DNA of 64,000 nt from positions 11,032,613-11,096,612 of the forward strand of contig NZ_CP108938.1 of NCBI RefSeq assembly GCF_036347135.1, in the 5' to 3' direction. Below the pieces are notes generated by a model. The model made no database searches and was not told the origin of the DNA. It saw only the letters and a program-made list of their open reading frames with translations. The translations under genes were made by a program, and so were the position numbers. Shown in pieces: positions 1-64,000 of the stretch (within the stretch, counting starts at the first letter, position 1; every line of letters starts with the position of its first letter). Origin of the DNA: Streptomyces sp. NBC_00775 (GTDB lineage Bacteria > Actinomycetota > Actinomycetes > Streptomycetales > Streptomycetaceae).

Positions 1-2286
1 GATACCGAACAGGCGCATCAGGTGAAGCGGGTCGTCGACTTCGAATGCCTCGTCGCGGATTCGGTCCTGCCTCAGCGTCGGCATCGTGAGTCCGGTGGGC
101 CGGAAGATGGCGGTGAATGTGGTGCCGATGGGCGCGTGAGTGGTGTCTACCGCAGTCCATCGGTTGATCAGCAGATGCGGGTTGGTGGTCACCGGCCAGC
201 GGCGGTGACGTTCACGGAGCCATGCGGAGGCGCAGCGGTAGGTGAGTTCGTCCAGGTAGACGACGTGCCGCTTGCCGGGGCGCCGGACGATGAGCCGCTC
301 ACGGGACAGGTCGAGGTCGGTGAGCAGCAGGTGGCGTATGTCGGTGCCGCTGAGTGCGTGGACGCAGACCAGCACCATCACGAAGCGCTGGAAGTCGTTC
401 CGCGCGTGACTGAGGACGCCGGCCAGTCGGTCCGAGGGCACGGAAGGCGGGGTTTTGTTGATCCCCGCGAAGACGAGGCCGCGGGTGGGATCGCGGAAGA
501 TCACGCCTTCCTGCCGAAGGGCCCGGAAGACGTTCCGCAGGACGATGTGGATCGAGCGGGCCGGTGTCCCCTTGCGGGTGGCGATGGCCCGCTTGACGTC
601 GTCCTGGGTGATCTCGCGCAGGCTCTTGACGCCGTCGGCAATCCACCCCTTGAGAATCGGGTCGAGGACATGCCAGTAGCGGGCGATGCTCCGGTAGGAG
701 CGGCCAGCGTGCTCCCACTTGCCCTCTCCACGCACGGCCTTGATCCAGACCGAGAGTTCCTGTGCAATTATCGCGGGCAGTGCGGTGAGCTCGGCCTCCA
801 GGCGCTTCTGATATGCGTCCCGGCGAAACTCGGCATCCGGGATTAGCAGCCCGCGGGCTTCCAGGAACTGCGTGACCCGCCGCCCACTGAACTTCAGGGG
901 ACGGTTGTCGACGAGCGACCGGATGTCTGACTCCAGCAGCGGCGCATCGGCACCGAGCCAGGACACCAGGATGGTCAGCGTGTTTCGGGTCTTGGTGGCG
1001 GGGACCTGGGACCACATCTCCTGCTTCGTCACGCTGCTGAGGTCGTCGAGCAACCGCTCGGCCGAGTCCGTGAGCGTCGGCAGATCATGCCGCGCCAGCT
1101 CGACCACCGGACGCCAGTCTCGCCCGAGCTCGAACAGCCTCTCCTGCCCAGGGGCAACCAAGTGCTCGGACACAGGTCGGCGCGGAGTAAGCGGGCCCAT
1201 GGCCGAGTGACGCAGGCTTGTGGGTGCGGGGACCGGAGAACCGAGCCACAACTGCGTCCCGAACCGGGTGATGTCCCCTGGGCCGTAGTTGGCTACGTGC
1301 CATCGGCATCCACGGCAGTATCCGTCGGCGAGCGGAAGGTCGACACGGAGGCAACGGTCGCACGCTCCCACGGAGGCCGGGCTGTTCCCTCTCTTCCGGG
1401 CGGCGAAGGATGAGCAGGGCTCGCAGGTGACCTTCGTCTTCGCTGTGAACCAGGAGCCGCACTGCTGGCAGGCCCTCGGTGTCATCGCCCGGGGCGACCA
1501 GACACGGCGCGTGGTCCGTGACATCCGTGCCCGTCGGGGACGGTCGGGTTCGCGCGGCTCCGGCAGGAGCCTGAGCATGTCCGCCCGCAGAAGGATCGCC
1601 CGGACGGACCGGACGTAGTTGGGGATGTCGTCGAGGACCAGTTCGTCCACGAGGTCGTCGCCGTCGGCGTCGCGCACGGCGAGCGCGAGGCGGAGCATCT
1701 CGTGCAACTTGCGCTGCATGGGCTTGGTGATGCCGGTGTCCGCCGCGAACGCCGCGGTGTGCTCGACGACCTCGCGGTAGCCGACGAGCGGCCTTTGCAG
1801 AATGCCCCGGCAGACGTCGATGGACAGCATCCGGCGGACCGGGAAGAGCGATAGCTGTCCCGGGACGGCTGGTGGGAGGACCGCAGGGTCGTCTCGGGTC
1901 GGGGCCGCGGCCGCGCGTAGGTGTTCCACCCAGTTCAGACGCTCGCGCTGATCGACGCCCGTGCGGCCGGTGCGCCTGCCGTACTTCTTCAGGGGCTGGG
2001 CGTGGGTGGGGGCCAGGCCGTAGTAGAGGAACATCAGCTGGCGGCTTCGCGCGCCGGCCCCGTCAGGGTCGGTGACCCACGCGGCGTCGGCATCGAGCCG
2101 GACAGCGTGCAGACACGCCCGGCACAAACGATCCGAGTTGAGGTATCCGATGTGACGGCAGCGCAGACATAGGCTCTGCTCAGGATGGTTCTTCCGCCAT
2201 TCCGTGCACCCCTGGCACACAGTTAGCCCGAGGGCCCCCCAGCCCTTGCAGTCCGGGCACTGAGCGGGATGAGACCGTGCCCGCAT
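1..2286 (-). CDS. Large zinc-ribbon tyrosine-recombinase-like protein (3' end beyond window)
   Basis: A single minus-strand frame is open from an ATG at 2286 to the left edge, so about 762 residues are visible and the C-terminus is missing. The N-terminus carries several Cys pairs (CPDCKGW, CQGC, CLRCRH, CRACLH) and a second Cys cluster lies near residues 285-330 (CQQCGSW, CEPC, CDRCLR, CRGCRWH), suggesting zinc ribbons. The last 200 residues look like a phage-integrase catalytic domain: ALSGTDIRHLLLTDLDL resembles the first catalytic Arg region and RRPGKRHVVYLDE the beta-hairpin Lys region. The HxxR and Tyr boxes would lie past the edge. It starts just after the small HTH gene and forms a trio with it and the integrase at 2625-3512, which suggests a Tn554- or RIT-like multi-recombinase element. 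The recombinase call is moderate and the partner role is inferred. Confidence 0.6.
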   Translation of the reverse strand, partial: MRARSHPAQCPDCKGWGALGLTVCQGCTEWRKNHPEQSLCLRCRHIGYLNSDRLCRACLHAVRLDADAAWVTDPDGAGARSRQLMFLYYGLAPTHAQPLKKYGRRTGRTGVDQRERLNWVEHLRAAAAPTRDDPAVLPPAVPGQLSLFPVRRMLSIDVCRGILQRPLVGYREVVEHTAAFAADTGITKPMQRKLHEMLRLALAVRDADGDDLVDELVLDDIPNYVRSVRAILLRADMLRLLPEPREPDRPRRARMSRTTRRVWSPRAMTPRACQQCGSWFTAKTKVTCEPCSSFAARKRGNSPASVGACDRCLRVDLPLADGYCRGCRWHVANYGPGDITRFGTQLWLGSPVPAPTSLRHSAMGPLTPRRPVSEHLVAPGQERLFELGRDWRPVVELARHDLPTLTDSAERLLDDLSSVTKQEMWSQVPATKTRNTLTILVSWLGADAPLLESDIRSLVDNRPLKFSGRRVTQFLEARGLLIPDAEFRRDAYQKRLEAELTALPAIIAQELSVWIKAVRGEGKWEHAGRSYRSIARYWHVLDPILKGWIADGVKSLREITQDDVKRAIATRKGTPARSIHIVLRNVFRALRQEGVIFRDPTRGLVFAGINKTPPSVPSDRLAGVLSHARNDFQRFVMVLVCVHALSGTDIRHLLLTDLDLSRERLIVRRPGKRHVVYLDELTYRCASAWLRERHRRWPVTTNPHLLINRWTAVDTTHAPIGTTFTAIFRPTGLTMPTLRQDRIRDEAFEVDDPLHLMRLFGI

Positions 2287-2289
2287 CTG

Positions 2290-2628
2290 TCAGTTCGGCG
2301 GCAGCGAGCGACGGCTGCCCTGTCGACAAGGCGTCGGCCGTACGGGACCCCCGCCGGAGCCTTCAGCTCCCACGGCCTTCGGCAGTGCCTCGCTCTCCCT
2401 CACAGCGGACTCCAGGGGCTCGGCCTGGAGCAGATCGCCAACGGTGCAGTTCAGCACCGCGCAGATCTTGTCCAGATCATCGAGCCGCACCGTGACCGGC
2501 GTGCCGCTCCACATCGCAGCGACCTTGCTCAGCGACGGTGTGAACCCGACCGTCTTGAACGCCTCCAGCACCTCGGTGGGACGCCACAGGTCCCGCTGAG
2601 CGGCCACCATCCTCAGATTCCACTTCAC
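2290..2628 (-). CDS. Small Cro/CI-type helix-turn-helix protein of the recombinase trio
   Basis: This 112-residue protein starts at a GTG whose last bases overlap the integrase stop (GTGA), so translation is probably coupled. The core has a compact Cro/CI-like fold: VGFTPSLSKVAAMWSG followed by VRLDDLDKICAVLNCTVGDLL, the usual pattern of HTH_26-like repressors where the LDDLDKICAVL helix follows the recognition helix. The C-terminal 40 residues are Pro/Gly/Arg-rich and probably disordered. It sits between two recombinase genes and may regulate their expression or act as a directionality factor; that role is inference from position. Confidence 0.65.
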   Translation of the reverse strand: MKWNLRMVAAQRDLWRPTEVLEAFKTVGFTPSLSKVAAMWSGTPVTVRLDDLDKICAVLNCTVGDLLQAEPLESAVRESEALPKAVGAEGSGGGPVRPTPCRQGSRRSLPPN

Positions 2629-3512
2629 CGAAGGTTCCCCTTGTCCATCACCAGGCGCTGAGCCGCCCGCGAGCTGGCAGCCACATTGGCATGCTCGGGA
2701 TCGGCCTGTGCAGTCGCCATGTACCGAAGAGTCGTGGTGGCCCAGTGGTGGCCCAAAATGCGCTGCACCTCCCACAACGTCATGCCTCGCTCATAGTTGT
2801 GAGTTGCGCATGCGTGCCGAAGAAGGTGTGGGAAGAGATCGGTGACCGGGCCGGTCAGGTAGCTCGCGGCAGCCCCGTGGAGCTGGCGCCGGAACGTCGA
2901 CGGTGTGATCGCCGGCGCGATCGGCAGGTTCAGCGCCGCTACGGCCTTGGGCTTCCGCTCCGACGGCCACAGGGGCGCCGACGGGTGATCGGCATCGTCG
3001 CCGAACTCCGCCCGGACCTCCTCGATGTACCACCAAAGTAACTCGCGCCCCTCGCGGAACAGGTACGCCTCGCGGGGCCGCGGCCCCGAGCCGCGGGCGC
3101 CCTTGCCCTGGACGACGAACCGGCCCCACTGGCCGTGTTCCCAGTGGACATCGCCGATGGTCACTGGGCAGAGCTCAGCAGCCCGCACACCGGAGATGTA
3201 CCCGATCTTGGTCATGACGTAGTCGCGGCAGGCCACGGCGTACTTCCGGGCGTACGGCAACTGCTCCCGCCAGCGCGTAAAGAACTCCTTCATCGCCGTC
3301 TGCGAGGGCGGGATCCTCAGCCCGAAGTCCCCACGGTGGACAGGCCTGTTGAACGGGTCGACCGGTGACTCCACCGCCGCCCCGAACCGCATCATGATCT
3401 CGTGTGCGTAGCGCTGTTCGAGGAAGGCGAAGAACGCGTCGATGTGGTTGAGCTTCTGACGGTGCGTGTTGTGTGCGCGCTTGCCCGGACCGGCGAAGTA
3501 CTTGCGGCTCAC
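2625..3512 (-). CDS. Tyrosine recombinase / integrase
   Basis: This 295-residue tyrosine site-specific recombinase shows a catalytic domain with GVRAAELCPVTIGDV (first Arg), VQGKGARG (Lys hairpin), HLLRHACATH (HxxR) and GHHWATTTLRYM (second His and nucleophile Tyr). All key residues appear present. The N-terminal core-binding region is short (roughly residues 1-100), so the gene may have lost its own N-terminus. Its 5' end coincides with the place where homology of the TadB-like gene stops (about 3500-3520), which suggests the module inserted there or that a deletion joined the two. It is the first gene of a coupled three-gene recombinase set reading leftwards. Confidence 0.85.
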   Translation of the reverse strand: MSRKYFAGPGKRAHNTHRQKLNHIDAFFAFLEQRYAHEIMMRFGAAVESPVDPFNRPVHRGDFGLRIPPSQTAMKEFFTRWREQLPYARKYAVACRDYVMTKIGYISGVRAAELCPVTIGDVHWEHGQWGRFVVQGKGARGSGPRPREAYLFREGRELLWWYIEEVRAEFGDDADHPSAPLWPSERKPKAVAALNLPIAPAITPSTFRRQLHGAAASYLTGPVTDLFPHLLRHACATHNYERGMTLWEVQRILGHHWATTTLRYMATAQADPEHANVAASSRAAQRLVMDKGNLR

Positions 3513-4431
3513 GGTCCACGGCTGGCACGTCCGGCTCCGGCGTGGGCAGCCGGACGGTGCTGGACGGGTCGGTGATCAGGAAACGCGGGATGCGGCGGAA
3601 GGTGCCCAGCTGCCGCATCAGGGCGAGCACCCCGATGAACCCGGCCGTCAGGAAGGCCAGCACCAGCTGTCCGAGCAGGGTGGAGTAGGGCCTGGTGTAG
3701 CTCGGCACGAAGAACCCGGCCACCACGACGCCCACGGTGATGACGGTCATCCACCGCACAGTGGTCCGCGGCTTCGCCCGGTCCGCCTCGATGGCGCGCT
3801 TCTTGGCGACCTCGTCGCGGACCGTTCCCGCCAGATCCTCCAGCGCCTGGGCCAGGCCCGGGCCGCGGTCGTTGACCGACAGGATGAGCGCGGCGACCAC
3901 CTTGTCCGCGGTGACGTCGTCGAGCTCCTGGGCGAACGCGCGTAGCGCTCCATCCGGGCGCCAGCCCAGACGCAGCCGGTCGGACAAGTTGACGATCTGC
4001 GGGGCGAGTTCGTCCGGTGCCCCCTGACGGCTGGTGGTCATCGCCTGTTCCAGGCCCATCCCCAGCCGCAGCAGGCCCGCCAGCCGCTGGGTCCACTCGC
4101 TGAGCGCCTCCAGCTGGCCGATGCGCGCCTGCGCCATCTGCGCGGGCGTGATCAGCCAGGGCACGCCGACGACGGCCCCGCCGAGCAGGGCGCCGCCCAC
4201 GAAGTTCCCCGAGACCAGCCACACCGTCACAAAGACGACGACCGCCAGGACCGCGAGGGTCCGCCGGCGCAGCCGGACATCCTCGCTCTGGTCCTTCCTG
4301 GAACGCAGAGCCTTCCACCGCTCCCGCAGCCGGGCGCGGCGCGGCGCCGTCGTTCCCACGACGCCGGACACGAAGCCGATCAGCCCGCCGATGACGGCCA
4401 TGCCGCACAGCAGCCCCCACAACAGCGTCAT
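3175..4431 (-). CDS. tadB: TadB-like inner-membrane platform protein (type II secretion F family), 3' end chimeric
   Basis: The first 300 or so residues form a T2SSF/TadB protein: an N-terminal membrane helix, another pair near 60-95 (LAVLAVVVFVTVWLVSGNFV), the conserved helical core with LLRLGMGLEQAM and VVAALILSVNDRGPGLAQALEDLA, and C-terminal membrane helices (VITVGVVVAGFFVPSY, LAFLTAGFIGVLALMRQL). From about residue 305 the frame runs antisense-phase through the integrase gene and becomes Arg-rich with no resemblance to the family, so the natural end is lost and the real homology ends near 3515. The start is an ATG overlapping the TadA stop (ATGA). It would form the membrane platform for pilus assembly with TadA. 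A TadC partner is missing, presumably removed by the recombinase module. Confidence 0.75.
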   Translation of the reverse strand: MTLLWGLLCGMAVIGGLIGFVSGVVGTTAPRRARLRERWKALRSRKDQSEDVRLRRRTLAVLAVVVFVTVWLVSGNFVGGALLGGAVVGVPWLITPAQMAQARIGQLEALSEWTQRLAGLLRLGMGLEQAMTTSRQGAPDELAPQIVNLSDRLRLGWRPDGALRAFAQELDDVTADKVVAALILSVNDRGPGLAQALEDLAGTVRDEVAKKRAIEADRAKPRTTVRWMTVITVGVVVAGFFVPSYTRPYSTLLGQLVLAFLTAGFIGVLALMRQLGTFRRIPRFLITDPSSTVRLPTPEPDVPAVDREPQVLRRSGQARTQHAPSEAQPHRRVLRLPRTALRTRDHDAVRGGGGVTGRPVQQACPPWGLRAEDPALADGDEGVLYALAGAVAVRPEVRRGLPRLRHDQDRVHLRCAGC

Positions 4432-5915
4432 CGGCGCGCCTCCACCAGCAGCGGCAGCGGCGCCTGCCAGGCCCCGTGGGGCTGCTGCAGCAGGGAGGAG
4501 TCGAAGCCGACGCGGCGCAGGTCGTCGACGCAGCCCGGGTCCATCCGGGGAACGGCCCGCAGCTCACCGAACTCGGTACCGGGGGAGAAGACCGTGTTCG
4601 TGGCCGGCCGGCCGTTCTCGCCGATCCCGGTCAGCTCCAGGACATGGGAGACGTAGCGGTGGCGGCGGCCGCCGATCTGCGTCTCGTCCGTCATGTCGAC
4701 GTACACGATGAAGTCCAGGCCGTTGGCGGTCTGCCGGTAGGCGAGCTGCTCGGACAGGTTCTCCTGGGCGAGCGCGTACAGCTCGGCGATCCGGTCGAAG
4801 ATGATGTCGGGCCTTCGGGCGTGGATCGTGCACAGATTGCCGCCCGATCCGTTCGTCAACGCCTGCATCATCGCGACGACTTCAGGCCCGCGGACCTCGC
4901 CGACCACGATCCGCTCCAGCGACATCCGCAACGCCGGGTGCATCAGGTCCAGGAGCGTGACCTCGCCGGCGCTGCGGCCGGTGACGTCCTTCTCTCCGTT
5001 GGACTCACGGCCCACCAGGGAGACGACCTGGCGGTGGTAGCCGTTGTCGTGGGCGAACAGCTCGTCCTCGGTCTGGATGGTGGCGAACCGGCACTCCGGG
5101 TCGAACTCCTTGAGCATCGCCCGCATCAAAGTGGTCTTCCCGGCCTTCTGTTTCCCCGCGATCATGATGTTCTTCTCGGCACGCACGCACGCGCCGAGGA
5201 ACGAGCGCAGGACCGGGTCGATCGTGCCCAGCCGGACCAGGTCGTCGAGATCGGCGTGGGAGACCCGGTGCCGGCGGATGACCGCATAGGTCATCGGCCC
5301 GAGACCCGTGATGGCCTGGAGGCGGGAGCCGTCCTGCAGGGACAGGGCGAGGGTGGGGTTCGCGGTGGAGATGGTGCGCTCGTTGTGCCCCGATCCCCGG
5401 GCCAACTCCCGCAGCAGCTCCAGCAGTTCCTCTTCCGACTCGGCGATCGGCCCGACCATGCGGCGTTCACCGTCGCCGTAGTCGAGCCACACCTCGTTCG
5501 GACCCTGGATGATGATGTCCTCGACCCGGTCGTCGTCCAGGTACGGCTGCAACCTCCCGGCCCGGAAGAGAAGGTCGTACACGGCGCGCCGCAGCGGTTC
5601 GTCCTGCTGTGGCGTCATCGCCCGGGCGTCCGACCACAGGGCGACCGCCTCGGCGATCCAGTTCAGGCAGCGCTGCTCTTCGCCGGCCCGGTCCATATCG
5701 GGCTTGGTCTTGAGCAGCTCCTCGCGCTGCCTGGCAACCTGGGACGCAATGTCCCGGGCCACCTTGTAGTCGACAGTGACCTGAGGAGCCGCGGCACCGA
5801 GCACGTGGGTACTCGAGGCAGCACCGGCAGGCGCCGGCGCCCCGTTGGCCTGGCGCGTCCACGTCTGGGACATCGGCGCCACCGTGGGGTTGGGGTGCAA
5901 GGGCCTAGCGTGCAC
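4428..5915 (-). CDS. tadA: TadA/CpaF-type secretion ATPase
   Basis: This 495-residue protein belongs to the VirB11/GspE secretion-ATPase superfamily, TadA/CpaF branch. Walker A is at about residues 250-258 (AGKQKAGKTTLM), followed by an acidic box, a Walker B/His-box stretch (LERIVVGEVRGPEVVAMM) and the conserved SGGNLCTIHAR. Residues 60-220 match the CpaF N-terminal domain. The GTG at 5915 is favoured because GGGGAGG lies about six bases upstream. It would power assembly of a Flp/Tad-type pilus or a related secretion machine at the inner face of the membrane. It overlaps the TadB start (ATGA) and the upstream TadZ-like reading frame, so the genes are one operon. Confidence 0.85.
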   Translation of the reverse strand: MHARPLHPNPTVAPMSQTWTRQANGAPAPAGAASSTHVLGAAAPQVTVDYKVARDIASQVARQREELLKTKPDMDRAGEEQRCLNWIAEAVALWSDARAMTPQQDEPLRRAVYDLLFRAGRLQPYLDDDRVEDIIIQGPNEVWLDYGDGERRMVGPIAESEEELLELLRELARGSGHNERTISTANPTLALSLQDGSRLQAITGLGPMTYAVIRRHRVSHADLDDLVRLGTIDPVLRSFLGACVRAEKNIMIAGKQKAGKTTLMRAMLKEFDPECRFATIQTEDELFAHDNGYHRQVVSLVGRESNGEKDVTGRSAGEVTLLDLMHPALRMSLERIVVGEVRGPEVVAMMQALTNGSGGNLCTIHARRPDIIFDRIAELYALAQENLSEQLAYRQTANGLDFIVYVDMTDETQIGGRRHRYVSHVLELTGIGENGRPATNTVFSPGTEFGELRAVPRMDPGCVDDLRRVGFDSSLLQQPHGAWQAPLPLLVEARR

Positions 5916-6731
5916 GGGTCACCTCCCCGTCAGCGGCGCGCATGCCGCGTGGATCCAGGCGGGCCCGGCGCAGGGCGGCCCGCTGGACCAGCAGGGTGCC
6001 GGCCGTGCGGGCAGCCTTCATCAGCGACGACCTGGTGAACCGGCGGGGCTGTTCGGCGCCGTCGGACAGCACGCGGGCGTCGTCCGGCGCGAACGGCAGG
6101 GTCGCCACCACCGGCACCTGCAGCACACGCTGCACCTCGCCCGCGGGATACGGCCCCTCGTTGACCATCAGCACACTGACGTCACCGACCCGCTCCACAA
6201 GCGCGCGCACCCGGCCCTCCGCCGCTTGCAGACAGCGCAGCGTGTTGCGGACCACCACGAACACTGCGTCGGCCTGCTCAGCCAGCACACCGGAGGGCCC
6301 GTACGCCCCGCGGCGGCCGAGGTCGATCAGGACGTCGTGGCCGGCTTCGGTCTCGATGCCACGGAACATCTGCGCGAGGACCTTCCACACCGAGCTGAGG
6401 CTCGCCGACTGAGCAGGGTCGGTGATGCCGGGCAGCAGCAGTCGGTCGCGTGGTGACTCCGTCTTGGCGTCCTCGCTGCTCAGGTCGATCAGCTGCCGCC
6501 AGAAGGCGTCGCTGAACTCGCCTTTGCGGGCGGCGACCGAGAGGTTGCGCAGCCCGTACCGGTCGCCGAGCGTGCCTGCAGCAGGCCATGGAGCACGGCT
6601 CCGCCGTCCGGGTCGCACTCGGCCAGGATCATCCGCCGGCCCGGCTCCAGAGGCCACGACAGCAGCAGGGCGAGAGCGCTCGTGCTCACGCCGGGCGCGC
6701 CACTGCAGCCTGCGAGCGCGATCACCGCCAT
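5905..6731 (-). pseudogene. TadZ/CpaE-like MinD/ParA-type protein, frameshifted
   Basis: The ATG at 6731 overlaps the CpaB-like stop (TGATG). The first frame reads MAVIALAGCSGAPGVSTSAL, a deviant Walker A of the SIMIBI/MinD class, then CDPDGGAVLHGLLQA. At about 6570-6585 homology jumps to another frame, which continues TLGDRYGLRNLSVAARKG and later VLIDLGRRGAYG, VFVVVRNTLRCLQAA and VPVVATLPF to a stop at 5905. A one- or two-base indel in the CTGCAGGCACGC stretch explains this. If it is real, no full-length protein is made; if it is a sequencing error, the gene would encode about 275 residues that localise the Tad apparatus. Position between cpaB-like and tadA-like genes fits TadZ/CpaE. Confidence 0.6.
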
Positions 6732-7438
6732 CAGCTACCGTCCGGAGCAGCGAGGACCAGGCGCAGGGTGCCGGCCGCCACCCACGCGGCGGCGGTCGGT
6801 CCTTCTTCCGCAGTTGTGGCGACGTCGACGACCACGATCCCGGTGCCGGGAGCGGCGCTGGAGGCCTTCACGACCCGGCCTTCGATGGTCTCCGGCGGGG
6901 TGCCGGACGTCTTGCCGGTGTCCGCCGCGCCCTGGGCCGGGACGTGCACCAACTCGACCTTCTGGCCCGGCACCAGTGCCGTGGCCGGCACCTGCTCCGG
7001 CTTCAGCCCGATCGGCACAAGCTGCTCACCGGCCTTCACCAGGCTGTCCTTCGTCACCTGGGACGGAGCGAGCAGGGAACCGGGCCTGAGCTCGACAGCG
7101 GCCCGCTTGCCCACCACCGAGTCCAGGTCGTTGCCGCGCACCGCCTTGACGGCCGGGTCCAGGGCAATGGACGCCGTCGCCAGATCGCCTTCGGTGACGA
7201 CCTGGCCGACCTGGACGTCGCGGACGACGGTCACCACCTCGGTGCGGTGGCCGACCTGCAGCAGCAGGACGGCAACACCCGCCCCTCCGGCGGCGATCAG
7301 TGCCAGCGACAGGGCGATGACACCCGGTCGGCGACGGCGGGCCGACACCCGCGGAGGAGTGACGGGCCTGGCGAAATGCCCCTGAGGGGGGACACCGTTG
7401 GAGGTGACTGCGTCCACACGTTCTTGGGTCCTGCTCAA
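6731..7438 (-). CDS. CpaB/RcpC-like SAF-domain pilus assembly protein
   Basis: The protein has 235 residues. A cytoplasmic Arg-rich leader is followed by one membrane helix at about residues 39-60 (GVIALSLALIAAGGAGVAVLLL). Then comes a SAF domain: VVRDVQVGQVVTEGDLATA, then VGKRAAVELRPGSLL. The C-terminal half is beta-rich and resembles the RcpC/CpaB region. This is the usual anchored periplasmic or extracytoplasmic component of Tad systems. The stop overlaps the start of the TadZ-like gene. The start is the only sensible one; the frame opens about 20 bases after the stop of the secreted protein gene. Confidence 0.7.
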   Translation of the reverse strand: MSRTQERVDAVTSNGVPPQGHFARPVTPPRVSARRRRPGVIALSLALIAAGGAGVAVLLLQVGHRTEVVTVVRDVQVGQVVTEGDLATASIALDPAVKAVRGNDLDSVVGKRAAVELRPGSLLAPSQVTKDSLVKAGEQLVPIGLKPEQVPATALVPGQKVELVHVPAQGAADTGKTSGTPPETIEGRVVKASSAAPGTGIVVVDVATTAEEGPTAAAWVAAGTLRLVLAAPDGS

Positions 7439-7459
7439 CGTTCCGTCCTTCCGGCAGCG

Positions 7460-8347
7460 TTACCTGACGACCTGCACTTCGCCGATCGCCACCTGCACGT
7501 TGGTTTGCCGGATCTCGGTGAGCTGACCGGCCGCCCCGCCGCCCTGCCAGTCGATCGTCCATGTCGAGGTCGCGGTGACCTGGTACTTGCCGCCCTGGGA
7601 ACCGGCTGAGGTCTTGGAGTACGGGTGTCCACAGGTCGGGGACTGGGCCATGCCCTCGGATGACTGGTAGGGCGTGCCCGGGCCGTTGCAGGTCACGGAG
7701 GCACCGTCGCCCATCGTCCACACGATCTTCGACACCTGCGCGGTCGCGGTGACAGTGATCCCGCCCGCCGAGGCCGACGCGGTGTTCGGTCCGTAGGTCG
7801 TGGCGCTCTGGTTGACCCACATCCACATCGGGACACCCACGGTGTACTTCCCGGCCGCGCGCGGGCTGGCGATGTCCGGGCCGAGCAGCGTCATGGAGTC
7901 GACCGCGCGCTGGGCCAGCACCTGCGGGTCGACCTGCGGCACCGGAGGCTGCCCCAGCGGCACGACGACAAAACGGTCTGGATTGTCCTGGCCGCCGTCC
8001 GTGCAACCGTAGAGGTACACGTCGTTCTTCTTGGGGTCGGCGCCCTTCCACCCCGGCCATGCGGCCGGAGGCTTCGGATCGACCTTGGTGTACTTACACT
8101 CCACCTTGCTGTCGCCGCCGTCGTCGCCGCCTTGTGAGCCGCCCGCCTGCCCGCCGTTGCCGCCGGTTTCGTCACCGACGCCGACATCGACGCAGAACTT
8201 GATGACCTGGCACTTGCCGGCACCGACGTCAGGATCATCGCCAGCGTGTGCGATGCCTGCCGAGGCCAGGGCGAGGGCGCCGGTGAGTGCGGCGAGGCGC
8301 CGGGTTAGCAGGCTTGCTCTTGAGCGGTCAACTTTGTGACCATCCAC
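7460..8347 (-). CDS. Secreted protein of the Tad-like operon
   Basis: The product is about 295 residues and has an N-terminal signal peptide: basic SLLTRRL, hydrophobic LAALTGALALASAGIA, then a HAG cleavage-like site. A Gly/Asp-rich linker follows, then a region with several Cys residues (CKYTK, LYGC, VTCNG, PTCGHP). The last 120 residues are Thr/Ser/Val-rich beta sheet ending in QVAIGEVQVVR. GTG at 8347 is chosen because GGGGGA lies four bases upstream; a GTG at 8359 is possible. The start overlaps the end of the lipoprotein gene, so translation is coupled. Similar secreted proteins are common next to actinobacterial Tad genes, but I do not recognise a defined family. A surface or pilus-accessory role is inferred. 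Confidence 0.65.
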   Translation of the reverse strand: MDGHKVDRSRASLLTRRLAALTGALALASAGIAHAGDDPDVGAGKCQVIKFCVDVGVGDETGGNGGQAGGSQGGDDGGDSKVECKYTKVDPKPPAAWPGWKGADPKKNDVYLYGCTDGGQDNPDRFVVVPLGQPPVPQVDPQVLAQRAVDSMTLLGPDIASPRAAGKYTVGVPMWMWVNQSATTYGPNTASASAGGITVTATAQVSKIVWTMGDGASVTCNGPGTPYQSSEGMAQSPTCGHPYSKTSAGSQGGKYQVTATSTWTIDWQGGGAAGQLTEIRQTNVQVAIGEVQVVR

Positions 8348-8907
8348 TTCGTCCCCCACTTTTCAAGCGTTGCGGTGCTGACGTATTTGATGAGCCGCGA
8401 CGTGGGCAGCGAGACCTTCTTCTTCGAGGCCTTGTCGATCAGCGTCCAGTGCGTCGTGTCGACGCAGTCCGTGACCGTGGCTGTGGGGATCTTGGCGTCA
8501 GTCACCTTCACGACCTTTGGATTGATCGCCGGCTTGCCGGTGGTCACCTGTCCGGCCTTCCGCATGACCTCGAGGTCGTGCTCGATATCGAACAGGGCCC
8601 TCAAGGTGGTGTTCTTCTTCAGGTCGGTGCCCGCCGAGGAGGCCTTGCTGTAGGCCTCGGTCTGTGCTGTCCACGAGCTGGTGTACGTCGCGATAACTGC
8701 GGCGTCCTCGGCGTCAGTGGTGGAACTGGGGGACGGCGAGCCAGACGTTTGCGTAGGGCTCGACGTTGACGGTGAAGCGTCCTTGTCGCTGTCGCTACAA
8801 CCGGCCACTGCCAGCAGACTGCCGGCGAGGAGCAGGGCGGTTGCGTGCTTCCGGGTGCGAACAGCGGCGATATGTTGCGCTGATGAGCGTCGTTGTGTAG
8901 CTGTCAC
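8305..8907 (-). CDS. Lipoprotein, first gene of the Tad-like operon
   Basis: This 200-residue protein has a lipobox LLAVAGC at about residues 31-37 after a basic region (RTRKHA) and a hydrophobic stretch (TALLLAGSLLAV). Mature residues begin with Ser/Asp and a Ser/Thr/Pro linker typical of Gram-positive lipoproteins. The folded part (residues 70-200) holds alternating helices and strands reminiscent of NTF2/DUF4878-like lipoprotein domains (VIATYTSSWTAQTEAYSKAS, WTLIDKASKKKVSLP). The GTG at 8907 has a good GGGGAG site five bases upstream. It is followed by the secreted protein with overlap. Function beyond surface location is unknown. Confidence 0.7.
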   Translation of the reverse strand: MTATQRRSSAQHIAAVRTRKHATALLLAGSLLAVAGCSDSDKDASPSTSSPTQTSGSPSPSSTTDAEDAAVIATYTSSWTAQTEAYSKASSAGTDLKKNTTLRALFDIEHDLEVMRKAGQVTTGKPAINPKVVKVTDAKIPTATVTDCVDTTHWTLIDKASKKKVSLPTSRLIKYVSTATLEKWGTKWMVTKLTAQEQAC

Positions 8908-9061
8908 GTTGTCTCCCCGTACGACGCGGTGCGGATGACCGCCGCCCCGGCCCTCCGACGTACGGCGGCCCAGAACCGCGGCCTGGTCCAGCTGCGGTGA
9001 TGCGTTTGCGTGATCGCAAGGTTACGCATATGTAGTCAACTTCCCAGCTTGATATCTGAGT

Positions 9062-9445
9062 TCACTCGTACAACTTGGGACGTGTCCGGTCACTTTCAGA
9101 ACCCGAAGTTGATTTGCGTCCTGTGTATTCGCGCGTTCCGCCCGTGCGCGATCCGGCGCGGCTCCCGGTGTCTGTGCGCCGGGGTGGAGGCTGTTCGGAG
9201 GGGGAGTTGGCCCACCGGGTGGGCGGGGGCGGCGACCATACGGTGATCACGTCGCCGTCGAGGGTCACGAGCCGGTCCGGGAACTGGCGGCGCACCAGGT
9301 GCAGATCGGCCAGGTCGAAGTCGCCGATCCCTTCGACCACGCAGGCGCTCCCGACGTGCGTGACGGCTTGGGTTGAGACGGCCACCTGCCCACGGTGCAC
9401 ACTTCGTTTCTGCGAATTTCGCCAGTAGCTTGTGTCATCTGGCAT
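9062..9445 (-). CDS. Hypothetical protein
   Basis: A 127-residue frame starts with ATG directly behind AGGGG. The first 75 residues have a plausible alpha/beta composition (VAVSTQAVTHVGSACVVEG, FPDRLVTLDGDVITVW). The last 45 are Arg/Ser/Thr-rich and probably disordered. It lies between the replication-relaxation gene and the Tad operon, on the same strand as both. No family recognised. It could be a spurious frame, since the opposite strand is also open here; the ribosome binding site is the main support. Confidence 0.4.
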   Translation of the reverse strand: MPDDTSYWRNSQKRSVHRGQVAVSTQAVTHVGSACVVEGIGDFDLADLHLVRRQFPDRLVTLDGDVITVWSPPPPTRWANSPSEQPPPRRTDTGSRAGSRTGGTREYTGRKSTSGSESDRTRPKLYE

Positions 9446-9588
9446 CCCCTAAGTTCGGTGCACGCAAGGCTGGTTCAAGCTGGCGCCAGGCCGTGCAGAA
9501 GTAAATTACTAGTTCGCGTGAGCAAAGTTCAAGTGGTTTCGGTGACAGTTGCAAGGCTGCGACATTCGGCCTCAGGCGTCATGCGGCG

Positions 9589-10503
9589 TCACAGTTCGGT
9601 CCATGGGCGTGGTTCGCCGCCGGTCAGTGGCACCCATACATCGCTGGTAGGTCCGTGTATTTCGAGGTCGTTCAGGACCGCTGCGCCGAGCGGTACGTGC
9701 CGGGCCAGTGTGGCCACGAGCGGGTGTTGGGAGACCATGGCCTGCAGGTCGTGGATCCGGTTGCTCAGGACGTACGGGGAGGCTCCGGTGAGCACGAACA
9801 GGACGCGGGGGAACACCGGATACCAGCGCAGCCAGGCGGCCCCGGGAACAGCCGACTGGCGCGCTCGGGACCGGCCGGCAGGCTGCGGCTGGTACGACCA
9901 CAGCCGCGCGTAGTCGATCAGCTTCGACGCGAGCCGCTCGCTGCTCATGGTCGTCCGGTCGACCTCGACGAACGCCCTGAGCTTCGTCCGCTGTTCTTCG
10001 CCGATGAGCGTGTAGTGCATCAGCGCGTCCGTGATGATCTTCTCGCCGTCGCTGAGCGGGTGGGAGACCTCGGGCGTCCAGTCCAGGTGACCGTGCTCGT
10101 CACCACGCCTGCGGGCGTCGGTGACGAACGCCAGGTGGGTTCGGATCACGGTCAGGGTGTGCGGCGTCTTCAACGAGGCAGCGGTGGCCGAGGTGATCGG
10201 ATACGGCGGCCGGCCCCGGAGCGCGGGGAAGTCCCGGACCAGCCGGGCCCCCTCGCCCGTCAGATACCAGGCGCGGGAGCGGTTGGACTGCGGCAGCACC
10301 GTGTAGTCCACCAGGCCCTCACGGCGCAGCTTGTTCAACGGAGTGGAGAGGGTCTGCCGCGCCGTGCCGGGCCGCAGCAGGTCGTGTAGCTGACCGGTGG
10401 TCGCCATCCGGTGCTGCCCCAGCACGGCCAGGAGCTGATGCGGCAGCGGCTCGACCGGACTCGGCGTGCGGCCGGACGACACGGCTTCGAAGGTGGTGGT
10501 CAC
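9589..10503 (-). CDS. Replication-relaxation family protein
   Basis: The protein has 304 residues. A winged-helix domain occupies about residues 20-90 (HQLLAVLGQHRMATTGQL, LRREGLVDYTVLPQSNRSRAWYL). Next comes the family's nuclease-like or relaxosome domain with LDWTPEVSHPL, LMHYTLIGEEQRTKLRAFVEVD and a C-terminal PRVLFVLTGASPYVLSNRI. This fits the Replic_Relax (PF13814) proteins of actinobacterial plasmids and integrative elements, which are thought to act with the conjugation or replication machinery. Its start overlaps the stop of the VirD4-like ATPase gene (4 bp), so both belong to one operon. Confidence 0.75.
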   Translation of the reverse strand: MTTTFEAVSSGRTPSPVEPLPHQLLAVLGQHRMATTGQLHDLLRPGTARQTLSTPLNKLRREGLVDYTVLPQSNRSRAWYLTGEGARLVRDFPALRGRPPYPITSATAASLKTPHTLTVIRTHLAFVTDARRRGDEHGHLDWTPEVSHPLSDGEKIITDALMHYTLIGEEQRTKLRAFVEVDRTTMSSERLASKLIDYARLWSYQPQPAGRSRARQSAVPGAAWLRWYPVFPRVLFVLTGASPYVLSNRIHDLQAMVSQHPLVATLARHVPLGAAVLNDLEIHGPTSDVWVPLTGGEPRPWTEL

Positions 10504-13124
10504 TGGTAACCCTTCTTCTGCAGCCGTACGGCTGGCGGGATGGTGGGGGCGAGTTGGGCGAGGAAGTCGCCGACCCGGCCCAGCTGGTCGGTGGCGCGGG
10601 CCGTGAGCTGGTTAAGGGGTGCGGCGCCGGCCGTGGCCCTGGCGGCGCGCTCGAGTGCCGCCGCTTGGCGGGGGCGGGCGTACTCGGCGAAGACCTCGTC
10701 GAGGTGCGGGCCGGTGATCCGGACGGGACCGACGCGACGGCCCCGGACCGTCAGCGACATGTAGTGCTCGAACCGGTCCAGGGCTGCGACGACGTCAGGT
10801 CCGGGACGGTCGCCCCATTCCGAAGTGATCGGCGCGATGGCGGACTGCGAGCCGGCGGTGGACGCCAGAGTGGAGGCGTTCTGGACCAGGGACAGCCGCA
10901 CCGGGATGGGCAGGCGGGCCAGCAACTGGGTCATGCCGTGGACGTGGACCCGGTACTTGCGGAAGTCCTCGAACATGCTGGCGATCGTCTCTGCGGCCGC
11001 ACCGGTCAGGGTGATCAGCTCGTCGAAGTATGGGCGGAACGGGACACGTTGGCCCTCGGGGGTATCCCGGCGGGAGCGCACGGCGCGCAGCAGGTCCCGG
11101 GCGAGGAGCGCGGTGATCAGCCGGTCGGTGGGCCCGTTCCCGCCCGGGCACACCCACACAATCATCTTCGAGTCCATAGCGGCGCGGATGTTGTAGCGGC
11201 CGGCCGGCTGCCCGAGGAACGCGCGGGTGACGGGGTTGGCGGCGAGGCGGGCGATCGGATTGAGGACCACGGCGAAGGAGTCGACGGGCAGCGTAGGGAA
11301 CACCGTCTGCCACCAGGAGCGGGTCTCCTCGTCCAGGCGCCCCTGAACCCCGGCGAGCGCCGCAGCGCGGAAGACCGGGTCGGTGAGCAGCGCCCGCACG
11401 TGGAAGACCGTGGCCTGGTCTTCGGGGCGCCCGGCCAGGCAGGCGGCTTCGTTGACGGCCACCAGCACCGCCAGGGAAGCGGTGAGGATGGTCAGCGCGC
11501 GGGGTGCGCCGGCGTCGTCCCAGCCGAGCGCGGACGCGAAGGCGTCCGTCGTGGCCTCGACGACCTCGTGCGCCACCTGGCGCTGGTGCATGCCGAGCGG
11601 GTTCCACGAACTTACCTGTGGAGCAGGCCCACTGGCGTTGAGGTCGATGAGCGCGATCCGATCCATCAGTGCGTCGTGGGCGAGGAACGGCAGAGCGCGG
11701 GGCCAGGAGTCGCGGTGCGGGTCGACGAACATGAGCCCGCCTCCCGCATGAGCCCAGCCGATCGCCTGCGCGAGGGCGCGTTCGGTCTTGCCGCCGCCCG
11801 CCTTGCCCACGCCGACCTCGAACAGCGTCTCCTTCGCATAGCTGGCGACCAGACGTCGGCGCCCGTCGGGGCCGCGGTAGACGCCCTGCAGCAGCAACGT
11901 GGGGTTCTCGAACTCGAAGGTCGGCAGGTCTCCGGCGAGCAGCGGCAGCCGGCAGTGCACCGTGGGCGGCTTGAGCAAGCCGGTCAGTTCCTCCAGACGC
12001 ACCCAGTTCGGGCGGGGCGGCTGGCAGTGACCCAACGTCCAGCGGCGCTCGAAGCCGCGGCGGCTGGGCCAGCGGTCCGCCCCGAACCGCCACGGGCCAA
12101 CCCGCCATCCGCGCATCGCCCACCGTGAACCGCCGCCGAACACGTCGAAGGCGGCCTGAAGCTGGGCGAGCCGGGCCTGGCACCGGCCTTCCGTGTTCGA
12201 CGCGCACATCACCAGCAGCTGCACGCGCACCAGGTGGTCGTCATCGGCGAGCTTGCCCAGCGCCTCGGCCGGCTCGACCCGGCGGGGGACGGGCGGCATG
12301 ACCAGACGGCGCCCGCCCCCGCCCTGCTTGCCGCCGGCCAACTGCTGGAGCTGCCAGGCCAGTGAGTCCTCGAGACCGGTGGCGTCCTGGCGCACCCACC
12401 GGGCGGCGCGCTGGGCCTCGCGCCGCTCCCTGCGGCGGGCGTCCGACATCAGATGCAGACGCCGGGCCCGCAGCGCCCACTTCGGGGCCCGCTGGATGTC
12501 GAGCCGTATCTCGGCCAGGTCCCCCAGCTCCGCCCGCAGATCGGAGACGGCATCGATCAGAGGCTGCAGTGGGTCGGGGTTGAGCGGGACATCCCGCAGC
12601 GGGGCCGTGGGCTTGCCGCGCAGAACGAACTCGGCTCGCACCACATGCTCACGCGGCTTGTCGACGAGGGGGCGGGCCCGGTTGACGGTGATGTCCGGCC
12701 CGAACGGGGTGATGGACAGTAGACGTTCACCGCCGGCAGGACCTTCGATCCGGTAGCGCAACGGGCTCGAGCCGTCGGCGCGCAGCCGGATCTGCACCGC
12801 CTTCGACCTCCGCGGCGCCCACCACGGCATGCTCGTTGAAGCCCGGGCGAGCTGGACCCCGCGGCGGAAGATCTCCTCCAGGCCGGGGTCGAAATGCTGC
12901 GACGGCACGAGTTCCAGCGCCATCCGCTCGGCCGAGGCCTTCCTTGCCAGACGGCGTACCACCATCTCGCCAACGGCCCAGGCGACGGCCGCGGCCGCCA
13001 CGGGCACGTACCAGTGGGTGATCACCCAGTCAGCGGCGTTGACCAGGCCGGCCAGCAGACCGAGGACATGACCGGCCGCCGTGTCATCCGCCCGGTCGGT
13101 CAGGTACGGGGCTGAGGCGTCCAC
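10500..13124 (-). CDS. VirD4/TraD-like conjugation coupling ATPase
   Basis: The product is about 874 residues. The GTG at 13124 is chosen because AGGAG lies seven bases upstream; the open frame continues further but becomes low-complexity. Residues 20-55 contain one or two membrane helices (VLGLLAGLV, YVPVAAAAVAWAVGEMVV). A P-loop domain follows: Walker A near 438 (GVGKAGGGKTERAL), GGGLMFVDPHRDSW just after, and later MIVWVCPGGNGPTDRLITALL and FDELITLTGAAAETIASMF typical of the VirD4/TraG/FtsK-HerA clade. Such proteins bring the DNA substrate to the conjugation channel or translocate dsDNA in actinomycetes. It is followed by the replication-relaxation gene with overlap and preceded by a small plasmid protein. 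Confidence 0.8.
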   Translation of the reverse strand: MDASAPYLTDRADDTAAGHVLGLLAGLVNAADWVITHWYVPVAAAAVAWAVGEMVVRRLARKASAERMALELVPSQHFDPGLEEIFRRGVQLARASTSMPWWAPRRSKAVQIRLRADGSSPLRYRIEGPAGGERLLSITPFGPDITVNRARPLVDKPREHVVRAEFVLRGKPTAPLRDVPLNPDPLQPLIDAVSDLRAELGDLAEIRLDIQRAPKWALRARRLHLMSDARRRERREAQRAARWVRQDATGLEDSLAWQLQQLAGGKQGGGGRRLVMPPVPRRVEPAEALGKLADDDHLVRVQLLVMCASNTEGRCQARLAQLQAAFDVFGGGSRWAMRGWRVGPWRFGADRWPSRRGFERRWTLGHCQPPRPNWVRLEELTGLLKPPTVHCRLPLLAGDLPTFEFENPTLLLQGVYRGPDGRRRLVASYAKETLFEVGVGKAGGGKTERALAQAIGWAHAGGGLMFVDPHRDSWPRALPFLAHDALMDRIALIDLNASGPAPQVSSWNPLGMHQRQVAHEVVEATTDAFASALGWDDAGAPRALTILTASLAVLVAVNEAACLAGRPEDQATVFHVRALLTDPVFRAAALAGVQGRLDEETRSWWQTVFPTLPVDSFAVVLNPIARLAANPVTRAFLGQPAGRYNIRAAMDSKMIVWVCPGGNGPTDRLITALLARDLLRAVRSRRDTPEGQRVPFRPYFDELITLTGAAAETIASMFEDFRKYRVHVHGMTQLLARLPIPVRLSLVQNASTLASTAGSQSAIAPITSEWGDRPGPDVVAALDRFEHYMSLTVRGRRVGPVRITGPHLDEVFAEYARPRQAAALERAARATAGAAPLNQLTARATDQLGRVGDFLAQLAPTIPPAVRLQKKGYQ

Positions 13125-13441
13125 GTGAACGCTCCTTTCGTCGAAGTGCGTGCGAAGTACCAGTCGGTGATGCGCCGGTCGGTGTAGGTGCCGCCGCGGT
13201 CGGCACCCGCCCACACCAGGTGCACGACCGCCTTGTCCGGGCTGCCGTCTTCGCGGGCGATGGCGGCCTGGATACGGAAGCGGGCGGCGGCGAAGGCTGG
13301 CGCGATCGCCTGGTCCGGGTTGCCGAAGAGCGCCGGCCACTTGGCGCGGCCGATCCCGGTGGCGTCCGCGCGCAGCAGGTCACGGCCGGTGCGGCTTCTC
13401 ATTTTGGTGTCACCAGTGGTTCTCATCTGGATGTCGTGCAT
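13100..13441 (-). CDS. Small plasmid-type hypothetical protein upstream of the coupling ATPase
   Basis: The frame encodes up to 113 residues and overlaps the start of the VirD4-like gene by 25 bases. The conserved-looking part runs from RTGRDLLRADATG through AVVHLVWAGADRGGTYTD to DWYFARTSTKG. Internal ATGs at 13426 and 13402 are alternative starts; none has a strong ribosome binding site, so the start is uncertain. Being the first gene of the conjugation operon and carrying charged alpha/beta sequence, it may be an accessory protein. No family recognised. Confidence 0.55.
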   Translation of the reverse strand: MHDIQMRTTGDTKMRSRTGRDLLRADATGIGRAKWPALFGNPDQAIAPAFAAARFRIQAAIAREDGSPDKAVVHLVWAGADRGGTYTDRRITDWYFARTSTKGAFTWTPQPRT

Positions 13442-13504
13442 CTCTACTGGTCAGAGCGCAGAAGTGGTGACATCAAGTGAGGAGTCTTGGTGACATCGTG
13501 TGAG
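13404..13504. promoter_or_regulatory. Direct-repeat and dyad cluster upstream of the conjugation operon
   Basis: Two 17-base direct repeats, TGGTGACATCAAGTGAG at 13465 and TGGTGACATCGTGTGAG at 13488, are spaced 23 bp apart. A related dyad TGGTGTCACCA lies at about 13405, inside the start region of the small gene. The copies sit where the leftward operon promoter should be. They could be operators for a transfer regulator or iteron-like sites; no regulator gene is adjacent. Confidence 0.4.
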
Positions 13505-13792
13505 AATCCCCAGCGCACTGAAATGAGAAGGCCGTAGGAGTGGCTATCTGACCTGCTATTTTGTGCTTTGACCTTGCTAGGTGAGAGCCGTGCGTGATGG
13601 CTGAGAAGCCTGATCCCCAAGGACCGCCGCTGGGGGCGAATGAACCCGAGCGCTGTGACCGGGCATTACAGGTTGCTGTGTCCGTCCGCCGGCTGATCAG
13701 CCATCACCGTCCCGCTGAGGGCCGGGACGAGCTCACGGGCCGGGACCGAGTGAGAGTACGCAAGCACAGTGCTCCGACGGTTTGTCCGTAGT

Positions 13793-14126
13793 GACAGACC
13801 CCCACCTGTGTGGGGAAGACGACGCCGCGAAGGCAGAGCTCTCCATCGACCCGGAGAGACCCCCACGCGTGTGGGGAAGACGAGCTGCGACTTCAGCCCC
13901 ATCACGTCGATGTCGACAGACCCCCACGCGTGTGGGGAAGACGTCTTCCCTCTGGGGCAGGGGGTGTTGAGCCGGGGACAGACCCCCACGCGTGTGGGGA
14001 AGCCCAGCCGGGCGGCGTCGACCAGGACGTCACCATGGACAGACCCCCACGCGTGTGGGGAAGACTCCTCCTATTCCGGCTGCAGGCCGGCCACGCCGGA
14101 CAGACCCCCACGCGTGTGGGGAAGAC
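13793..14126 (-). CRISPR. Type I-E CRISPR array 1 (6 repeats, 5 spacers)
   Basis: Six copies of a 28-base repeat lie at a 61-62 bp period, giving spacers of about 33 bases, standard for type I-E. The core is CCCCCACGCGTGTGGGG, a near-perfect dyad able to form the Cas6e hairpin. The leftmost copy has CACCTGTGTG instead of CACGCGTGTG, so the left end is the old, degenerate end. An AT-richer leader lies on the right, so transcription is inferred to run leftwards, with the repeat read as GTCTTCCCC... in the transcript. Confidence 0.95.
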
Positions 14127-14190
14127 CCTTGCTCACCTGTGGTTTTGGAGACCGGTAGGGCATTTTTTGGTCACTTTACATGACTTGGCC
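14127..14190 (-). promoter_or_regulatory. Leader of CRISPR array 1
   Basis: The sequence to the right of the last repeat contains CACCTGTGGTTTTGGAGACC, then a T-run, then ACTTTA. The same order and spacing recur beside arrays 2 and 3, so the block is a homologous leader. On the transcribed strand TAAAGT could serve as a -10-like element. No coding potential is seen from here to the STAND gene stop at 14296. Confidence 0.65.
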
Positions 14191-14295
14191 GTGCTGGTGA
14201 GAGCCGCTGCCTGGCGGCGGTTGCCTTTGGTGGTTCGGCCTGAACTGCCCGATCGGTAGGTGGATTTGGGATCGCCACTAGCGCGGTAGTTGCGC

Positions 14296-17200
14296 TCACC
14301 TGTGGGGTTTCTTCCGTTGGGCGCGGGTTGACCGGCGGGGTTGCTGGCGGGCTGTAGCCGGCGGCCGGTGCTGAACGGAGGGTGCGAGCTGGAGGTGGAC
14401 GGATACGAGTCCTGCGGCGAGGAGGCCGTTGTCGCTGGCGCTGTTGATGTGGCGGCCCAGTTCGGCGGGTGAGGCCATGAGTCGCCGGTGCGTGGGGGAG
14501 TCGTGGAGGGCGAAGCCGTAGCCGAAGTAGACCACCGCGCTATGGCGGGAGCGGGCCGCCTGTCGCCATTGGCTGGAGGCCTGCACGGTCGCGCGGGCGA
14601 TGACGGTGCCGTCGTCGTGTTCGAGGGTCAGCTGCTGGCCGGTCAGCATGAGGGTGAGGTGCTGGGGTGAGATGAGGGTGGGCTGCGGTCCGGCCAGTCG
14701 GCGCAGGCCCTTGTCGCAGGCTCGGTGGACCTGGAGCTCGATGGACTTGCCGGTGTTGGGGGAGGTGGCGCCGACCATCTTGTGGGGTTGCAGGATGGCC
14801 AGAGCCTTCGGGCCGGGCAGGAACTTTCGGGCTTCCGGCAGGAGGAGGTCGATGGTGGAGCGTCCGGCGAGGCTGCCGTAGACCGGATCTGTGGACAGCG
14901 ACAGCACCGCGTGGCAGCGGGCTGCCTCGTAGGCGTCTTTGACTGTTGGATCCCGTTCGAGCGAGGGCAGGTCGGTGGCCAGGATGGCGTCTCCCTCCTC
15001 CTGGTAGTGGCGGTGCACCGTCTCACCCATCACGGCCGCCAGCCGCGGCATCAGTCCGGAGTAGATCCGCTCCCACACGTTGTCCGGGTCGTAGGGTTCG
15101 GTGAACGTCTTGTCGTTGAGCCGGCTCATCTGCTCCAGGAACCCTTCGTCCTGGGAGCTTCCGTTCATGGCCCGCCAACTGTCGTGCACCACCTGCAGCA
15201 GGATGAACCGGGCCTCATCGGTGGCCGTCTCGAGCGCCGGATTCTCGGCGATGCTGGTTTCCTTCAGCAGCCGTCCCAGCAGTTCCACTGCACGCTGTTC
15301 TCCTTGGGTCACCCACGTCCAGGCGCAGTGGCAGCCGACGTTGTGCACCAGGTGGTGCAGGGCGAATCCGTACAGTGTGCGGGGGCCGGCATAGGGCAGG
15401 AAGTCGCTGAGCGCGGCATCGGCCTGCTCCCACTTGTCCTGTAGGACGAGCGCCTCGATGAGGAGGCGTTTGAGGTCGGCCGTGGCCCGCGACCATGGAT
15501 CGGTGCTCCTGGTCAAGGCTGTTGCTGCGGCGTGTTCGGCGCGTTCGCCTTTGCTGTGTCCCAACAGGTCCTGGATGGCGAGGAGGTCTTTCGTCGCCTG
15601 CGTTGACTCGGTGGGGGGCAGTGCATCTGCCAGGACACGGAAGTCCTCCAGCAGCTGCGCGAGCGCAGGGTCCGGCTCGTCGCGCAGGTGCCTCTGCAGG
15701 ATCCGCGATGCCTCGGCTGCGAGGTGGGCGACGGGCTCGGGCGGCGGCCCGTCGAGCCGGCGGAGGTAGGACAGCACGGGCAGCAAATGGGCAGAAATGC
15801 GGTGGCCGGCGTCGGCCTGCTTGCGCAGCTGGGTGAGGTGCGCGAGCAGGGTGTGCGTCTGGGCGGCCATCCCCTCGTCCGGGTCGCCAGCTCGTGCCAG
15901 CCATTCCAGCTCAAGCTCCAGCAGGGCGTGGGCGGCGTCGTACTGGCCGTGAGCATGGTGAAACGCTGCCAGATTGCCCATGAGCAGGGCCGTGTACCCG
16001 TCGGCCGTGTGTGTTGAGCGGATGTGCCCGACCAGCGCGGTGGCGTGCTGGGCCAGTTCCCAGGTCCGTTCGGCCTGCCCGGAGAGCAAGGCCCCGCGCA
16101 GCCAGCGGTCGGTGTGGCAGGCCACGTGCGCCAGACCCGCAGCTACGTCTGACTGCGACAGCCCCAGGTGTCGGGCCAGGATGTCCTGCAGCACCGCGTT
16201 CATCGACACGGTGTCCTCACTGCCGGGAAATGCCTCCTTGCGGGCTGGTAGCGGCTCGTCGTACCGGACAAGGGAGACATCGGTCAGTTCGCGGATGACC
16301 TCGCGCACCGGGACCTGCGCCTCGTCGAACACCACCCATCCGGGAGCCGGCGGCAGGTCTGTGGGGCCGACGAACGTGCTCGCCAACGCTAGATGCACCG
16401 GTGCCCGGCGCGGGGCGAGCCAGCACAGTGCGGCCACCGTGGCCAGGGTTGGCTGTAGCAAGCCACGGGAGCGGGCACTGCTGATCAGACGCTCGGTGCT
16501 CAGCGCGACGGCCGCCGCCAGCGTCCGCGGATACCCGGCAGGCACCAACCGCTCATCGTCCGCGGCCCGGTGGATCAGCGTATTCGTGTAGGCGGGAAGC
16601 CGGTCCAGGCCGATACCGCAGGTGACCAGATAGCCGCAGGCCACCTCGATCGCCAGCGGCCAGCACTCCAGGACCTGGGCCAGCCCGGACAGCGACGACG
16701 CGTACTGCTCAACCTGGCCCTCACTCAAGTCCAGCCGCAGCTGCACCAAGCGGAGTGCTTCCTCGCTGCTCATCGGGCTCAGATCGATGCGCCCTTGCAC
16801 ACCGTGCCAGTGGCCGCCCAGAGTGGTGACAATGATCCTGCCCCGCCCGCTACGTGGTATCCAGGCACGGGCAACGGGCGCACTGGCGTCGTCGAACACC
16901 ATTAGCCACGGCCCCGGCAGGGACTGCAACTCGGCATGCACCCGCTCGCGCACCAGCCGCGGATCCCGCACCTCGGCCGGTTCCTCACTGCCGGTCAGAT
17001 GTGCCAGCACGCGGGCAAACGACGCGACCAAGGCCTCCTCGCTCTCGGCGTCTACCCAGAACACCGCGTCATAGCGGAAGGCCTGATCAGCGATGTGTGC
17101 CGCGGCCAGGCTCGACTTGCCCAGTCCCGACAGCCCGGTGATGACACACGTTCGGATGCCCACGGCGCCGTCCCCACCGGAAGAGAGGATCTCTCCGATT

Positions 17201-17997
17201 CCATCGACGAGATCCGCGCGCTCAACCTCAGGAAGGGGCGGCATCTGTCCGTAGACGATCCCGAGCTCGTGCCGGCCGACAGCTGAGGTCAGTTCCTCGT
17301 CGCTGACCAGCACCGACCGGCGAAACTCCCGCACGTCCCAGTGCGCCAGGTCAGGGTCGGCCGCCCGGCGCATGACCTCGGCCACCAAGTGGCCCAGCAC
17401 CAGCCCCCCGGCCCTGTGCGACAACCCCTGCCCGGCATGCTCCCGTTCGGTGCGCAGCGCATTGTGGAGATCCTCACGCAACTGCCCGTCGCTGCGGCCA
17501 TCGAACTCGATCCCCGCACGCCCCAGACGTTCCCAGTGCTCCTCGGACAAAGCCTGACAGATACCCCACGCGGTCGGCGCCCGAACCAGAAGCTCCCGCA
17601 AGTCCGCTTTGAGCAGAGGAACATCACCGCCATGACGGCGCAACACCTCAGCCAGCCGCAGACATCCTTCGTCCGGCGCAGCCGAGGTGATCAACCGGTA
17701 CTGCTCGGCCTCGAAACCGGTGACCAGATGCACCAGCACCGTCACCGCCTCTCGCGCCCTCACAGTCCGCCCCGCTCCGGCGCTCTTCACCTGTACCGCC
17801 ATCAACGAGCGGCCAGCGGCGTCGGCCAGATCGAAATCGACCGAATCCACATGCTGGAGCGACACCGCGTTCCCAGGCCCCTCGATACGGCACCCAGCTG
17901 CTTCGCCGTTCCGCACACTGGCCAGCAGCGCTTCCACCGTGCGCAGATACTGGTACTGGAATCCGCGAGCAGCAACCCGCCCACCGTCGAACGCCAC
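14296..17997 (-). CDS. STAND protein: Cap4/DUF4297-like nuclease, NB-ARC ATPase and TPR-like repeats
   Basis: This 1,233-residue protein has an N-terminal domain (about 1-210) resembling Cap4/DUF4297 PD-(D/E)xK nucleases: GFQYQYLRTVEALL, an EGPG glutamate, DSVDFDLADA and MAVQVKSAG, giving the D...QxK signature. An NB-ARC/STAND ATPase (about 275-560) follows: Walker A ITGLSGLGKSSL, Walker B WLMVFDDAS, sensor RIIVTTLGG and the GLPLA-like ECWPLAIEVACGYL. From about 600 to 1,050 helical repeats (ALVGHIRSTHTADGYTALL, AHALLELELEWLARAGD) look like TPR. The C-terminal 150 residues are a mixed alpha/beta domain. The architecture matches Avs-like and CD-NTase-linked antiviral STAND sensors whose repeats detect a trigger and release the nuclease. 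It lies between I-E arrays 1 and 2, whose leaders point towards its flanks, which suggests it travels with the CRISPR locus. Confidence 0.8.
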   Translation of the reverse strand: MAFDGGRVAARGFQYQYLRTVEALLASVRNGEAAGCRIEGPGNAVSLQHVDSVDFDLADAAGRSLMAVQVKSAGAGRTVRAREAVTVLVHLVTGFEAEQYRLITSAAPDEGCLRLAEVLRRHGGDVPLLKADLRELLVRAPTAWGICQALSEEHWERLGRAGIEFDGRSDGQLREDLHNALRTEREHAGQGLSHRAGGLVLGHLVAEVMRRAADPDLAHWDVREFRRSVLVSDEELTSAVGRHELGIVYGQMPPLPEVERADLVDGIGEILSSGGDGAVGIRTCVITGLSGLGKSSLAAAHIADQAFRYDAVFWVDAESEEALVASFARVLAHLTGSEEPAEVRDPRLVRERVHAELQSLPGPWLMVFDDASAPVARAWIPRSGRGRIIVTTLGGHWHGVQGRIDLSPMSSEEALRLVQLRLDLSEGQVEQYASSLSGLAQVLECWPLAIEVACGYLVTCGIGLDRLPAYTNTLIHRAADDERLVPAGYPRTLAAAVALSTERLISSARSRGLLQPTLATVAALCWLAPRRAPVHLALASTFVGPTDLPPAPGWVVFDEAQVPVREVIRELTDVSLVRYDEPLPARKEAFPGSEDTVSMNAVLQDILARHLGLSQSDVAAGLAHVACHTDRWLRGALLSGQAERTWELAQHATALVGHIRSTHTADGYTALLMGNLAAFHHAHGQYDAAHALLELELEWLARAGDPDEGMAAQTHTLLAHLTQLRKQADAGHRISAHLLPVLSYLRRLDGPPPEPVAHLAAEASRILQRHLRDEPDPALAQLLEDFRVLADALPPTESTQATKDLLAIQDLLGHSKGERAEHAAATALTRSTDPWSRATADLKRLLIEALVLQDKWEQADAALSDFLPYAGPRTLYGFALHHLVHNVGCHCAWTWVTQGEQRAVELLGRLLKETSIAENPALETATDEARFILLQVVHDSWRAMNGSSQDEGFLEQMSRLNDKTFTEPYDPDNVWERIYSGLMPRLAAVMGETVHRHYQEEGDAILATDLPSLERDPTVKDAYEAARCHAVLSLSTDPVYGSLAGRSTIDLLLPEARKFLPGPKALAILQPHKMVGATSPNTGKSIELQVHRACDKGLRRLAGPQPTLISPQHLTLMLTGQQLTLEHDDGTVIARATVQASSQWRQAARSRHSAVVYFGYGFALHDSPTHRRLMASPAELGRHINSASDNGLLAAGLVSVHLQLAPSVQHRPPATARQQPRRSTRAQRKKPHR

Positions 17998-18123
17998 GCA
18001 AACCCCCTGCGCTGAAGCCGACTTGTCGCCGTAAGACTAGGCACGGGGTCTGACAACGGGTGTCCACACAGCAGGATCTGCGACGGCTTTCGGCCTCAGG
18101 TCGCTGCAGGCTCACGCGCTATG

Positions 18124-18579
18124 GATAGGCCCCCAACTGTGCGGGGAACACGCGGTGGGCTGGATTGGGTGGGCCCAGTTCACCGATAGACCCCCACGCG
18201 TATGGGGAAGACGGCGTGAGGGTCAGCCGGTAGGGACCGGCGTACGAAAAACCCCCACGCGTGTGGGGAAGACTAACGACAACTCCCGATTCGTCGACGA
18301 GGCCACGGAAAGACCCCCACATCTGTGGGGAGAGCAACTCGCGCAGGCAGGTGTTGACGGCCAGGGTCGACAGACCCCCCACGCGTGTGGGGAGCCCTCG
18401 CTGCGGCCACACGGACGGAGGGGTCTGGTGGAAAGACCCCCACGCGTGTGGGGAACCCCAGTTACCCGCCCTCACGCCGTAGATGGCCGGGGAAAGACCC
18501 CCACGCGTGTGGGGAACCCAGATCGTGCCGGCCGTTGAGCCGGGCGGCCTCGAAAAGACCCCCACGCGTGTGGGGAACC
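18124..18579 (-). CRISPR. Type I-E CRISPR array 2 (8 repeats, 7 spacers)
   Basis: Eight copies of the I-E repeat occur at 61-62 bp spacing. The leftmost copy (CCCCCAACTGTGCGGGG) and the fourth (CCCCCACATCTGTGGGG) carry substitutions. Repeats change along the array: copies 2-3 end GGGGAAGAC, while the three leader-proximal copies end GGGGAAC. The leader is on the right, so the array is transcribed leftwards. It lies just upstream of the STAND gene start. Confidence 0.95.
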
Positions 18580-18650
18580 CCCTCATTCACCTGCGAGTTT
18601 GAAGATCAGCCAGCCGATTTTTGCCTACTTTAGCCGAGTTGGCGGGACGA
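18580..18650 (-). promoter_or_regulatory. Leader of CRISPR array 2
   Basis: The block contains CACCTGCGAGTTTGAAGATC, then GATTTTTGCC and ACTTTA, the same succession as beside array 1. The TAAAGT on the minus strand is a plausible -10 element. It ends where array 3 begins, 80 bases further right. Confidence 0.65.
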
Positions 18651-18660
18651 CAAGTCCCTG

Positions 18661-18809
18661 GACTGTCTCCCACGTGCGTGGGGAGAACCTGAAGAGCGTG
18701 CTGCTGGCCTGGGCCTTCGTGGACAGACCCCCACTGGCGTAGGGAAGGCCGCGCATCGCTCAGCTCGCCGCCCTGCTGTACGGCTGACCCCCACGCGTGT
18801 GGGGAGCGC
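18661..18809 (-). CRISPR. Type I-E CRISPR mini-array 3 (3 repeats, 2 spacers)
   Basis: Three repeats at 60-61 bp spacing match the I-E core imperfectly: CTCCCACGTGCGTGGGG, CCCCCACTGGCGTAGGG and CCCCCACGCGTGTGGGG. The copy next to the right-hand leader is the best preserved. It is the array closest to cas3, about 400 bp upstream of it. Confidence 0.85.
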
Positions 18810-19225
18810 CCTCGCCCGCCTGCAGGTTCAAAGATCTACGGGACGAGTTGCTCGCTTTACCCGGGCCGATGATACCGGGGTAGCGCGCCTGTGAAAGTGC
18901 TTTGCCCCGAGCGGTTGCAGTGCGAGAACGAGGTTTCGGTCGAAAGTCTTGTGGCGTTCGCCTATGAGTTCGCATGCCATGCCGCCGCGCGCGGGCCTCC
19001 TATGGGGCAACCGCTCGTACGTGGGGAACGGTGGGCACATGCACGATGGCGTCATGACCAGCAGTAATAGATCCTCACGGAGTGGGGACGTCTCGCCCCG
19101 GAGAGACTCCGGCACCGTGGTCGAAGAGCCCGCCCGGGCGGCCGGTGGCCGGGGTGGTGATCACAACAGGGCAGGATGTCTTAACGCAACGGTTCTAGGC
19201 GGTAGTTGGAGTGCGGAGGGTGATT
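18810..19225. promoter_or_regulatory. Array 3 leader and cas3 upstream region
   Basis: The first 60 bases hold a third leader copy (GCCTGCAGGTTCAAAGATC, then CTTTAC). The remaining 350 bases carry no convincing gene: a 104-residue plus frame is Gly/Arg-rich and has no ribosome binding site. The cas3 promoter should lie here; no clear -35/-10 pair stands out. Confidence 0.45.
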
Positions 19226-22108
19226 GTGGGGGTACGGGAGGACGCCCGGTTCGGTGGGATTGACCTGACGCCGTGGGGCAAGTTCGACCGGGGTCTGCTG
19301 GCGGTGTATCCGCTGTTGTTTCACCTGCTGGATACCGCGGCGATCGCTGGTGAGGTGTGGGACCGGTTCTTGACGTGCGGGCAGCGGCAGTTGATTTCCG
19401 CAGGGCTTGGGGTGGCGGTGGCGGAGGCCCGCTGCCTGGTGATGTTCATCGCTGGCCTGCATGATCTGGGCAAGCTCTCTGCTTTCCAGGAGCAAGAGGA
19501 GCATCCGTGGGCGCGGGTGAGCGAGGCGCTGCGCGCGGACACTGCTGGCTGGCGGCGCATGCGGCATGAGCGGGCTTCCATGCACGGTGTGCTGCAGCTC
19601 CTGGCGGAGGCCGGTTACCCGGTCGGCACCTCGGACAGCCCTGGGGTGCGGGTGGCGCAGATGCTGGGCGGCCATCACGGCCGGTTCCTTCAGCTCGACC
19701 TCGACGGTGCGGCCCAGGCGGCGCGGGTCAATGGCGCGTTGGGCGGCCCGCTCTGGCAGGACCTGCGGCGCCGCTACTTTTTCCTCCTGCGGCACCTGAC
19801 CGGTGCCACCGCGGTGCCCGCCAGGGTCTCGGTACCGGCCGCGGTACTGATCACCGGTGTCGGAGTTGTCGCGGACCGGCTGGCCAGCCAGCGCCACTAC
19901 TGGCTGCCCAAGGCGCAGGCGCCCGCCTTCGGTGCCGGCGAGCACTACGCCCAGGCCGTCAAGGATGCCGCGGCCGTGCTCGACCAGTCGGGTCTGGCCC
20001 GCATCACCCTGCCCGACACCTCGTTCGCCCAGGCCCACCGCGGTGTCGCGCAACCGAACGACCTGCAGGCCTCCCTGATTCGGCAGCTCACCGCCGTCGT
20101 GGGGGAGAAGGGGCCGGGCATCGTGGTGGTCACCGATGCCACCGGTGGCGGCAAGACCATCACCGCTCTGGAAGCCGCCCGTATCTTCAACGCCGGGGGC
20201 GATACGGCTGGCATCGTCTGGCTGCTGCCGACGACCGCCACCACGGACGCCGCCTACGACGTGCTTGAGGCGTATGTGGCCGCGCACCGCCCCGAGCATG
20301 CCCCGGTCTCCCTGGTGCACAGCTACGACTATCTCAACACCGCCTACACCGACCACCGCCTCGCCGCCCACGAGCCGTCCACCACCGACGAGTTCTGGCC
20401 CGACGATCTCGGCGGTGGAGAAGGCGACGGGGAGGGGACGGCGCAGCGGCCCGAGAAGCGGGTGACCGTGCCGGACGGCTGGCTGCGCGGCTGGGACCGC
20501 GCGCTGCTGGCCCAGTTCACCGTCGCCACCGTCGACCAGGCCCTCATGGCCGCGCTCCCAGTCCGCTTCAGCATGCTGCGCCAGCTGGCTTTGTCCGGGC
20601 GGACCGTCATCGTGGACGAGGTGCACGCCCTGACCCCGTTCATGCAGCAGATGCTGGGCCGCCTGCTGAACTGGCTGGGGGCACTGGGCTGCCCCGTCGT
20701 CCTGCTGTCCGCCACCCTCCCGGCCCGCACCAGCAACGAGCTGGTGCGCAGCTACCTCGCCGGAGCAGGCCACTCCCGCACCGTGCTCGCAGACCGGGAC
20801 TGGACGCCCGCCTACCCGGGCTGGCTGTTCGCCGCGGCCGCCGACGCCTCACTCACCCGCATCGACCCGCAGGCGGCCGACGAGCATGCCCGGCGCTTTC
20901 GCCGCACTGCTGAGATCCGTCTCTACCCGGTACGCCACGACACGCAGACCGACCCCGGCAATGCGCCCGCCCGCGAGAGCCGACTCGAGCGCATCACCGC
21001 CGAGATCGCGCCCGTCGTTGAGAACGGCGGCTGCGCCGTCGTGGTGTGCGCGACCGTGGCCGACGGACAGCGCACCTACCAGCACCTCCACGACATGCTG
21101 GACTGGCAGGGCGGACCTAACGACCAGCTGGTGCTGCTGCACGCCCGCCTGCCCGGCCACCAGCGAGAGACCCTTACCCGCCATATCCGCAGCCGCCTCG
21201 GACGCACCGGCGAACGCCCCGCCCGCCTCGTCGTCGTGACCACCAGCCTTCTCGACATGAGTCTCGACGTCGACGTCGACGTCATGGTCAGCGACCTCGC
21301 CCCCCTGCACACCCTCCTGCAACGCCTGGGCCGCCTCTGGCGCTTCGAGCACCTGTGGGGCCCCGCGTCCAGCCGCAGACCCGCCTGGCTGCGCCGGCGC
21401 ACGCACGCCCGGCTGATCGTCCTGCAGCCCACCGGCCATGAGGGCGACACGCTCCTCCCGGCCGCCTGGCGCACCCTGGACCCTCCCTTCCTGCCCCACG
21501 CCACCGCCGCCTACCTGGCCCGCCAGCCCGAGGGCACCCTCACGCTCAACCTGCCCGACGACGTCCACCACCTGGTCGAAACCGTGCATGGCGACGCCGA
21601 AGACCTCGCCCGCACCGCACCCGCCCTCGAACACCGCTACCGCGCCTATCAGACCCGACGCCGCGTCGAGGAACACCGCAGCGCCCTGCACCTCATCCCC
21701 ACCCAACGACACACGCTCGCGCTGGCCGACCTGCACCGACAGCGCCTTAACGCCCGCGACGCCGCCACCCGCCTGGGCATCATGCCCCGCCGCCTCCTGC
21801 CCCTCTACCGCACCCCGGCCGGCCGCTTCGCCCTCGATGCGGACGGCGCCCAGCTGCTCTCCCTGGACCGGGAGCCGACCCTCGCGCAGATCCGCACCAT
21901 CCTGCGGCACACCCTGCCCGTTCCCGCCGCCTGGGTCGCCGACCTGCGCCGCGAACATCACGCCCCCACGGCCTGGCAGAAGCACGCCCTGCTCGCAGAC
22001 CTGGTGCTGCTGCCGCACACCGCCGCCCACCCCCACGAGGCCGTGCGCTTCGGCCGCCACACTCTGCGCCTCGACCCCGTGCTGGGACTGGTTCACGGCA
22101 GGGAATGA
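19226..22108 (+). CDS. cas3: Cas3 helicase-nuclease, type I-E
   Basis: The product is about 960 residues. HD nuclease motifs lie near residues 75-150 (GLHDLGKLSAF, ERASMHGVLQ, MLGGHHGRF). The superfamily-2 helicase follows: Walker A near 305 (TDATGGGKTITALEAA), DEVH box near 463 (VIVDEVHALTPF), LLSATLP, motif V (TTSLLDMSLDVDVDVM) and motif VI (LLQRLGRLWRF). All catalytic signatures are intact, so this Cas3 should still degrade DNA, unlike the cas3-less CRISPR-transposon systems. GTG at 19226 is preferred because GGAGG lies six bases upstream; GTG at 19211 is in frame. A 495-bp gap separates it from cas8e, so it probably has its own transcript. Confidence 0.95.
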   Translation: MGVREDARFGGIDLTPWGKFDRGLLAVYPLLFHLLDTAAIAGEVWDRFLTCGQRQLISAGLGVAVAEARCLVMFIAGLHDLGKLSAFQEQEEHPWARVSEALRADTAGWRRMRHERASMHGVLQLLAEAGYPVGTSDSPGVRVAQMLGGHHGRFLQLDLDGAAQAARVNGALGGPLWQDLRRRYFFLLRHLTGATAVPARVSVPAAVLITGVGVVADRLASQRHYWLPKAQAPAFGAGEHYAQAVKDAAAVLDQSGLARITLPDTSFAQAHRGVAQPNDLQASLIRQLTAVVGEKGPGIVVVTDATGGGKTITALEAARIFNAGGDTAGIVWLLPTTATTDAAYDVLEAYVAAHRPEHAPVSLVHSYDYLNTAYTDHRLAAHEPSTTDEFWPDDLGGGEGDGEGTAQRPEKRVTVPDGWLRGWDRALLAQFTVATVDQALMAALPVRFSMLRQLALSGRTVIVDEVHALTPFMQQMLGRLLNWLGALGCPVVLLSATLPARTSNELVRSYLAGAGHSRTVLADRDWTPAYPGWLFAAAADASLTRIDPQAADEHARRFRRTAEIRLYPVRHDTQTDPGNAPARESRLERITAEIAPVVENGGCAVVVCATVADGQRTYQHLHDMLDWQGGPNDQLVLLHARLPGHQRETLTRHIRSRLGRTGERPARLVVVTTSLLDMSLDVDVDVMVSDLAPLHTLLQRLGRLWRFEHLWGPASSRRPAWLRRRTHARLIVLQPTGHEGDTLLPAAWRTLDPPFLPHATAAYLARQPEGTLTLNLPDDVHHLVETVHGDAEDLARTAPALEHRYRAYQTRRRVEEHRSALHLIPTQRHTLALADLHRQRLNARDAATRLGIMPRRLLPLYRTPAGRFALDADGAQLLSLDREPTLAQIRTILRHTLPVPAAWVADLRREHHAPTAWQKHALLADLVLLPHTAAHPHEAVRFGRHTLRLDPVLGLVHGRE

Positions 22109-22603
22109 ATGCCTCGTCGCCGGCCGTGCGAATGTGTCGTCTCTGCCAGACAGCTGACCTGGACGTCCCACCCCGTCCGCCCCGTTCTGCGAAAGCACGT
22201 GCGGTCAAGTGCGCACGGAGCCAGGCAAGTTGCGCTCTTGAGCCGGTGATGACGACTCAAAAGAGGTGGACCCGCCGGTAATTAAAAGGTGAACGGTGTG
22301 GTTCGGAGAACTGTCGGCGCTGGCTAATATGGAAATGTGGCAACGGGGCGCACGTTTGAACCCGTCGTCACGCATTCCCTCCTGCGCTGCCGCGTTGGTA
22401 AGCACCGCACCCCCTGGTGCTCTACCGGCGGCAACTCCGGTCTCCTGGGCGCGACTTGACCGTCGCCTGCATCCTTACCGGACCGGCGGCCTTCTGCTGC
22501 TGCCTGGTTGCCGTCACACGACGGACCAGCCCCAGTACTGACAGGGAAACCCTCTCCCTCACCGTTCCCGCCATTTCTTCTGCCCGGCATTTGGAGCGCC
22601 TCT
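22109..22603. promoter_or_regulatory. cas3-cas8e intergenic region
   Basis: These 495 bases have no supported gene. They should contain the promoter of the cas8e-to-transposase operon. Two features stand out: an isolated degenerate type I-B repeat at 22229-22256, and a hairpin-prone stretch at about 22395-22427 (GGTAAGCACC pairing with GGTGCTCTACC). Confidence 0.4.
22229..22256 (-). repeat. Solitary type I-B-like CRISPR repeat inside the I-E cas locus
   Basis: The sequence begins GTTGCG and ends TGATGACGAC, identical to both ends of the repeats in the I-B arrays 24-32 kb away and at nearly the same length (28 versus 29). The middle differs (CTCTTGAGCCGG instead of AACCCTTCTGGGC). No second repeat lies within 80 bp, so it is not an array. 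It could be a relic, or a crRNA-like regulatory RNA read on the minus strand. Confidence 0.45.
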
Positions 22604-24157
22604 GTGCCTGCGCCGTTATACCCAACGGACAAAGAGCCCTGTATTCCCGCCCTGTTCCTCGACGGGCACCAGGAATACCTGGGATGGCGCGAGCTGCTGC
22701 TGCGCGCCCACGAAATCGAGGATCTGGCACTGCCCCTGCCACCGGCAGCCTCCGCGGTGCTGCGCCTGCTGATCGCGATCGTGGCCCGCACGACGGGGCT
22801 GGACGATCCGGAGATGGGCGTGGGGGAGTGGGCCGCCCGCCGCCGCGCGCTGCTGAAGGAACCCGACGGCTTCGACGCCGACGCGATCCACGGCTACTTC
22901 GAGAAGCACACCTGGGACCTGTTCGATCCCGCACGGCCCTTCCTGCAAGACCCCAGGCTGGCCGTGCAGTGCAAAGACCGGGCCGGAGTCAACAAACTGG
23001 TCTTCGGCCGCCCAGAGGGCAACAACCTGGCCTGGCTGAGCCCACACACCGACACCGACCCGCAGCCCGTCCCCAGCGCACAGGCACTGTGGCACCTGCT
23101 CATCCACCACTACTACGGCGCTTCCGGCACATGCTCCGTGCGCGCCATCGGAGACCGGCGCCTCGGCAACGCAACGGCCGGCCCCTTACGCTCCACCCTC
23201 TCCTTCCACCCCCTGGGCCGCACCCTGTACGAAACGCTCCTCGCGGGCCTGCCCAAACCCGCCGACCACTGGCCCGACGCAACAGACCGGTGCCCGTGGG
23301 AAGAACCCGAACTGCCGGACCCACTGGCACCGCCGCCCGCAGTGACCTGGCCGGGCCGGCTGCTGACCGGCCGCTCCTGCCACGCCCTCCTCCTGATCCC
23401 CTCCGCAGACGGCCGACAGGTCACCGACGCCTACGTGACCTGGGCGACCGAGACCAAACTCCTCGCCACAGACCCGTTCCTCATCCACCACCTCGACACG
23501 AACAAACCCGTCAATGAACGCCACAAGCCCCGCCGCGCGGACGCCGACCGCGCCCTGTGGCGCGACCTGGACGCCCTCCTGCTCGCCGGCGACGAAACCT
23601 CCACCGTCCAACGCCCCGACGCCTTCACCACTCTCAACGACCTGCCCCCCGACCTGCGCGCCCGCCTCCGTGTCCGCGTCCACGGCTTTGACCAGGAAGG
23701 CCGGACCAACAACCGCACCTGGTACACGGCCCTGACCCCGCCGATCTGGCCCTGGACACAGGAACACGACCCGGACACCGCGGAGAGGATCGCCGAATGC
23801 CGGATCGCGGCCGAAGACATCGGCACACGCCTGGACGAGGTCTCCCGCCAGGCCTGGCGCACCGTCACCACACCCTCCACCGCAACCCACCGCAGCTCCA
23901 GACCCCCCAAACGGCTGCCTGCATGGACGAAGCAAGCCCGCGCCGCGTACTGGCCCCGCGCCGAGACCGTCTTCTGGCGCCTGCTCGAGCACCCCGACCA
24001 CAACGCACGGGCAGCGTTCGCCGCCGAGGCCGTCGCCGTGCTGCAAGACGTCACCCGCCCGGCGATCACCCAGCACTTCCTCACCGCCCGCGCGGTCGCC
24101 GCAGCGGTAACCGAACTGCGCCGCCCGCCGCACCCCACCCCCCGCCGCACCTCCTGA
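22604..24157 (+). CDS. cas8e: Cas8e (Cse1), large subunit of type I-E Cascade
   Basis: The product is 517 residues, the usual Cse1 length. GTG at 22604 is chosen because GGAG lies seven bases upstream and because family-like sequence (FLDGHQEYLGWRELLLRAHEI) starts soon after. Typical Cse1 segments include PAASAVLRLLIAIVARTTGL near residue 45, FDPARPFLQDPRL near 110, a conserved NKLVFGRPEGNNLAWL, and ALWHLLIHHYYGASGTC near 165. The C-terminal third is helical (four-helix-bundle region). It recognises the PAM and recruits Cas3. It heads a compact operon with cas11, cas7, cas5 and cas6e. Confidence 0.92.
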   Translation: MPAPLYPTDKEPCIPALFLDGHQEYLGWRELLLRAHEIEDLALPLPPAASAVLRLLIAIVARTTGLDDPEMGVGEWAARRRALLKEPDGFDADAIHGYFEKHTWDLFDPARPFLQDPRLAVQCKDRAGVNKLVFGRPEGNNLAWLSPHTDTDPQPVPSAQALWHLLIHHYYGASGTCSVRAIGDRRLGNATAGPLRSTLSFHPLGRTLYETLLAGLPKPADHWPDATDRCPWEEPELPDPLAPPPAVTWPGRLLTGRSCHALLLIPSADGRQVTDAYVTWATETKLLATDPFLIHHLDTNKPVNERHKPRRADADRALWRDLDALLLAGDETSTVQRPDAFTTLNDLPPDLRARLRVRVHGFDQEGRTNNRTWYTALTPPIWPWTQEHDPDTAERIAECRIAAEDIGTRLDEVSRQAWRTVTTPSTATHRSSRPPKRLPAWTKQARAAYWPRAETVFWRLLEHPDHNARAAFAAEAVAVLQDVTRPAITQHFLTARAVAAAVTELRRPPHPTPRRTS

Positions 24158-24213
24158 CACCCCCTGCCGGCCACCGCCTTCACCAGACGCCCTCCGCACC
24201 GAGGAACTCCCCT

Positions 24214-24924
24214 TTGCCCACGCTCACCACCGCGCAACGCCGCGCCCACTACGACGACTTCGTCGCCGAGGTCATCGAGCTGTGCTCCCTCAACGGCGTC
24301 CGAGCCGACCTCGCCTCCGGCCGGGGACGCCCCGTCGAAGAATGCGAGCGGATGCAGAAATACCTCTCCGCCCGGACCGCCCGCTTCGGTGCCCGCCGCG
24401 CGCACTACACCGTCGCCAGCCTCATCGCCATGCAGCGCCACCTCGCCCACGAAGACGGCCCCTACACCCCGGAGTCCGCTCACCCCGCCCCCGACGGCCC
24501 AGCCGACGATCCGCTTCTGCCGGACATCGAGAACGCCTCCCAGCGGCAGGAACCGCTCCGGGCGCCCGCCCCGGGCGCCACGGCGGCAGACGATCCCGCA
24601 CCAGGGCAGAAGACACCCGGACCGCACTGGCGGGCCCGCCCGAATCTCGGTACCACTCTGGCCCTCGCCGTGGGCCGCCACGGCTTCAAACAACCCCGCA
24701 TGGACGACCGCGTCAAAACCCTCACCCGGCTGTCCACCCCGCTGCTGCACCCCCGGCTGTGGACCCTGGCCGCCCACCTGAGCAGCCGTCATGCCGCCCG
24801 CCTCGACTTCGCCGTCCTGCTGGAAGACCTGGCCTGGTGGGACGACGACCGGTTGCACACCGCCGCCCGCTGGCGCGATTCCTACTTCCAGACCCTCGAC
24901 CGCCTCGCGTCCCAGGAAGACTGA
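24214..24924 (+). CDS. cas11e: Cas11e (Cse2), small subunit of Cascade
   Basis: The product is 236 residues with a TTG start behind GAGGAA. Helical segments include HYDDFVAEVIELCSLNGV, RARPNLGTTLALAVGRHGF and DDRVKTLTRLSTPLLHPRLW; the last is the characteristic Cse2 region. A Pro/Ala-rich insert of about 50 residues (roughly 90-140) makes it longer than E. coli Cse2. It binds along the crRNA-target belly of the complex. It sits between cas8e and cas7e, which is the standard I-E order. Confidence 0.88.
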   Translation: MPTLTTAQRRAHYDDFVAEVIELCSLNGVRADLASGRGRPVEECERMQKYLSARTARFGARRAHYTVASLIAMQRHLAHEDGPYTPESAHPAPDGPADDPLLPDIENASQRQEPLRAPAPGATAADDPAPGQKTPGPHWRARPNLGTTLALAVGRHGFKQPRMDDRVKTLTRLSTPLLHPRLWTLAAHLSSRHAARLDFAVLLEDLAWWDDDRLHTAARWRDSYFQTLDRLASQED

Positions 24925-24925
24925 C

Positions 24926-26128
24926 ATGACCCCCTACGCACCCGCCCGCTACATCGACCTGCACGCCCTGCACCCGGTACCCGCCTCGCTGCTCAACCGA
25001 GGGGAGGACGACGAGCCCAAGACACTGCTGCTGGGCGGCGCCGTCAGAGGGATGGTCTCCTCGCAGGCCTGGAAGCGGGCCATCCGCCTCATGCTGGAGG
25101 AGGAACTCGACGAACACGCCGCCCGCACCCGCATGCTTCCCCTGCGCGTGGCCGACGCCCTGAGCGAGACCGGCTGGCCGGCGGAGCTGGCCGCCTTCGC
25201 CGGCGCCCAGATCGCCCGCTCAGCCAGCAGAGAGGGCCTGAAGACCGAAGAAAACCAAGGCGGCATCACCTCCGCCCTCCTCTACCTGCCGCGCGACACC
25301 CTCTCCGACATGGTCGACCTGTGCCAGGAACACCGACCGCAGCTGGAAGAGGCCCGCACCCAAGCGGTCGCCGCTGCCGCCGAGTCCAAGGGCGGCCGCA
25401 AAAAGCCCAAGGACAGCACCGTGCCCGCCGTCCTGCCCACCCGCACGGTCGCATCCCTCATCAAGCGACGGACGGCCACCATCAACCTGTTCGGCCGCAT
25501 GCTCGCCGAGCTCCCCGGCGCCCACGTGGACGGCGCCGTGCAGATGGCCCACGCCTTCACCGTCCATCAAAGCGACCCGCAGCCCGACTACTTCACCGCC
25601 GTCGAGGACTGGGCCGCCCCGCACGACACCGGCAGCGCGCACCTGCAGACCGGCTTCTTCACCACTGGCATCCTCTACCGCTACGCCACCGTCAACCTCA
25701 CCGAACTCACCCGCAATCTGGACGGCGACGACGACCAGGCCCTGTGCCTACTGGCCCTGTTCACCGAGGCGTTCATCGAAGCCCTGCCCCAGGCGAAGAA
25801 GACCTCCACCGCCCCGCACACCCTGCCCCACCTGGTCCACTACGCCATCCGCGACCGCCGCCCGGTCTCCTACGCCGCCGCCTTCGAACAGCCCGTCAAA
25901 CACGCTCGCGGCGGCGGCCACACCCAGCCCGCCGTCCACGCACTGTCCCAGCACGCCGACGCCCTCAACCGGCTACTGGGCGACCGCCGCCGCATCACCC
26001 ATGGCTACGCCACCCTGCAAGACACCCCCGTCGACCACATCGGTACCGCCCACACCTCCTTCCAGGACCTGACCGACGCCCTCACCAAAGCCGCCGCCCA
26101 GCCGTCCCCCTCACGGTCGGCCGCATGA
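24926..26128 (+). CDS. cas7e: Cas7e (Cse4/CasC), Cascade backbone
   Basis: The product is 400 residues. The start YIDLHALHPVPASLLNRGEDD with KTLLLGGAVRGMVSSQAWKR is the hallmark N-terminus of Cas7e, and FGRMLAELPGAHVDGAVQMAHAFTVHQ is the typical central segment. DYFTAVEDW, DTGSAHLQTGFFTTGILYRYATVNL and the C-terminal region match the family. Six copies should line the crRNA. It starts two bases after the cas11 stop and overlaps cas5e (ATGA). Confidence 0.95.
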   Translation: MTPYAPARYIDLHALHPVPASLLNRGEDDEPKTLLLGGAVRGMVSSQAWKRAIRLMLEEELDEHAARTRMLPLRVADALSETGWPAELAAFAGAQIARSASREGLKTEENQGGITSALLYLPRDTLSDMVDLCQEHRPQLEEARTQAVAAAAESKGGRKKPKDSTVPAVLPTRTVASLIKRRTATINLFGRMLAELPGAHVDGAVQMAHAFTVHQSDPQPDYFTAVEDWAAPHDTGSAHLQTGFFTTGILYRYATVNLTELTRNLDGDDDQALCLLALFTEAFIEALPQAKKTSTAPHTLPHLVHYAIRDRRPVSYAAAFEQPVKHARGGGHTQPAVHALSQHADALNRLLGDRRRITHGYATLQDTPVDHIGTAHTSFQDLTDALTKAAAQPSPSRSAA

Positions 26129-26916
26129 ACGGCATCCTGCTGCGCCTGGCCGCCCCGCTCATGGCCTTCGGAGAACACGCCGCCTTCCGCTACCGCGACA
26201 CCGTCGCCTTCCCCACCCGCTCCGCCCTCATCGGCCTGTTCGCCGCCGCCGACGGCCGCCCTCGCGAACAGGCCCTGACACCCGACCCGGCCACCGGGAC
26301 TGTCCCCTACGCCGACCTGCGCTTCACCGTCCGCATCGACCGACCCGGCCACCGCCACACCGATTACCACACCGCCGGCGGAGGCCGCCCCCACAAACAG
26401 GGCCTGTCTACCAGCAGCGGCAACTACCGCAGCCAGAAGGCATCCACCTTCATCAGCCACCGCGTCTACCTGGCCGACGCCGTCTTCACCGTCGCCGTCC
26501 AAGGACCCGACCCGCTCCTGGAAAAGATCACCAGCCGCCTGGAGCAGCCCGCCTTCGCCCCCTACCTGGGGCGCCGCGCCTGTGCCCCCGACGAACCCCT
26601 CGTCCTGCGCGGCCCGCATCCCGACCCCGTCCACGAACTCCTGACCCGGGCCCCGCTCAGCCTTCCCGCCCCACCCCGCCCCGAACAGGACACCGTGCCG
26701 GCCGACTTCGTCTGGGAGCACCCGCCTGTGCACACCCCTGCCGCCAACGTGCACCGCGAACTCGCCGACGTACCCGTCGACTTCACCCCCACCCGGCGCT
26801 TCCACCACACCCGCCGGGTCTGGCGCACCACCGAACAGCTGCCCGCCACCCTGTACGCCGCCCAGCCCACGATCAACGCCCTGGCCGCCTACATCCAGCA
26901 GGACACCCCCCGATGA
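26125..26916 (+). CDS. cas5e: Cas5e (CasD)
   Basis: The product is 263 residues. The family N-terminus is clear: LLRLAAPLMAFGEHAAFRYRDTVAFPTRSALIGLFAAA. Central RQHLSTSS-like and QKASTFISHRVYLADAVFTVAV segments and the RRACAPDEPLVLRG stretch match Cas5e, which caps the crRNA 5' handle. Short overlaps tie it to cas7e and cas6e. Confidence 0.93.
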   Translation: MNGILLRLAAPLMAFGEHAAFRYRDTVAFPTRSALIGLFAAADGRPREQALTPDPATGTVPYADLRFTVRIDRPGHRHTDYHTAGGGRPHKQGLSTSSGNYRSQKASTFISHRVYLADAVFTVAVQGPDPLLEKITSRLEQPAFAPYLGRRACAPDEPLVLRGPHPDPVHELLTRAPLSLPAPPRPEQDTVPADFVWEHPPVHTPAANVHRELADVPVDFTPTRRFHHTRRVWRTTEQLPATLYAAQPTINALAAYIQQDTPR

Positions 26917-27623
26917 GCCTTCAGACCGAACCCGACACCAGCACAACAACCCTGATCCGCATCCACCTCAACCTCCGCAACCCCGACGTCCGCCGCGACC
27001 TGGCCCACCCGGGCAGCCTGCACAAGACGATCATGCTGCTGGCCCCCGAAGGACTGGGCGAACACCCCCGCCAGCAGGCCGGACTGCTCTTCCGCCTCGA
27101 ACACGCCACCCGCCACACCCCGCCCACCCTGCTCGTCCAGTCCCAGCTGCCGCCCGACCTCACCCGCCTGCCCGCCACCTACGGCAGCGCCGAAACCCGT
27201 GACCTCACCCCCATGCTGACGGCCCTCACCCCCGGCCGACGCGTGCGCTACCGCATCACCGCCAACGCCAGCGCCCGCCGCCAATGCACCGACAGCGACC
27301 CCTTCTTCGACACCGAGACCAAACCCCGCCACACAGACGTACCCCTGCACGGCGACGACGCCCTCACCTGGTGGAAGCGCAAAGCCACCCACGCAGGACT
27401 CGCCCTGCACAGCACCGCCCTCACCCCTGTACGCCGATCCCGCCACCCCGTCACCAGACAGCACGGCGGCGACAAGCAACCAGACGTCTTCCGGCACGCA
27501 CTGACCCGCTTCGACGGCCTCGCCACCATCACCGACCCCGACCAACTGCGCCACGCCGTACTCACCGGCATCGGCCGCGGCAAGCCCTACGGCGCCGGCC
27601 TGCTCTCCCTCGCCCCCGCCTGA
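26913..27623 (+). CDS. cas6e: Cas6e (CasE), crRNA endoribonuclease
   Basis: The product is 236 residues. Features of Cas6e: IRIHLNLRNPDVRRDLAHPGSLHKTIM at the N-terminus with the conserved His, RQQAGLLFRLEHA, and the Gly-rich C-terminal loop TGIGRGKPYGAGLLSLAPA. It would cut the hairpin repeats of arrays 1-3 and stay bound to the 3' stem. It is the last canonical cas gene. The next gene, a transposase, starts 40 bases downstream with its own ribosome binding site. Confidence 0.93.
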   Translation: MSLQTEPDTSTTTLIRIHLNLRNPDVRRDLAHPGSLHKTIMLLAPEGLGEHPRQQAGLLFRLEHATRHTPPTLLVQSQLPPDLTRLPATYGSAETRDLTPMLTALTPGRRVRYRITANASARRQCTDSDPFFDTETKPRHTDVPLHGDDALTWWKRKATHAGLALHSTALTPVRRSRHPVTRQHGGDKQPDVFRHALTRFDGLATITDPDQLRHAVLTGIGRGKPYGAGLLSLAPA

Positions 27624-27663
27624 CCCACCCCCACCCACCACCCCAAGGAAGATCCCGGACCCC

Positions 27664-29250
27664 GTGCCCGCCACGCCCTCACCCGACGGCCCCTACGACA
27701 CCACCTCCCTCCGCGCCGCCGCGGTCCGCCGCCTGCTGCGTCTGCGCGACACCGAACGCCTGACCCACCACGACGTACGCACCATCGCCGACGCCTTCAC
27801 CGTCCACTGGCGCACCGTGCGACGCTGGATGGACAACGCCGGCGCCCACAACGGCACCTACACCCCCCAAGGCCGTCGCCACTTCACCCTCACCCCGGCC
27901 ATGCACGAAGCCCTGGCCCAATGGCACGGCAACGTGGCGAGCGCCTACCTCGCACTCGTCGCCGACGGCCACCTCGGCACCCCGCCCCGGGCCTCCCAGG
28001 CCACCTTCTACCGCGCCGTCAACCGCGAACTCAGCGCCGGGCAGCGCGCCGCCCTCAAGAACGGCGAAGCAGGCCGCCGCCGACACGACGTCCACGCCCT
28101 ACGCCCGCACGGCAACCGCAACGACGTCTGGGAGACCGACCACGTCGAAGCCAGCGTCTTCGTCAACGTCGACGGACACCGCAGCAAACCGTGGATCACC
28201 TGGTTCATCGACCACGCCACCGCCGTCATCTGCGGCCTGGCCATCACCCCCCACCAGCCCAGCCAGGACGCCATCCTGGCCGCCGCCCGCGACGCCATCC
28301 TCTGCACCGATCACCACCGGCCCTTCGGCGGCATCCCCCGCAAGGTGAGAGTCGACCGCGGCCGTGACTTCCTGGGCAAGTGCGTAGCCGAGGCCTTCCA
28401 GAAGTTCGGCACCGAACTGATCGTCCTGCCGCCCTACAGCCCCCACCTCAAAGGCACCGTCGAAGCCATCAACGGCGCCGCCAAGCACATGCTGTTCAAG
28501 GGCCTGCCCGGCTACGCCCACACCCCCCGAAGCCGCCGCGACCGCCGCGGACAGCCCCTGTGGGCCCTTAACGAACTCCTCGACTACGAAACCTTCGTCA
28601 CCGTCGTCCTCGACTGGGTGGACTGGTGGAACAACGACCACACCATCGCCCGCCTCCACCGGCGCACCCCCGCCCAGGCCTGGCACGCCGACCTCACCCC
28701 CATCGACACCCTCGACCCCGGCGACCTGCACACCTACACCCTCAACGACGCCGGGCCACCCCTGAAAATCACCAGCAAGGGCGTCCGCTGGAACAGCGCC
28801 TACTACGTCGGCGAATGGATGCACGGCCACGGCAGCGCAGGCGAGATGGTCCGCCTGCGCCACGAACCCCACCACTACCACCGCGTCGAGCTCTACGACG
28901 CCGACACCCTCACCTACCGCGGCCCCGCCTTCCGCAGCGACGAGATGAGCCCCCGCCAAGCCCGCGCACTGCGCAACGCCCGCCAGCGCGAAGCCGACCG
29001 CTACGCCGCCAAAGCCCGCCGCGCCCGCAAGAACGCCAAACCCCGCTACGCCGCCACCAGCGTCGCCGCCACACCCGAGCCCCTCAACCGGCTCACCGCC
29101 AGCCAAGCAGCCGCACAGCTACGTCAGTTGCAGACACCGGAAGCAGACCTGCACATCGAGGCCCGGCCCGACCTCCTCAACCGGCCCACACCCTCCTCCA
29201 CCCGCTGGACCAAACCCCTGCCCGACCCCAAGCCCCAGGACACCGAGTGA
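27664..29250 (+). CDS. DDE transposase of the MuA/TnsB/TniA class, in the I-E cas operon
   Basis: The product is 528 residues. An N-terminal helix-turn-helix (RLTHHDVRTIADAFTVHWRTVRRWMD) precedes an RNase-H-fold integrase core with a visible triad: D159 (WETDHVE), D231 (VRVDRGRDFLG) and E267 (LKGTVEAINGAAK), a DD35E-type spacing. After LDWVDWWNNDHTIARLHRRTPAQAW comes a Mu-transposase C-terminal beta-barrel-like region (KGVRWNSAYYVGEWM), then a basic tail. It starts 40 bp after cas6e behind AAGGAAG, on the same strand and with the same C-rich codon use, and overlaps the ATPase gene (GTGA). This pairing is the TnsB-TnsC, TniA-TniB or MuA-MuB arrangement. No TnsA or TniQ is seen. A role in crRNA-guided transposition is a hypothesis only. 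Confidence 0.88.
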   Translation: MPATPSPDGPYDTTSLRAAAVRRLLRLRDTERLTHHDVRTIADAFTVHWRTVRRWMDNAGAHNGTYTPQGRRHFTLTPAMHEALAQWHGNVASAYLALVADGHLGTPPRASQATFYRAVNRELSAGQRAALKNGEAGRRRHDVHALRPHGNRNDVWETDHVEASVFVNVDGHRSKPWITWFIDHATAVICGLAITPHQPSQDAILAAARDAILCTDHHRPFGGIPRKVRVDRGRDFLGKCVAEAFQKFGTELIVLPPYSPHLKGTVEAINGAAKHMLFKGLPGYAHTPRSRRDRRGQPLWALNELLDYETFVTVVLDWVDWWNNDHTIARLHRRTPAQAWHADLTPIDTLDPGDLHTYTLNDAGPPLKITSKGVRWNSAYYVGEWMHGHGSAGEMVRLRHEPHHYHRVELYDADTLTYRGPAFRSDEMSPRQARALRNARQREADRYAAKARRARKNAKPRYAATSVAATPEPLNRLTASQAAAQLRQLQTPEADLHIEARPDLLNRPTPSSTRWTKPLPDPKPQDTE

Positions 29251-30119
29251 CCCACCCGACCACCACGCCCGAAGGCCAGTTGGCCACCGGCCCCAACTAC
29301 CACTACATGGGCCTGCCCGGCGCCCGCGCCATGCTGACCGACGCCAGCGCAGAGACCTACGCCAACCTCGTCACCACCCTCAACGCCGACGCAGGCAAGG
29401 GCGCCATCATGTGCATCCACGGCGGCGTCGGCCTGGGCAAGACCTTCGCCGTCAACAGCCACCTCGACGACCTCGCCCCCCACACCACGCTCCGCATCAA
29501 AGTCGGCTCCGCCAAAATCCAGGCCCTGCGCGCCGCCCTGTACAAAAAGCTCGACCTGCCCGGCGAGGCCCCCCTCAACAGCACCCGCTGCGAAGCCATG
29601 CTCAAAGAAGCACTGTCCGACACCTCACGCGTCCTGGTCGTCGACGAAGCACAGTGGCTGGACACCCGGACCTTCGAATTCATCCGCGAACTCTGGGACG
29701 ACGAGGACACCCGCCTCGCCGTCGTCCTGGTCGGAGCCGAAACCTGCTACCAGAAAATCAAGAACCGGCCGGCCCTTGACTCCCGCATCCTCATCTGGCA
29801 GCGCTACAAGCCCCTCACCCCCGCAGAAGTCCTCACCGTCATTCCCCAGTACCACCCGCTCTGGGCGGACGTACCCACCGACGAACTGCTGTGGATCGAC
29901 GACGCCGCCTGCCACGGCAACTTCCGCCAGTGGGCCAAAATCACCTACCTGCTCTGGGAAGAGCACGGCGGCCCCGACACGAAGGGGCACACCGCAGATC
30001 CGCCACACCAGCCCACGCCACACGACGCGGCCGCACCGTTCCCTGCCCCTGCCTACAGCCGGAACCTAGTGCGCGCCGTCCTCAGCCGCCTCGACCCCAC
30101 CCAACGCCACACTGACTGA
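29247..30119 (+). CDS. TnsC/TniB/MuB-like AAA+ transposition ATPase
   Basis: The product is 290 residues. The GTG start overlaps the transposase stop. The N-terminus (GLPGARAMLTDASAETYANLV) resembles the MuB/TniB lead-in. Walker A is IHGGVGLGKTFAVNSHL near residue 60, Walker B is VLVVDEAQWLD near 130, sensor 1 is AVVLVGAETCYQ, and an arginine-finger-like SRILIWQRYKPL follows. The C-terminal 80 residues (LWADVPTDELLWIDDAACHGNFRQWAKITYLL) form the helical lid. Such ATPases select and deliver target DNA to the transposase. It is the last gene of the apparent cas-transposition operon; a hairpin follows the stop. Confidence 0.85.
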   Translation: MTHPTTTPEGQLATGPNYHYMGLPGARAMLTDASAETYANLVTTLNADAGKGAIMCIHGGVGLGKTFAVNSHLDDLAPHTTLRIKVGSAKIQALRAALYKKLDLPGEAPLNSTRCEAMLKEALSDTSRVLVVDEAQWLDTRTFEFIRELWDDEDTRLAVVLVGAETCYQKIKNRPALDSRILIWQRYKPLTPAEVLTVIPQYHPLWADVPTDELLWIDDAACHGNFRQWAKITYLLWEEHGGPDTKGHTADPPHQPTPHDAAAPFPAPAYSRNLVRAVLSRLDPTQRHTD

Positions 30120-30120
30120 A

Positions 30121-30143
30121 CGGGGCCAGGGTTGATGACCCCG
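30121..30143 (+). terminator. Hairpin after the cas-transposition operon
   Basis: CGGGGCCA pairs with TGACCCCG across a 7-base loop with one mismatch, one base past the ATPase stop. No T-run follows, so it would be a weak or non-canonical terminator. Confidence 0.35.
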
Positions 30144-30180
30144 GAATTCTGGCTGCACCAGCGGTACGGGAATCCCGCGA

Positions 30181-30240
30181 CGCTGACGGCTGCCACGCTC
30201 ATGCCCCCACTCCCGGTGGCCGTCAGCGTGGGGGGAGTGG
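30181..30240. other. Potential H-type pseudoknot or structured RNA
   Basis: Stem 1 pairs CGCTGACG and GCCAC (30181-30196) with GTGGC and CGTCAGCG (30216-30228). The loop contains CCACTCCC (30207-30214), which is perfectly complementary to GGGAGTGG at 30233-30240, downstream of stem 1. The interleaved order is that of an H-type pseudoknot. It lies in a gene-free region 60 bp after the transposition ATPase. The same pairing could occur on either strand, so the transcript is unknown. Confidence 0.4.
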
Positions 30241-30932
30241 CCAGCACATCCATCCGCGGTGCCGGGCTAGGACAGCCCGTCACAACCAGCGCGCTACACA
30301 GGCCGGTTGATGCAGATGTCCGGGTGCCGGGCATCAACTTCACTCCTAGTGCAGCGTTTTGACCGACTCTCGCCTTTCCTGTGTTGAGGACCGCCAGTGG
30401 GCGGGTGCCGTAACCGGCGGATGGAGACGGTGTGGGAACACTGACTGACGTGACACCAGTACTTGCCGCCGCAGCTGCCGGTCTGGCAGCCCGGCATGTC
30501 GGCGGAGCGCACGCGTGAGAGCTTCTCAAGGAAGCGGTCCGCTTCCGCGAAGCGGTGCGAGCTGAGCGGGAACGGCATGCTGGGCTGGTGGCCTTGGTGG
30601 AGCGCCTCCCGCCGGGCAACCGTCTCGTCGTGCGACAGGAGCTGGGTGGCCGTCACAGCATGGAGATCCGCACGGAGCCTCGCCCGCCGGCGCCCACTTC
30701 GAGAACGGCCTCCTCGTTGAACGAGACGAGACCCTCGCAGTGTGATCCACCTCAACTGATCCACAGGTTTTGACAATTACTCCGACACCAACGCGATGCG
30801 CTCTTCTACCGTAGGCCGTCGCGCTGACGGTGCCTTGTGAAGCCGGTGCAAGACCTCAACGGAGCACGGTGAGCAGGCAGTCGGTGACAGGAAGACGTGG
30901 CTCGCAAGCCACCACCCGCACATGGTGCGCCG
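30241..30932. other. Gene-free stretch between the cas-transposition operon and the KAP gene
   Basis: About 690 bases without a convincing gene. A short plus frame at about 30500-30773 (EAVRAERERHAGLVALVERL, then RLVVRQELGGRHSMEIR) has protein-like composition but lacks a start context and an N-terminus; it may be the tail of a decayed gene. If the transposase belongs to an element, one end should lie in or near this stretch, but I could not identify inverted repeats by eye. Confidence 0.3.
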
Positions 30933-33041
30933 TCACTCCGGGCGCCAGCCTGTCGCGTACTTCTCGTACAGAGCCAGAGCGGCCGCAAGGTCCTCGTTCA
31001 GCTCGACCGTCCCCTCCTGCAGGGACTGGTGCAACAACGCGACGGCTTCGGCCAGATACACCTCCCCGCCATAGACACTCACCAGGGAGTCCCACACGAG
31101 CCGCTGCTCGGTCCGCACGGCCACACTACCCATCGTCTGGCTGTGCACCGGCGCCACTCCGCTTTCCAGCAGGCGCGCGACCACGCGGGCATCGAAGACC
31201 GGCTCAAGGACGGGAGAGCCGTCTGTGTCGGCTGTTGCCACAAGGACCGTCCGCAGCAGCATCCGCTCGTCGGCAAGGTTCTCGGGACGGGCCGCGTGGA
31301 GCTGGGAAAGAAGTTCCCGCTTCAGCAACCGGGCGGATTCCTCCGGGATCAACCCCTGCTTGTCTGGACGGCCCGCAGCGATGTCGAGCAGAAGGACCTT
31401 CCCGTACAGGCTCGGGATGCCGTGGAAGAGGCTGCGGACGGTGTGGTCGGCCACGTCGCTGCTGAGGTTGCGCAGCAGAACGCTCACCGGGCTCAGCACC
31501 GCCCATTCACCACCGAGGGAGTACATGCCCGAGGAGCCCAGCCGGATCCGCGGCAGCTGCCGCACCAGAGCCGCGGCCGTCGGCAGCACCGTTTCCTCAG
31601 GTACGTCGCGACAATGGGGCACCAGACGCTTGAGCGTGTCGTCCAGCAGGGCGTCCGGTACCTGCCCCAATGCCTCGTCGAGCATGCTTTCGTTGCCGAT
31701 GCAGGCCACGACCTGGTCGGTGAATGCAGCGGGTGCCCGTCCGGCCGGCAGCTGGCGATGGAGATAGAAGTCCAGCACCGTGCTGCAGGCGACCCGCCGG
31801 TCCCGTTCCCAGGTCGGGATCCAGTCAGAACCGTAATTCTGGCCGCCGAAAATCCTGTCGGCGGCGGGGAACAACAGGCGGATGACCGGCTGGGCGTGGC
31901 CGTTCAAGAGGCCGGTGAACTCTTCCACGAACGCTTTCTCACGCGTTGGCCGGTCCGTTCCGGGTCGGTACATCGTCTTGGCTGGCGTCAGCAAATCCGT
32001 GGCGGTATGCAGCATCGCGTGCGCTGCGGGGTAGCGCACGCGAAGGGCCTCAAGCGCCAGAACGTCGACCAGATTCACCTCCAGACCCAGGCTTCGCACG
32101 GTCAGTGGCACCGATGCCAGGTACCGCTTCACATCCCGGATGGTGGAGAACATTGGGAGAATCACCTGTACGAGTACGTCCGGCCACCGCGCCGCGTGGA
32201 ACGGTCCGGACTCGATCCCGTCGAGCGCCTCGGTCAGTCCTTTGGCGATGACCGGTGAGAGTGCCTGCGAGGGCAGCGGCGGCACCTCCATCGACATCTT
32301 CACGATCTTCTCGAGGTACGTGGCCCCCCTGACCGCCTCATCCGTCAATGCCGCCTCCACCACTTCGCGGTCGAAGCACAAGACGTAGACGATATTTGGA
32401 AACGAGCCGGTCAGACGCACCAGACGGAAGAGGTCGCGGATCTCCTGCTGCGACAGCCGGTCAATGTCATCGATGAACACCACAATCCGCCCCGGCAGCG
32501 CGCCCAGGAGTTCAGTCAGCTGCGCTCGTTGTTCATGGACGGTTCCCTGCTCCTCACCAAGGAGCTTCGACGTCCCCGTGGCGACAGCGCCAGCGCCGTC
32601 CAGGACGGCGCTGGCCCCGGGGACGAATTTCAGCGGCGACAGGGCGGCCGAGTACTTGCCCAGCCGTTCAGCGACGGTGCGGCCCGCGCTCTTGAGTTTG
32701 TCCTTCAGACGGCGTCCGTCCCGCAGCTGCGCGGCAAGTTCATCGAAGAAGAACCGTATGAGCTGGTCGGTGCCGGAGAAGAACCAGGGGTTGAACTTGA
32801 CGACTTGCACGTCGTTGACCGTGTCCAGAGCGCTGCAGGTGAGATTCGCCAGCGACGTCTTGCCCGAACCCCACTTCCCCGTCAGAGCTACAACTGCGCC
32901 GTGCTTCGCGGACGTTCGACGGATTTCCGCCGCGAACGCATCAGCCAGGTCTGTCCGCTGCAGCAAGTCCTGGCTGGCGTCATCGATCGGTTCATCTCCG
33001 TTGAGGAGACTGCCGACATTGATCGATGCGTTGTCCGTCAT
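30933..33041 (-). CDS. KAP-family P-loop NTPase
   Basis: The product is 702 residues. ATG at 33041 with GGTGGG upstream is preferred over the longer frame. The KAP signature is clear: TLADAF-like lead-in, Walker A ALTGKWGSGKTSLANL near residue 50, VQVVKFNPWFFSGTDQLIRFFF, Walker B VVFIDDIDRLSQQEIRDLF near 187, and VRLTGSFPNIVYVLCFDRE. The C-terminal half is helical and of unknown function. Two hydrophobic stretches near the P-loop insert could be membrane-associated, as in other KAP proteins, but are weak (KFVPGASAVLDGAGAVATG). KAP NTPases occur in several phage-defence modules. It lies downstream of the methylase-specificity fusion on the same strand, separated by a remnant. Confidence 0.8.
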   Translation of the reverse strand: MTDNASINVGSLLNGDEPIDDASQDLLQRTDLADAFAAEIRRTSAKHGAVVALTGKWGSGKTSLANLTCSALDTVNDVQVVKFNPWFFSGTDQLIRFFFDELAAQLRDGRRLKDKLKSAGRTVAERLGKYSAALSPLKFVPGASAVLDGAGAVATGTSKLLGEEQGTVHEQRAQLTELLGALPGRIVVFIDDIDRLSQQEIRDLFRLVRLTGSFPNIVYVLCFDREVVEAALTDEAVRGATYLEKIVKMSMEVPPLPSQALSPVIAKGLTEALDGIESGPFHAARWPDVLVQVILPMFSTIRDVKRYLASVPLTVRSLGLEVNLVDVLALEALRVRYPAAHAMLHTATDLLTPAKTMYRPGTDRPTREKAFVEEFTGLLNGHAQPVIRLLFPAADRIFGGQNYGSDWIPTWERDRRVACSTVLDFYLHRQLPAGRAPAAFTDQVVACIGNESMLDEALGQVPDALLDDTLKRLVPHCRDVPEETVLPTAAALVRQLPRIRLGSSGMYSLGGEWAVLSPVSVLLRNLSSDVADHTVRSLFHGIPSLYGKVLLLDIAAGRPDKQGLIPEESARLLKRELLSQLHAARPENLADERMLLRTVLVATADTDGSPVLEPVFDARVVARLLESGVAPVHSQTMGSVAVRTEQRLVWDSLVSVYGGEVYLAEAVALLHQSLQEGTVELNEDLAAALALYEKYATGWRPE

Positions 33042-33112
33042 GCCCCACCCGTTCTTGGTCCTGGAGCAAGCGAGCGTAACGTTGTCCTCTGACAGCGAGG
33101 CGGTGGCCAAAC

Positions 33113-33260
33113 ACGTCGATGTCCGGGATCACTGCCTTGATGTTGCGTCTGCCCAGGTGGGCGCAGGTGGCGCGGGAGGAGTACGCGGCACTGTCATCGA
33201 AGCACAGGACGCAGACGATATTCGGGAACGAGCCAGTCAGACGGCTGCTCTGTCGCCACT
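33113..33260 (-). pseudogene. Chimeric remnant: KAP NTPase fragment joined to IS5-type transposase fragment
   Basis: On the minus strand one frame reads LTGSFPNIVCVLCFDDSA, almost the same as the KAP protein's TGSFPNIVYVLCFDRE, and passes directly into AYSSRATCAHLGRRNIKAVI, a typical IS5-family DDE transposase stretch. The first part duplicates about 50 bp of the gene at 32370-32420. Neither part is a complete gene. It shows that a second KAP copy was present and was rearranged with an insertion sequence. Confidence 0.5.
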
Positions 33261-33377
33261 GAGGTTCATCCTCCGGGGCCGGCGTCGGCGTAGTGGTTCG
33301 CTGTCACTTCGCCTCTGCTGATCCGGCACCGCTTCACGCGGGACTGCTCCTGGCTCGTGGAGGAACTGGCCGTAGGT

Positions 33378-35507
33378 TCACGGTGTGCCCCACTCGCGCA
33401 GCGCCTTGAAAACGGAGTCACTGTCGAGTTCGTGGCCTCGGTCCAGACTCTTGAGGAGAGCTGTGGAACTCGTCATGCGGTCGGGGTAGTACAGCTCGGG
33501 TGCCAGGCACGCGGGGCAGTCGCTCAGGAGGCAGAACGGCGAGAGCGGGAGGGGTTCGTCGTTGGGGGAGATGAGGTAGAGCCGGTCGTCTGCCAGAGGG
33601 TGTGCCGTGTCGAAGGAGACCGTTGCGAAGTCGGGATGGTCACCCATCAGGGCCAGGCCTGATACGCGGAACTTCCCGGCGGCAGGCATCCATTGGAGCC
33701 GGTCGGTGTGAACCCATCGGGTGTGGGCGAGGAATGCGCATCCCGACAGGCTGCTGAGCATCAGCGGTTCGATGCGCCCAAGGCTCTTCTCCAACTCGGC
33801 TCGTGTTCGGGGGCCCGCACCGTGCCGGATCTTGTTGCGGAGCTCGACCAGTTGGTCGAGATCGGCGACCAGGCCTTTCCTGCCCTTCTTACGAGCTGTT
33901 GCCTCGACGAGGCCAGCGGCGGGGTCACCGTGCTGACGTGCGTCTTCGGCCACTGCCCTGACCACCCCCACCCAGTGGCCGAGGGAGACACCACCCCGCT
34001 CAACGGACTGGCTCCACTGGGCGATGGCCGGCAGATCCTGACGGCCGCGATCAGCAGCCAAGGCAAGGGCCATGATGCCCAGAGAGAGGATCAAAGACTC
34101 GGCGCACTGGATGGCCGCCTCGTGTCTTTCTGCCAGGGACAGGGAGTGCCGGAACTTGCGGACCGCACGGGCTACAGCGTAGGGGTAGGAGTCCTGGAAC
34201 AGCTTGTAGGGCTCGTTGTGTCGGCGCAGGTTCTGCGCGGTCAAGGAGCTGATCGCGGCGGCGTCATCGAGCCGCCCGCGGCGGGTTGAACCCGTTCCGC
34301 TTTCGAAGATCCGCATCCGCATCCGGTGGAGGTCGTCCTGGATGCGTGCGGCTTCTTGTTCCCCTTCGTCGAGCATGGCGAGGGAGGCGCGGATTTCCGA
34401 CAGGTCGCCGTCACACTTGGGAATCCAGATGTCGGCCATCTCGCGGGCCTTGATACGCGGGATGGTTCCGTACTTCGGCAGCTGCTGCTCGGCCAGGGGA
34501 CTGGACAGGTAGGCGATCACGTACTCGTGGGGCAGAACCTCCTCGGTGAGCCGGATGACGATCAGGCCCTGGCCGGGCTGCACGCCGTCGTATTGGCTCG
34601 GCACGCACGTCCAGTAGCGGATACCGGCGAGATCCCGTCCGACGATGTCGCCCTGCCGCAACCGGCGAGGGGGTTCGCGCTGGTCCGCACGCAGGGGCAG
34701 GTCTGCCACATCCGGCAGCGTGCTGGTCAGCAGGGTGGGGGGCAGAATCCGTCGGCGCCCCTCTGTGTCCGTCGCATCCGGTTCCTCGTCCAGATCGGAT
34801 CTGCGCACAGACCCGGGAAAGATCTCAGCGAAGTCCCCCAGACGAATGCCTTCTTGAGCTGCCCGCTGCATCTCATGTATCTGACGGAATCGCTCCAGCG
34901 ACAAGTTGTAGTCCTCCGCGGCGATCTCCGCGCTGGTCACGCAGAAGCTCTGCTCAGACCGGGCACGCCGGCGCTCACTGCTGTGCCGCAGCCGCCAACG
35001 CCGCATGAGATCCGGGAGGTTGTTGCGCGTGTGATCGACGGTATCCAGAACACTGTCGGGAGCCAGCCCGAGCTTGTCCTGCGCCAGCAACGGCTCACGC
35101 CGGTCGTCCAGGCTCCAGCCGTCCGCCGTGAGATCGTAGAACCACACGCTGTCTGCCTGCCCGGCGTCCTTGGTGAAGAACAGGATCGCCGTCGACACAC
35201 CCGCATACGGCCTGAAGGTGCCGCCGGGCAGCTTCACCACAGCCTTCAGCCCGTGCTGGTCCACCAGCAGGCGCCGAAGTTCGATGTGCGCGGAACTCGA
35301 GCTGAACAGCAGCCCGGCAGGGACAATCACGGCCGCGCGTCCCCCTGGCCTCAACAGCCGCAGAATCATGGCGAGATGAAGAAGCTCGGCCTTCTTCGTA
35401 CGAACCATCCCGAGCAACTCCGGTGCGACAGCCTCGTAGTCGAGGCTGCCTGCGAACGGGGGATTGGCCAGGACAACCGAGTAGCGCTCACTCTCCGCTC
35501 CCGGCGC
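33378..35507 (-). pseudogene. Type I methylase C-terminal half fused to a specificity domain, downstream part of frameshifted gene
   Basis: The frame opens before 35507 but homology starts at ERYSVVLANPPFAGSLDYE, motif IV (NPPF) of N6-adenine methylases. It continues with RPGGRAAVIVPAGLLF and VVKLPGGTFRPYAGVSTAILFF. A type I specificity-like region follows at about residues 200-380 (IRLGDFAEIFPGS, RRLRQGDIVGRDLAGI, YVIAYLSSPLAEQQLPKYGT, IKAREMADIWIP). The last 300 residues form a helical then beta domain I do not recognise (AECIQ-like AIQCAESLILSLGIMALALA, LRNKIRHGAGPRTRAELE). The upstream part with motif I is in another frame (35488-36267). Without a sequencing error the enzyme is inactive. 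No HsdR is nearby. The M-S fusion suggests BREX-, type IIG- or DISARM-like modification rather than classic type I. Confidence 0.65.
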
Positions 35508-36267
35508 CTTCCGCCAGGTTGTCCCGGTACCGCAGGTCAGCACCCTCGAAGCCCTGAAGAGCCAGCCGCATGCTGCTCAACCGCAGCATGGTCGTGTCGA
35601 AGTCAGACCCGTGGATCCTGCCGCGCTCTGCCGCGCTCCGCTGCGCGATGTCCGGCTCGGATCGGTGGATAAACCGAGCCGCAGCAGTGAGCAGACCCCC
35701 CATGCCGCAGGTCGGATCGCACACCTCGTCGGCAGCTCCGGGCTCAGTCATCGCTGCCATCAGAGCTGCCAGATGAGGAGGCGTACGGAAGGCGCCGAAG
35801 GGACCGGCCGTTGCGACCCGGGCGAGCAGGTGCTCGTACAGACCGCCCGCGTTGGCATCCCCGGCCGTGAGCACCTCCTCGAGAAGGCCCACAACCTTGG
35901 CGAGGAGACTGGGGGTCGGGATCGCGAAGCGAGCATCGTTGACGTGCTGCGAATAGGCCAGCTCGGCGAAAGCGTGGCTACGCAGCCAGGGAAACACCTC
36001 GTCGGTCATCGACGTATACATGCGTTGAGGCGTCAGGCGGATGAGACGGGACCAGCGCAGATGCTGCTCGTCCTGAGCGAAGACAGGCGCCCTCTCCGGT
36101 GCTTCCTGCCGAACTGCCTCCAGCTCCCAGAGTTCCTGCACGCCGTCTAGCTCACGGAGATACAACAGATGGGATATCTGCTCCACGATCTCCAACGGAC
36201 TGGAGACTCCCGCTGCCCAGAAGGCGTCGAAGAGCCGGGTGGTGGTACGCATGAGACCGTCGTTCAT
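35488..36267 (-). pseudogene. Type I methylase N-terminal half, upstream part of frameshifted gene
   Basis: The HsdM N-terminal helical domain is clear (VEQISHLLYLRELDGVQE, FAQDEQHLRWSRLIRL). Next come GAFRTPPHLAALMAAM and SAM-binding motif I, CDPTCGMGGLLTAAARF, then HGSDFDTTMLRLSSMRLALQG. The frame stops at 35488 after NLAEGAGSGE, exactly where the other frame continues with ERYSVVLANPPF, so a single-base indel at about 35490-35505 splits the gene. ATG at 36267 is used; a GTG precedes it directly. Confidence 0.7.
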
Positions 36268-36658
36268 CACCTACCGGAGACTATCCGCCGGGTGATTGCC
36301 GTCTCTACGACGGCTCTACCTTCAGCGGCCAGCCGAGAGCGGCAAGTCCTGCCGGCCCGGCAATGTGCACACGCTGCCTGTTGCCGGTGGTGTGCACGAT
36401 GTTGGTGACTGGTGCCGCGGTGAGTAGGAAATGCACGAGGCGTCCCGGAGGGGGGGGGTCCCACAGCCGCATGCCGGCGACCTGCTCTCGTCCTGGGGAC
36501 GCAGCGAGCCTGCCCCACTACCTCGGCAATCTCAGCCCCGCGAGATTCATTCAAAGATGGCGACGTTCATTTGCGGTGGGTGCGTGGACAAGGAACGGAA
36601 CGAGTACGAGGAGCAGTGGACGGTCCTCCAACAGCCCCGGCCGGACTGCTCTTCGAAG
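36268..36658. other. Intergenic region without a supported gene
   Basis: About 390 bases between the methylase start and the helicase stop. Overlapping frames on both strands are Arg/Pro-rich and lack start signals. A run of nine Gs lies at about 36446. The methylase promoter should lie near 36280-36330. Confidence 0.35.
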
Positions 36659-38146
36659 TCAAGCGTGCCCAGGCGGCAAAGACGAGTTCGGTGCGGTGGG
36701 GTGGGTGTTGATCCATGAGAGGCCGCCGAGGTCGAGGTGCTGGCGGGCGCGGGTGACGGCGACGTAGGCGAGGCGGGCGTCGGTGTCGTTGACGGGTTCC
36801 GGGATGGGGTGTCCCTGGTCGTCGTGCTGGTCGGTGTCCTTGGGCGGTGGGAAGTCGTTGCCGATTTGGACGGTGGGCCATTCGCGGCCTTTGGCGGTGT
36901 GGGCGGTGGAGACGGTCACATCGGCGTGGGTCTCATCAGAGAGTTGGTCGACGGCGGTGAGGATGGCGTCGGGGCCGTGGGTGTCGACGAGGTCGACGAA
37001 GGGCTGCAGGTCACGACCGGCGGGATCGTAGACGGCGTAGTCCTGCAGTTCGCCCCAGGAGGGGAAGAGGACGAGTTCGGGGTGGGTGGTGCGGCGGCCG
37101 TCTTTGAGGTCGCGGGCGGCGAGGGCCAGCGCAGCGAGCTGCTGTCCGCCTCGGGTGAGGGCGACGCGGTGGCCGGTGGCGAGCAGGCGCATGACTTCGG
37201 CCATGGCGCCGATGTTCGTGCGGCACAGCACCGCGTCCGGCCGGTCGAGGTTGCCGACTTCGGTCGCGATGGTGTCGGTGCCGGTCAGGCGGATGGGCGC
37301 GTCGGCGAGCGTGAGCCAGCGGTTGGCCTCTTCTGCGATCGGGGGGCCGAAGCGGAAGGAGCGGGTCAGGGTGAGGGGAGTGGCGTCGAAGCCGGTCATC
37401 ACGTCCCGGGCGCCGCGCCAGCCGTAGATGGCCTGGGCGGAGTCGCCGACCATGACGAGCTGGACGTGGCCGCGCTGGGCGGCGAAGACCTCCTCGAGGA
37501 CCGGGTTGGTGTCCTGGGCCTCGTCGAGGAAGAGGAAGTCGGCTTCGATCGTGGGCTCGGTGAGGGCCCACATTTTCAGGTAGTGGTCGTGTTCGAAGCG
37601 GACCACGCCCCGCTCGGGGTTGTGCAGGTCGGCCCAGGCTTTGAGGGCGAACGGCAGGACCTGGTGGGCGAGTTGGGCGTGCCCGGCAGGTGTGTCGAGG
37701 CCGCGCATGCGCGGCACGTGGTGGCGGGCCAGGGTGCGGTCGGCGGAATAGCAGTAGTGGGTCACGGTGCGCACCACGGAGTGGGAGAGCGCCCGGGGGC
37801 TGATCTCGTGATCGCCGATGCGGACCGGCCGGGTGATGCCGAGTGCCTGGCCGGTCTTCCATGCGGGCTGGCGGGGGCTGTTGAGCCGGTTCGTGAAGCG
37901 GTGGCCGAGGGCGGCGTAGGCCGTGGCATGGGCGGTCTTGCACCGCACTGTGCGCGGGAAGCGGGTGGCGGCATCCCGGGCGATGTCTTTGTTGAAGGCG
38001 AGGTAGCGGCCGCGGCGGCGGGTGCTGTCGGCGAGCAGGCCGAGCGTGCTGGTCTTCCCCGTCCCGGCGCCGGCCTGCAGGACGAGATGGTGACCGGCCC
38101 GGAAGGCATCGACGGCATGGGCCTGTTCGTCGGTGGGCGTGTGCAA
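36659..38146 (-). CDS. UvrD/Rep-like superfamily 1 helicase
   Basis: The product is about 495 residues. A TTG at 38146 with GGAG six bases upstream is the best start; the frame extends to 38827 but that part is low-complexity and overlaps another gene. Motifs: Walker A LVLQAGAGTGKTSTL near residue 30, DFLFLDEAQDTNPVLEEV (II), VMVGDSAQAIYGWRGA (III), LTLTRSFRFGPPIAEE (IV), VSTAHTAKGREW (V) and YVAVTRARQHLDL (VI). It is short for the family because 2B and C-terminal subdomains are minimal, as in plasmid- and phage-borne UvrD-like helicases. It should unwind DNA in repair or replication of the replicon. The upstream small gene ends 80 bases before. Confidence 0.85.
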   Translation of the reverse strand: MHTPTDEQAHAVDAFRAGHHLVLQAGAGTGKTSTLGLLADSTRRRGRYLAFNKDIARDAATRFPRTVRCKTAHATAYAALGHRFTNRLNSPRQPAWKTGQALGITRPVRIGDHEISPRALSHSVVRTVTHYCYSADRTLARHHVPRMRGLDTPAGHAQLAHQVLPFALKAWADLHNPERGVVRFEHDHYLKMWALTEPTIEADFLFLDEAQDTNPVLEEVFAAQRGHVQLVMVGDSAQAIYGWRGARDVMTGFDATPLTLTRSFRFGPPIAEEANRWLTLADAPIRLTGTDTIATEVGNLDRPDAVLCRTNIGAMAEVMRLLATGHRVALTRGGQQLAALALAARDLKDGRRTTHPELVLFPSWGELQDYAVYDPAGRDLQPFVDLVDTHGPDAILTAVDQLSDETHADVTVSTAHTAKGREWPTVQIGNDFPPPKDTDQHDDQGHPIPEPVNDTDARLAYVAVTRARQHLDLGGLSWINTHPTAPNSSLPPGHA

Positions 38147-38229
38147 CAAGGGCTCCGAGGCAAAGGGATCGAGGAACGGAAAGTGGGATCTGCAACCGCT
38201 GTGCCGGGGGTGTTGCGGGGGAGGAGGGG

Positions 38230-38604
38230 TTACGGCGCTGTGCGGGTGGAGTGGTGCTGACGGCCGTACAGCAGGCCGGACACGCAGGCCAGTACTTCGT
38301 CGGGCGTGTGGTGGGCGAGCAGGCTCTCCAGCCGGCCCTCCAGCCGCCGGGCGCGTTCCTGCTCGTCCCGAGCGAGCGCCGCGGTCACGCGACGGCGGAG
38401 CACGTCCTGGGGCCTCCGTCCCAGGACCGCCGCGGCCTGGTGCAGGGCTCTGTCGGCGGCGTGGGTGAGCGTGACGTTGAGCAGGACCTGACCGCGCCCG
38501 TCTGGGTAGTGCGTGGTCAGGAAGTCGATCGGCAAGCGTGTACCCAGTTGACGCCGAAGCGCATGCAGAGCGCCGCCGGGACGGCGTGTGCTGTGGACCG
38601 CCAT
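38230..38604 (-). CDS. Hypothetical small protein upstream of the helicase
   Basis: The product is 124 residues from ATG at 38604. It contains FLTTHYPDGRGQVLLNVTLTHAADRALHQAAAVLG, then a charged helix (VTAALARDEQERARRLEGRLESLLAHH). The layout, a short beta region and then an amphipathic helix, could be DNA-binding or an adaptor; no family recognised. It is on the helicase strand and probably co-transcribed with it. Confidence 0.5.
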   Translation of the reverse strand: MAVHSTRRPGGALHALRRQLGTRLPIDFLTTHYPDGRGQVLLNVTLTHAADRALHQAAAVLGRRPQDVLRRRVTAALARDEQERARRLEGRLESLLAHHTPDEVLACVSGLLYGRQHHSTRTAP

Positions 38605-38715
38605 CAGCCGGCTGCGGTCCGCGTTCGCGGCCAGGGGCACGCCGCAGCGCGCATGCCGGAGTTCGCCGGGGGGTGGCGGGTCTGGTCAGGGTGATCTCGA
38701 CGGCGTGGTGCGGCG

Positions 38716-39603
38716 TCACGGCCGGGCCTCCTGCCGAGCGCGGCCCGTAGACCCGGGGCGCCGGGCGGGGGCGGGCAGTCGGCTGTGGATGTGCTCGTGG
38801 TGGCGCAGTGGGTCGAAGGGCTCCCACTCGGCCACCGCCAGGTCGGCGGCCGTGGGCGAGGCAGCGTGCTGCGGGCAGCGCTGGGCGCGCCAGCGCAGCT
38901 GCTCGGCGTAGGGAACGCGGCCGAGGTCGTAGACCGCCATGACCTCAGCGGGCAGGGCCAGTTGGCTGCTCGTCGCGGTGGCGGGCATCAGCATCCAGGT
39001 GCCGCCGGGGGTATCGGGGGCGAGCAGTGGGCTGGTGCAGCGGTGGCGGCGCCGGGTCTGGGCGACACACTGGATCTCATCCACCGGCCGGGCAGCGAGG
39101 TAGCGGACATACAGCAGCTGCACGATGGGCCGGGCCGGGCGGCAGGCGGACGGCTGGGGCGCCGGGCTCTCCGGCGAGGCCGGGGGAGGGGTGAAGGCGC
39201 CTGCGTCGATCAGGCGGCGGGAACGCACGGCCAGAGACCGGCGCAGCCCGGCCAGCTCGCGGGGGGACGGGGGAGTGTCTCGGGCGGGACAGACGACGGC
39301 GTGCGGCAGACGGCACCAGCTGCTGCCGTCCCCGGCCGGGTGGGCGACACCGGAGCTGACGTGCCAGCGGCAGGCGACGGGCACCCTGGCGGCCGGCAGT
39401 TCGTGCGGATGGAGGCGTACCGGCCGGCGGTTGCCGCAGTGGTACCACTCGATCCGGTTGCCGCACTCGCGGCACCGGTCGCTTTGGCCGCAGCGCAGCA
39501 GCCGGCTGACGCCGTCGGGGGTGACCTGCAGGGAACGGCGCGTGCGGTGGGCGAGGACCGGGCTGCCGTCCCAGTGGCGGGAGGCGGGAGGTGTGGAGCG
39601 CAT
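38716..39603 (-). CDS. DUF6083-like Streptomyces protein
   Basis: The product is 295 residues from ATG at 39603. The N-terminal domain has the pattern of DUF6083 proteins: CGQSDRCRECGNRIEWYH, then VRLHPHELPAARVPVACRWH, then HAVVCPA, suggesting a zinc-binding fold. The C-terminal half holds ARPIVQLLYVRYLAARPVDEIQCVAQTRRRHRC and further Cys/His residues. The family is common in Streptomyces chromosomes and linear plasmids; function is unknown. It is followed by the small gene and helicase on the same strand. Confidence 0.6.
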   Translation of the reverse strand: MRSTPPASRHWDGSPVLAHRTRRSLQVTPDGVSRLLRCGQSDRCRECGNRIEWYHCGNRRPVRLHPHELPAARVPVACRWHVSSGVAHPAGDGSSWCRLPHAVVCPARDTPPSPRELAGLRRSLAVRSRRLIDAGAFTPPPASPESPAPQPSACRPARPIVQLLYVRYLAARPVDEIQCVAQTRRRHRCTSPLLAPDTPGGTWMLMPATATSSQLALPAEVMAVYDLGRVPYAEQLRWRAQRCPQHAASPTAADLAVAEWEPFDPLRHHEHIHSRLPAPARRPGSTGRARQEARP

Positions 39604-39763
39604 GCGCGTGAACCTGCCAGCCAACACGCCGCATCCGGGGCGGCGCTGCCGCCGGATCCCCCGCCTGGCCGCACGCAGTGGAACTGGAGCGCGAATGGGC
39701 GGTCGCGTGTTTGAGATGGTCTCGCCGGTTCGGGTGATCCGTGGCGGCCGCTCGGGCGGGGTG

Positions 39764-40027
39764 TCAGTCTCCGCCGGACCCCGGTAGGTCGTGTCTGCGG
39801 CACAGGGTGCTGAAGAGCTCGTCGAGCGGGGTGTCCAGGGCGTGGGCGAGGGCGTGCCAGGTCTTCAGGGTGCCGATGGTGCGGCCCTGTTCGATCTCGA
39901 TGACGGTGCGTCTGGCCAGGCCGCTGCGGGCGGCGAGCTCGTCGTAGGTCCACCGGCGCGCGGCCCGCAGACGCGCGAGTTCCAACCGCAGCGCGTCGAG
40001 GTCCGGATCGGGCGGCAAGATCGTCAC
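39764..40027 (-). CDS. XRE-family transcriptional regulator
   Basis: The product is 87 residues. GTG at 40027 is used. The HTH is DALRLELARLRAARRWTYDELAARSGLARRTVIEIEQG, with the typical Q/E-rich positions, then TWHALAHALDTPLDELF. This is a compact Cro/CI-like repressor. It is divergent from the gene at 40193, and the 165 bp between them hold three copies of a 17-bp motif that is its likely operator set, so autoregulation is probable. Confidence 0.85.
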   Translation of the reverse strand: MTILPPDPDLDALRLELARLRAARRWTYDELAARSGLARRTVIEIEQGRTIGTLKTWHALAHALDTPLDELFSTLCRRHDLPGSGGD

Positions 40028-40041
40028 CCGTCCATCCGACG

Positions 40042-40123
40042 GTGCAGACCCCTGCCCTGTCAGTGCAGACCTCTGCCCTATTTTCCCAGGTGGCAGCGGC
40101 CATCGGAGGGCAGAGGTCTGCAC
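40042..40123. promoter_or_regulatory. Three-copy operator in the divergent XRE promoter region
   Basis: GTGCAGACCCCTGCCCT (40042) and GTGCAGACCTCTGCCCT (40063) are direct repeats 21 bp apart, two helical turns. AGGGCAGAGGTCTGCAC (40107) is the exact inverted copy of the second. Each contains the dyad GCAGA-N2-TCTGC, suitable for a dimeric XRE repressor. The arrangement can control both divergent promoters. Confidence 0.7.
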
Positions 40124-40192
40124 TACGGTGGGCGGTCGCCCCCACCACCAAGGACGAGACCAGCGCGGAAGCAACCGGAGGAACACGCGCCC

Positions 40193-41263
40193 ATGAGGCT
40201 GCGCACAGCATGTCCGGCGACACCACGCGCCTGGAGCGTGGAACTGCGCTCGCACCCCAGCGGGCTCGTCCTCGTATGCCAGCACTGCCCCCACGGCACC
40301 ACGCCAATCACCGCAGCCTCCGCTCGCTCGGCTGCCCTGGCCCACCTCGCACGGCACGTGCGCGGCGACCTGCGCCCCCCGCACCTGCGGATCTGCCAGT
40401 GCCACGAACGCGGCTGCCGCTGGCACTCCCGCCACCGCGGCTGCGCCGGCCCCATCCGCCTCCTCCTCGCATGCGAACACGGCGGACGGCTATGGCGACT
40501 CGTCGACGCCTGCAGCGCCTGCGCCGCAGCGACAGCCCAGGCCGCCGTCGTACCCGACACGGCCCTCGCCCGCGCACCTCTGCAGCCGACAACCGGCCGG
40601 CGACGCGGCAGACGCCGCCCCAAAGGCCCGGGTGAACGGGTCCGGGTCCACGAAATGCTCAGCTACCTCGCCACCGCGCTCCCGCAGGACACCTCGGCCG
40701 TCGCGCGCCTGCTGGCGCTGCAGTGCGCGCTCCGCATGAACGCCAGAATGCAAGTCCGGCTGCCCAAGGGTGTGTTGCGCAGCCTCCGCCTCAACGCCGC
40801 CTCGGGTCCATGGCGCGAGTTGGAGCACGCGCGATGGCTGCGTCCAGATCCCGGCAACGCGCCCAACGAGATCGCCGCTGAACTGCTCGACGTCACACTG
40901 CTCGGCCAGGCCTCAGCCCGCCCCGACCGGCGGCGCGCCGCGGACTGGGCGCTGCGCGCCAGCTCCTCCGCTGCAGTAGGGACGATCGAACCGCTGCCCC
41001 AACTGGCAGGCGTGTACCTTGCGGCGCACACGGACCCGGAATCCGGCAGCGGCCTGGGCGAGCTCGACCAGATGGCGCGCGCCTGCGGTGCCCGGCCCGC
41101 GGAACTGGCCGGCGCGCTTGACCATCTGGAGGCAACAGGACTGCTGGGGTCATGGCAGGCCTGCCCGGACTCGGGAGATCTGCAGTGGACCCTTGCACGC
41201 GGCGCGGGAATTCGCGCCAGCGATCGTCGGCGAGGAACGGCCGAGGAATCTCGCGTGGGGTAG
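40193..41263 (+). CDS. Hypothetical Cys/His-rich protein divergent from the XRE gene
   Basis: The product is 356 residues. ATG at 40193 with GGAGGA upstream. The first 150 residues hold CPATPRAW, LVLVCQHCPHG, AHLARHVRGDL, RICQCHERGCRWHSRHRGC and LLLACEHGG, indicating zinc-binding modules. The second half is helical and resembles a winged-helix or replication-like region (MLSYLATALPQDTSAVARLLALQCALR, AELAGALDHLEATGLLGSW). It may be a DNA-binding plasmid protein, controlled by the adjacent XRE regulator. Family not recognised. Confidence 0.6.
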   Translation: MRLRTACPATPRAWSVELRSHPSGLVLVCQHCPHGTTPITAASARSAALAHLARHVRGDLRPPHLRICQCHERGCRWHSRHRGCAGPIRLLLACEHGGRLWRLVDACSACAAATAQAAVVPDTALARAPLQPTTGRRRGRRRPKGPGERVRVHEMLSYLATALPQDTSAVARLLALQCALRMNARMQVRLPKGVLRSLRLNAASGPWRELEHARWLRPDPGNAPNEIAAELLDVTLLGQASARPDRRRAADWALRASSSAAVGTIEPLPQLAGVYLAAHTDPESGSGLGELDQMARACGARPAELAGALDHLEATGLLGSWQACPDSGDLQWTLARGAGIRASDRRRGTAEESRVG

Positions 41264-41622
41264 ACCGATACCCCAGGACATGTGACGGCTGCTACGACGG
41301 ACCAGGCTCCGGGGCATGTAGCCGTCACGCGTCTCCGCCAGCGCCCTGACGTAGGCGAGTGGTTCTGGATCTGTGACCGGCCTGATGGAGTCCTCTTGCC
41401 TGCCAGGGAACCGGTCGATGACGACGGCTGGCCGGGAATGGAGCCCTGTCTTCCGGGCGCTCCTGGTGCGCCGTGTGTGCTTCTTTCACGCCCTGCGTGC
41501 GCTGCAACTCCCTCTGCCTGTAGGTGCTTTGGGATTCGTACGTTGGTCTGTTCGCCTGCAGGGGGCGGGCTCCGGTGCTCGGTGGGCCGGGTTCGGTGGA
41601 CGGACCAGCCAAGGGGTGACTT
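41264..41622. other. Intergenic region
   Basis: About 360 bases without a supported gene. An imperfect inverted repeat, GTGACGGCTGCTAC and GTAGCCGTCAC, lies at 41281-41328 just after the preceding stop and could act as a terminator. Confidence 0.3.
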
Positions 41623-43086
41623 GTGGATGCCATAGTGCGGCATGCTCGTCGGGAGAAAGTGGCGGCTGAGGCGCAGCAGTGGGCTGATGCGCTGGTCGAT
41701 TTCGGGCCCTACAACACGCTGTTGCACTTCAAGGACACCAAGACCGCGTCGCTGGATGTGACCGACGCTCCTCCGTCGGCCCTGGCCTCGCTCCTGGACG
41801 GCCGTAAGACCCGCCTGATCGGCCTGTTTCCCGATACTGCCGACCACGGTGCTGCCTGCACCCGGGCACGAAGCCTGCGCCGCAGGATGGTGGAGCTGGA
41901 TGAGGAGCAGGGCATCGAGGCCGGTCGCCTGGCTCTTGGTCTGTTGCGTGTCGACCCGCCGCCCACGCGCGGGAGTACGCCGGTGCCGGCGCTGCGCGCC
42001 CCGTTGTTGCTGCAGCCTCTGGTCATCCAGCCGCGCACCGCGTCCGAGAACGACTTCGTCCTCGAGACGGCCGGTGAGGCGGAGATCAACCCGGTGCTGC
42101 TGTACGCGCTCAGCCGTCAGTACGGCATGGACGGCGACACGGAGGCTCTCGCTGACAAGGTGTCCGCCGCCCTGGAGGAGTGCGCGGATCCGGCCGGTCG
42201 CCTCCGCATCGCGTACGGGATCCTCGAGGCCGACCTCGCACGCAGCAGCCTGACGGCCGAGCTGGAAGAGCGCATCGTGGCGGGCGTCTTCAGCTTCGAC
42301 CGGCTCCCTATGGTCCAAGACCTGCGCAGCGCCACCGAACTGCTGGCCGGCCACCCGGTCATCGCCGCTCTGACCGGTGACCCGGAAGCAAACCGGGCCC
42401 TGGCCGAGGACGACACCGGCTATCGTGCTCCAGCCGGCGCCGACGACATCCCGCCCCAATCGGAGTACCTGGTTCTCGACGCGGACGCCTCCCAGCAGAA
42501 AGTCATCAGTGCCGCGCTGGCCGGCTCCCACCTGGTGATCGAAGGACCGCCGGGAACGGGCAAGAGCCAGACCATCGCCAACCTGATCGCCACCTTCTCG
42601 GCCCTGGGCAAACGCGTCCTGTTCGTCGCCGAGAAACGCGCCGCGATCGAAGCCGTCACCGACAACCTCGTCACCGTGGACCTGGACGGCCTGGTCTTCG
42701 ACCTCCACGGCAACAAACTCAGCCGCCGCCAGATCGCCCAGCAACTCCACGACGCCCTGGAACAGGCTGGCCAACAAGCCCCGCCACGCCCGGCCGACCT
42801 GCACACCGGCCTGGCCCACTACCGCGAGGAAACCCTCCGGCACATACAGGAGTTCCACCAGCCGCTTACTCCCTGGCAGGTGAGCCCGCACCAGGCGATC
42901 ACCCACCTGATGGGCTGCCCGCCCGCCCACCACACCCGCCTGCGGCTGCGCGGCCCCGCACTGGGCCGCCGGTACCCCGCGGCGTCCCGCAGCCGGGCGC
43001 AGCCACGGCCAGGCCGCCACCCCGCAGGACTGTGCGGACTGTCGCCGCGTCGGCGGCCCCTGGTCAGTTGCTGGTCGCAGTCTTGA
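41623..43086 (+). pseudogene. Truncated DUF4011-type superfamily 1 helicase
   Basis: GTG at 41623 has AAGGGG upstream. The N-terminal 200 residues match the DUF4011 helicase start (WADALVDFGPYNTLLHFKD, ARSLRRRMVELDEEQGIEAG, INPVLLYALSRQYGMD). Walker A is HLVIEGPPGTGKSQTIANLIA near residue 310, then RVLFVAEKRAAIEAVTDNL and DLDGLVFDLHGNKLSRRQIAQ. Homology stops near residue 440 and the frame ends in Arg/Pro-rich sequence that overlaps the convergent kinase gene. Full-length relatives exceed 1,200 residues and carry motifs II-VI and often a nuclease domain; all are missing here. The kinase gene presumably replaced the 3' part. Confidence 0.7.
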
Positions 43087-45838
43087 TGGCGCTACGGATG
43101 GCTATGTCCACGGACCGCTCGCCGATCAGCTCGTAATAGAAACGTGCGCTGCCCGGGTGTTCCCGCAGAACACCGGCAAGGATCTGAGCGGCCTGGCCGT
43201 GCACCTGGCGCAGCCAGTCCCGGGTCGCGTTCTGCTGGTCGAACTCGTTGAAGGCCTCGTCCCAGGTGCACATGCCGCGGGCCGCCTCCTCCAGTAGGTC
43301 CCACTCCTCTTCCTGGGCGGCGTGCCGGGCGACGCGGCGCAGCCACGCGATGGCTCGTTTGGCTTCGCTGTAGTGCGGCCAGCCGGTGCCGTCGCCGTGC
43401 ACGTGCCCGACCATCGCCGCGACCAGGGTGAGGGCCCGCTCGGTGTTGGCGAGCAGGAGCGGCGCGGCGAGGTCCATGTCCAGGCGCGGCAGGACATCCA
43501 GGTATAGCTCGTAGTCGCCGTCATGATCGGCGACCAGAGCGAGCAGCCGGCGGGCCGCCTCGGTGTCCCCGTCCTCGACGTCCTGCACCAGCTGCTGGGC
43601 CCGCGCGATGGGCAGGTCCAGGTCCGCGGAGGTCGCGTGTTCGACCAGATCAAGGAATTCGGCGATGGTCTCCGGACGGTTCGACGGCTCATGGAACGTG
43701 CACTGCCGCACCACCGCACGCCAGGGACCGGGTGGCGGCAGGAGGGGGACGTTCGGCTCGGGGTCGGTGCCCGTCAGCAGCCAGCCGATCACTCTTCCCA
43801 AGCTGTAGATGTCGCTCGCGAACGTCGCGTTGTGAGGATCAACGGACAGTTCGGGGGCACCGAACTCGAGCGTGCCGATCATCCTGCCGGTGCGTCCGGG
43901 GGTCGTTGTCTGACCGCGGGGACGACGCGCGATGCCCCAGTCGCCGAGGACCCACCGGCCGTCGAGATGCAGGATGTTGGCGGGCTTGATGTCCCGGTGC
44001 AGGTAACCGAGACGGTGGGCGTCTGCCAGAGCGGCCGCCACCGCGTCCACCAGGGCCCGCAGTTCCTTGCCGTCGCGCTGCAGTTCCGGCTGGCGCTGTT
44101 CGGCGGTGGCCTGGGCCATCGGCATGACGAACCACTCGGCACGGGGACTGAAGTCGAGGACCGGCATGACGTGCCGGTTGTCCCCGAGTGCCTGGGCGAC
44201 TTCGATCTCACACAGCATCCGCGCGGTGAGCTTCTCGCGCAGCGACTTGGCCTTCTTGAAGGCCACTACGGTCTGCGTCGCCTTGTGCACGGCCTCGTGG
44301 ACGATCCCCATGCCGCCCTCGCCGCCCGGCAGCGGGAACGTCTCCAGGGCGTAGTCCTTCTTCACGCCGCGGGCCTGCCGGCGCACCACGGTGTACAGAT
44401 CGGCGGCGGGCACCGGCGGCTGCTCCTCTACCGCGGCCGAGGTGGCAGGGAAGTGGCCGGTGATCTCCATCAGGACCGGGTGGAGCATGCCGATATCGTT
44501 CGTCGGCAGCGCACCCAGCAGATACGCGGGCCCGCCCTCCGGCCTCTGCGCCAAGCCCAGCACCTCGCCGAGCTGTACCTCGGCGACCGGGTAGTTCGTG
44601 CGGGTGGCCGCGTTGACGGTATGCAGTTCCACGCCGATGCCGGAGCCGGCTCGCCCGGCCACCAGGACGACACCGCGGCCGCCTCGGGCCACGTGCCCCG
44701 GGTAGGACACCGGGGTCACCACCCAGTCCTCTCGTCCGCCGGCGCTCGTGCCGACGTCGAGGTCGACGACGGCGCTGTGCCCACTGGCCGAAAGGAGAAA
44801 GCGCCGACCGTCCAGCCAGACAGCCGACCGCACTGCCGCGTCGAAGGCGATTGAGAACCGCTGCTGATCGCCTACCTGGTCGCCGAGCCGGGTCAGCGCC
44901 AACGTCGAGCCGGTGCCGGCGCCGAACGTAGCCCCGGATCCGGACAGCACCCACACACTCTCATCGGGGCCGCTCAGCAGGCTGGCATTGGCATCGAATC
45001 CTCCGCCCACCGCCTGCAGCACGCCGTCATGCCACATGACCACCGCCGGCCCGCACAGCACATACACCGCTGCGTCCGGCATCACGACGGCGGCGCCGTG
45101 CACGCCGGGCAGCGGTAGCCGCCACCGCAGCCCGCCCCGTTGCAGATCCACCTCTGCAAGCCCCGACTCGGTGGTGACCAGCGCCCTGTTCGGCGTCTCC
45201 CAGGCAAGTCCGCTCGGCCGCAGCGGCCAGTCCTCCCCGGCCAGAACCACGGAGGCCGCGATGCCCGGCTCCGTCCGAGTCGGCACAGTAGCCAACCCCG
45301 CCGGACGCGTGCGCAGAGACAGCGGTGGCGCCGACTCCTTAGGCTCCTGCAGCAGGAATTCGTGCAGCGGCGTGTACGGCGGCCGCGGCGTGCGGAAGGC
45401 AGCACGGATCAGCGTCGCGAGCGGGACAAGCCCGCACACAGCTGCTTCCAAGTGGTCCTGGTCGAGAAGCACGCCCTCCTCACCCAGCGCCGCACGCAGG
45501 TCATCGTCCACCGCACGACCGGGAGTTCGCGCGCACACCAGCACACGACGCACCCCTGGCCCAAGACCCTGTTCATCGAAGGCCCGCACAGTAGCCCGGG
45601 CCGTGGCGACCACATCGGGTCCTGATGCAGCGGTCACAGTGATCACGTAGTCGCGTCCGGCGAGTTCGGAGAAGACAGCCGGCTCGTCCGGCGCTCGCTG
45701 GTCCACAGTCGCGTCCGCGTCGGTGCGCCGGATCAGTGCCGTGACCACCTTGACGAGGAGCTGCTGCCGGACCTGCTCCGGCAGCTCGCTGTTGTGGCAC
45801 TGACCGTACTCGGCCAGCAGTTCCCGTACGTCCTCCAT
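43064..45838 (-). CDS. Large Ser/Thr protein kinase with beta-propeller-like central region
   Basis: The product is 924 residues from ATG at 45838. Residues 1-150 form an alpha/beta domain (VRQQLLVKVVTALIRRTDAD, RDYVITVTAAS, VRRVLVCARTPGRAVDDDL) that may be a restriction-endonuclease-like fold. Residues 200-480 are repeated beta strands with Gly/Asp turns, like a PQQ/WD propeller. A kinase domain follows: GGEGGMGIVHEAVHK, TVVAFKKAKSLREK (Lys), YLHRDIKPANILHL, VLGDWGIARRP (DWG in place of DFG), GTLEFGAPELS and ATFASDIYSLGRVIGWLLTG. The C-terminal 200 residues are TPR-like. The catalytic Asp residues are present, so activity is likely. No transmembrane helix is seen, unlike PknB. Association with a helicase remnant in an accessory region hints at a defence-type kinase; this is inference. 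Confidence 0.75.
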   Translation of the reverse strand: MEDVRELLAEYGQCHNSELPEQVRQQLLVKVVTALIRRTDADATVDQRAPDEPAVFSELAGRDYVITVTAASGPDVVATARATVRAFDEQGLGPGVRRVLVCARTPGRAVDDDLRAALGEEGVLLDQDHLEAAVCGLVPLATLIRAAFRTPRPPYTPLHEFLLQEPKESAPPLSLRTRPAGLATVPTRTEPGIAASVVLAGEDWPLRPSGLAWETPNRALVTTESGLAEVDLQRGGLRWRLPLPGVHGAAVVMPDAAVYVLCGPAVVMWHDGVLQAVGGGFDANASLLSGPDESVWVLSGSGATFGAGTGSTLALTRLGDQVGDQQRFSIAFDAAVRSAVWLDGRRFLLSASGHSAVVDLDVGTSAGGREDWVVTPVSYPGHVARGGRGVVLVAGRAGSGIGVELHTVNAATRTNYPVAEVQLGEVLGLAQRPEGGPAYLLGALPTNDIGMLHPVLMEITGHFPATSAAVEEQPPVPAADLYTVVRRQARGVKKDYALETFPLPGGEGGMGIVHEAVHKATQTVVAFKKAKSLREKLTARMLCEIEVAQALGDNRHVMPVLDFSPRAEWFVMPMAQATAEQRQPELQRDGKELRALVDAVAAALADAHRLGYLHRDIKPANILHLDGRWVLGDWGIARRPRGQTTTPGRTGRMIGTLEFGAPELSVDPHNATFASDIYSLGRVIGWLLTGTDPEPNVPLLPPPGPWRAVVRQCTFHEPSNRPETIAEFLDLVEHATSADLDLPIARAQQLVQDVEDGDTEAARRLLALVADHDGDYELYLDVLPRLDMDLAAPLLLANTERALTLVAAMVGHVHGDGTGWPHYSEAKRAIAWLRRVARHAAQEEEWDLLEEAARGMCTWDEAFNEFDQQNATRDWLRQVHGQAAQILAGVLREHPGSARFYYELIGERSVDIAIRSAIKTATSN

Positions 45839-46368
45839 CGCCCCACCCGAGCATCGTGCCCACCGGGCACAACGCCCGAAGGACCGATTGTTGCGCACAA
45901 ACAGGACACGACGCGTACCGATCGCAGAGGCCGCCCGGCCGCCGACGCAGACCGCGCCGCTCCGCCCGATGCCGGGGCAGAGGCGCGGAATGTGACGTGC
46001 GCCCTTCCACGCCCAGCGCATGCCGATCGCGGGCAGTTTCTTCGCCTGTTGGTGGAAGTCGGCGGCACGGCCCGCGGAGAGCGCCTGCTTCAATCTTGAC
46101 GCGGATAGGCAGCGCTTTGGGCCCCTCGTTCGACTCCATGGCGTGAACACTCTTCTGGAGCGCTGGACAGGCAGGCTGTGGATGGCCCTATCGCAGCCCA
46201 GGGTCTGGTTGGGGGACTGTCTCCTTGCCGTCCTTGCCAGCGGTCGGCTGTGGTGGCGGAATGGCAGCGGCGAACAACCCTGATCGCCCTGGTGCGCAAC
46301 GCGCCTGCCGGGACGGTGGTGGTGCAAGAACGCGGACGAGGTGATCGCCGCTATCGGCCCTCCACCGT
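45839..46368. other. Intergenic region upstream of the kinase gene
   Basis: About 530 bases without a supported gene; frames on both strands are Arg-rich and lack ribosome binding sites. The kinase promoter should lie near 45850-45950. The right end abuts the first repeat of the I-B array. Confidence 0.3.
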
Positions 46369-46857
46369 GTTGCGAAGCCCTCCAGGGCCGATGACGCCCA
46401 CCGACCTGGGTGCTGCGTGGGTTGAGGTATCCGGGTTGCAAACCCTTCTGGGTTGATGACGACCCCCACGGACTGCCTCTGGTGGCTCGGCACCATCAAA
46501 TTGTGAACCCTACTGGGCTGATGACGACAGTGAGTGGAGGGCGTCCTGGTGCCCGGCTACCTGGCGTTGCGAACCCTCCTGGGCTGATGAGGTGCAGTGC
46601 CGCTGGAAACGCTGACGGTGCCGTTTCCGATGATGTTGTGAGCCCTCTTGGGCTGATGATGATCACGCCGGGTGCTCCTGTCGAGTACGACGTGTGGGAG
46701 TTGCAATCCCCCAGTGGGGTGATGACGACTCGAGGCCCGCTGTGCTTTCAGGAAGGCCTGGCGAGGTTGTGATCCTTTCAAAGCTGATGAGGATGTACGA
46801 GGGCAAGGAAAAGAATCACGACGGATACATCTTGCGATCCCTTCGGGGATGATTTGG
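46369..46857 (-). CRISPR. Type I-B CRISPR array A (8 degenerate repeats)
   Basis: Eight repeats of about 29 bases occur at 63-70 bp spacing, giving spacers of 35-40 bases as in type I-B. On the plus strand they read GTTGCGAACCC...TGATGACGAC. The two copies nearest cas3 (about 46765 and 46831) keep only the outer bases, whereas copies at 46435-46565 are close to consensus. Every copy differs from its neighbours. The array lies directly after the cas3 stop, so it could be read through from the cas operon. Confidence 0.9.
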
Positions 46858-46859
46858 GG

Positions 46860-49274
46860 TCAGGCTATTTCTTCTGGCTGGTACTTGGAGCCTGGGCCTC
46901 TCACGGCCATGAGGCCGTGTTCGCTGTTGTAGTCGCCTTCGATGACGTGAACTTTGAGGCGGGTATCGAAGCGTGATCGTGGGACGGCGCTAGCGGGGAG
47001 GGGGATGAGGTAGTCGTCGGCGAGGAGTCGGCTGGCGTGGCCGTCGGCTTGTTGGAGTGCGGCGGCGTAGTGGTTACGGTCTTGGGCGAGGATGGCTTCG
47101 GTTCCGTCGAAGAGTTCGTCGAATCGCTCGGCGAGGTCGGTGCGGTTGTCGTACGGGTAGGTGAAGTCGAGGAACGTGGTGCTGAATTGGTCTCGGTGGC
47201 GCAGCACTTCTTCCCGCCATGTGGCGCCCCAGGGGGTTGCGTAAATGGTGTCCAGCCAGCCGTTGATCTCGTTTTCGTCGACGGGTTGTCCGTCGTGGGC
47301 CGTGAGGATGCGCCACGCTGCTGCGGTGGGGGCTTGCGGATAGATACCGTCGGCGAACCACTGGCCCGGGGCGTCTTGGCGAGGGGTGTAGCGAGCGGCG
47401 TGCACGATCACGTCGGCGGGCGGCCTGGCAGCGATCCGATTGGCCCGACCGAAGCGCTGGGCGAGGGCTTCGAGGTCTGCGGCGGCGGTGAACAGGACGT
47501 CGAAGTCGACGTCCATGGAGACTTCGAGGACCTGGGTGGAGATGACCAGGCCGGGCAGCCGCTCGCCGACCCGAGTGCGGTCGGTGCTGTACCGGGCGGT
47601 GATGTGCTGTTCGATTCGGGAACGGTCCCGGCGCTTGTATCGGGAGTGCAGCATGGTCGCCGCCTGCAATCCGTGCAGGGCGCGCGCTGTGGGGGCGAGC
47701 TGGTCGTAGAGCTGCTGGGCCTGGCGGATGTTGTTGGCGATGACTAGGAGGGAATCGCCCCGGTGTAGATGGTGGGTGATATCGGTGATGGTGGCGGGGT
47801 CGGTGATGTGGTGGGGGCGGGTGCGGATGCGATGTCTGGCCGGTGGGTGGCTGTCGGCGTCGTCGGTGCGGGTGACGGGCTGGGCGAGGGTGTCGGTGAT
47901 CAGGTCGGCGAGGGCGTTGGGCAGGGTCGCGGACAGGATTGCGAAGCGGCCGCCGAGCCGTTCGAGCAGGCCCATCATGGCCAGGATGTAGCCGAGGCGT
48001 TTGGTGTCGTAGGCGTGGAGCTCGTCCATGATGAACACGGAGTTCGTCGCGTCCACCAGTAGCGAGGCATGGGCGGGGCCGACCAGGGCGGCGCGCAGGA
48101 GCTGGTAGGGCGTGGTGACCCGGACGGTTTCTTTGAAGAGCCGGGTGGCGGCTGCTCGGGCCACCGCTTTGCGTGCGGCGGTGACCCGTTCTTCGTCGCC
48201 GTCTTCGGGGCAGGCTGCGTTGGCCAGGTGGTAGGCGGCTGCCCGCCCGTGCGCCACTCCGACCTGTTCGGCCGTGCCGAGTTCCCGGGTGGTGCGGTCG
48301 GCGTTGGCGTTGATGGAGGCGAGGTAGGGCAGGGAGTAGAAGACGCGGGGTATGCCCTGTCCGGCGGCCTGCATGGCGGCGGTCTGCCGGCAGGCCCACA
48401 GCCAGGAGGCTTCCGTTTTGCCGCTGCCGGTGCGGGAGCGCAGCAGCAGGTGGCCGTCGGTGGCGGCGGCGCGCTGCTGGTGTGGCCGCAGTGTGTAGCC
48501 CTTGGCGGTGATGGTGTTTTCCAGCCGGGTGGCGAAGGCCGGGCCCATGGGCTGCACCAGGTGGGGGCGAGTGCGGGCGGAGGAGAGGTGGTCGGCCATG
48601 GTGACGGCGCCCTGCACCAGCACCGCTGCCAGACCCTCGTCCGGGTCGGTGCCGTACTCGAAGCGGTCCAGCAGCTCACCCAGTTCGGCGTGCGCCTGGG
48701 CGACCCAGTCGGTGCCGGCCTGGAGCGGTGTGACCGGCAGGCTGGCTGCAGCGGCGGTCTCGTACAGCCACACCGCCAGCTCATCGGCGGTGGATTGCTC
48801 CAGCGATTTGAAGCGTGCCCGCCACTCGTCCAGTGCCGCCGTGCCGTACAGCGCGGCCAGCGACCGGGGGGAATTCGTCAGCGGCCGGTGATGAGTTGCC
48901 ACCCCGGCCGCCACCCATGCCCGCAGTTCCATATTCGGCACCAGCGGCATGAAGGCCAAGGACAGCACCTCGTGCCGCTCGCCCCACATCGGGCCCCCGG
49001 CGAGCATCTGCTGGAAGCCGGGCGGGATCTTACCCGCGTCGTGCAGCAGATCGGCCAGGCACACCGTGTCCCAGAACTGGGGGAGGATGCCGGCCACCGC
49101 GGCGATCCGCCCGGTGCGCCGGGCCACGAGCCCGGCCGCGTCCAAGGCCGCGCTGAGATGGGCGGTGAGCTGCTCGGCCGGTCGGCTCCGCCGGGCGCTC
49201 TTGGCCAGGACCGTGTGCAGCACACCCTCCCTTGCCGTGGTCGGTGCCGTCGACGAACGTGGCTGTGTCGGCAT
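46860..49274 (-). CDS. cas3: Cas3 helicase-nuclease, type I-B-like
   Basis: The product is 804 residues. ATG at 49274 lies seven bases after the cas5 stop; the longer frame is Pro/Arg-rich noise. HD motifs: ADLLHDAGKIPPGFQ, WGERHEVLS and GVATHHRPL. Helicase: Walker A LRSRTGSGKTEAS, VFIMDELHAYD (DExH), AILSATLPNAL, VISTQVLEVSMDVDFDVL and LEALAQRFGRANR. All signatures are intact. It is the last gene of the minus-strand cas6-8-7-5-3 operon and follows cas5 closely. It is unrelated in detail to the I-E Cas3 at 19.2 kb. Confidence 0.93.
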   Translation of the reverse strand: MPTQPRSSTAPTTAREGVLHTVLAKSARRSRPAEQLTAHLSAALDAAGLVARRTGRIAAVAGILPQFWDTVCLADLLHDAGKIPPGFQQMLAGGPMWGERHEVLSLAFMPLVPNMELRAWVAAGVATHHRPLTNSPRSLAALYGTAALDEWRARFKSLEQSTADELAVWLYETAAAASLPVTPLQAGTDWVAQAHAELGELLDRFEYGTDPDEGLAAVLVQGAVTMADHLSSARTRPHLVQPMGPAFATRLENTITAKGYTLRPHQQRAAATDGHLLLRSRTGSGKTEASWLWACRQTAAMQAAGQGIPRVFYSLPYLASINANADRTTRELGTAEQVGVAHGRAAAYHLANAACPEDGDEERVTAARKAVARAAATRLFKETVRVTTPYQLLRAALVGPAHASLLVDATNSVFIMDELHAYDTKRLGYILAMMGLLERLGGRFAILSATLPNALADLITDTLAQPVTRTDDADSHPPARHRIRTRPHHITDPATITDITHHLHRGDSLLVIANNIRQAQQLYDQLAPTARALHGLQAATMLHSRYKRRDRSRIEQHITARYSTDRTRVGERLPGLVISTQVLEVSMDVDFDVLFTAAADLEALAQRFGRANRIAARPPADVIVHAARYTPRQDAPGQWFADGIYPQAPTAAAWRILTAHDGQPVDENEINGWLDTIYATPWGATWREEVLRHRDQFSTTFLDFTYPYDNRTDLAERFDELFDGTEAILAQDRNHYAAALQQADGHASRLLADDYLIPLPASAVPRSRFDTRLKVHVIEGDYNSEHGLMAVRGPGSKYQPEEIA

Positions 49275-49281
49275 GAGGGGG

Positions 49282-49941
49282 CTACGCCTCCGCGGTCGCG
49301 GGGTGGGTGGGGGGCAGCAGGCTGGCCGCTTGCCCGGTGGGGGTGCGGTAGCTGCCGGGCACGACGGCGGACGTGGCGCCGGTGGGGTCGTGGCGGTAGG
49401 TGCCCCAGACGGTGCTGGTCCGGTCCAGCCGGATCGCGGTGGGCAGGCGCAGCGCGGTGCCGGCCGTTCCGGGTGCGTCCTCGACAACAGCGCCGCGCTG
49501 CTCGCCGGCGTAGTGGGCCAGTTCGATGGTGTCCAAGCGCAAGCCGACGAGGTCCTGGCTGCGGCCGAGGCGGAGCGGCCAGACGGGGCGGCGCAGGATG
49601 CTGCGCCACCGCTCGGGTTGGTCGGTGATCCAGACCGTCAGGGTGGGGAAGACCAAGAACTCCCGCTCTTTGGGCACCGGTGTTGTGGGCCGTCCCGCGG
49701 CGTCCAGGGGGTGGTAGGTCTCCAGGTCGACGCCCTGGCCCTGCGCGTGGAAGGCCATGCCGAACTGGAAGGTGTGGGGGATGTGCTGCCAGCCGCCGGC
49801 TGCGGCGGCGAGCATGCCGCCGACCGTGGACGGCGGCGGGCATGGCAGTCCGACCTGCACCCCGGAGTACAGGGGGTTGCGGAAGCTGGCGACGGGGGCC
49901 GTGAAGGTGGCTTGCAGCGCCGTGACGGTTCCCGCGGTCAT
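49282..49941 (-). CDS. cas5: Cas5, type I-B-like
   Basis: The product is 219 residues. N-terminus LQATFTAPVASFRNPLYSGVQVGLPCPPPSTVGGMLAAAAGG is the usual Cas5 start, with the glycine turn and PPPSTVGGML. FLVFPTLTVWITDQPERW, and QDLVGLRLDTIELAHY follow. It caps the crRNA 5' handle next to Cas7. It overlaps the cas7 stop by four bases. Confidence 0.88.
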   Translation of the reverse strand: MTAGTVTALQATFTAPVASFRNPLYSGVQVGLPCPPPSTVGGMLAAAAGGWQHIPHTFQFGMAFHAQGQGVDLETYHPLDAAGRPTTPVPKEREFLVFPTLTVWITDQPERWRSILRRPVWPLRLGRSQDLVGLRLDTIELAHYAGEQRGAVVEDAPGTAGTALRLPTAIRLDRTSTVWGTYRHDPTGATSAVVPGSYRTPTGQAASLLPPTHPATAEA

Positions 49942-50969
49942 GCCTTGGCGTCCTCGAACCAGGCGTCGTGGGCGCCGTCTTCGATCTCCTTAGCCAGGCC
50001 GTTGAGGATGGTGCGCGGGTGGTCGATCACCACGGTGCCGTCCTCGATCAGGTTGGCGAGGTCGCGGCGGGCGCGGTCGCGCTGGTCGCCGAGGAATCCG
50101 GGCGCCCACCCGATCCGCACGCCTCCGTCGAGTTCGTCGCGCCAGGCGGCGATCTCCTCGGCCAGGGTGTCCGCAGAGAAGACGGGCTTGCCGTCCTGGT
50201 TGGCCAGGACCCGGGTGAAGGGGTTGACGCCGCCCTTGACCGGTGCCAGGAGGATGAAGGCCGGGGTGCGGTCACCGTAATGCGAGGCGGGCTTGGCCCC
50301 GCCGCGCAGCGTCGCGAGCGCGCGCAGCACCAGCGCGGCCCGGCGGCGCCGCTCCGCGATGCCCAGGACCAGGGCCGATACTCCGCGGAAGGTGGCCGTG
50401 GCGGCGCCCGCGGCGGCGGCTTCCTCGGCGGCCTGCGGGTGCAGGGCGATACGGATGCCCTGTCCGTCGGTCTCGAAGGTGCCGATGCGGGGCAGATCGA
50501 GGTTGAGGTCACCGGCGCAGACGGCAGTGTAGAACTCGTGCTCGTGGATGACGGGACTGTCGTCGGCGGCGAATCCGCGGGTCATGGTGCCGAAGTCGGA
50601 AGCGGGCCGCTGGGGGGTGACACTGACGAACGTGCCGGTCGCTAGGACGGTGTCCCGCTGGCAGGAGCTGTCCGATCCCTTGACGGCGACCATATAACCG
50701 AACAGGTCGTCGTCGGCGTACAGGTCGGGGCGGCCCTTGGTGTAGGCCTGCTGCTTCTTGCCCTTACCCTCCCGCAGGACGGGGGAGACGGGCTCGTCGG
50801 CGGGGAAGCTGTTGCGCAGCCAGCGGCGTACGGCCTGGGGCGAGATGTAGGGGTAGGTGTCCCGGCCGACCTGCATCCTCTTGACGACGCCGACGTTGTC
50901 CTGGCCGCGGCCGTTATTGGGCGCGCCGGCCTGGATGTCTAGCGCGAGCTTTCCGGCAAGGTGCGTCAC
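49938..50969 (-). CDS. cas7: Cas7 (Cst2/DevR family), type I-B-like backbone
   Basis: The product is 343 residues. The N-terminus LAGKLALDIQAGAPNNGRGQDN with VKRMQVGRDTYPYISPQAVRRWLRNSF is characteristic of the Cst2/DevR Cas7 branch, as is RPASDFGTMTRGFAADDSPVIHEHEFYTAV-type sequence (positions about 120-155). FILLAPVKGGVNPFTRVL lies in the C-terminal third. Several copies would form the crRNA-binding filament. It overlaps cas8 and cas5 by four bases each. Confidence 0.9.
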   Translation of the reverse strand: MTHLAGKLALDIQAGAPNNGRGQDNVGVVKRMQVGRDTYPYISPQAVRRWLRNSFPADEPVSPVLREGKGKKQQAYTKGRPDLYADDDLFGYMVAVKGSDSSCQRDTVLATGTFVSVTPQRPASDFGTMTRGFAADDSPVIHEHEFYTAVCAGDLNLDLPRIGTFETDGQGIRIALHPQAAEEAAAAGAATATFRGVSALVLGIAERRRRAALVLRALATLRGGAKPASHYGDRTPAFILLAPVKGGVNPFTRVLANQDGKPVFSADTLAEEIAAWRDELDGGVRIGWAPGFLGDQRDRARRDLANLIEDGTVVIDHPRTILNGLAKEIEDGAHDAWFEDAKA

Positions 50970-52390
50970 AGGGTGATTCCTTCCTCGAGGGCGTCGGTGT
51001 CGGCAGGGTCGATGGCGTCGGGATCGAAGTCCTCGACGATGCTCTTGGCGTCTTTCGGCTGCCAGCCGCGGCGGTGCAGCTCAGCCAGCACGGACGTCAA
51101 CAGGTACTGCCGGAAGAACCAGGCATTGCCGTCCTGGCTGGGGGAGAACAAGAGCTCGAACCCGCGCTCGGTGATCAGCGGTGCGCCGTCCTCCGGCCGC
51201 GTCAGGACCCATTCGACACCGTGGCGCTGCAGCCAGCTGCGCAGATCCGCGCCGCGGCCGGCGCGGAACAGGGCGTGGAAGCCGGTCAGCTTGCCCCCGG
51301 TGTCATCGCTCTTGAACAGGGCGGCGATCCGCTGGGCGGTCCCACGGATCTCCGTCAGGTCCTTTTCTTCCATATGCATCACCTCGTGCAGGTAGGAGCC
51401 GGTCAGTTCGGCAACGGCCGGGGACTCGGGTGCCGGCAGGCCACAGGCCTCGGTACGGGCGACCAGGTGGGATGCGAGGACACCAGGCAGGCTGTCGGAC
51501 CGGTGGAACACCCGCCAGGCCAGGTTCTGCGCGCCGCTGCCCTTGTCGGTGCGGCAAGCACGCAGCAGGCACGCGAACCCGGTACGCCGGGCGGGCAGCC
51601 GCGTCGTGGTGCGCAGCCACTCGGCGAGCGGCTGATCTACGGCATGCGACGTGAGGACTTGGTCCTGGTTGTTGTTGGTGAACACCAGCAACTCCACTCC
51701 GGCCGCGACGCGGTGTTCATAGCCGCGCAGCGCCGCCAGCGCGGCCACCTCCGGTTGCGGACTGGACGGCTTCGCTCCGGCCGTGATCAGCAACCCGTTG
51801 CGCTGCACCTGCCGGCGAGTTGCGTGTGCCGCCAAACGCTCATCCCAGGTGTGCACAACCGTGCTCGGGCCACCGGACAGCTGACTGCCGAACGGAATCG
51901 CGTGGAAGGAACAGACGCAGGGCCAGCACAGGGCAACACCCGAGTGCCCGCGGGGAGTGCTGTTGCGATAGGCGATCGACTCGGCGAGAACGACATCGCT
52001 CTTCCCGTAGAACCCGACCGCCGCAGCACCACATAGAACGCACCCGGCCTCGGGCCAGCACTCCGGCGCGGGAATGGTGCGCCAGGCTCGGACCGCCGCG
52101 CTGACCTCCGCATCGGAGAGCTTCTTGTTCCGCGGGTGATTCATCTTGCTGTTCGGCCACAGGCTGTACGAACACTTCAGCAGGAACCCGGCCTCGGCCT
52201 TGGTGTCCCGCACGAGCGCGGCCTGCACCGCAGCCTCGGTGACCTTCTCGGTGGCCGCTGCAAACAAAGGGCCCGCAACCATGTCCGGATGCCCCGCTCC
52301 GGCGAACGCCGCGAGAGCGAAGGCCCCGACCCTCTGCAAGGGGTGAGGGGTCAGTCTCAGCGAGGTCTGCTCGACGGGAAACTCGCTCAT
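50966..52390 (-). CDS. cas8b: Cas8 (Cst1/CXXC-CXXC type), type I-B-like large subunit
   Basis: The product is 474 residues from ATG at 52390, which overlaps the cas6 stop (ATGA). LRLTPHPLQRVGAFALAAFAG opens the protein. The diagnostic zinc-binding pair is visible: CVLC at 117-120 and CWPC at 155-158, after SYSLWPNSKMNHPRNKK. KADVVLAES-like SDVVLAESIAYRNSTPRG lies between. A helical C-terminal half follows. This is the Cst1/Cas8b1 pattern of Tneap-type I-B systems. It should recognise the PAM and recruit Cas3. Confidence 0.85.
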   Translation of the reverse strand: MSEFPVEQTSLRLTPHPLQRVGAFALAAFAGAGHPDMVAGPLFAAATEKVTEAAVQAALVRDTKAEAGFLLKCSYSLWPNSKMNHPRNKKLSDAEVSAAVRAWRTIPAPECWPEAGCVLCGAAAVGFYGKSDVVLAESIAYRNSTPRGHSGVALCWPCVCSFHAIPFGSQLSGGPSTVVHTWDERLAAHATRRQVQRNGLLITAGAKPSSPQPEVAALAALRGYEHRVAAGVELLVFTNNNQDQVLTSHAVDQPLAEWLRTTTRLPARRTGFACLLRACRTDKGSGAQNLAWRVFHRSDSLPGVLASHLVARTEACGLPAPESPAVAELTGSYLHEVMHMEEKDLTEIRGTAQRIAALFKSDDTGGKLTGFHALFRAGRGADLRSWLQRHGVEWVLTRPEDGAPLITERGFELLFSPSQDGNAWFFRQYLLTSVLAELHRRGWQPKDAKSIVEDFDPDAIDPADTDALEEGITL

Positions 52391-53133
52391 GCCGTCACCC
52401 AGCCGAACCCGGCCCCGGTCTGCTGGCCCAGCCCCGCAGACCACAGCGCGGACAGCCCGTCGGCACTGCCGCTGAGCTCCACCTCAACCGGCGCACCCGT
52501 CCGCTGCCCCGAGCGCCCCTGGCCGGTCACCCGGAACGAACGGCGCACACCCACCCACGTGATCCCCTCAACCGTGATATCCGAGGCGTGGCCGAAGGTC
52601 TCGGCCCGACGGTTGAGATTGCGTTCGAGGGCCACCGGATACGCCGCGTCCTCGGGAAGCAGCGCCCGCACGGGGGTTTGCTCGCCGCCGGGTTCGGGCG
52701 CCCGGTAGTCGGAAAGGTGCAGCGGGTTGGTTGTGCGCAACCGGGCCCGGCCAGCGGTGAAGTGGGGCGGTTGCAGAACGGTGATGCTGCCGACCTGCAG
52801 GGCGACCCCGCCCCAGTCCAACAACGAGCGGGCAGGGTCCATGAAATCCAGGGCCAGGGCCTGTATGAATTCGGGCAGCGGACTACCGATCTCCAGGTAG
52901 CCGGCCCCGCCCGCCGCATACTTCCCGCGAACGCGGCGCGCGTTCGGGAACATGGGCGCGCTGTACCCGAAGGGAGCCATCCCATACGGACCCCATCCGT
53001 TCTCATGGATCTTCTCGGCGAGATCGGGCGCAGTCCGGCGCAGCGCGTCATATACGATGCCCCGCCCGGGAGCAAGGATGTTCTCCCATGGGATCTCCCG
53101 AGCCCGTGTGCTGATCTCCAAACGAAGGCGCAC
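52387..53133 (-). CDS. cas6: Cas6 crRNA endoribonuclease, type I-B-like
   Basis: The product is 248 residues from GTG at 53133 (GGGAGAGGGG upstream); the frame extends further but without family sequence. VRLRLEISTRAREIPWENILA is the ferredoxin-like Cas6 start, with the early His region GRGIVYDALRRTAPDLAEKIHENG. ALDFMDPARSLLDWGGVALQVGSI leads to the second fold, and the C-terminal Gly-rich loop is SAGLGQQTGAGFGWVTA. It heads the operon and is divergent from array B, which starts 180 bp away. Confidence 0.88.
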   Translation of the reverse strand: MRLRLEISTRAREIPWENILAPGRGIVYDALRRTAPDLAEKIHENGWGPYGMAPFGYSAPMFPNARRVRGKYAAGGAGYLEIGSPLPEFIQALALDFMDPARSLLDWGGVALQVGSITVLQPPHFTAGRARLRTTNPLHLSDYRAPEPGGEQTPVRALLPEDAAYPVALERNLNRRAETFGHASDITVEGITWVGVRRSFRVTGQGRSGQRTGAPVEVELSGSADGLSALWSAGLGQQTGAGFGWVTA

Positions 53134-53312
53134 GATCCCCCTCTCCCTCTCCCCACCCAGGGCAAATGAGTCCACGTCAGGAAACGCCAAAAACGCCCCA
53201 GAACGGGGGTGTTGGCCTACCGAGGAGCAACGTACACGGGGGGACTGACAACGACCGCCGAGCTGGAAATAGCCGCGCATTGCGGCCAACATCCGGTGCT
53301 ACGGTTCCACAG
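53134..53312. promoter_or_regulatory. Divergent leader region between cas6 and array B
   Basis: About 180 bases between the cas6 start and the first repeat of array B. If the repeat is read with the handle TTCGCAAC at its 3' end, array B is transcribed rightwards and this is its leader as well as the cas operon promoter. It contains a C/G hairpin (ACGCCCCAGAACGGGGGTGTT, about 53190-53210). No gene. Confidence 0.5.
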
Positions 53313-54733
53313 GTCGTCATCAACCCAGACGGGTTCGCAACACCGTGCCTAGGTGCACACGCCACGCCGCCTGGCTGGTTGTCATCAGCCCAAAGGGTTC
53401 GCAACATCACGATGAATTCCGCCGGGGTTGCGAGGGCGACAGTCGTCATCAGCTCAAAAGGGTTCGCAACGCGGTGACCAGGTACATCCCGACGGCCTTC
53501 TGCGGCGCGTCGTCATCGGCCCAGAAGGGTTCACAACAAGACGATCTCGGCGAGTTTGGCGCGTGCGGCCGTGGCCATCATCAGTCCCGGAAGGGTTCGC
53601 AACGTGATGGTGGAGCCGCAGTCGGGGCTGTCCCACCACGTCGTCATGAGCTCAACAGGGTTCTCAACTACCCGATGGCGGCCACCTCAATGAGGGCGGT
53701 GGGGTCGTAGAGGTCGGTCGTCATCGGCCCAGAAGGGTTCAGGAACACGTCCTCGAAGAACACCACCGCCGTCGCGTACAGCTCTCGGTATGGCCAGGAA
53801 GGGTTCGCAACGCGAGCAGCCACTTCGACTCGAACACTTCCGCCAACGTCGTCGTCAGCCCAGAAGGGTTCGCAACATCATCGGGAAGGGGACGCGCGCC
53901 GAGTCCATCGGGGTCGTCATCAGCCCATAAGGGTTAGCAACACGATCTACCACGCCCACGAGCACCAGCTGTACCGCGTCGTCATCACCTCAGAAAGGTT
54001 CGCAACATGGTCTGGATCGCGGCTTCGCGCACGTAGATGCCGGTCGTCATCAGCTCAGAAGGGGTCACAACATGTCCTCGAAGAACACCACGGCCGGCGC
54101 GTACAGCTGTCGTCATCAGCCCCAGAAGGGTTCACAACTGCGAGAGGACCGCGGACACGGACAGCTCGCCCGCGTCGTCACCAGCCCGAAAGGGTTCGCA
54201 ACTCGAGGTCGCCGACTCACTCGAAGGGGATCCCCACCTCCCCGGTCGTCATCAGCCCAGAAGGGTTCGCAACTGTTTGGTGAGCGGGATGAGATCGGCG
54301 TCGGTGTCGGTCCTCATCAGCCCAGAAGGGTTCGCAACATCGTCTCCAACCAGCTCTCCCCGGGCACCGCAGGCGTCGTCATTAGCCTAGAAAGGTTCGC
54401 AACAGCGCTCGCTGGAGTATGAGGACGTGGCTAGTGTCATCGTCATCAGCCCGAAGGGGTTCGCAACGTCTCCCAGTACGGCGGGGCGCAGTACATGTGC
54501 TGCACCGAGGTCGTCATCAGCCCAGAAGGGTTCGCAACCCGCTCACCTCAACCCACCCGGCACCCAGGTCGGTGGTCGTCATCAGCCCGGAAGGGTTCGC
54601 AACGTGTAGCGCTCCACGTCGAGCCAGTGGCAGAAGCCCGCCGCGACCAGCCCAGAAGGGTTCGCAACACCATCAACGGGGCCGCGGACACTGCGGCGGA
54701 GAGCGGCCGTCATCAGCCCAACAGGGTTCACAA
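53313..54733 (+). CRISPR. Type I-B CRISPR array B (22 degenerate repeats)
   Basis: Twenty-two repeats of 28-30 bases occur at about 65-67 bp spacing, with spacers of about 36-38 bases. The plus-strand consensus begins GTCGTCATCAGCCC and ends AGAAGGGTTCGCAAC, with the 3' eight bases TTCGCAAC like I-B 5' handles. Only a few copies match consensus exactly (for example near 54245 and 54510); most have 1-6 changes, including one copy at 53784 with a lost 5' half. Two spacers (53747-53783 and 54072-54108) are almost identical. Confidence 0.93.
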
Positions 54734-54774
54734 GGAGGGAGATTTAGTCAACGGGTGTAGTCACCCGTACTCGT

Positions 54775-56088
54775 CTACCAGCGCATGCCGAGTTGGCTGA
54801 GGTCGGCGCGGCGCTCCGTACTCAGTTTCCCGGCACGCCTGCGGGTGTTGCTGATGAACGAGCCCAGCCCAACCGGTGTGCCGTCGACGTCTTCTACATG
54901 CTTCCTCGGGACTGTGAGGTGGCCTTCGCGGGCGTGGAACTGCCGGGCGGCCGCGATGTTGAGCGCCCACTTGTCGTCCTGGGTCCGCTTCACCGGCCGC
55001 TCTTCCGGCGCGGCGGGCTCGAGTCCGAGGGTGCTCTCCAGGAGCCATTGCTGGGCGGGCAGGAGATCGTCCCAGTCCAGTCGCGGCGCGTGCACCCATG
55101 CTCCGAGGTCTTCGCCCTGGACGATGACCTCGCCCGCGGCCGCCGGTAGCGGGCCTCCGGCCGCCACGCGGGCGAGGCGGAAGCGGCGTTGCCAGGCGAT
55201 GTCCCATCCAAGCGGGCACCATCCGGGGTCGATGGCTTCGAGAGCCTCCATGCGGCTGGGCGCAAGTTCCCCGGTGCTGGACACGCGCTCGCCCGCCGCG
55301 CGCCGTTCCGCGTTCTGCAGCGTCCGCCGCGCCGCGGCCCGCATATTCTTCGCCCAGATGCCGATAGGGAACCCGCCCTCGCCGACCGCGTTGGCCGGCG
55401 GGAGCAGCATCCCGTCGTGCGCGGCCGCCCACGCCCTGGCCGCCGCGAGGCCTTCCTCGAAGGCGACGTCATGGTGGGACCACACCATGCCCAGTGCCTC
55501 GAGCTGCTGCACGCGCGCAGCCTCCAGCATCGCGCTGTTGTAGTACTTGCGCTGGTCGGCCAGCCACACCCCCAGCGGAAACGCCCCGGCCCGGTCTTGA
55601 GGGGTGACGTAGTCGTAGGGGACCCGCAGTTGGTCGCTGCCCGTCTCACGCAGCCACCTACTGGCGGCGGCGATGCCGCGCCGCCTGTAGGTGTTCTCCG
55701 GGTCGATCACCCGCAACTGCACGAACTGGGCCAGCAGCGCCGCATCCCGCGGCTCCGAGAACCGAAGCAGCCCGGCAGCCGACTGACTGACCCACGCCTC
55801 CCCAGCATCCTCGTCCGCGCGCGCCTGCTCCTGCTCCTCGCCGCCGACGGTTTCCGCCTCGCCTCCGGGACGCTGGGACCGGCCGCTGCGGACGCGAGGG
55901 TCGGCAAGCGCCTCGATCGTCTCGGCATCGTGCGCCCTGAGCCCTCCGAGGATCTTCGCGAGGGTGCTGTAGGCATTCGAGGTCAGAATTTCGCCTGTGC
56001 CTTCGCCAGGTCCGAGGAATACCGGAACGACCAAAGACGCGATTTTCCCTCCCCCGGGCTTCATACGCAGCGCCCTGCCGACCATTTG
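54775..56088 (-). pseudogene. 5'-truncated helicase with four HA (helicase-associated) repeats
   Basis: The remaining frame starts inside the MITE-like element. The first recognisable motif is helicase motif VI (MVGRALRMKPGGGKIASLVVPVFL). It continues through a linker with four HA-type repeats, about residues 165-225, 235-290, 300-375 and 390-455; each contains a G-x-W or F-hydrophobic pattern such as FPLGVWLADQRKYY, FPIGIWAKNMRAAAR, EDLGAWVHAPRLDW and VGLGSFISNTRRRAG. Motifs I-V, normally 500-700 residues upstream, are missing, so the helicase is dead. HA-domain helicases are common near ends of Streptomyces linear replicons. The 3' end appears natural. Confidence 0.75.
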
Positions 56089-56221
56089 TGGCGTTAACGG
56101 TCTGAACTGGCCCCACTTTTCCGGCTTGGGTTCTATAGGTCGTTGCAACACCAGTCCTGAGGGATGTTGCGATGACCAAGCCGCGTCGGAAAAGTGGGGC
56201 CAGTTCAGACCGTTAACGCCA
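56089..56221. mobile_element. MITE-like element with perfect 35-bp terminal inverted repeats
   Basis: The left arm (56089-56123) starts TGGCGTTAACGGTCTGAACT and the right arm (56187-56221) is its exact reverse complement, ending CGTTAACGCCA. The 63 bp between them hold no gene but contain shorter dyads (GGCTTGG with CCAAGCC, GTTGCAACA with TGTTGCGA). The arms include TGGCCCCACTTTT and TG/CA tips, like ends of actinobacterial IS21-type elements. No obvious target duplication is seen. The element marks the exact breakpoint of the truncated helicase. Confidence 0.75.
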
Positions 56222-56700
56222 TTCCACCGCGTTGAGTGGATCGCGCATCTGCCCGCAGAATCGCTGGGCGGGCTGCTCGCTCACCCACAATGGGCTCACG
56301 GCCGGGCCGTCCTGGCCGGTGTCTTCGGACTGCCGGGCACCCTCGTCCTGCCCGACACCAGCCAGCAGATCCTCGTCGCCCCAAATCCCGAACGCACGCG
56401 CAACGACGAGGAAGGCCCTTGGAACATCCAGCCCGCACACATCCTGACCGGAGCGCACGAGCCAGACCTTGACACCCTCGAAGCCGCCGACCAGATCCAG
56501 CGGCCTGCCGCTCCCGACGACGAACTCGACCTGTACCCAAGCCTGTTCGAGGACCCGGTGGAGCGCGACCTGTTCCTGCGCGGCACTCTCGGCGTGCGTC
56601 CCGTTGCGGCCGCGGACCTGCCATGGCCACACGCACTGGTCCTGTGCGGCCCACTCAGCCTGTTGGAAGCAACTCGCCGCCGCCTACCCCAAGGGTGAGC
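56222..56700 (+). pseudogene. Coding fragment downstream of the MITE-like element
   Basis: The frame from the element boundary reads WIAHLPAESLGGLLAHPQ, then LPGTLVLPDTSQQILVAPN, PDDELDLYPSLFEDPVERDL and WPHALVLCGPLSLLE, then stops. It has no start of its own, so its 5' part is lost. At about 56665 the natural continuation appears to switch to another frame (QLAAAYPKGERAIHVAHAEL). The sequence looks like a real alpha/beta protein but I do not recognise the family. Confidence 0.45.
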
Positions 56701-57177
56701 GCGCCATCCATGTTGCCCACGCCGAGCTCTTCGCGCGCTTGCGGGACCGTGACTTTGCCGCCTGCCCGTATCACCAGGCCAACTGGCAAGCGATCGCGCA
56801 GACCGCGCTTGAGTTCGCCGCCGCCCAGGCCACAGGCAATGAGGCAACAGCCGAGAGGAAGACCGTCAGTGGGCACGCGACCTTCTCCACGACCACATCG
56901 CCTGGAGCGAGGGGAACACGGCCCTGACCAACGGCCAGCACCGTCTGTGTGCGATGCGCGCGGCTGGCGTCACCCGCGTCCCCGTCTACGGCCGCTACCT
57001 GCCTGAAAAGCCGACCGGCGCAGGTTGCGATGCGAAGCAACACGCACGAGCGACGGTGGAGCTGTACTGGGCAGATCGCCTGCCGCCGCGGTGGCGCTCG
57101 ACGCGCTTCGCCTCCTGGATTGCCCGCCATCCCTTCCTATATCTGGTGCTGTCCAGAAAGGCCTCGCGCGCCTGAGT
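56665..57177 (+). pseudogene. Decayed gene fragments, including a ParB-like NGQHRL segment
   Basis: From 56665 one frame encodes helical sequence (ELFARLRDRDFAACPYHQ, WQAIAQTALEFAAAQAT) to about 56850. Another frame then reads DHIAWSEGNTALTNGQHRL, CAMRAAGVTRVPVYGRYLP and ends at 57177 with RHPFLYLVLSRKASRA. The NGQHRLCAMRAAGV stretch is typical of ParB/sulfiredoxin-like or phage-type nucleotide-binding domains. At least two frameshifts separate the pieces, so the gene is dead. They may belong to one original gene with the preceding fragment. Confidence 0.45.
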
Positions 57178-57376
57178 CCTGTCCGCGGCGTGACGGGCCT
57201 CGCACGGCGCGATCTGACGCACGGTCATTTCTCAGACCAACTCGTCGGGGAGGGCGGCCTATTGGCGCAGCGTGGATGTGTTCAACCGGTTACGGACTGC
57301 ATCTGGAGTGTGCTAAGTCTGGGATCTTCGAATTCACCGGCGGGACCGAGGCGGGGGCTGCGTGGCGGAGTCTGGA
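57178..57376. promoter_or_regulatory. Upstream region of the three-gene ATPase-nuclease operon
   Basis: About 200 bases without a gene, directly before the first gene of the operon. The promoter should lie here; no clear boxes are seen. Confidence 0.3.
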
Positions 57377-58048
57377 ATGCGGCGCGCGTCGCGCGTGCAG
57401 GACGCGGTGCGGCTGCTGTTTGTGCTCGACAGGTGCGGCGCACAGTGCGGGCCGGATACGAACGGGCGGGTGCCGCAGGGCTCGGTGGCGGTGGTGCAGG
57501 GTCAAAAACGCCTGCAGGCGCTGGATTTCTGGTTGCGGAACCCGGACTATCTCGCGGACGAGTTGCTCAATCAGGTCGAGAACGGTACAGCGCCGGATGC
57601 CGACTGGTCGCTCACGAAGGCGCGGGCTTTGCTGGAGGGCGATGAGCCGGACATCTCCCGGTACCCGATGCTGCGCTGGCGCTTCGGCGCCTGGGAGGCG
57701 CTCGACGACGCCCTGGCACTCCTGTTCTCCCACGGCCTAACCGCGGTAGAGGCCGTCGGGGAACCGCCGGCCAAGGTGGAGCGCTGGGACTACTACCTCC
57801 TGGCCGCTGGCCGCGATCTGGCCGCCGAGCTGCGCGCCGACGCACCGGACCTCGCCTGGTACGACGAGCGGGCCGCGATCGTCCTGGCAGTGGCGGGACA
57901 GCGCAGCGGCACCCAGCTCAAGGAACTGCAGTACCAGCAGGCCGAGTACGAGCGCACGGTGTGGAAGGCCAGCATCAGCGGCATCACCGAGCGGGTACGT
58001 GAGCGGCTGGAGCGCATCAGCGGGCAGAGGACGGGGAGCGACGCATGA
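57377..58048 (+). CDS. Small helical component of a three-gene ATPase-nuclease system
   Basis: The product is 223 residues. ATG at 57377 is preferred because GCGGAG lies six bases upstream; a GTG at 57362 is in frame. Sequence features: VQDAVRLLFVLDRCGA, VVQGQKRLQALDFWLRNPDYLADELL, RYPMLRWRFGAWEALDDALALL and a charged C-terminal helix (SISGITERVRERLERISGQ). This size and position fit the middle component of ABC-three-component systems or LmuC of Lamassu. It overlaps the ATPase gene (ATGA), which indicates a stoichiometric complex. Assignment rests mainly on context. Confidence 0.6.
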   Translation: MRRASRVQDAVRLLFVLDRCGAQCGPDTNGRVPQGSVAVVQGQKRLQALDFWLRNPDYLADELLNQVENGTAPDADWSLTKARALLEGDEPDISRYPMLRWRFGAWEALDDALALLFSHGLTAVEAVGEPPAKVERWDYYLLAAGRDLAAELRADAPDLAWYDERAAIVLAVAGQRSGTQLKELQYQQAEYERTVWKASISGITERVRERLERISGQRTGSDA

Positions 58049-59994
58049 GTGACTTCGTTCAGGCAGTGGCCCGCCGGGTCGGCGCCGAAGGGGAACAGGC
58101 CGGGGAGGTTCTCGCACGGCACGGTGTGCGGGAGAGCAGTATCCTGCCGCGCCCCCACCGGTTGCTGGTCAAGCGCATCGCCTTCACCGGAGAGAAAGCC
58201 GGCAAGTCGACCGGGCCGGTCGACTTCTCCTGGGACCTCGATGCCGGCCTGTGGTGCGTGACGGCGGACAACCTGCGCGGCAAGAGCAGCATCCTGGAGA
58301 TCATCTGGTGGTGCCTACGCGGCTCCAACGACCTACAAGCAGACGTACGGCACTGGATCCACCACGTGCACCTGAACGCACAGATCGACGATGAGCCGTT
58401 CACCGTGAACGTCGACACCACCGGCGACCAGCTCGCTGGCAGCCTCACCATCGGGGCCCAGGAGTACGTCACACCGTTCGCCGGGGAGGCTGAATTCGCC
58501 TCCGTGATGGGCGCCTTCATGATGGACCGGCTGGGCCTGGAGTTTCTGCGCGGCTGGCGCAAAGACAGGACCGCCTCCGCCGCCGGCGACGAACAAGACG
58601 CTGACGGCCAGGTGATCGTCACGTCCTGGCCCGCCTTCAGCCACGCTCTCCTGGCCCGCAACCGCGAGGGCGACGCGCTACTGGGAGAGACCGCCCAAGG
58701 CGGAACCATGATCAGCCTGCTCCAGATGTTCGTGGGCCTGCCCTGGACGACCACACGCCGCGACGCCAAAGCAGCACTGGACCTGCTCCAGCAGTCGGTG
58801 AAAGGGCAGCGTCGACGCGCCCAGCAAGACCTCCAAGCCCGCGGCACCTCCCTACAACAACTCGAAGACCAGCTCGCACGAGCTCGGGAAGCCGCCGCCC
58901 AGACCGACGCGGCCCCCAGCCTGGAAGCCGCCGCCGCAGCCATCGAACAAGCCGGTGCCCACCTGGCTGAGCTGACGGCCCGGCACACCGACCTGGTGCA
59001 GCAGATGCAGCAGACGCGGCAGGCCGAGGACGAACTCCACGAGACGCTCGTCCTGGACCAGGCCCGCCTCAGAGACCTTCGCGAGACGGCAGTGGCACAG
59101 CGCTTCTTCGGAGCCCTCAAGCCCACCTGCTGCCCCCGTTGCTCGACCGCACTCGACCAGATCCCCCACTCGGGCCTCGACGAACACCACTGCCGAATAT
59201 GTGGATCCGCCCCCACCGAGGCACCCGTGGACACGGCCGCGACCGACGACCTCGCCGCCTCCGTCGACACCCTCGGCCAAGCCCACCAGCAGGCCAAGAA
59301 GGCGGCCCGGCAGGCCGCCAACGCCGTCACAGTCTCCGAAGCCGCCATGACCCAGGCCCATACCGCGCTCACCGCGGCGCAAGCCGCCATGCCCCGCGAG
59401 TCCGCCCTGCGCGCCCACCTGGAGGTCGCCCGTCTCGAAGGCGCCCTCACCGAACGTCAAGCAGCCGAACGCCATGCTCAGCAGCCCCAGACGCAGTCGA
59501 TGGAAGAGGCCGTCCTAGACGCGGCACACAAGGAAGCCAACAAGCGTGCGACTGCCGCCTCGGAGGCGCTTCTGGGCAAAGTGAGCACCGAGATCTGCCG
59601 CTTGGCGATCCGCCTGGGCATGACCGAACTCCAAGCCGTCAAGCTGCAGGGCAACGGAACCTTGAGCGTCACCAAAGGTGACAGCAAGACCACCTTCACC
59701 GCTGTCACCCCAGGCGAACACGTGCGGCTGCGGATTGCCACGCTCCTCGCCCTCCTGCGTGTGGGGAAGGAAACCGGCGTGGGCCGTCACCCCGGCCTGC
59801 TGCTCCTCGACTCCGCCGGCGCCCAGGAGACCGTCGACGTCGACCTGGCCGAAGTCCTCAGTGAGCTCAAGGTCATCTGTGCAGAAACACCGGACCTGCA
59901 GCTCATCACCGCCACCGCCAAACGCGATGTCGCCACCACGATCATCTCCGCCGACAACCTCAAGGCCGCAGGTCCACGCGACTACATCTGGTAG
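58045..59994 (+). CDS. Rad50/SMC-like ATPase with zinc hook
   Basis: The product is 649 residues. An N-terminal ABC-type half has Walker A near residues 75-84 (VTADNLRGKSSILEIIWW). Two coiled-coil arms (about 250-350 and 400-500; ARAREAAAQTDAAPSLEAAAAA, LHETLVLDQARLRDLRETAV) flank a hook with CCPRCS near 361 and CRICGS near 380, four Cys for zinc. The C-terminal half has Walker B-like PGLLLLDSAGAQETVDVDLAEVL near 585. The layout is that of a short SMC/Rad50 protein, close to LmuB of Lamassu and ABC-3C ATPases, which sense DNA ends or replication structures. It is translated in overlap with the small gene and 62 bp before the nuclease gene. Confidence 0.75.
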   Translation: MSDFVQAVARRVGAEGEQAGEVLARHGVRESSILPRPHRLLVKRIAFTGEKAGKSTGPVDFSWDLDAGLWCVTADNLRGKSSILEIIWWCLRGSNDLQADVRHWIHHVHLNAQIDDEPFTVNVDTTGDQLAGSLTIGAQEYVTPFAGEAEFASVMGAFMMDRLGLEFLRGWRKDRTASAAGDEQDADGQVIVTSWPAFSHALLARNREGDALLGETAQGGTMISLLQMFVGLPWTTTRRDAKAALDLLQQSVKGQRRRAQQDLQARGTSLQQLEDQLARAREAAAQTDAAPSLEAAAAAIEQAGAHLAELTARHTDLVQQMQQTRQAEDELHETLVLDQARLRDLRETAVAQRFFGALKPTCCPRCSTALDQIPHSGLDEHHCRICGSAPTEAPVDTAATDDLAASVDTLGQAHQQAKKAARQAANAVTVSEAAMTQAHTALTAAQAAMPRESALRAHLEVARLEGALTERQAAERHAQQPQTQSMEEAVLDAAHKEANKRATAASEALLGKVSTEICRLAIRLGMTELQAVKLQGNGTLSVTKGDSKTTFTAVTPGEHVRLRIATLLALLRVGKETGVGRHPGLLLLDSAGAQETVDVDLAEVLSELKVICAETPDLQLITATAKRDVATTIISADNLKAAGPRDYIW

Positions 59995-60056
59995 ACCGGC
60001 CAGTAACCTAGCTGTCCGCTCGCCACCCCACCCGCACTCGAGAAAGGCCACCCACC

Positions 60057-62027
60057 GTGACCCCACTCGAGACCCTCCTCGCCCAAGACGGAGATCCCCC
60101 TACCGTCGCTGAGCTCGGCGGCGAAGACACCCTCTGGCAGCACATGGACGACCTTGCCGCCTCCCGACTGTGGTTCCGCGCCGCCGAGACCCTCCTTGCG
60201 GAATGGGACACCCTCAATCACCCCGACCACGCGGCCACCTTCATCACCCGCGCCTTGACCACAACCACCAGCCCAGCAGCCGCCGACGACATCCTCGACC
60301 AGATCGTCGAGCACCCCGGCTACCTCCAACACGCCGCTGGCCCCCTCAACAACATCGCGCTGGAGCGCAGCCGCAACCACAGCGCACCCCTCGACGCCGA
60401 ACTGGCCGGCATCTTCCTCGAAGCGGCCCTCCGCCTCGCCCTGCCCGGCACCACAAGCCGCTACGGGCTCTTCGATCGCCTCGTCGATCCCACCGCCGCC
60501 ACCGCGCCCCCTGCCTTCGCCCGCCGCACCGTCCGGGCCCTCGGCACCGCCTACGAACACTGGCGCGAGCACGATCTCCTCACCGCGCTACAACGCTTCA
60601 CCAACACCGCCGTACATGGCGACGCCGCCTACGAGCTCGCCATGTGCCACCTCGCCGACGCCGCCAACGCCCCTGACCGCCCCACCCTCCTGCAGGCATT
60701 CACCACCGCGCGCAGCCTCCTACAACAGGCCGTCCACGCCGACGAGGACCGGCCCGACGCCATCGCCTACCTCGCCGCCATCGACGCAGTCCTCGCCTTC
60801 GACACCGGCCACACCCCCGCTCTCACCACCGCCACCCAGCAGCTACGCCGCTCGCTAACTGAGCACGCCATGTGGCTGACCGGCACCCGCACCCACTGGC
60901 GGGCCGGCCGTTACGACACTGAGGCCGCCTGGTACACCCTCAGCGCCGACCTCGAACACGCTGATGCTCACCTCGACAAGCCCCTCACCACGTGGCCGAA
61001 CCAGACCATCCAGCACATCCTGGCCGCCTACACCGCCCACCGAAGCGTCCGCCTACAGCCCGCCGACGCCGTCCCAGGCCTGAAAGTCCTGGTCGCCCCA
61101 CGCATTGAGGACGCCTTCGCCCACCGCGAAGGGCTCCTCCTTCACCTGCGTGGCCTTCTCGCCGACGCACCCCCGGACTGGGACGCGCACGCCGCCCAGA
61201 AACTCCTCCAGGCCGTCGACGAACGCCTGCAGACCGGGAACACGACGGCGCCGCCAGGGGGCCTGGGAAAAGCCCCACAGGCGGCCTACCCCCAACTGGC
61301 GGCCGTCCTCGGTAACCATCTACTCGCCGGCCTGCCCACGCAGATGCTCGACGCCCTTCAAGCTGGCCTGACCGATGACGAAGCAACCCTGGCCGCCCGC
61401 CTCCCGGCAGCCCAGCAGGAGATCTTCTACGACATCCTCGCCGTCCTCGACGACTGCCCCGACTTCCGGCAACCGGTGATCCGGCAGGGCTTCGTACGAC
61501 TGATCACCCAGACCATCCGCTTCCTGCACAACCGGACCAACCGCGCCCGCGCCCACCACACGCCCCGCTTCGCCTACCTCTTCGCTCCCGAACCAGACAA
61601 GAAGCTCCCCCTGGAGAACACCATCCAGGAAGACCTCCAGGACTATCTGGACGGCAACCTGGAAGACGTCGACATCGAACTGGCCGACCGCAGCGGCGGC
61701 CGGGCCGACATCGAAGTCCGCTTCCCAGGCTTCACCATCATCATCGAGTGCAAGCGGACCGAAGGCAGAACCACCCGCAAGGGACTACGGCGCTACCTGG
61801 GCCAAACCATCGCCTACCAGGCCGGCGGAATCGCACTCGGCATGCTCGTCGTCCTCGACCTCACCCTCAAGAAGGACTGGATCCCGAATATCCGGGACAA
61901 CATGTGGGCCGAGCACATCCCGGCTCCAGCCCCTGACCAGCGAGACCGATGGGCCGTCGTCGTCCGTGTACCGGGAAACAGAACGTCCCCGTACGACATG
62001 GCCACCCCCGCCATGCCACTGCTGTGA
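60057..62027 (+). CDS. Large helical protein with C-terminal PD-(D/E)xK nuclease
   Basis: The product is 656 residues with a GTG start behind GAGAAAGG. Residues 1-500 are almost entirely helical with TPR-like pairs (DLAASRLWFRAAETLLAEWDT, AYELAMCHLADAANAP, LLQAFTTARSLLQQAVHADED). The C-terminal domain (about 515-620) has the restriction-like core: ENTIQEDLQDYLDG (Glu), RADIEVRFPG (Asp) and TIIIECKRTEG (E-x-K), then LRRYLGQTIAYQAGG and ALGMLVVLDLTLK. It is the probable effector of the three-gene system, cutting DNA when the ATPase complex is triggered. The role is inferred; the domain call is firm. Confidence 0.7.
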   Translation: MTPLETLLAQDGDPPTVAELGGEDTLWQHMDDLAASRLWFRAAETLLAEWDTLNHPDHAATFITRALTTTTSPAAADDILDQIVEHPGYLQHAAGPLNNIALERSRNHSAPLDAELAGIFLEAALRLALPGTTSRYGLFDRLVDPTAATAPPAFARRTVRALGTAYEHWREHDLLTALQRFTNTAVHGDAAYELAMCHLADAANAPDRPTLLQAFTTARSLLQQAVHADEDRPDAIAYLAAIDAVLAFDTGHTPALTTATQQLRRSLTEHAMWLTGTRTHWRAGRYDTEAAWYTLSADLEHADAHLDKPLTTWPNQTIQHILAAYTAHRSVRLQPADAVPGLKVLVAPRIEDAFAHREGLLLHLRGLLADAPPDWDAHAAQKLLQAVDERLQTGNTTAPPGGLGKAPQAAYPQLAAVLGNHLLAGLPTQMLDALQAGLTDDEATLAARLPAAQQEIFYDILAVLDDCPDFRQPVIRQGFVRLITQTIRFLHNRTNRARAHHTPRFAYLFAPEPDKKLPLENTIQEDLQDYLDGNLEDVDIELADRSGGRADIEVRFPGFTIIIECKRTEGRTTRKGLRRYLGQTIAYQAGGIALGMLVVLDLTLKKDWIPNIRDNMWAEHIPAPAPDQRDRWAVVVRVPGNRTSPYDMATPAMPLL

Positions 62028-62104
62028 GCACTGGTCCTGCGCAGATCTACTGGGATGGATGAGCATGCAGCCTTGCCCTCGCGGCGCAAATGAATAGTGA
62101 AAGG

Positions 62105-62132
62105 GCTTACAACGGCTATAGCCGTTGTAAGC
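62105..62132. promoter_or_regulatory. 28-bp perfect palindrome between convergent genes
   Basis: GCTTACAACGGCTA is followed at once by its exact reverse complement, with no loop. It lies 78 bp after the nuclease stop and 13 bp before the stop of the convergent membrane-protein gene, so a bidirectional terminator is the simplest reading. A protein-binding or resolution site is possible. Confidence 0.6.
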
Positions 62133-62144
62133 AGCAAAGGCGTC

Positions 62145-62999
62145 TCATGGACGCAACTGCACTGGCGAGGGTGCCGGGGAGGGCGGCCGGATGAAGTGGC
62201 TGGTCCTATCAACAGTCCGATGGCCGCCCCGCGGCTCAGAAGGCCGTTGAGTGTCGGACTGACGGTGCGGAACAGTGGTGGTCCCCTCGATGACGGCGAC
62301 CTCTCTGGGATGCGCGGGCGCCACGGCGGCCCACACCGTTGCGAACAGCAGGATGAACCCAGCGATGCCGATTGTCACAGTAGCGAGCTCGTAGAGGCGG
62401 AACGGCTTCTGTGGTGCTCCATTCTCCGGATTTGCGACCCGACCACGTTCGCATTGGGTAATGAACCATTGCACAGAGAGTCGGGCGAGGCCCAAGAGGG
62501 TAGCCGCGGCGATCACGGCGGTGACAAAGGCCACCCGAAGCCACGCGGTGCTCTCCGCGAACGAATCTCGGGCCAGTTCTCCGAAGAGAATCAGCCCAGC
62601 GAGCGCGCCCCCGAAGAAGATAATGAGTTCGACCAGCCTCTGACACTCTCGCTTCCCTTTAGGGCCCGGAACTCGCCAATGGCGCCAGATGCGCTTTAAC
62701 CAACAGGGCTGGTTGGGAGGGCGATTGACGGGTTGTTCGACGGCGGGAGGCCGATGTCCTTCAGCTTGCTCGTGTCTCGCCCCTGCCTGCAAGGCATCCA
62801 CTCTGGCCGTGGTCTCGGAGAACAGCCGGCCAGCCTGCACGACAGTGTCGGCCAAAATTCGCCAAACTTGCCGGTCGGCGTCCTCGCGCGCCACCTCGGG
62901 CTGAGCCTGGCTGGGCGTCCGCCTTCGTGTTGCAGGGTGTAGGCGACGGGGACGCACACGTACTTTCGGCAACCGGCCAGCTGATCTTCGCGGATTCAT
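62145..62999 (-). CDS. Three-helix membrane protein, hypothetical
   Basis: The product is up to 284 residues. Residues 1-110 are basic and hydrophilic with a helix (RQVWRILADTVVQAGRLFSETTARVDAL). Three membrane segments follow: LVELIIFFGGALAGLILFGE (about 122-142), LRVAFVTAVIAAATLLGLAR (about 154-173) and VTIGIAGFILLFATVWAAVA (about 205-225). The tail is Pro/Arg-rich. No family recognised. The start is uncertain; internal Val/Met codons exist. It lies between the defence operon and the replicon end. Confidence 0.5.
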   Translation of the reverse strand: MNPRRSAGRLPKVRVRPRRLHPATRRRTPSQAQPEVAREDADRQVWRILADTVVQAGRLFSETTARVDALQAGARHEQAEGHRPPAVEQPVNRPPNQPCWLKRIWRHWRVPGPKGKRECQRLVELIIFFGGALAGLILFGELARDSFAESTAWLRVAFVTAVIAAATLLGLARLSVQWFITQCERGRVANPENGAPQKPFRLYELATVTIGIAGFILLFATVWAAVAPAHPREVAVIEGTTTVPHRQSDTQRPSEPRGGHRTVDRTSHFIRPPSPAPSPVQLRP

Positions 63000-63010
63000 T
63001 GGGCGACCGA

Positions 63011-63346
63011 TCAGTAATGCCAGCCACTGTTGAAGAATCCCTTGAAGAAGGTCAGGCTCTCTGCAACTTCCTTCTGATCCAAAGCAGCCCCATCATCGAA
63101 GGTGAACCGACATGCGGCCGCCATAACGACGTTGGCAATGAAGAGATCTACTGCCCGGTCTGGGGGCGGCGATCCCTCTGGAAAGCTCTCGCGGATCACA
63201 CCCATCGCCACCTCGACGGCCGACGCGACCCTATCGGGTGGTGTATCGAGCCCATACTCATCAAGGTAGGACATCCCACGGCGGTAACCGCTGGCAACGG
63301 CTGGCCACTCAACGAAACGATCGAAGTCACTGAAGCCATTTGGCAT
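63011..63346 (-). CDS. Hypothetical small acidic protein
   Basis: The product is 111 residues from ATG at 63346 (GGCGGGAG just upstream); the frame extends to a GTG at 63382. It reads like a compact helical protein: DFDRFVEWPAVASGYRRGMSYLDEYGLDT, VASAVEVAMGVIRESFPEG, VDLFIANVVMAAACRF. Family not recognised. It is followed after 12 bases by the membrane-protein gene on the same strand, so the two may be co-transcribed. Confidence 0.55.
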   Translation of the reverse strand: MPNGFSDFDRFVEWPAVASGYRRGMSYLDEYGLDTPPDRVASAVEVAMGVIRESFPEGSPPPDRAVDLFIANVVMAAACRFTFDDGAALDQKEVAESLTFFKGFFNSGWHY

Positions 63347-63382
63347 GCTCCCGCCCTCTCTCCCGCGCACCACTAAGTCCAC

Positions 63383-63866
63383 GCAATGGAAACACTAATC
63401 TGGATCACTTCCCCCACACCTAATATGACGCGCCGTTGGACAGCCCCCACGCCGGAGCCTTCGCCGTGCCATCACTCGAGCAGGCTGACGTCTGCTCCGT
63501 TCGGTGCGGTCGCGCGCCAGGGCTCTCGCCCGGATGCGGGCTCTCTCACCAGTATCCGGCTCCGGTGCGTGGGGGTGGTGGGTGCGCTCCCGGCCTGCTG
63601 GTGCGGGCTGGAACTGCCGGGCGGTGGGTTGTCCACGCTCGTCGCAACCTGTGGCCACAGGTTGCCGGAGAGACCCGGCGGGCGTAATCTCGTCCACGCG
63701 TAATTAAATTGAAAATGGGCAGAATTGAGGAATGGTCAAATTCCGTTTCTCGGAAGGGAATTCAAGCAGCCTGATTCAGGAGAGGAGACGTTCGGAATGA
63801 GTATATCCCGTAAGGTTATTGACCGATCGTCAGAGAAAGTCGGACACTACGCCTTAGTGCGCTTTC
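63383..63866. other. Subterminal non-coding region
   Basis: About 480 bases with no supported gene; frames on both strands are Arg/Pro/Gly-rich. It contains a perfect 22-bp palindrome at 63644 and an AT-rich stretch (63690-63760, TAATTAAATTGAAAATGGG). A weak 5-bp hairpin (CACTA-CGCCT-TAGTG) lies at 63845-63859. Subterminal non-coding DNA of this kind precedes many Streptomyces telomeres. Confidence 0.4.
63644..63665. repeat. 22-bp perfect palindrome near the replicon end
   Basis: GCAACCTGTGG is followed at once by CCACAGGTTGC, with no spacer. It lies about 200 bp inside the hairpin cluster in gene-free DNA. A dimeric protein could bind it. Confidence 0.55.
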
Positions 63867-63986
63867 AGGAATTCGCGGAGCGAATTCCTTGGGCCGAATC
63901 GCGGAGCGATTCGAGCCGTCGTCACGGAGTGACGACATATCAACTCCCTTGCGAAGCAAGGGAGTTGGCCCGCCGCGTAGCGGCGG
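63867..63986. other. Telomere-like cluster of five GNA-loop hairpins
   Basis: Five perfect hairpins follow each other within 120 bp. Stems and loops: AGGAATTCGC-GGA (63867-63889, 10 bp), CGAATCGC-GGA (63895-63913, 8 bp), GTCGTCAC-GGA (63918-63936, 8 bp), CAACTCCCTTGC-GAA (63941-63967, 12 bp) and CCGCCGC-GTA (63970-63986, 7 bp). Every loop is GNA closed by C-G, the very stable sheared-purine triloop. Streptomyces linear chromosomes and plasmids end in such palindrome series, which fold in the 3' overhang and template end patching with Tpg/Tap. The archetypal terminal GGTACCCGCTCC is not present, so either the end lies beyond 64000 or this is a non-archetypal telomere. Confidence 0.75.
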
Positions 63987-64000
63987 CGCGTCGTGTCTGC

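Follow-up and report, generated by a model that had tools for sequence, protein, structure and literature searches.

Type I-E CRISPR-Cas systems accompanied by tnsB and tnsC genes have been reported from Streptomycetaceae (Faure 2019, as recounted in PMC12231136 and PMC8730458), and the TnsB-TnsC pair has been proposed to act there as a substitute module for spacer acquisition. The spacer lengths of these systems are described as looser (Faure 2019, via PMC12231136), and for S. avermitilis the PAM is given as AAN (PMC12231136). As far as the reviews recount it, the variant of Faure 2019 agrees with the locus analysed here in the genes cas3 to cas6e without cas1 and cas2, the attached tnsB and tnsC, the presence of an array, the lack of transposon ends and spacer lengths more variable than usual, with a spacing of 61 nt in 89 of 125 cases in cas-tnsBC arrays versus 490 of 596 in ordinary I-E arrays (p 0.006). 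The cas-tnsBC arrangement is not new, as it has already been published (PMC12231136; PMC8730458). What is new, relative to the reviews' account of Faure 2019, is what the arrays aim at, namely plasmids and related transposase genes. Beyond that account (the original may hold some of it) go the plasmid and sister tnsB/tnsC targets, the guides common to different species, the plasmid-borne copies, the tight spacing of young arrays and the invariant DDE residues.

CRISPR-associated transposons (CASTs; types I-F3, I-B, V-K and I-D) likewise combine Cascade and TnsB/TnsC homologues with the absence of cas1 and cas2 and with guides aimed at plasmids. Unlike in CASTs, no TniQ in the genome and no transposon ends were found for this locus, the Cas3 motifs are intact, and the nuclease-deficient effector that marks CASTs is thus not seen. 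The similarity to Mu (MuA-MuB) and to TnsB-TnsC pairs is evident from matches of TnsB to the TnsB chain of 7svw (E 1e-30), from a type V-K system, and of TnsC to MuB 8xvb (2e-11) and ShTnsC 7m99 (1e-7), whereas known transposon ends or cargo are lacking at this locus. Plasmid-borne anti-plasmid CRISPR systems such as type IV, as far as described in PMC11656645, are similar in their location on plasmids and their guides against plasmids, but the present system is of type I-E with Cas3, carries a transposase pair in the operon and is also chromosomal.

Gene content and genomic setting of the locus

The window (the whole stretch of DNA analysed, 64,000 nucleotides) lies at the right-hand end of a contig of 11.1 Mb, a Streptomyces chromosome. 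At the left end tnsB and the arrays are found again in mirror image, up to 50.2 kb from either end, as in a putative terminal inverted repeat. The cas-tnsBC operon is found on chromosomes and also on two large plasmids. A Cas6e homologue is present in 104 plasmid records (68 from Streptomyces), so I-E systems are common on plasmids.

Pfam/NCBIfam assignments and coordinates agree with the initial annotation, which had described a I-E operon running into a transposase and an ATPase gene. The effector set is complete (cas3, cas8e, cse2, cas7, cas5, cas6e), cas6e and tnsB are separated by 40 bp and tnsC begins at a GTG that overlaps the stop codon of tnsB (Table 1), a gene spacing from which co-transcription of cas and tnsBC is predicted. 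Cas3 had been called complete, and HDLGK, TGGGKT, DEVH and QRLGR are indeed all present, while a pattern search finds the HD motif missing in two of the ten Cas3 proteins compared. The NTPase at 14296-17997, between the arrays, is not regarded as a part of the system because related loci have no homologue.

Table 1. Positions in the window of the genes, arrays and leader of the cas-tnsBC locus
Feature	Position	Strand	Remarks
CRISPR array A	13792..14126	-	6 repeats (consensus GTCTTCCCCACACGCGTGGGGGTCTGTCC), 5 spacers; repeats nearly uniform
Leader of array A	14127..14190	-	like ordinary Streptomyces I-E array leaders (by eye)
CRISPR array B	18123..18580	-	8 repeats, 7 spacers
CRISPR array C	18660..18809	-	3 diverged repeats, 2 spacers
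cas3	19211..22108	+	Pfam/NCBIfam; HD, Walker A, DEVH and QRLGR motifs intact
cas8e (cse1)	22508..24157	+	Pfam/NCBIfam
cse2 (cas11)	24300..24924	+	residues 169-364 of ORF 23797-24924; putative start
cas7	24791..26128	+	ORF, Pfam/NCBIfam; real start probably further in
cas5e	26134..26916	+	residues 272-500 of ORF 25321-26916; putative start
cas6e	26913..27623	+	Pfam/NCBIfam
tnsB	27664..29250	+	DDE transposase with D159, D231, E267
tnsC	29247..30119	+	AAA+ ATPase of MuB/TnsC type; GTG start

The absence of cas1, cas2 and TniQ noted for the window extends to the whole genome, where searches found neither cas1 nor a I-E cas2 nor TniQ. Among ten cas-tnsBC genomes, Cas1 is missing from nine, I-E Cas2 is present, whole or as a fragment, in three, and TniQ occurs elsewhere in the genome in three; Cas1 is found in 28 of 101 genomes of the genus, a difference which is not significant (p 0.45). 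A cas2 remnant adjoins an array in genome G037 and G003 has a broken cas2, which suggests an earlier presence of Cas1-Cas2 modules.

The initial annotation did not mention the three arrays. The I-E hallmarks of 29-nt repeats, spacers of about 32 nt, a leader and an AAN PAM are present in the system, and both spacers of array C are common to other species. Across 94 distinct repeats, 91.7% of the cells of the repeat stem are paired; as compensatory changes are few (5 cells), only retention of the stem is claimed. The looser spacing of the cas-tnsBC arrays tracks decayed repeats, since arrays with a repeat identity of at least 0.8 are spaced tightly (22 of 25 at 61 nt).

The active-site assignments made from the sequence are borne out by conservation: all 15 cas-linked TnsB proteins and all 31 other TnsB homologues compared have D159, D231 and E267, and in TnsC the Walker A residues G58 and G61-T65 as well as D132, E133 and Q135 of the DEAQ motif are invariant in a 26-row alignment. 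The conservation of the coupling, by which the annotation had proposed to judge it, also holds. The close relatives of the transposase follow cas genes, the cas-linked TnsBs form a single clade (100/100 support), and tnsBC stands after the cas genes in the same order in almost every cas-tnsBC locus for which sufficient sequence is available, the exceptions L003, L006 and L013 being partly decayed. Purifying selection appears to act on TnsB-TnsC: dN/dS is 0.22-0.52 in close pairs, and near 1 in distant TnsB pairs, where it is saturated.

Sequences matched by the guides

The type I-E Cas3 system likely destroys rival Streptomyces plasmids, because guides of the family match genes of large plasmids, including a relative of tnsC, and more widely the tnsB and tnsC genes of relatives. 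In the window, the two arrays nearest to cas3, B and C, hold nine spacers, of which seven have matches in large linear Streptomyces plasmids at 3-4 mismatches, all seven with an AAN flank; these matches come mostly from BLAST listings over 7.3 Gb without a shuffled null, with the PAM serving as the check. The array B spacer at 18336-18368 matches a plasmid-borne tnsC in its Walker A region and has 10 mismatches to the tnsC of its own locus. In the tnsBC regions compared, only 1 of 14 window spacers has a match at up to 7 mismatches. Spacer 813 of array B matches with 4 mismatches at a site flanked by CAC, not AAN, and AAN is absent from the four listed matches of array A that were inspected, the best of which has 3 mismatches and the flank AGC. 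The array B/C stretch is without a match in phages and, among the matches listed against the window genome and three related genomes, without a convincing self-match outside the arrays. A 21/22 match present in all four genomes, in a gene which by protein context is presumably GroEL, ends inside the spacer and was not taken as a self-target.

The 144 spacers of ten cas-tnsBC loci include 25 with a match at up to 6 mismatches in an 835-kb target set, mostly sequence around tnsBC homologues, and 21 have AAN at the best match; without 6 hand-added spacers, AAN-flanked matches amount to 16 of 138. Reversed and complemented spacers gave no match, two shuffled sets gave 1 and 0, and 400 kb of other chromosomal DNA yielded none. 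When spacers of ordinary I-E arrays were run as a control on the same tnsBC-centred set, an AAN-flanked match was found for 2 of 415 (Fisher p 2e-11; 1e-8 without the hand-added spacers), while in held-out arrays on the two plasmids 5 of 31 spacers matched, all with AAN. An ordinary array searched against plasmids provided no usable control, as the result was swamped by repeat matches.

Of 127 spacer families, 6 match genes for TnsB or TnsC, compared with none of 415 ordinary-array spacers. Because the target sequences were collected around tnsBC, the share of tnsBC among the targets is over-seen, although the ordinary arrays were run on these sequences too. The matched sites include the Walker A motif of TnsC and the stretch before its Walker B, and the second-D and E motifs of TnsB, and three protospacers are matched by guides from distantly related loci. 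At up to 6 mismatches, none of the 11 spacers of G037, the 8 of G203 and the single spacer of cf386 matches tnsBC regions. Mismatches fall at every sixth position in 32 of 92 cases versus 14.4 expected and at other third positions in 22 of 92; the sixth-position signal is partly codon wobble.

The best reading of the locus, drawn from sequence comparison, is a Cascade-Cas3 immunity in which guides kept over long times would be directed at rival plasmids and at the transposases of these plasmids. The arrays would be transcribed and then cut by Cas6e, Cascade would bind AAN-flanked protospacers of incoming plasmids and Cas3 would degrade the plasmids so bound, while the own tnsC would be spared because of its mismatches to the guide. 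The shared guides would mostly be inherited, with slow change and reshuffling. Among the possibilities raised in the initial annotation, a CRISPR defence that senses or recruits a transposase comes closest, with the addition that the guides match plasmids and related transposase genes. The locus is a case of a transposase and a CRISPR system with a common operon and a common target family; as its targets (plasmids and sister tnsBC genes) and its PAM are now defined, its catalytic residues are intact and specific protospacers are available for tests, interference as well as the role of TnsB-TnsC are directly testable.

Spacer origin and the role of TnsB-TnsC

The leading single guess for the transposase pair, held tentatively, is that TnsB-TnsC may capture or renew guides in place of Cas1-Cas2, as in the published proposal of an adaptation module that inserts new spacers, by which a transposase would for the second time have been turned into a module for CRISPR adaptation. 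The absence of Cas1 from nine of the ten genomes and the looser spacing compared with ordinary I-E arrays fit this role, as does the bias of the guides to the tnsB and tnsC of relatives, which capture near related transposon ends would explain. In addition, lineage-specific arrays with near-identical repeats are present in Cas1-free genomes, so acquisition was not always off. On the other hand, the spacing is tight where repeats are well conserved, although spacers of 32 nt may be favoured by Cascade itself, and the leaders are by eye like those of ordinary I-E arrays, a likeness for which a shared promoter could account. TnsB-type transposases produce 5-bp target duplications, whereas spacer insertion would need a copy of the 29-bp repeat, and the cas2 remnants suggest that Cas1-Cas2 modules existed earlier. 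A fresh leader-end acquisition was considered for G160 in comparison with plasmid NZ_CP134205.1; reshuffling is likelier, as the NZ_CP134205.1 locus contains, at another place, a near copy of one of the two spacers found only in G160, and the repeats beside these two spacers are by eye not copies of the first repeat. That the replacement of Cas1-Cas2 by TnsB-TnsC goes along with a preference for spacers from related tnsBC-bearing plasmids, by which the CRISPR system would be specialized against the transposase's own family with guides matching catalytic motifs, is clearly unlikely.

Ordinary I-E immunity, with spacers provided by Cas1-Cas2 in trans or since lost and with another or no CRISPR-related job for TnsB-TnsC, is rather unlikely. 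It agrees with the ordinary-type leaders, the mostly 32-nt spacers, the AAN PAM, the cas2 remnants and the frequency of I-E systems on plasmids, but the single stable operon linkage and the invariant DDE residues argue against the lack of a role, and the bias of the guides to tnsB and tnsC would be a coincidence. That TnsB-TnsC counteracts rival transposases, through protein or DNA, and so adds a further line of attack on the elements that the guides match, is improbable: tnsB and tnsC of relatives are guide targets and the pair has kept its catalytic residues, yet an invariant catalytic triad would be needless for a blocking protein.

A guided transposition without TniQ, in which Cascade would direct the insertion of the element by TnsB-TnsC into guide-matched plasmids, is quite improbable, and the crRNA-guided mode that the annotation had put forward finds no support. 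Guides aimed at large plasmids and an operon on chromosomes and two large plasmids would suit it, and type I-D CASTs, as far as described in PMC11656645, can work without TniQ, one variant keeping its nuclease. Against it stand the absence of TniQ from the window genome, the intact Cas3 motifs and the results for transposon ends, as after tnsC no right end is common to the species, homology stopping at a different place in each, and no inverted pair (at least 15/18) was found between the 500 nt after tnsC and window positions 12500-14330. There are 44 inverted pairs of the kind of 13191-13214/30397-30420 (24 nt, 83%), which is apparently a chance pairing.

A chance insertion of the transposase pair behind cas6e, also raised by the annotation and in line with the related tnsB-tnsC pairs without cas genes that are common in the genus, is hardly credible and in its simple form refuted, because the gene order is shared, the cas-linked TnsBs belong to one clade and the cas-tnsBC linkage is kept down to about 47-50% TnsB identity.

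The operon, its relatives and the transposition reading

The operon belongs to an already published arrangement, in which TnsB-TnsC has been proposed as a spacer-acquisition module (Faure 2019, as relayed by PMC12231136 and PMC8730458). As judged from sequence comparison, its probable opponents are large plasmids and the genes of transposases akin to its own. The evidence on these targets is what is new here. No report of the system together with its targets was found in the open-licence literature, a scope that does not include Faure 2019 itself; passages of PMC12231136, PMC8730458, PMC11656645 and PMC11406308 were considered, and those of PMC10293859 contain nothing relevant to the system.

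The gene content described in the initial annotation was borne out, with Pfam and NCBIfam identifying Cas3, Cas8e, Cse2, Cas7, Cas5 and Cas6e in the window and tnsB and tnsC located directly behind (40 bp between cas6e and tnsB, the tnsB stop being overlapped by tnsC). TnsB resembles solved TnsB chains (7svw, E 1e-30), and TnsC resembles MuB (8xvb, 2e-11) and ShTnsC (7m99, 1e-7). Genome-wide searches found neither Cas1 (PF01867, TIGR03638) nor a I-E Cas2 or TniQ in the window genome. The window lies at the right-hand end of an 11.1 Mb contig. Copies of tnsB and of the arrays are found in mirror order at the opposite end, up to 50.2 kb from either terminus, which suggests that a terminal inverted repeat of 50 kb or more contains a second copy of the system.

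Coordinates of arrays and accessory features in the window and in compared loci (L-handles)
Feature	Locus and position	Strand	Remark
Array A	window 13792-14126	opposite to cas3	upstream of cas3
1233-aa protein	window 14296-17997	-	between arrays A and B; partial FxSxx-COOH TPR match below the curated cut-off; no counterpart in related loci
Array B	window 18123-18580	opposite to cas3	upstream of cas3
Array C	window 18660-18809	opposite to cas3	upstream of cas3
One-spacer mini-array	L004 and L010 12724-12813; L006 6081-6170		3' of tnsC
Split tnsB	L111 2273-3849		left end of genome G133; in two frames, through decay or assembly error; right-end copy L110 whole
Truncated I-E cas2	L116 6063-6266		genome G037; 67 bp from an ordinary-type CRISPR array, near the cas-tnsBC locus
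Gene annotated DprA	L211 19549-20649		S. cadmiisoli plasmid, 3' of tnsC

The new mode of crRNA-guided transposition that had been offered as one option, a CRISPR-associated transposon, looks unlikely on these comparisons, as the window genome is without TniQ, the Cas3 motifs HDLGK, TGGGKT, DEVH and QRLGR are all present and the right sides compared share no common end 3' of tnsC, homology stopping at differing places between species.

The association of cas genes with the transposase, whose conservation the initial annotation had proposed to check, is conserved in related loci within one TnsB clade. Among 11 related loci scanned, cas genes are located upstream of tnsB in eight; L007 starts at tnsB because its contig ends there, and L011 and L012 (TnsB 46% and 43%) show no cas genes within the 5-10 kb of sequence covered. 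Of 246 genomes sampled from the genus, 26 contain a TnsB match at E <= 1e-100, and flanking context covers 16 of them (two with <1.5 kb upstream), of which seven are cas-linked (G000, the window genome, and G133, G037, G031, G160, G139 and G203), thus at least 7/246. Cas-linked TnsBs extend down to 47% tblastn identity to the window TnsB and all those at <=46% examined with flanks are without cas genes; by a second identity measure the ranges touch (G203, 45%, cas-linked; G135, 46%, not). In a tree of 46 TnsBs, 15 of them cas-linked and the broken L013 excluded, every cas-linked TnsB falls on one side of a branch (100/100; 100% of bootstrap trees), L113 and L115 being long branches of uncertain placement. 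D159, D231 and E267 are unchanged in 46/46, and pairwise dN/dS of tnsB and tnsC is 0.22-0.52 for close pairs and 0.67-1.04, nearly saturated, for distant ones. The same eight-gene order is found on the large plasmids NZ_CP030074.1 (970 kb) and NZ_CP134205.1 (452 kb), with no cas1 or cas2 within 16 kb of either locus in a gene table that is itself incomplete.

Several members are partly decayed: L006 is without a cas6e match, cas3 of L009 has a frame break, tnsB of L013 is broken and the upstream cas genes of L003 were not found. Cas3 of the distant members L112 and L071 is by pattern without the HD motif, and in L112 also without Walker A, which may mean that the nuclease is weaker or that the pattern failed to catch the motifs. 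Cas-free sister units (L079, L080, L081, L012, L072 and L073) carry two tnsC-like genes, L073 in addition a second tnsB-like piece.

Targets of the guides

The window arrays were compared by BLAST with 72,556 plasmid records (25 of 44 and 23/23 matching records listed), and 12 of the listed matches were taken for a check of flanks and mismatches. Among the matches listed, seven of the nine spacers of arrays B and C match linear Streptomyces plasmids with 3-4 mismatches, all with the PAM AAN, one being counted only with one base trimmed from a 33-nt spacer. The targets are the TnsC gene of a 346-kb plasmid of strain Alt1, a gene adjoining a DnaB-like helicase, a SpaA-related protein, a 0.6-kb terminal stretch of an S. 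mirabilis plasmid that carries no annotation, a pFRL3 gene, a gene two positions away from that of an ATP-binding protein and a gene within a Tad pilus cluster. Spacer 813 (4 mismatches, flank CAC), spacer 5390 of array A (3 mismatches, flank AGC) and spacer 5206 (5-6 mismatches) matched without AAN, one listed hit (L205) contains no spacer match, and the array B/C stretch had no match to phages. The window's own tnsC carries the same AAG as the target of its guide, with 10 mismatches, one within the seed.

Cascade leaves positions 6, 12, 18, 24 and 30 unpaired. Of the 24 mismatches in the seven matches, 11 are at these positions (p 5e-4) and six at other third positions; locus-wide, 32/92 are at every-sixth positions (14.4 expected). 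Another 22 occupy the remaining third positions, so that codon wobble contributes to the signal.

Across ten cas-tnsBC loci, 144 spacers of 28-36 nt, six of them hand-added from mini-arrays and gaps after their matches had been seen, were compared with 835 kb in 68 regions, mostly around tnsB homologues and including the window. At <=6 mismatches 25/144 match, with AAN at the best match in 21 (background AA frequency 2.1%), and at <=5 mismatches 17, with AAN in 16; reversed and complemented spacers gave 0, two shuffles 1 and 0, and 400 kb of other chromosomal DNA from seven genomes 0/144. Of 415 spacers from 20 ordinary I-E arrays, oriented by eye and compared with the same DNA, four match, two with AAN (Fisher p 2e-11). 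The difference persists without the hand-added spacers (16/138 with AAN, p 1e-8) and per spacer family (14/127 versus 2/415, p 7e-8). The repeat boundary of G160 was shifted by 2 nt ahead of the PAM count, because nearly all its spacers start with two identical bases. Hand-added spacers apart, matches come from 7/10 loci (G160 5, G031 4, G001 3, G133 3, G002 2, G003 2, window 1), while G037 (11 spacers), G203 (8) and cf386 (1) gave none at <=6 mismatches; confidence in the anti-plasmid reading is slightly reduced because some loci are without target matches.

The spacers have matches in the tnsB and tnsC genes of sister transposases, in tnsC at Walker A (GFGKTLAVNTCLRE), immediately before Walker B (RPRTFLVDEA) as well as at residues ~137 and ~177, and in tnsB at the second-D motif (PETIVVDRGKVF; VRVDRGKDFL) and the catalytic-E motif (KGIVERTFGSINALF). 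These genes are the target of 6/127 spacer families versus 0/415 ordinary spacers (p 1.5e-4); as the target set was built around tnsBC their share is over-seen, a bias that the ordinary-array control carries as well. Further targets at <=6 mismatches are a HA-repeat helicase, which we take to be TtrA-like, a XRE protein of ~763 aa, presumably Tap-like, DUF6083, a type II secretion F protein and a metallophosphatase. Matches with AAN to a replication-relaxation protein and to a UvrD-like helicase come only at 7 mismatches. The mini-array spacer matches the DUF6083 gene region in sister loci (L004 copy 31/32 in L003).

In a held-out test the arrays of the two large plasmids were analysed with the method already fixed, the first two spacer bases being trimmed as for G160. 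Of 31 spacers five match, all with AAN and with nulls of 0 (NZ_CP134205.1 5/21, NZ_CP030074.1 0/10); 12/31 are common to G160, three of the five matches come from outside those 12, and 3/19 spacers absent from G160 compare with 2/415 ordinary ones (p 7e-4).

Age and acquisition of the guides

Spacers common to different species are 76-100% identical and mostly in the same register, and the shared guides look inherited. Three protospacers are also matched from distant-clade loci with differing repeats (TnsB ~50% identical to the window group): DUF6083 is matched from G031 and from L004/L006/L010, the tnsB second-D site from NZ_CP134205.1 and from G001/G003, and the secretion gene at window 3716 from NZ_CP134205.1 and from G002.

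Past acquisition is shown by some uniform, lineage-specific arrays. Spacing is looser in cas-tnsBC arrays (61 nt in 89/125) than in ordinary ones (490/596), but among the former it is tight where repeat identity is >=0.8 (22/25, and 67/100 in the remaining arrays; p 0.048). The repeat stem is retained (91.7% of cells paired; slid control at most 65%), and by eye a leader pattern, AAAGTG...AAA...CAGGTCA..AAG, is common to both array types.

Nine of ten cas-tnsBC genomes are without Cas1, the exception, G001, having a separate ordinary I-E cas1, and G003 has a broken cas2; Cas1 is found in 28/101 genomes of the genus comparison, a difference that is not significant. It is possible that Cas1-Cas2 is supplied in trans by I-E systems on plasmids. 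Large Streptomyces plasmids commonly carry ordinary I-E arrays and cas6e genes, and an ordinary array compared with plasmid records of all organisms gave a long match in 84.
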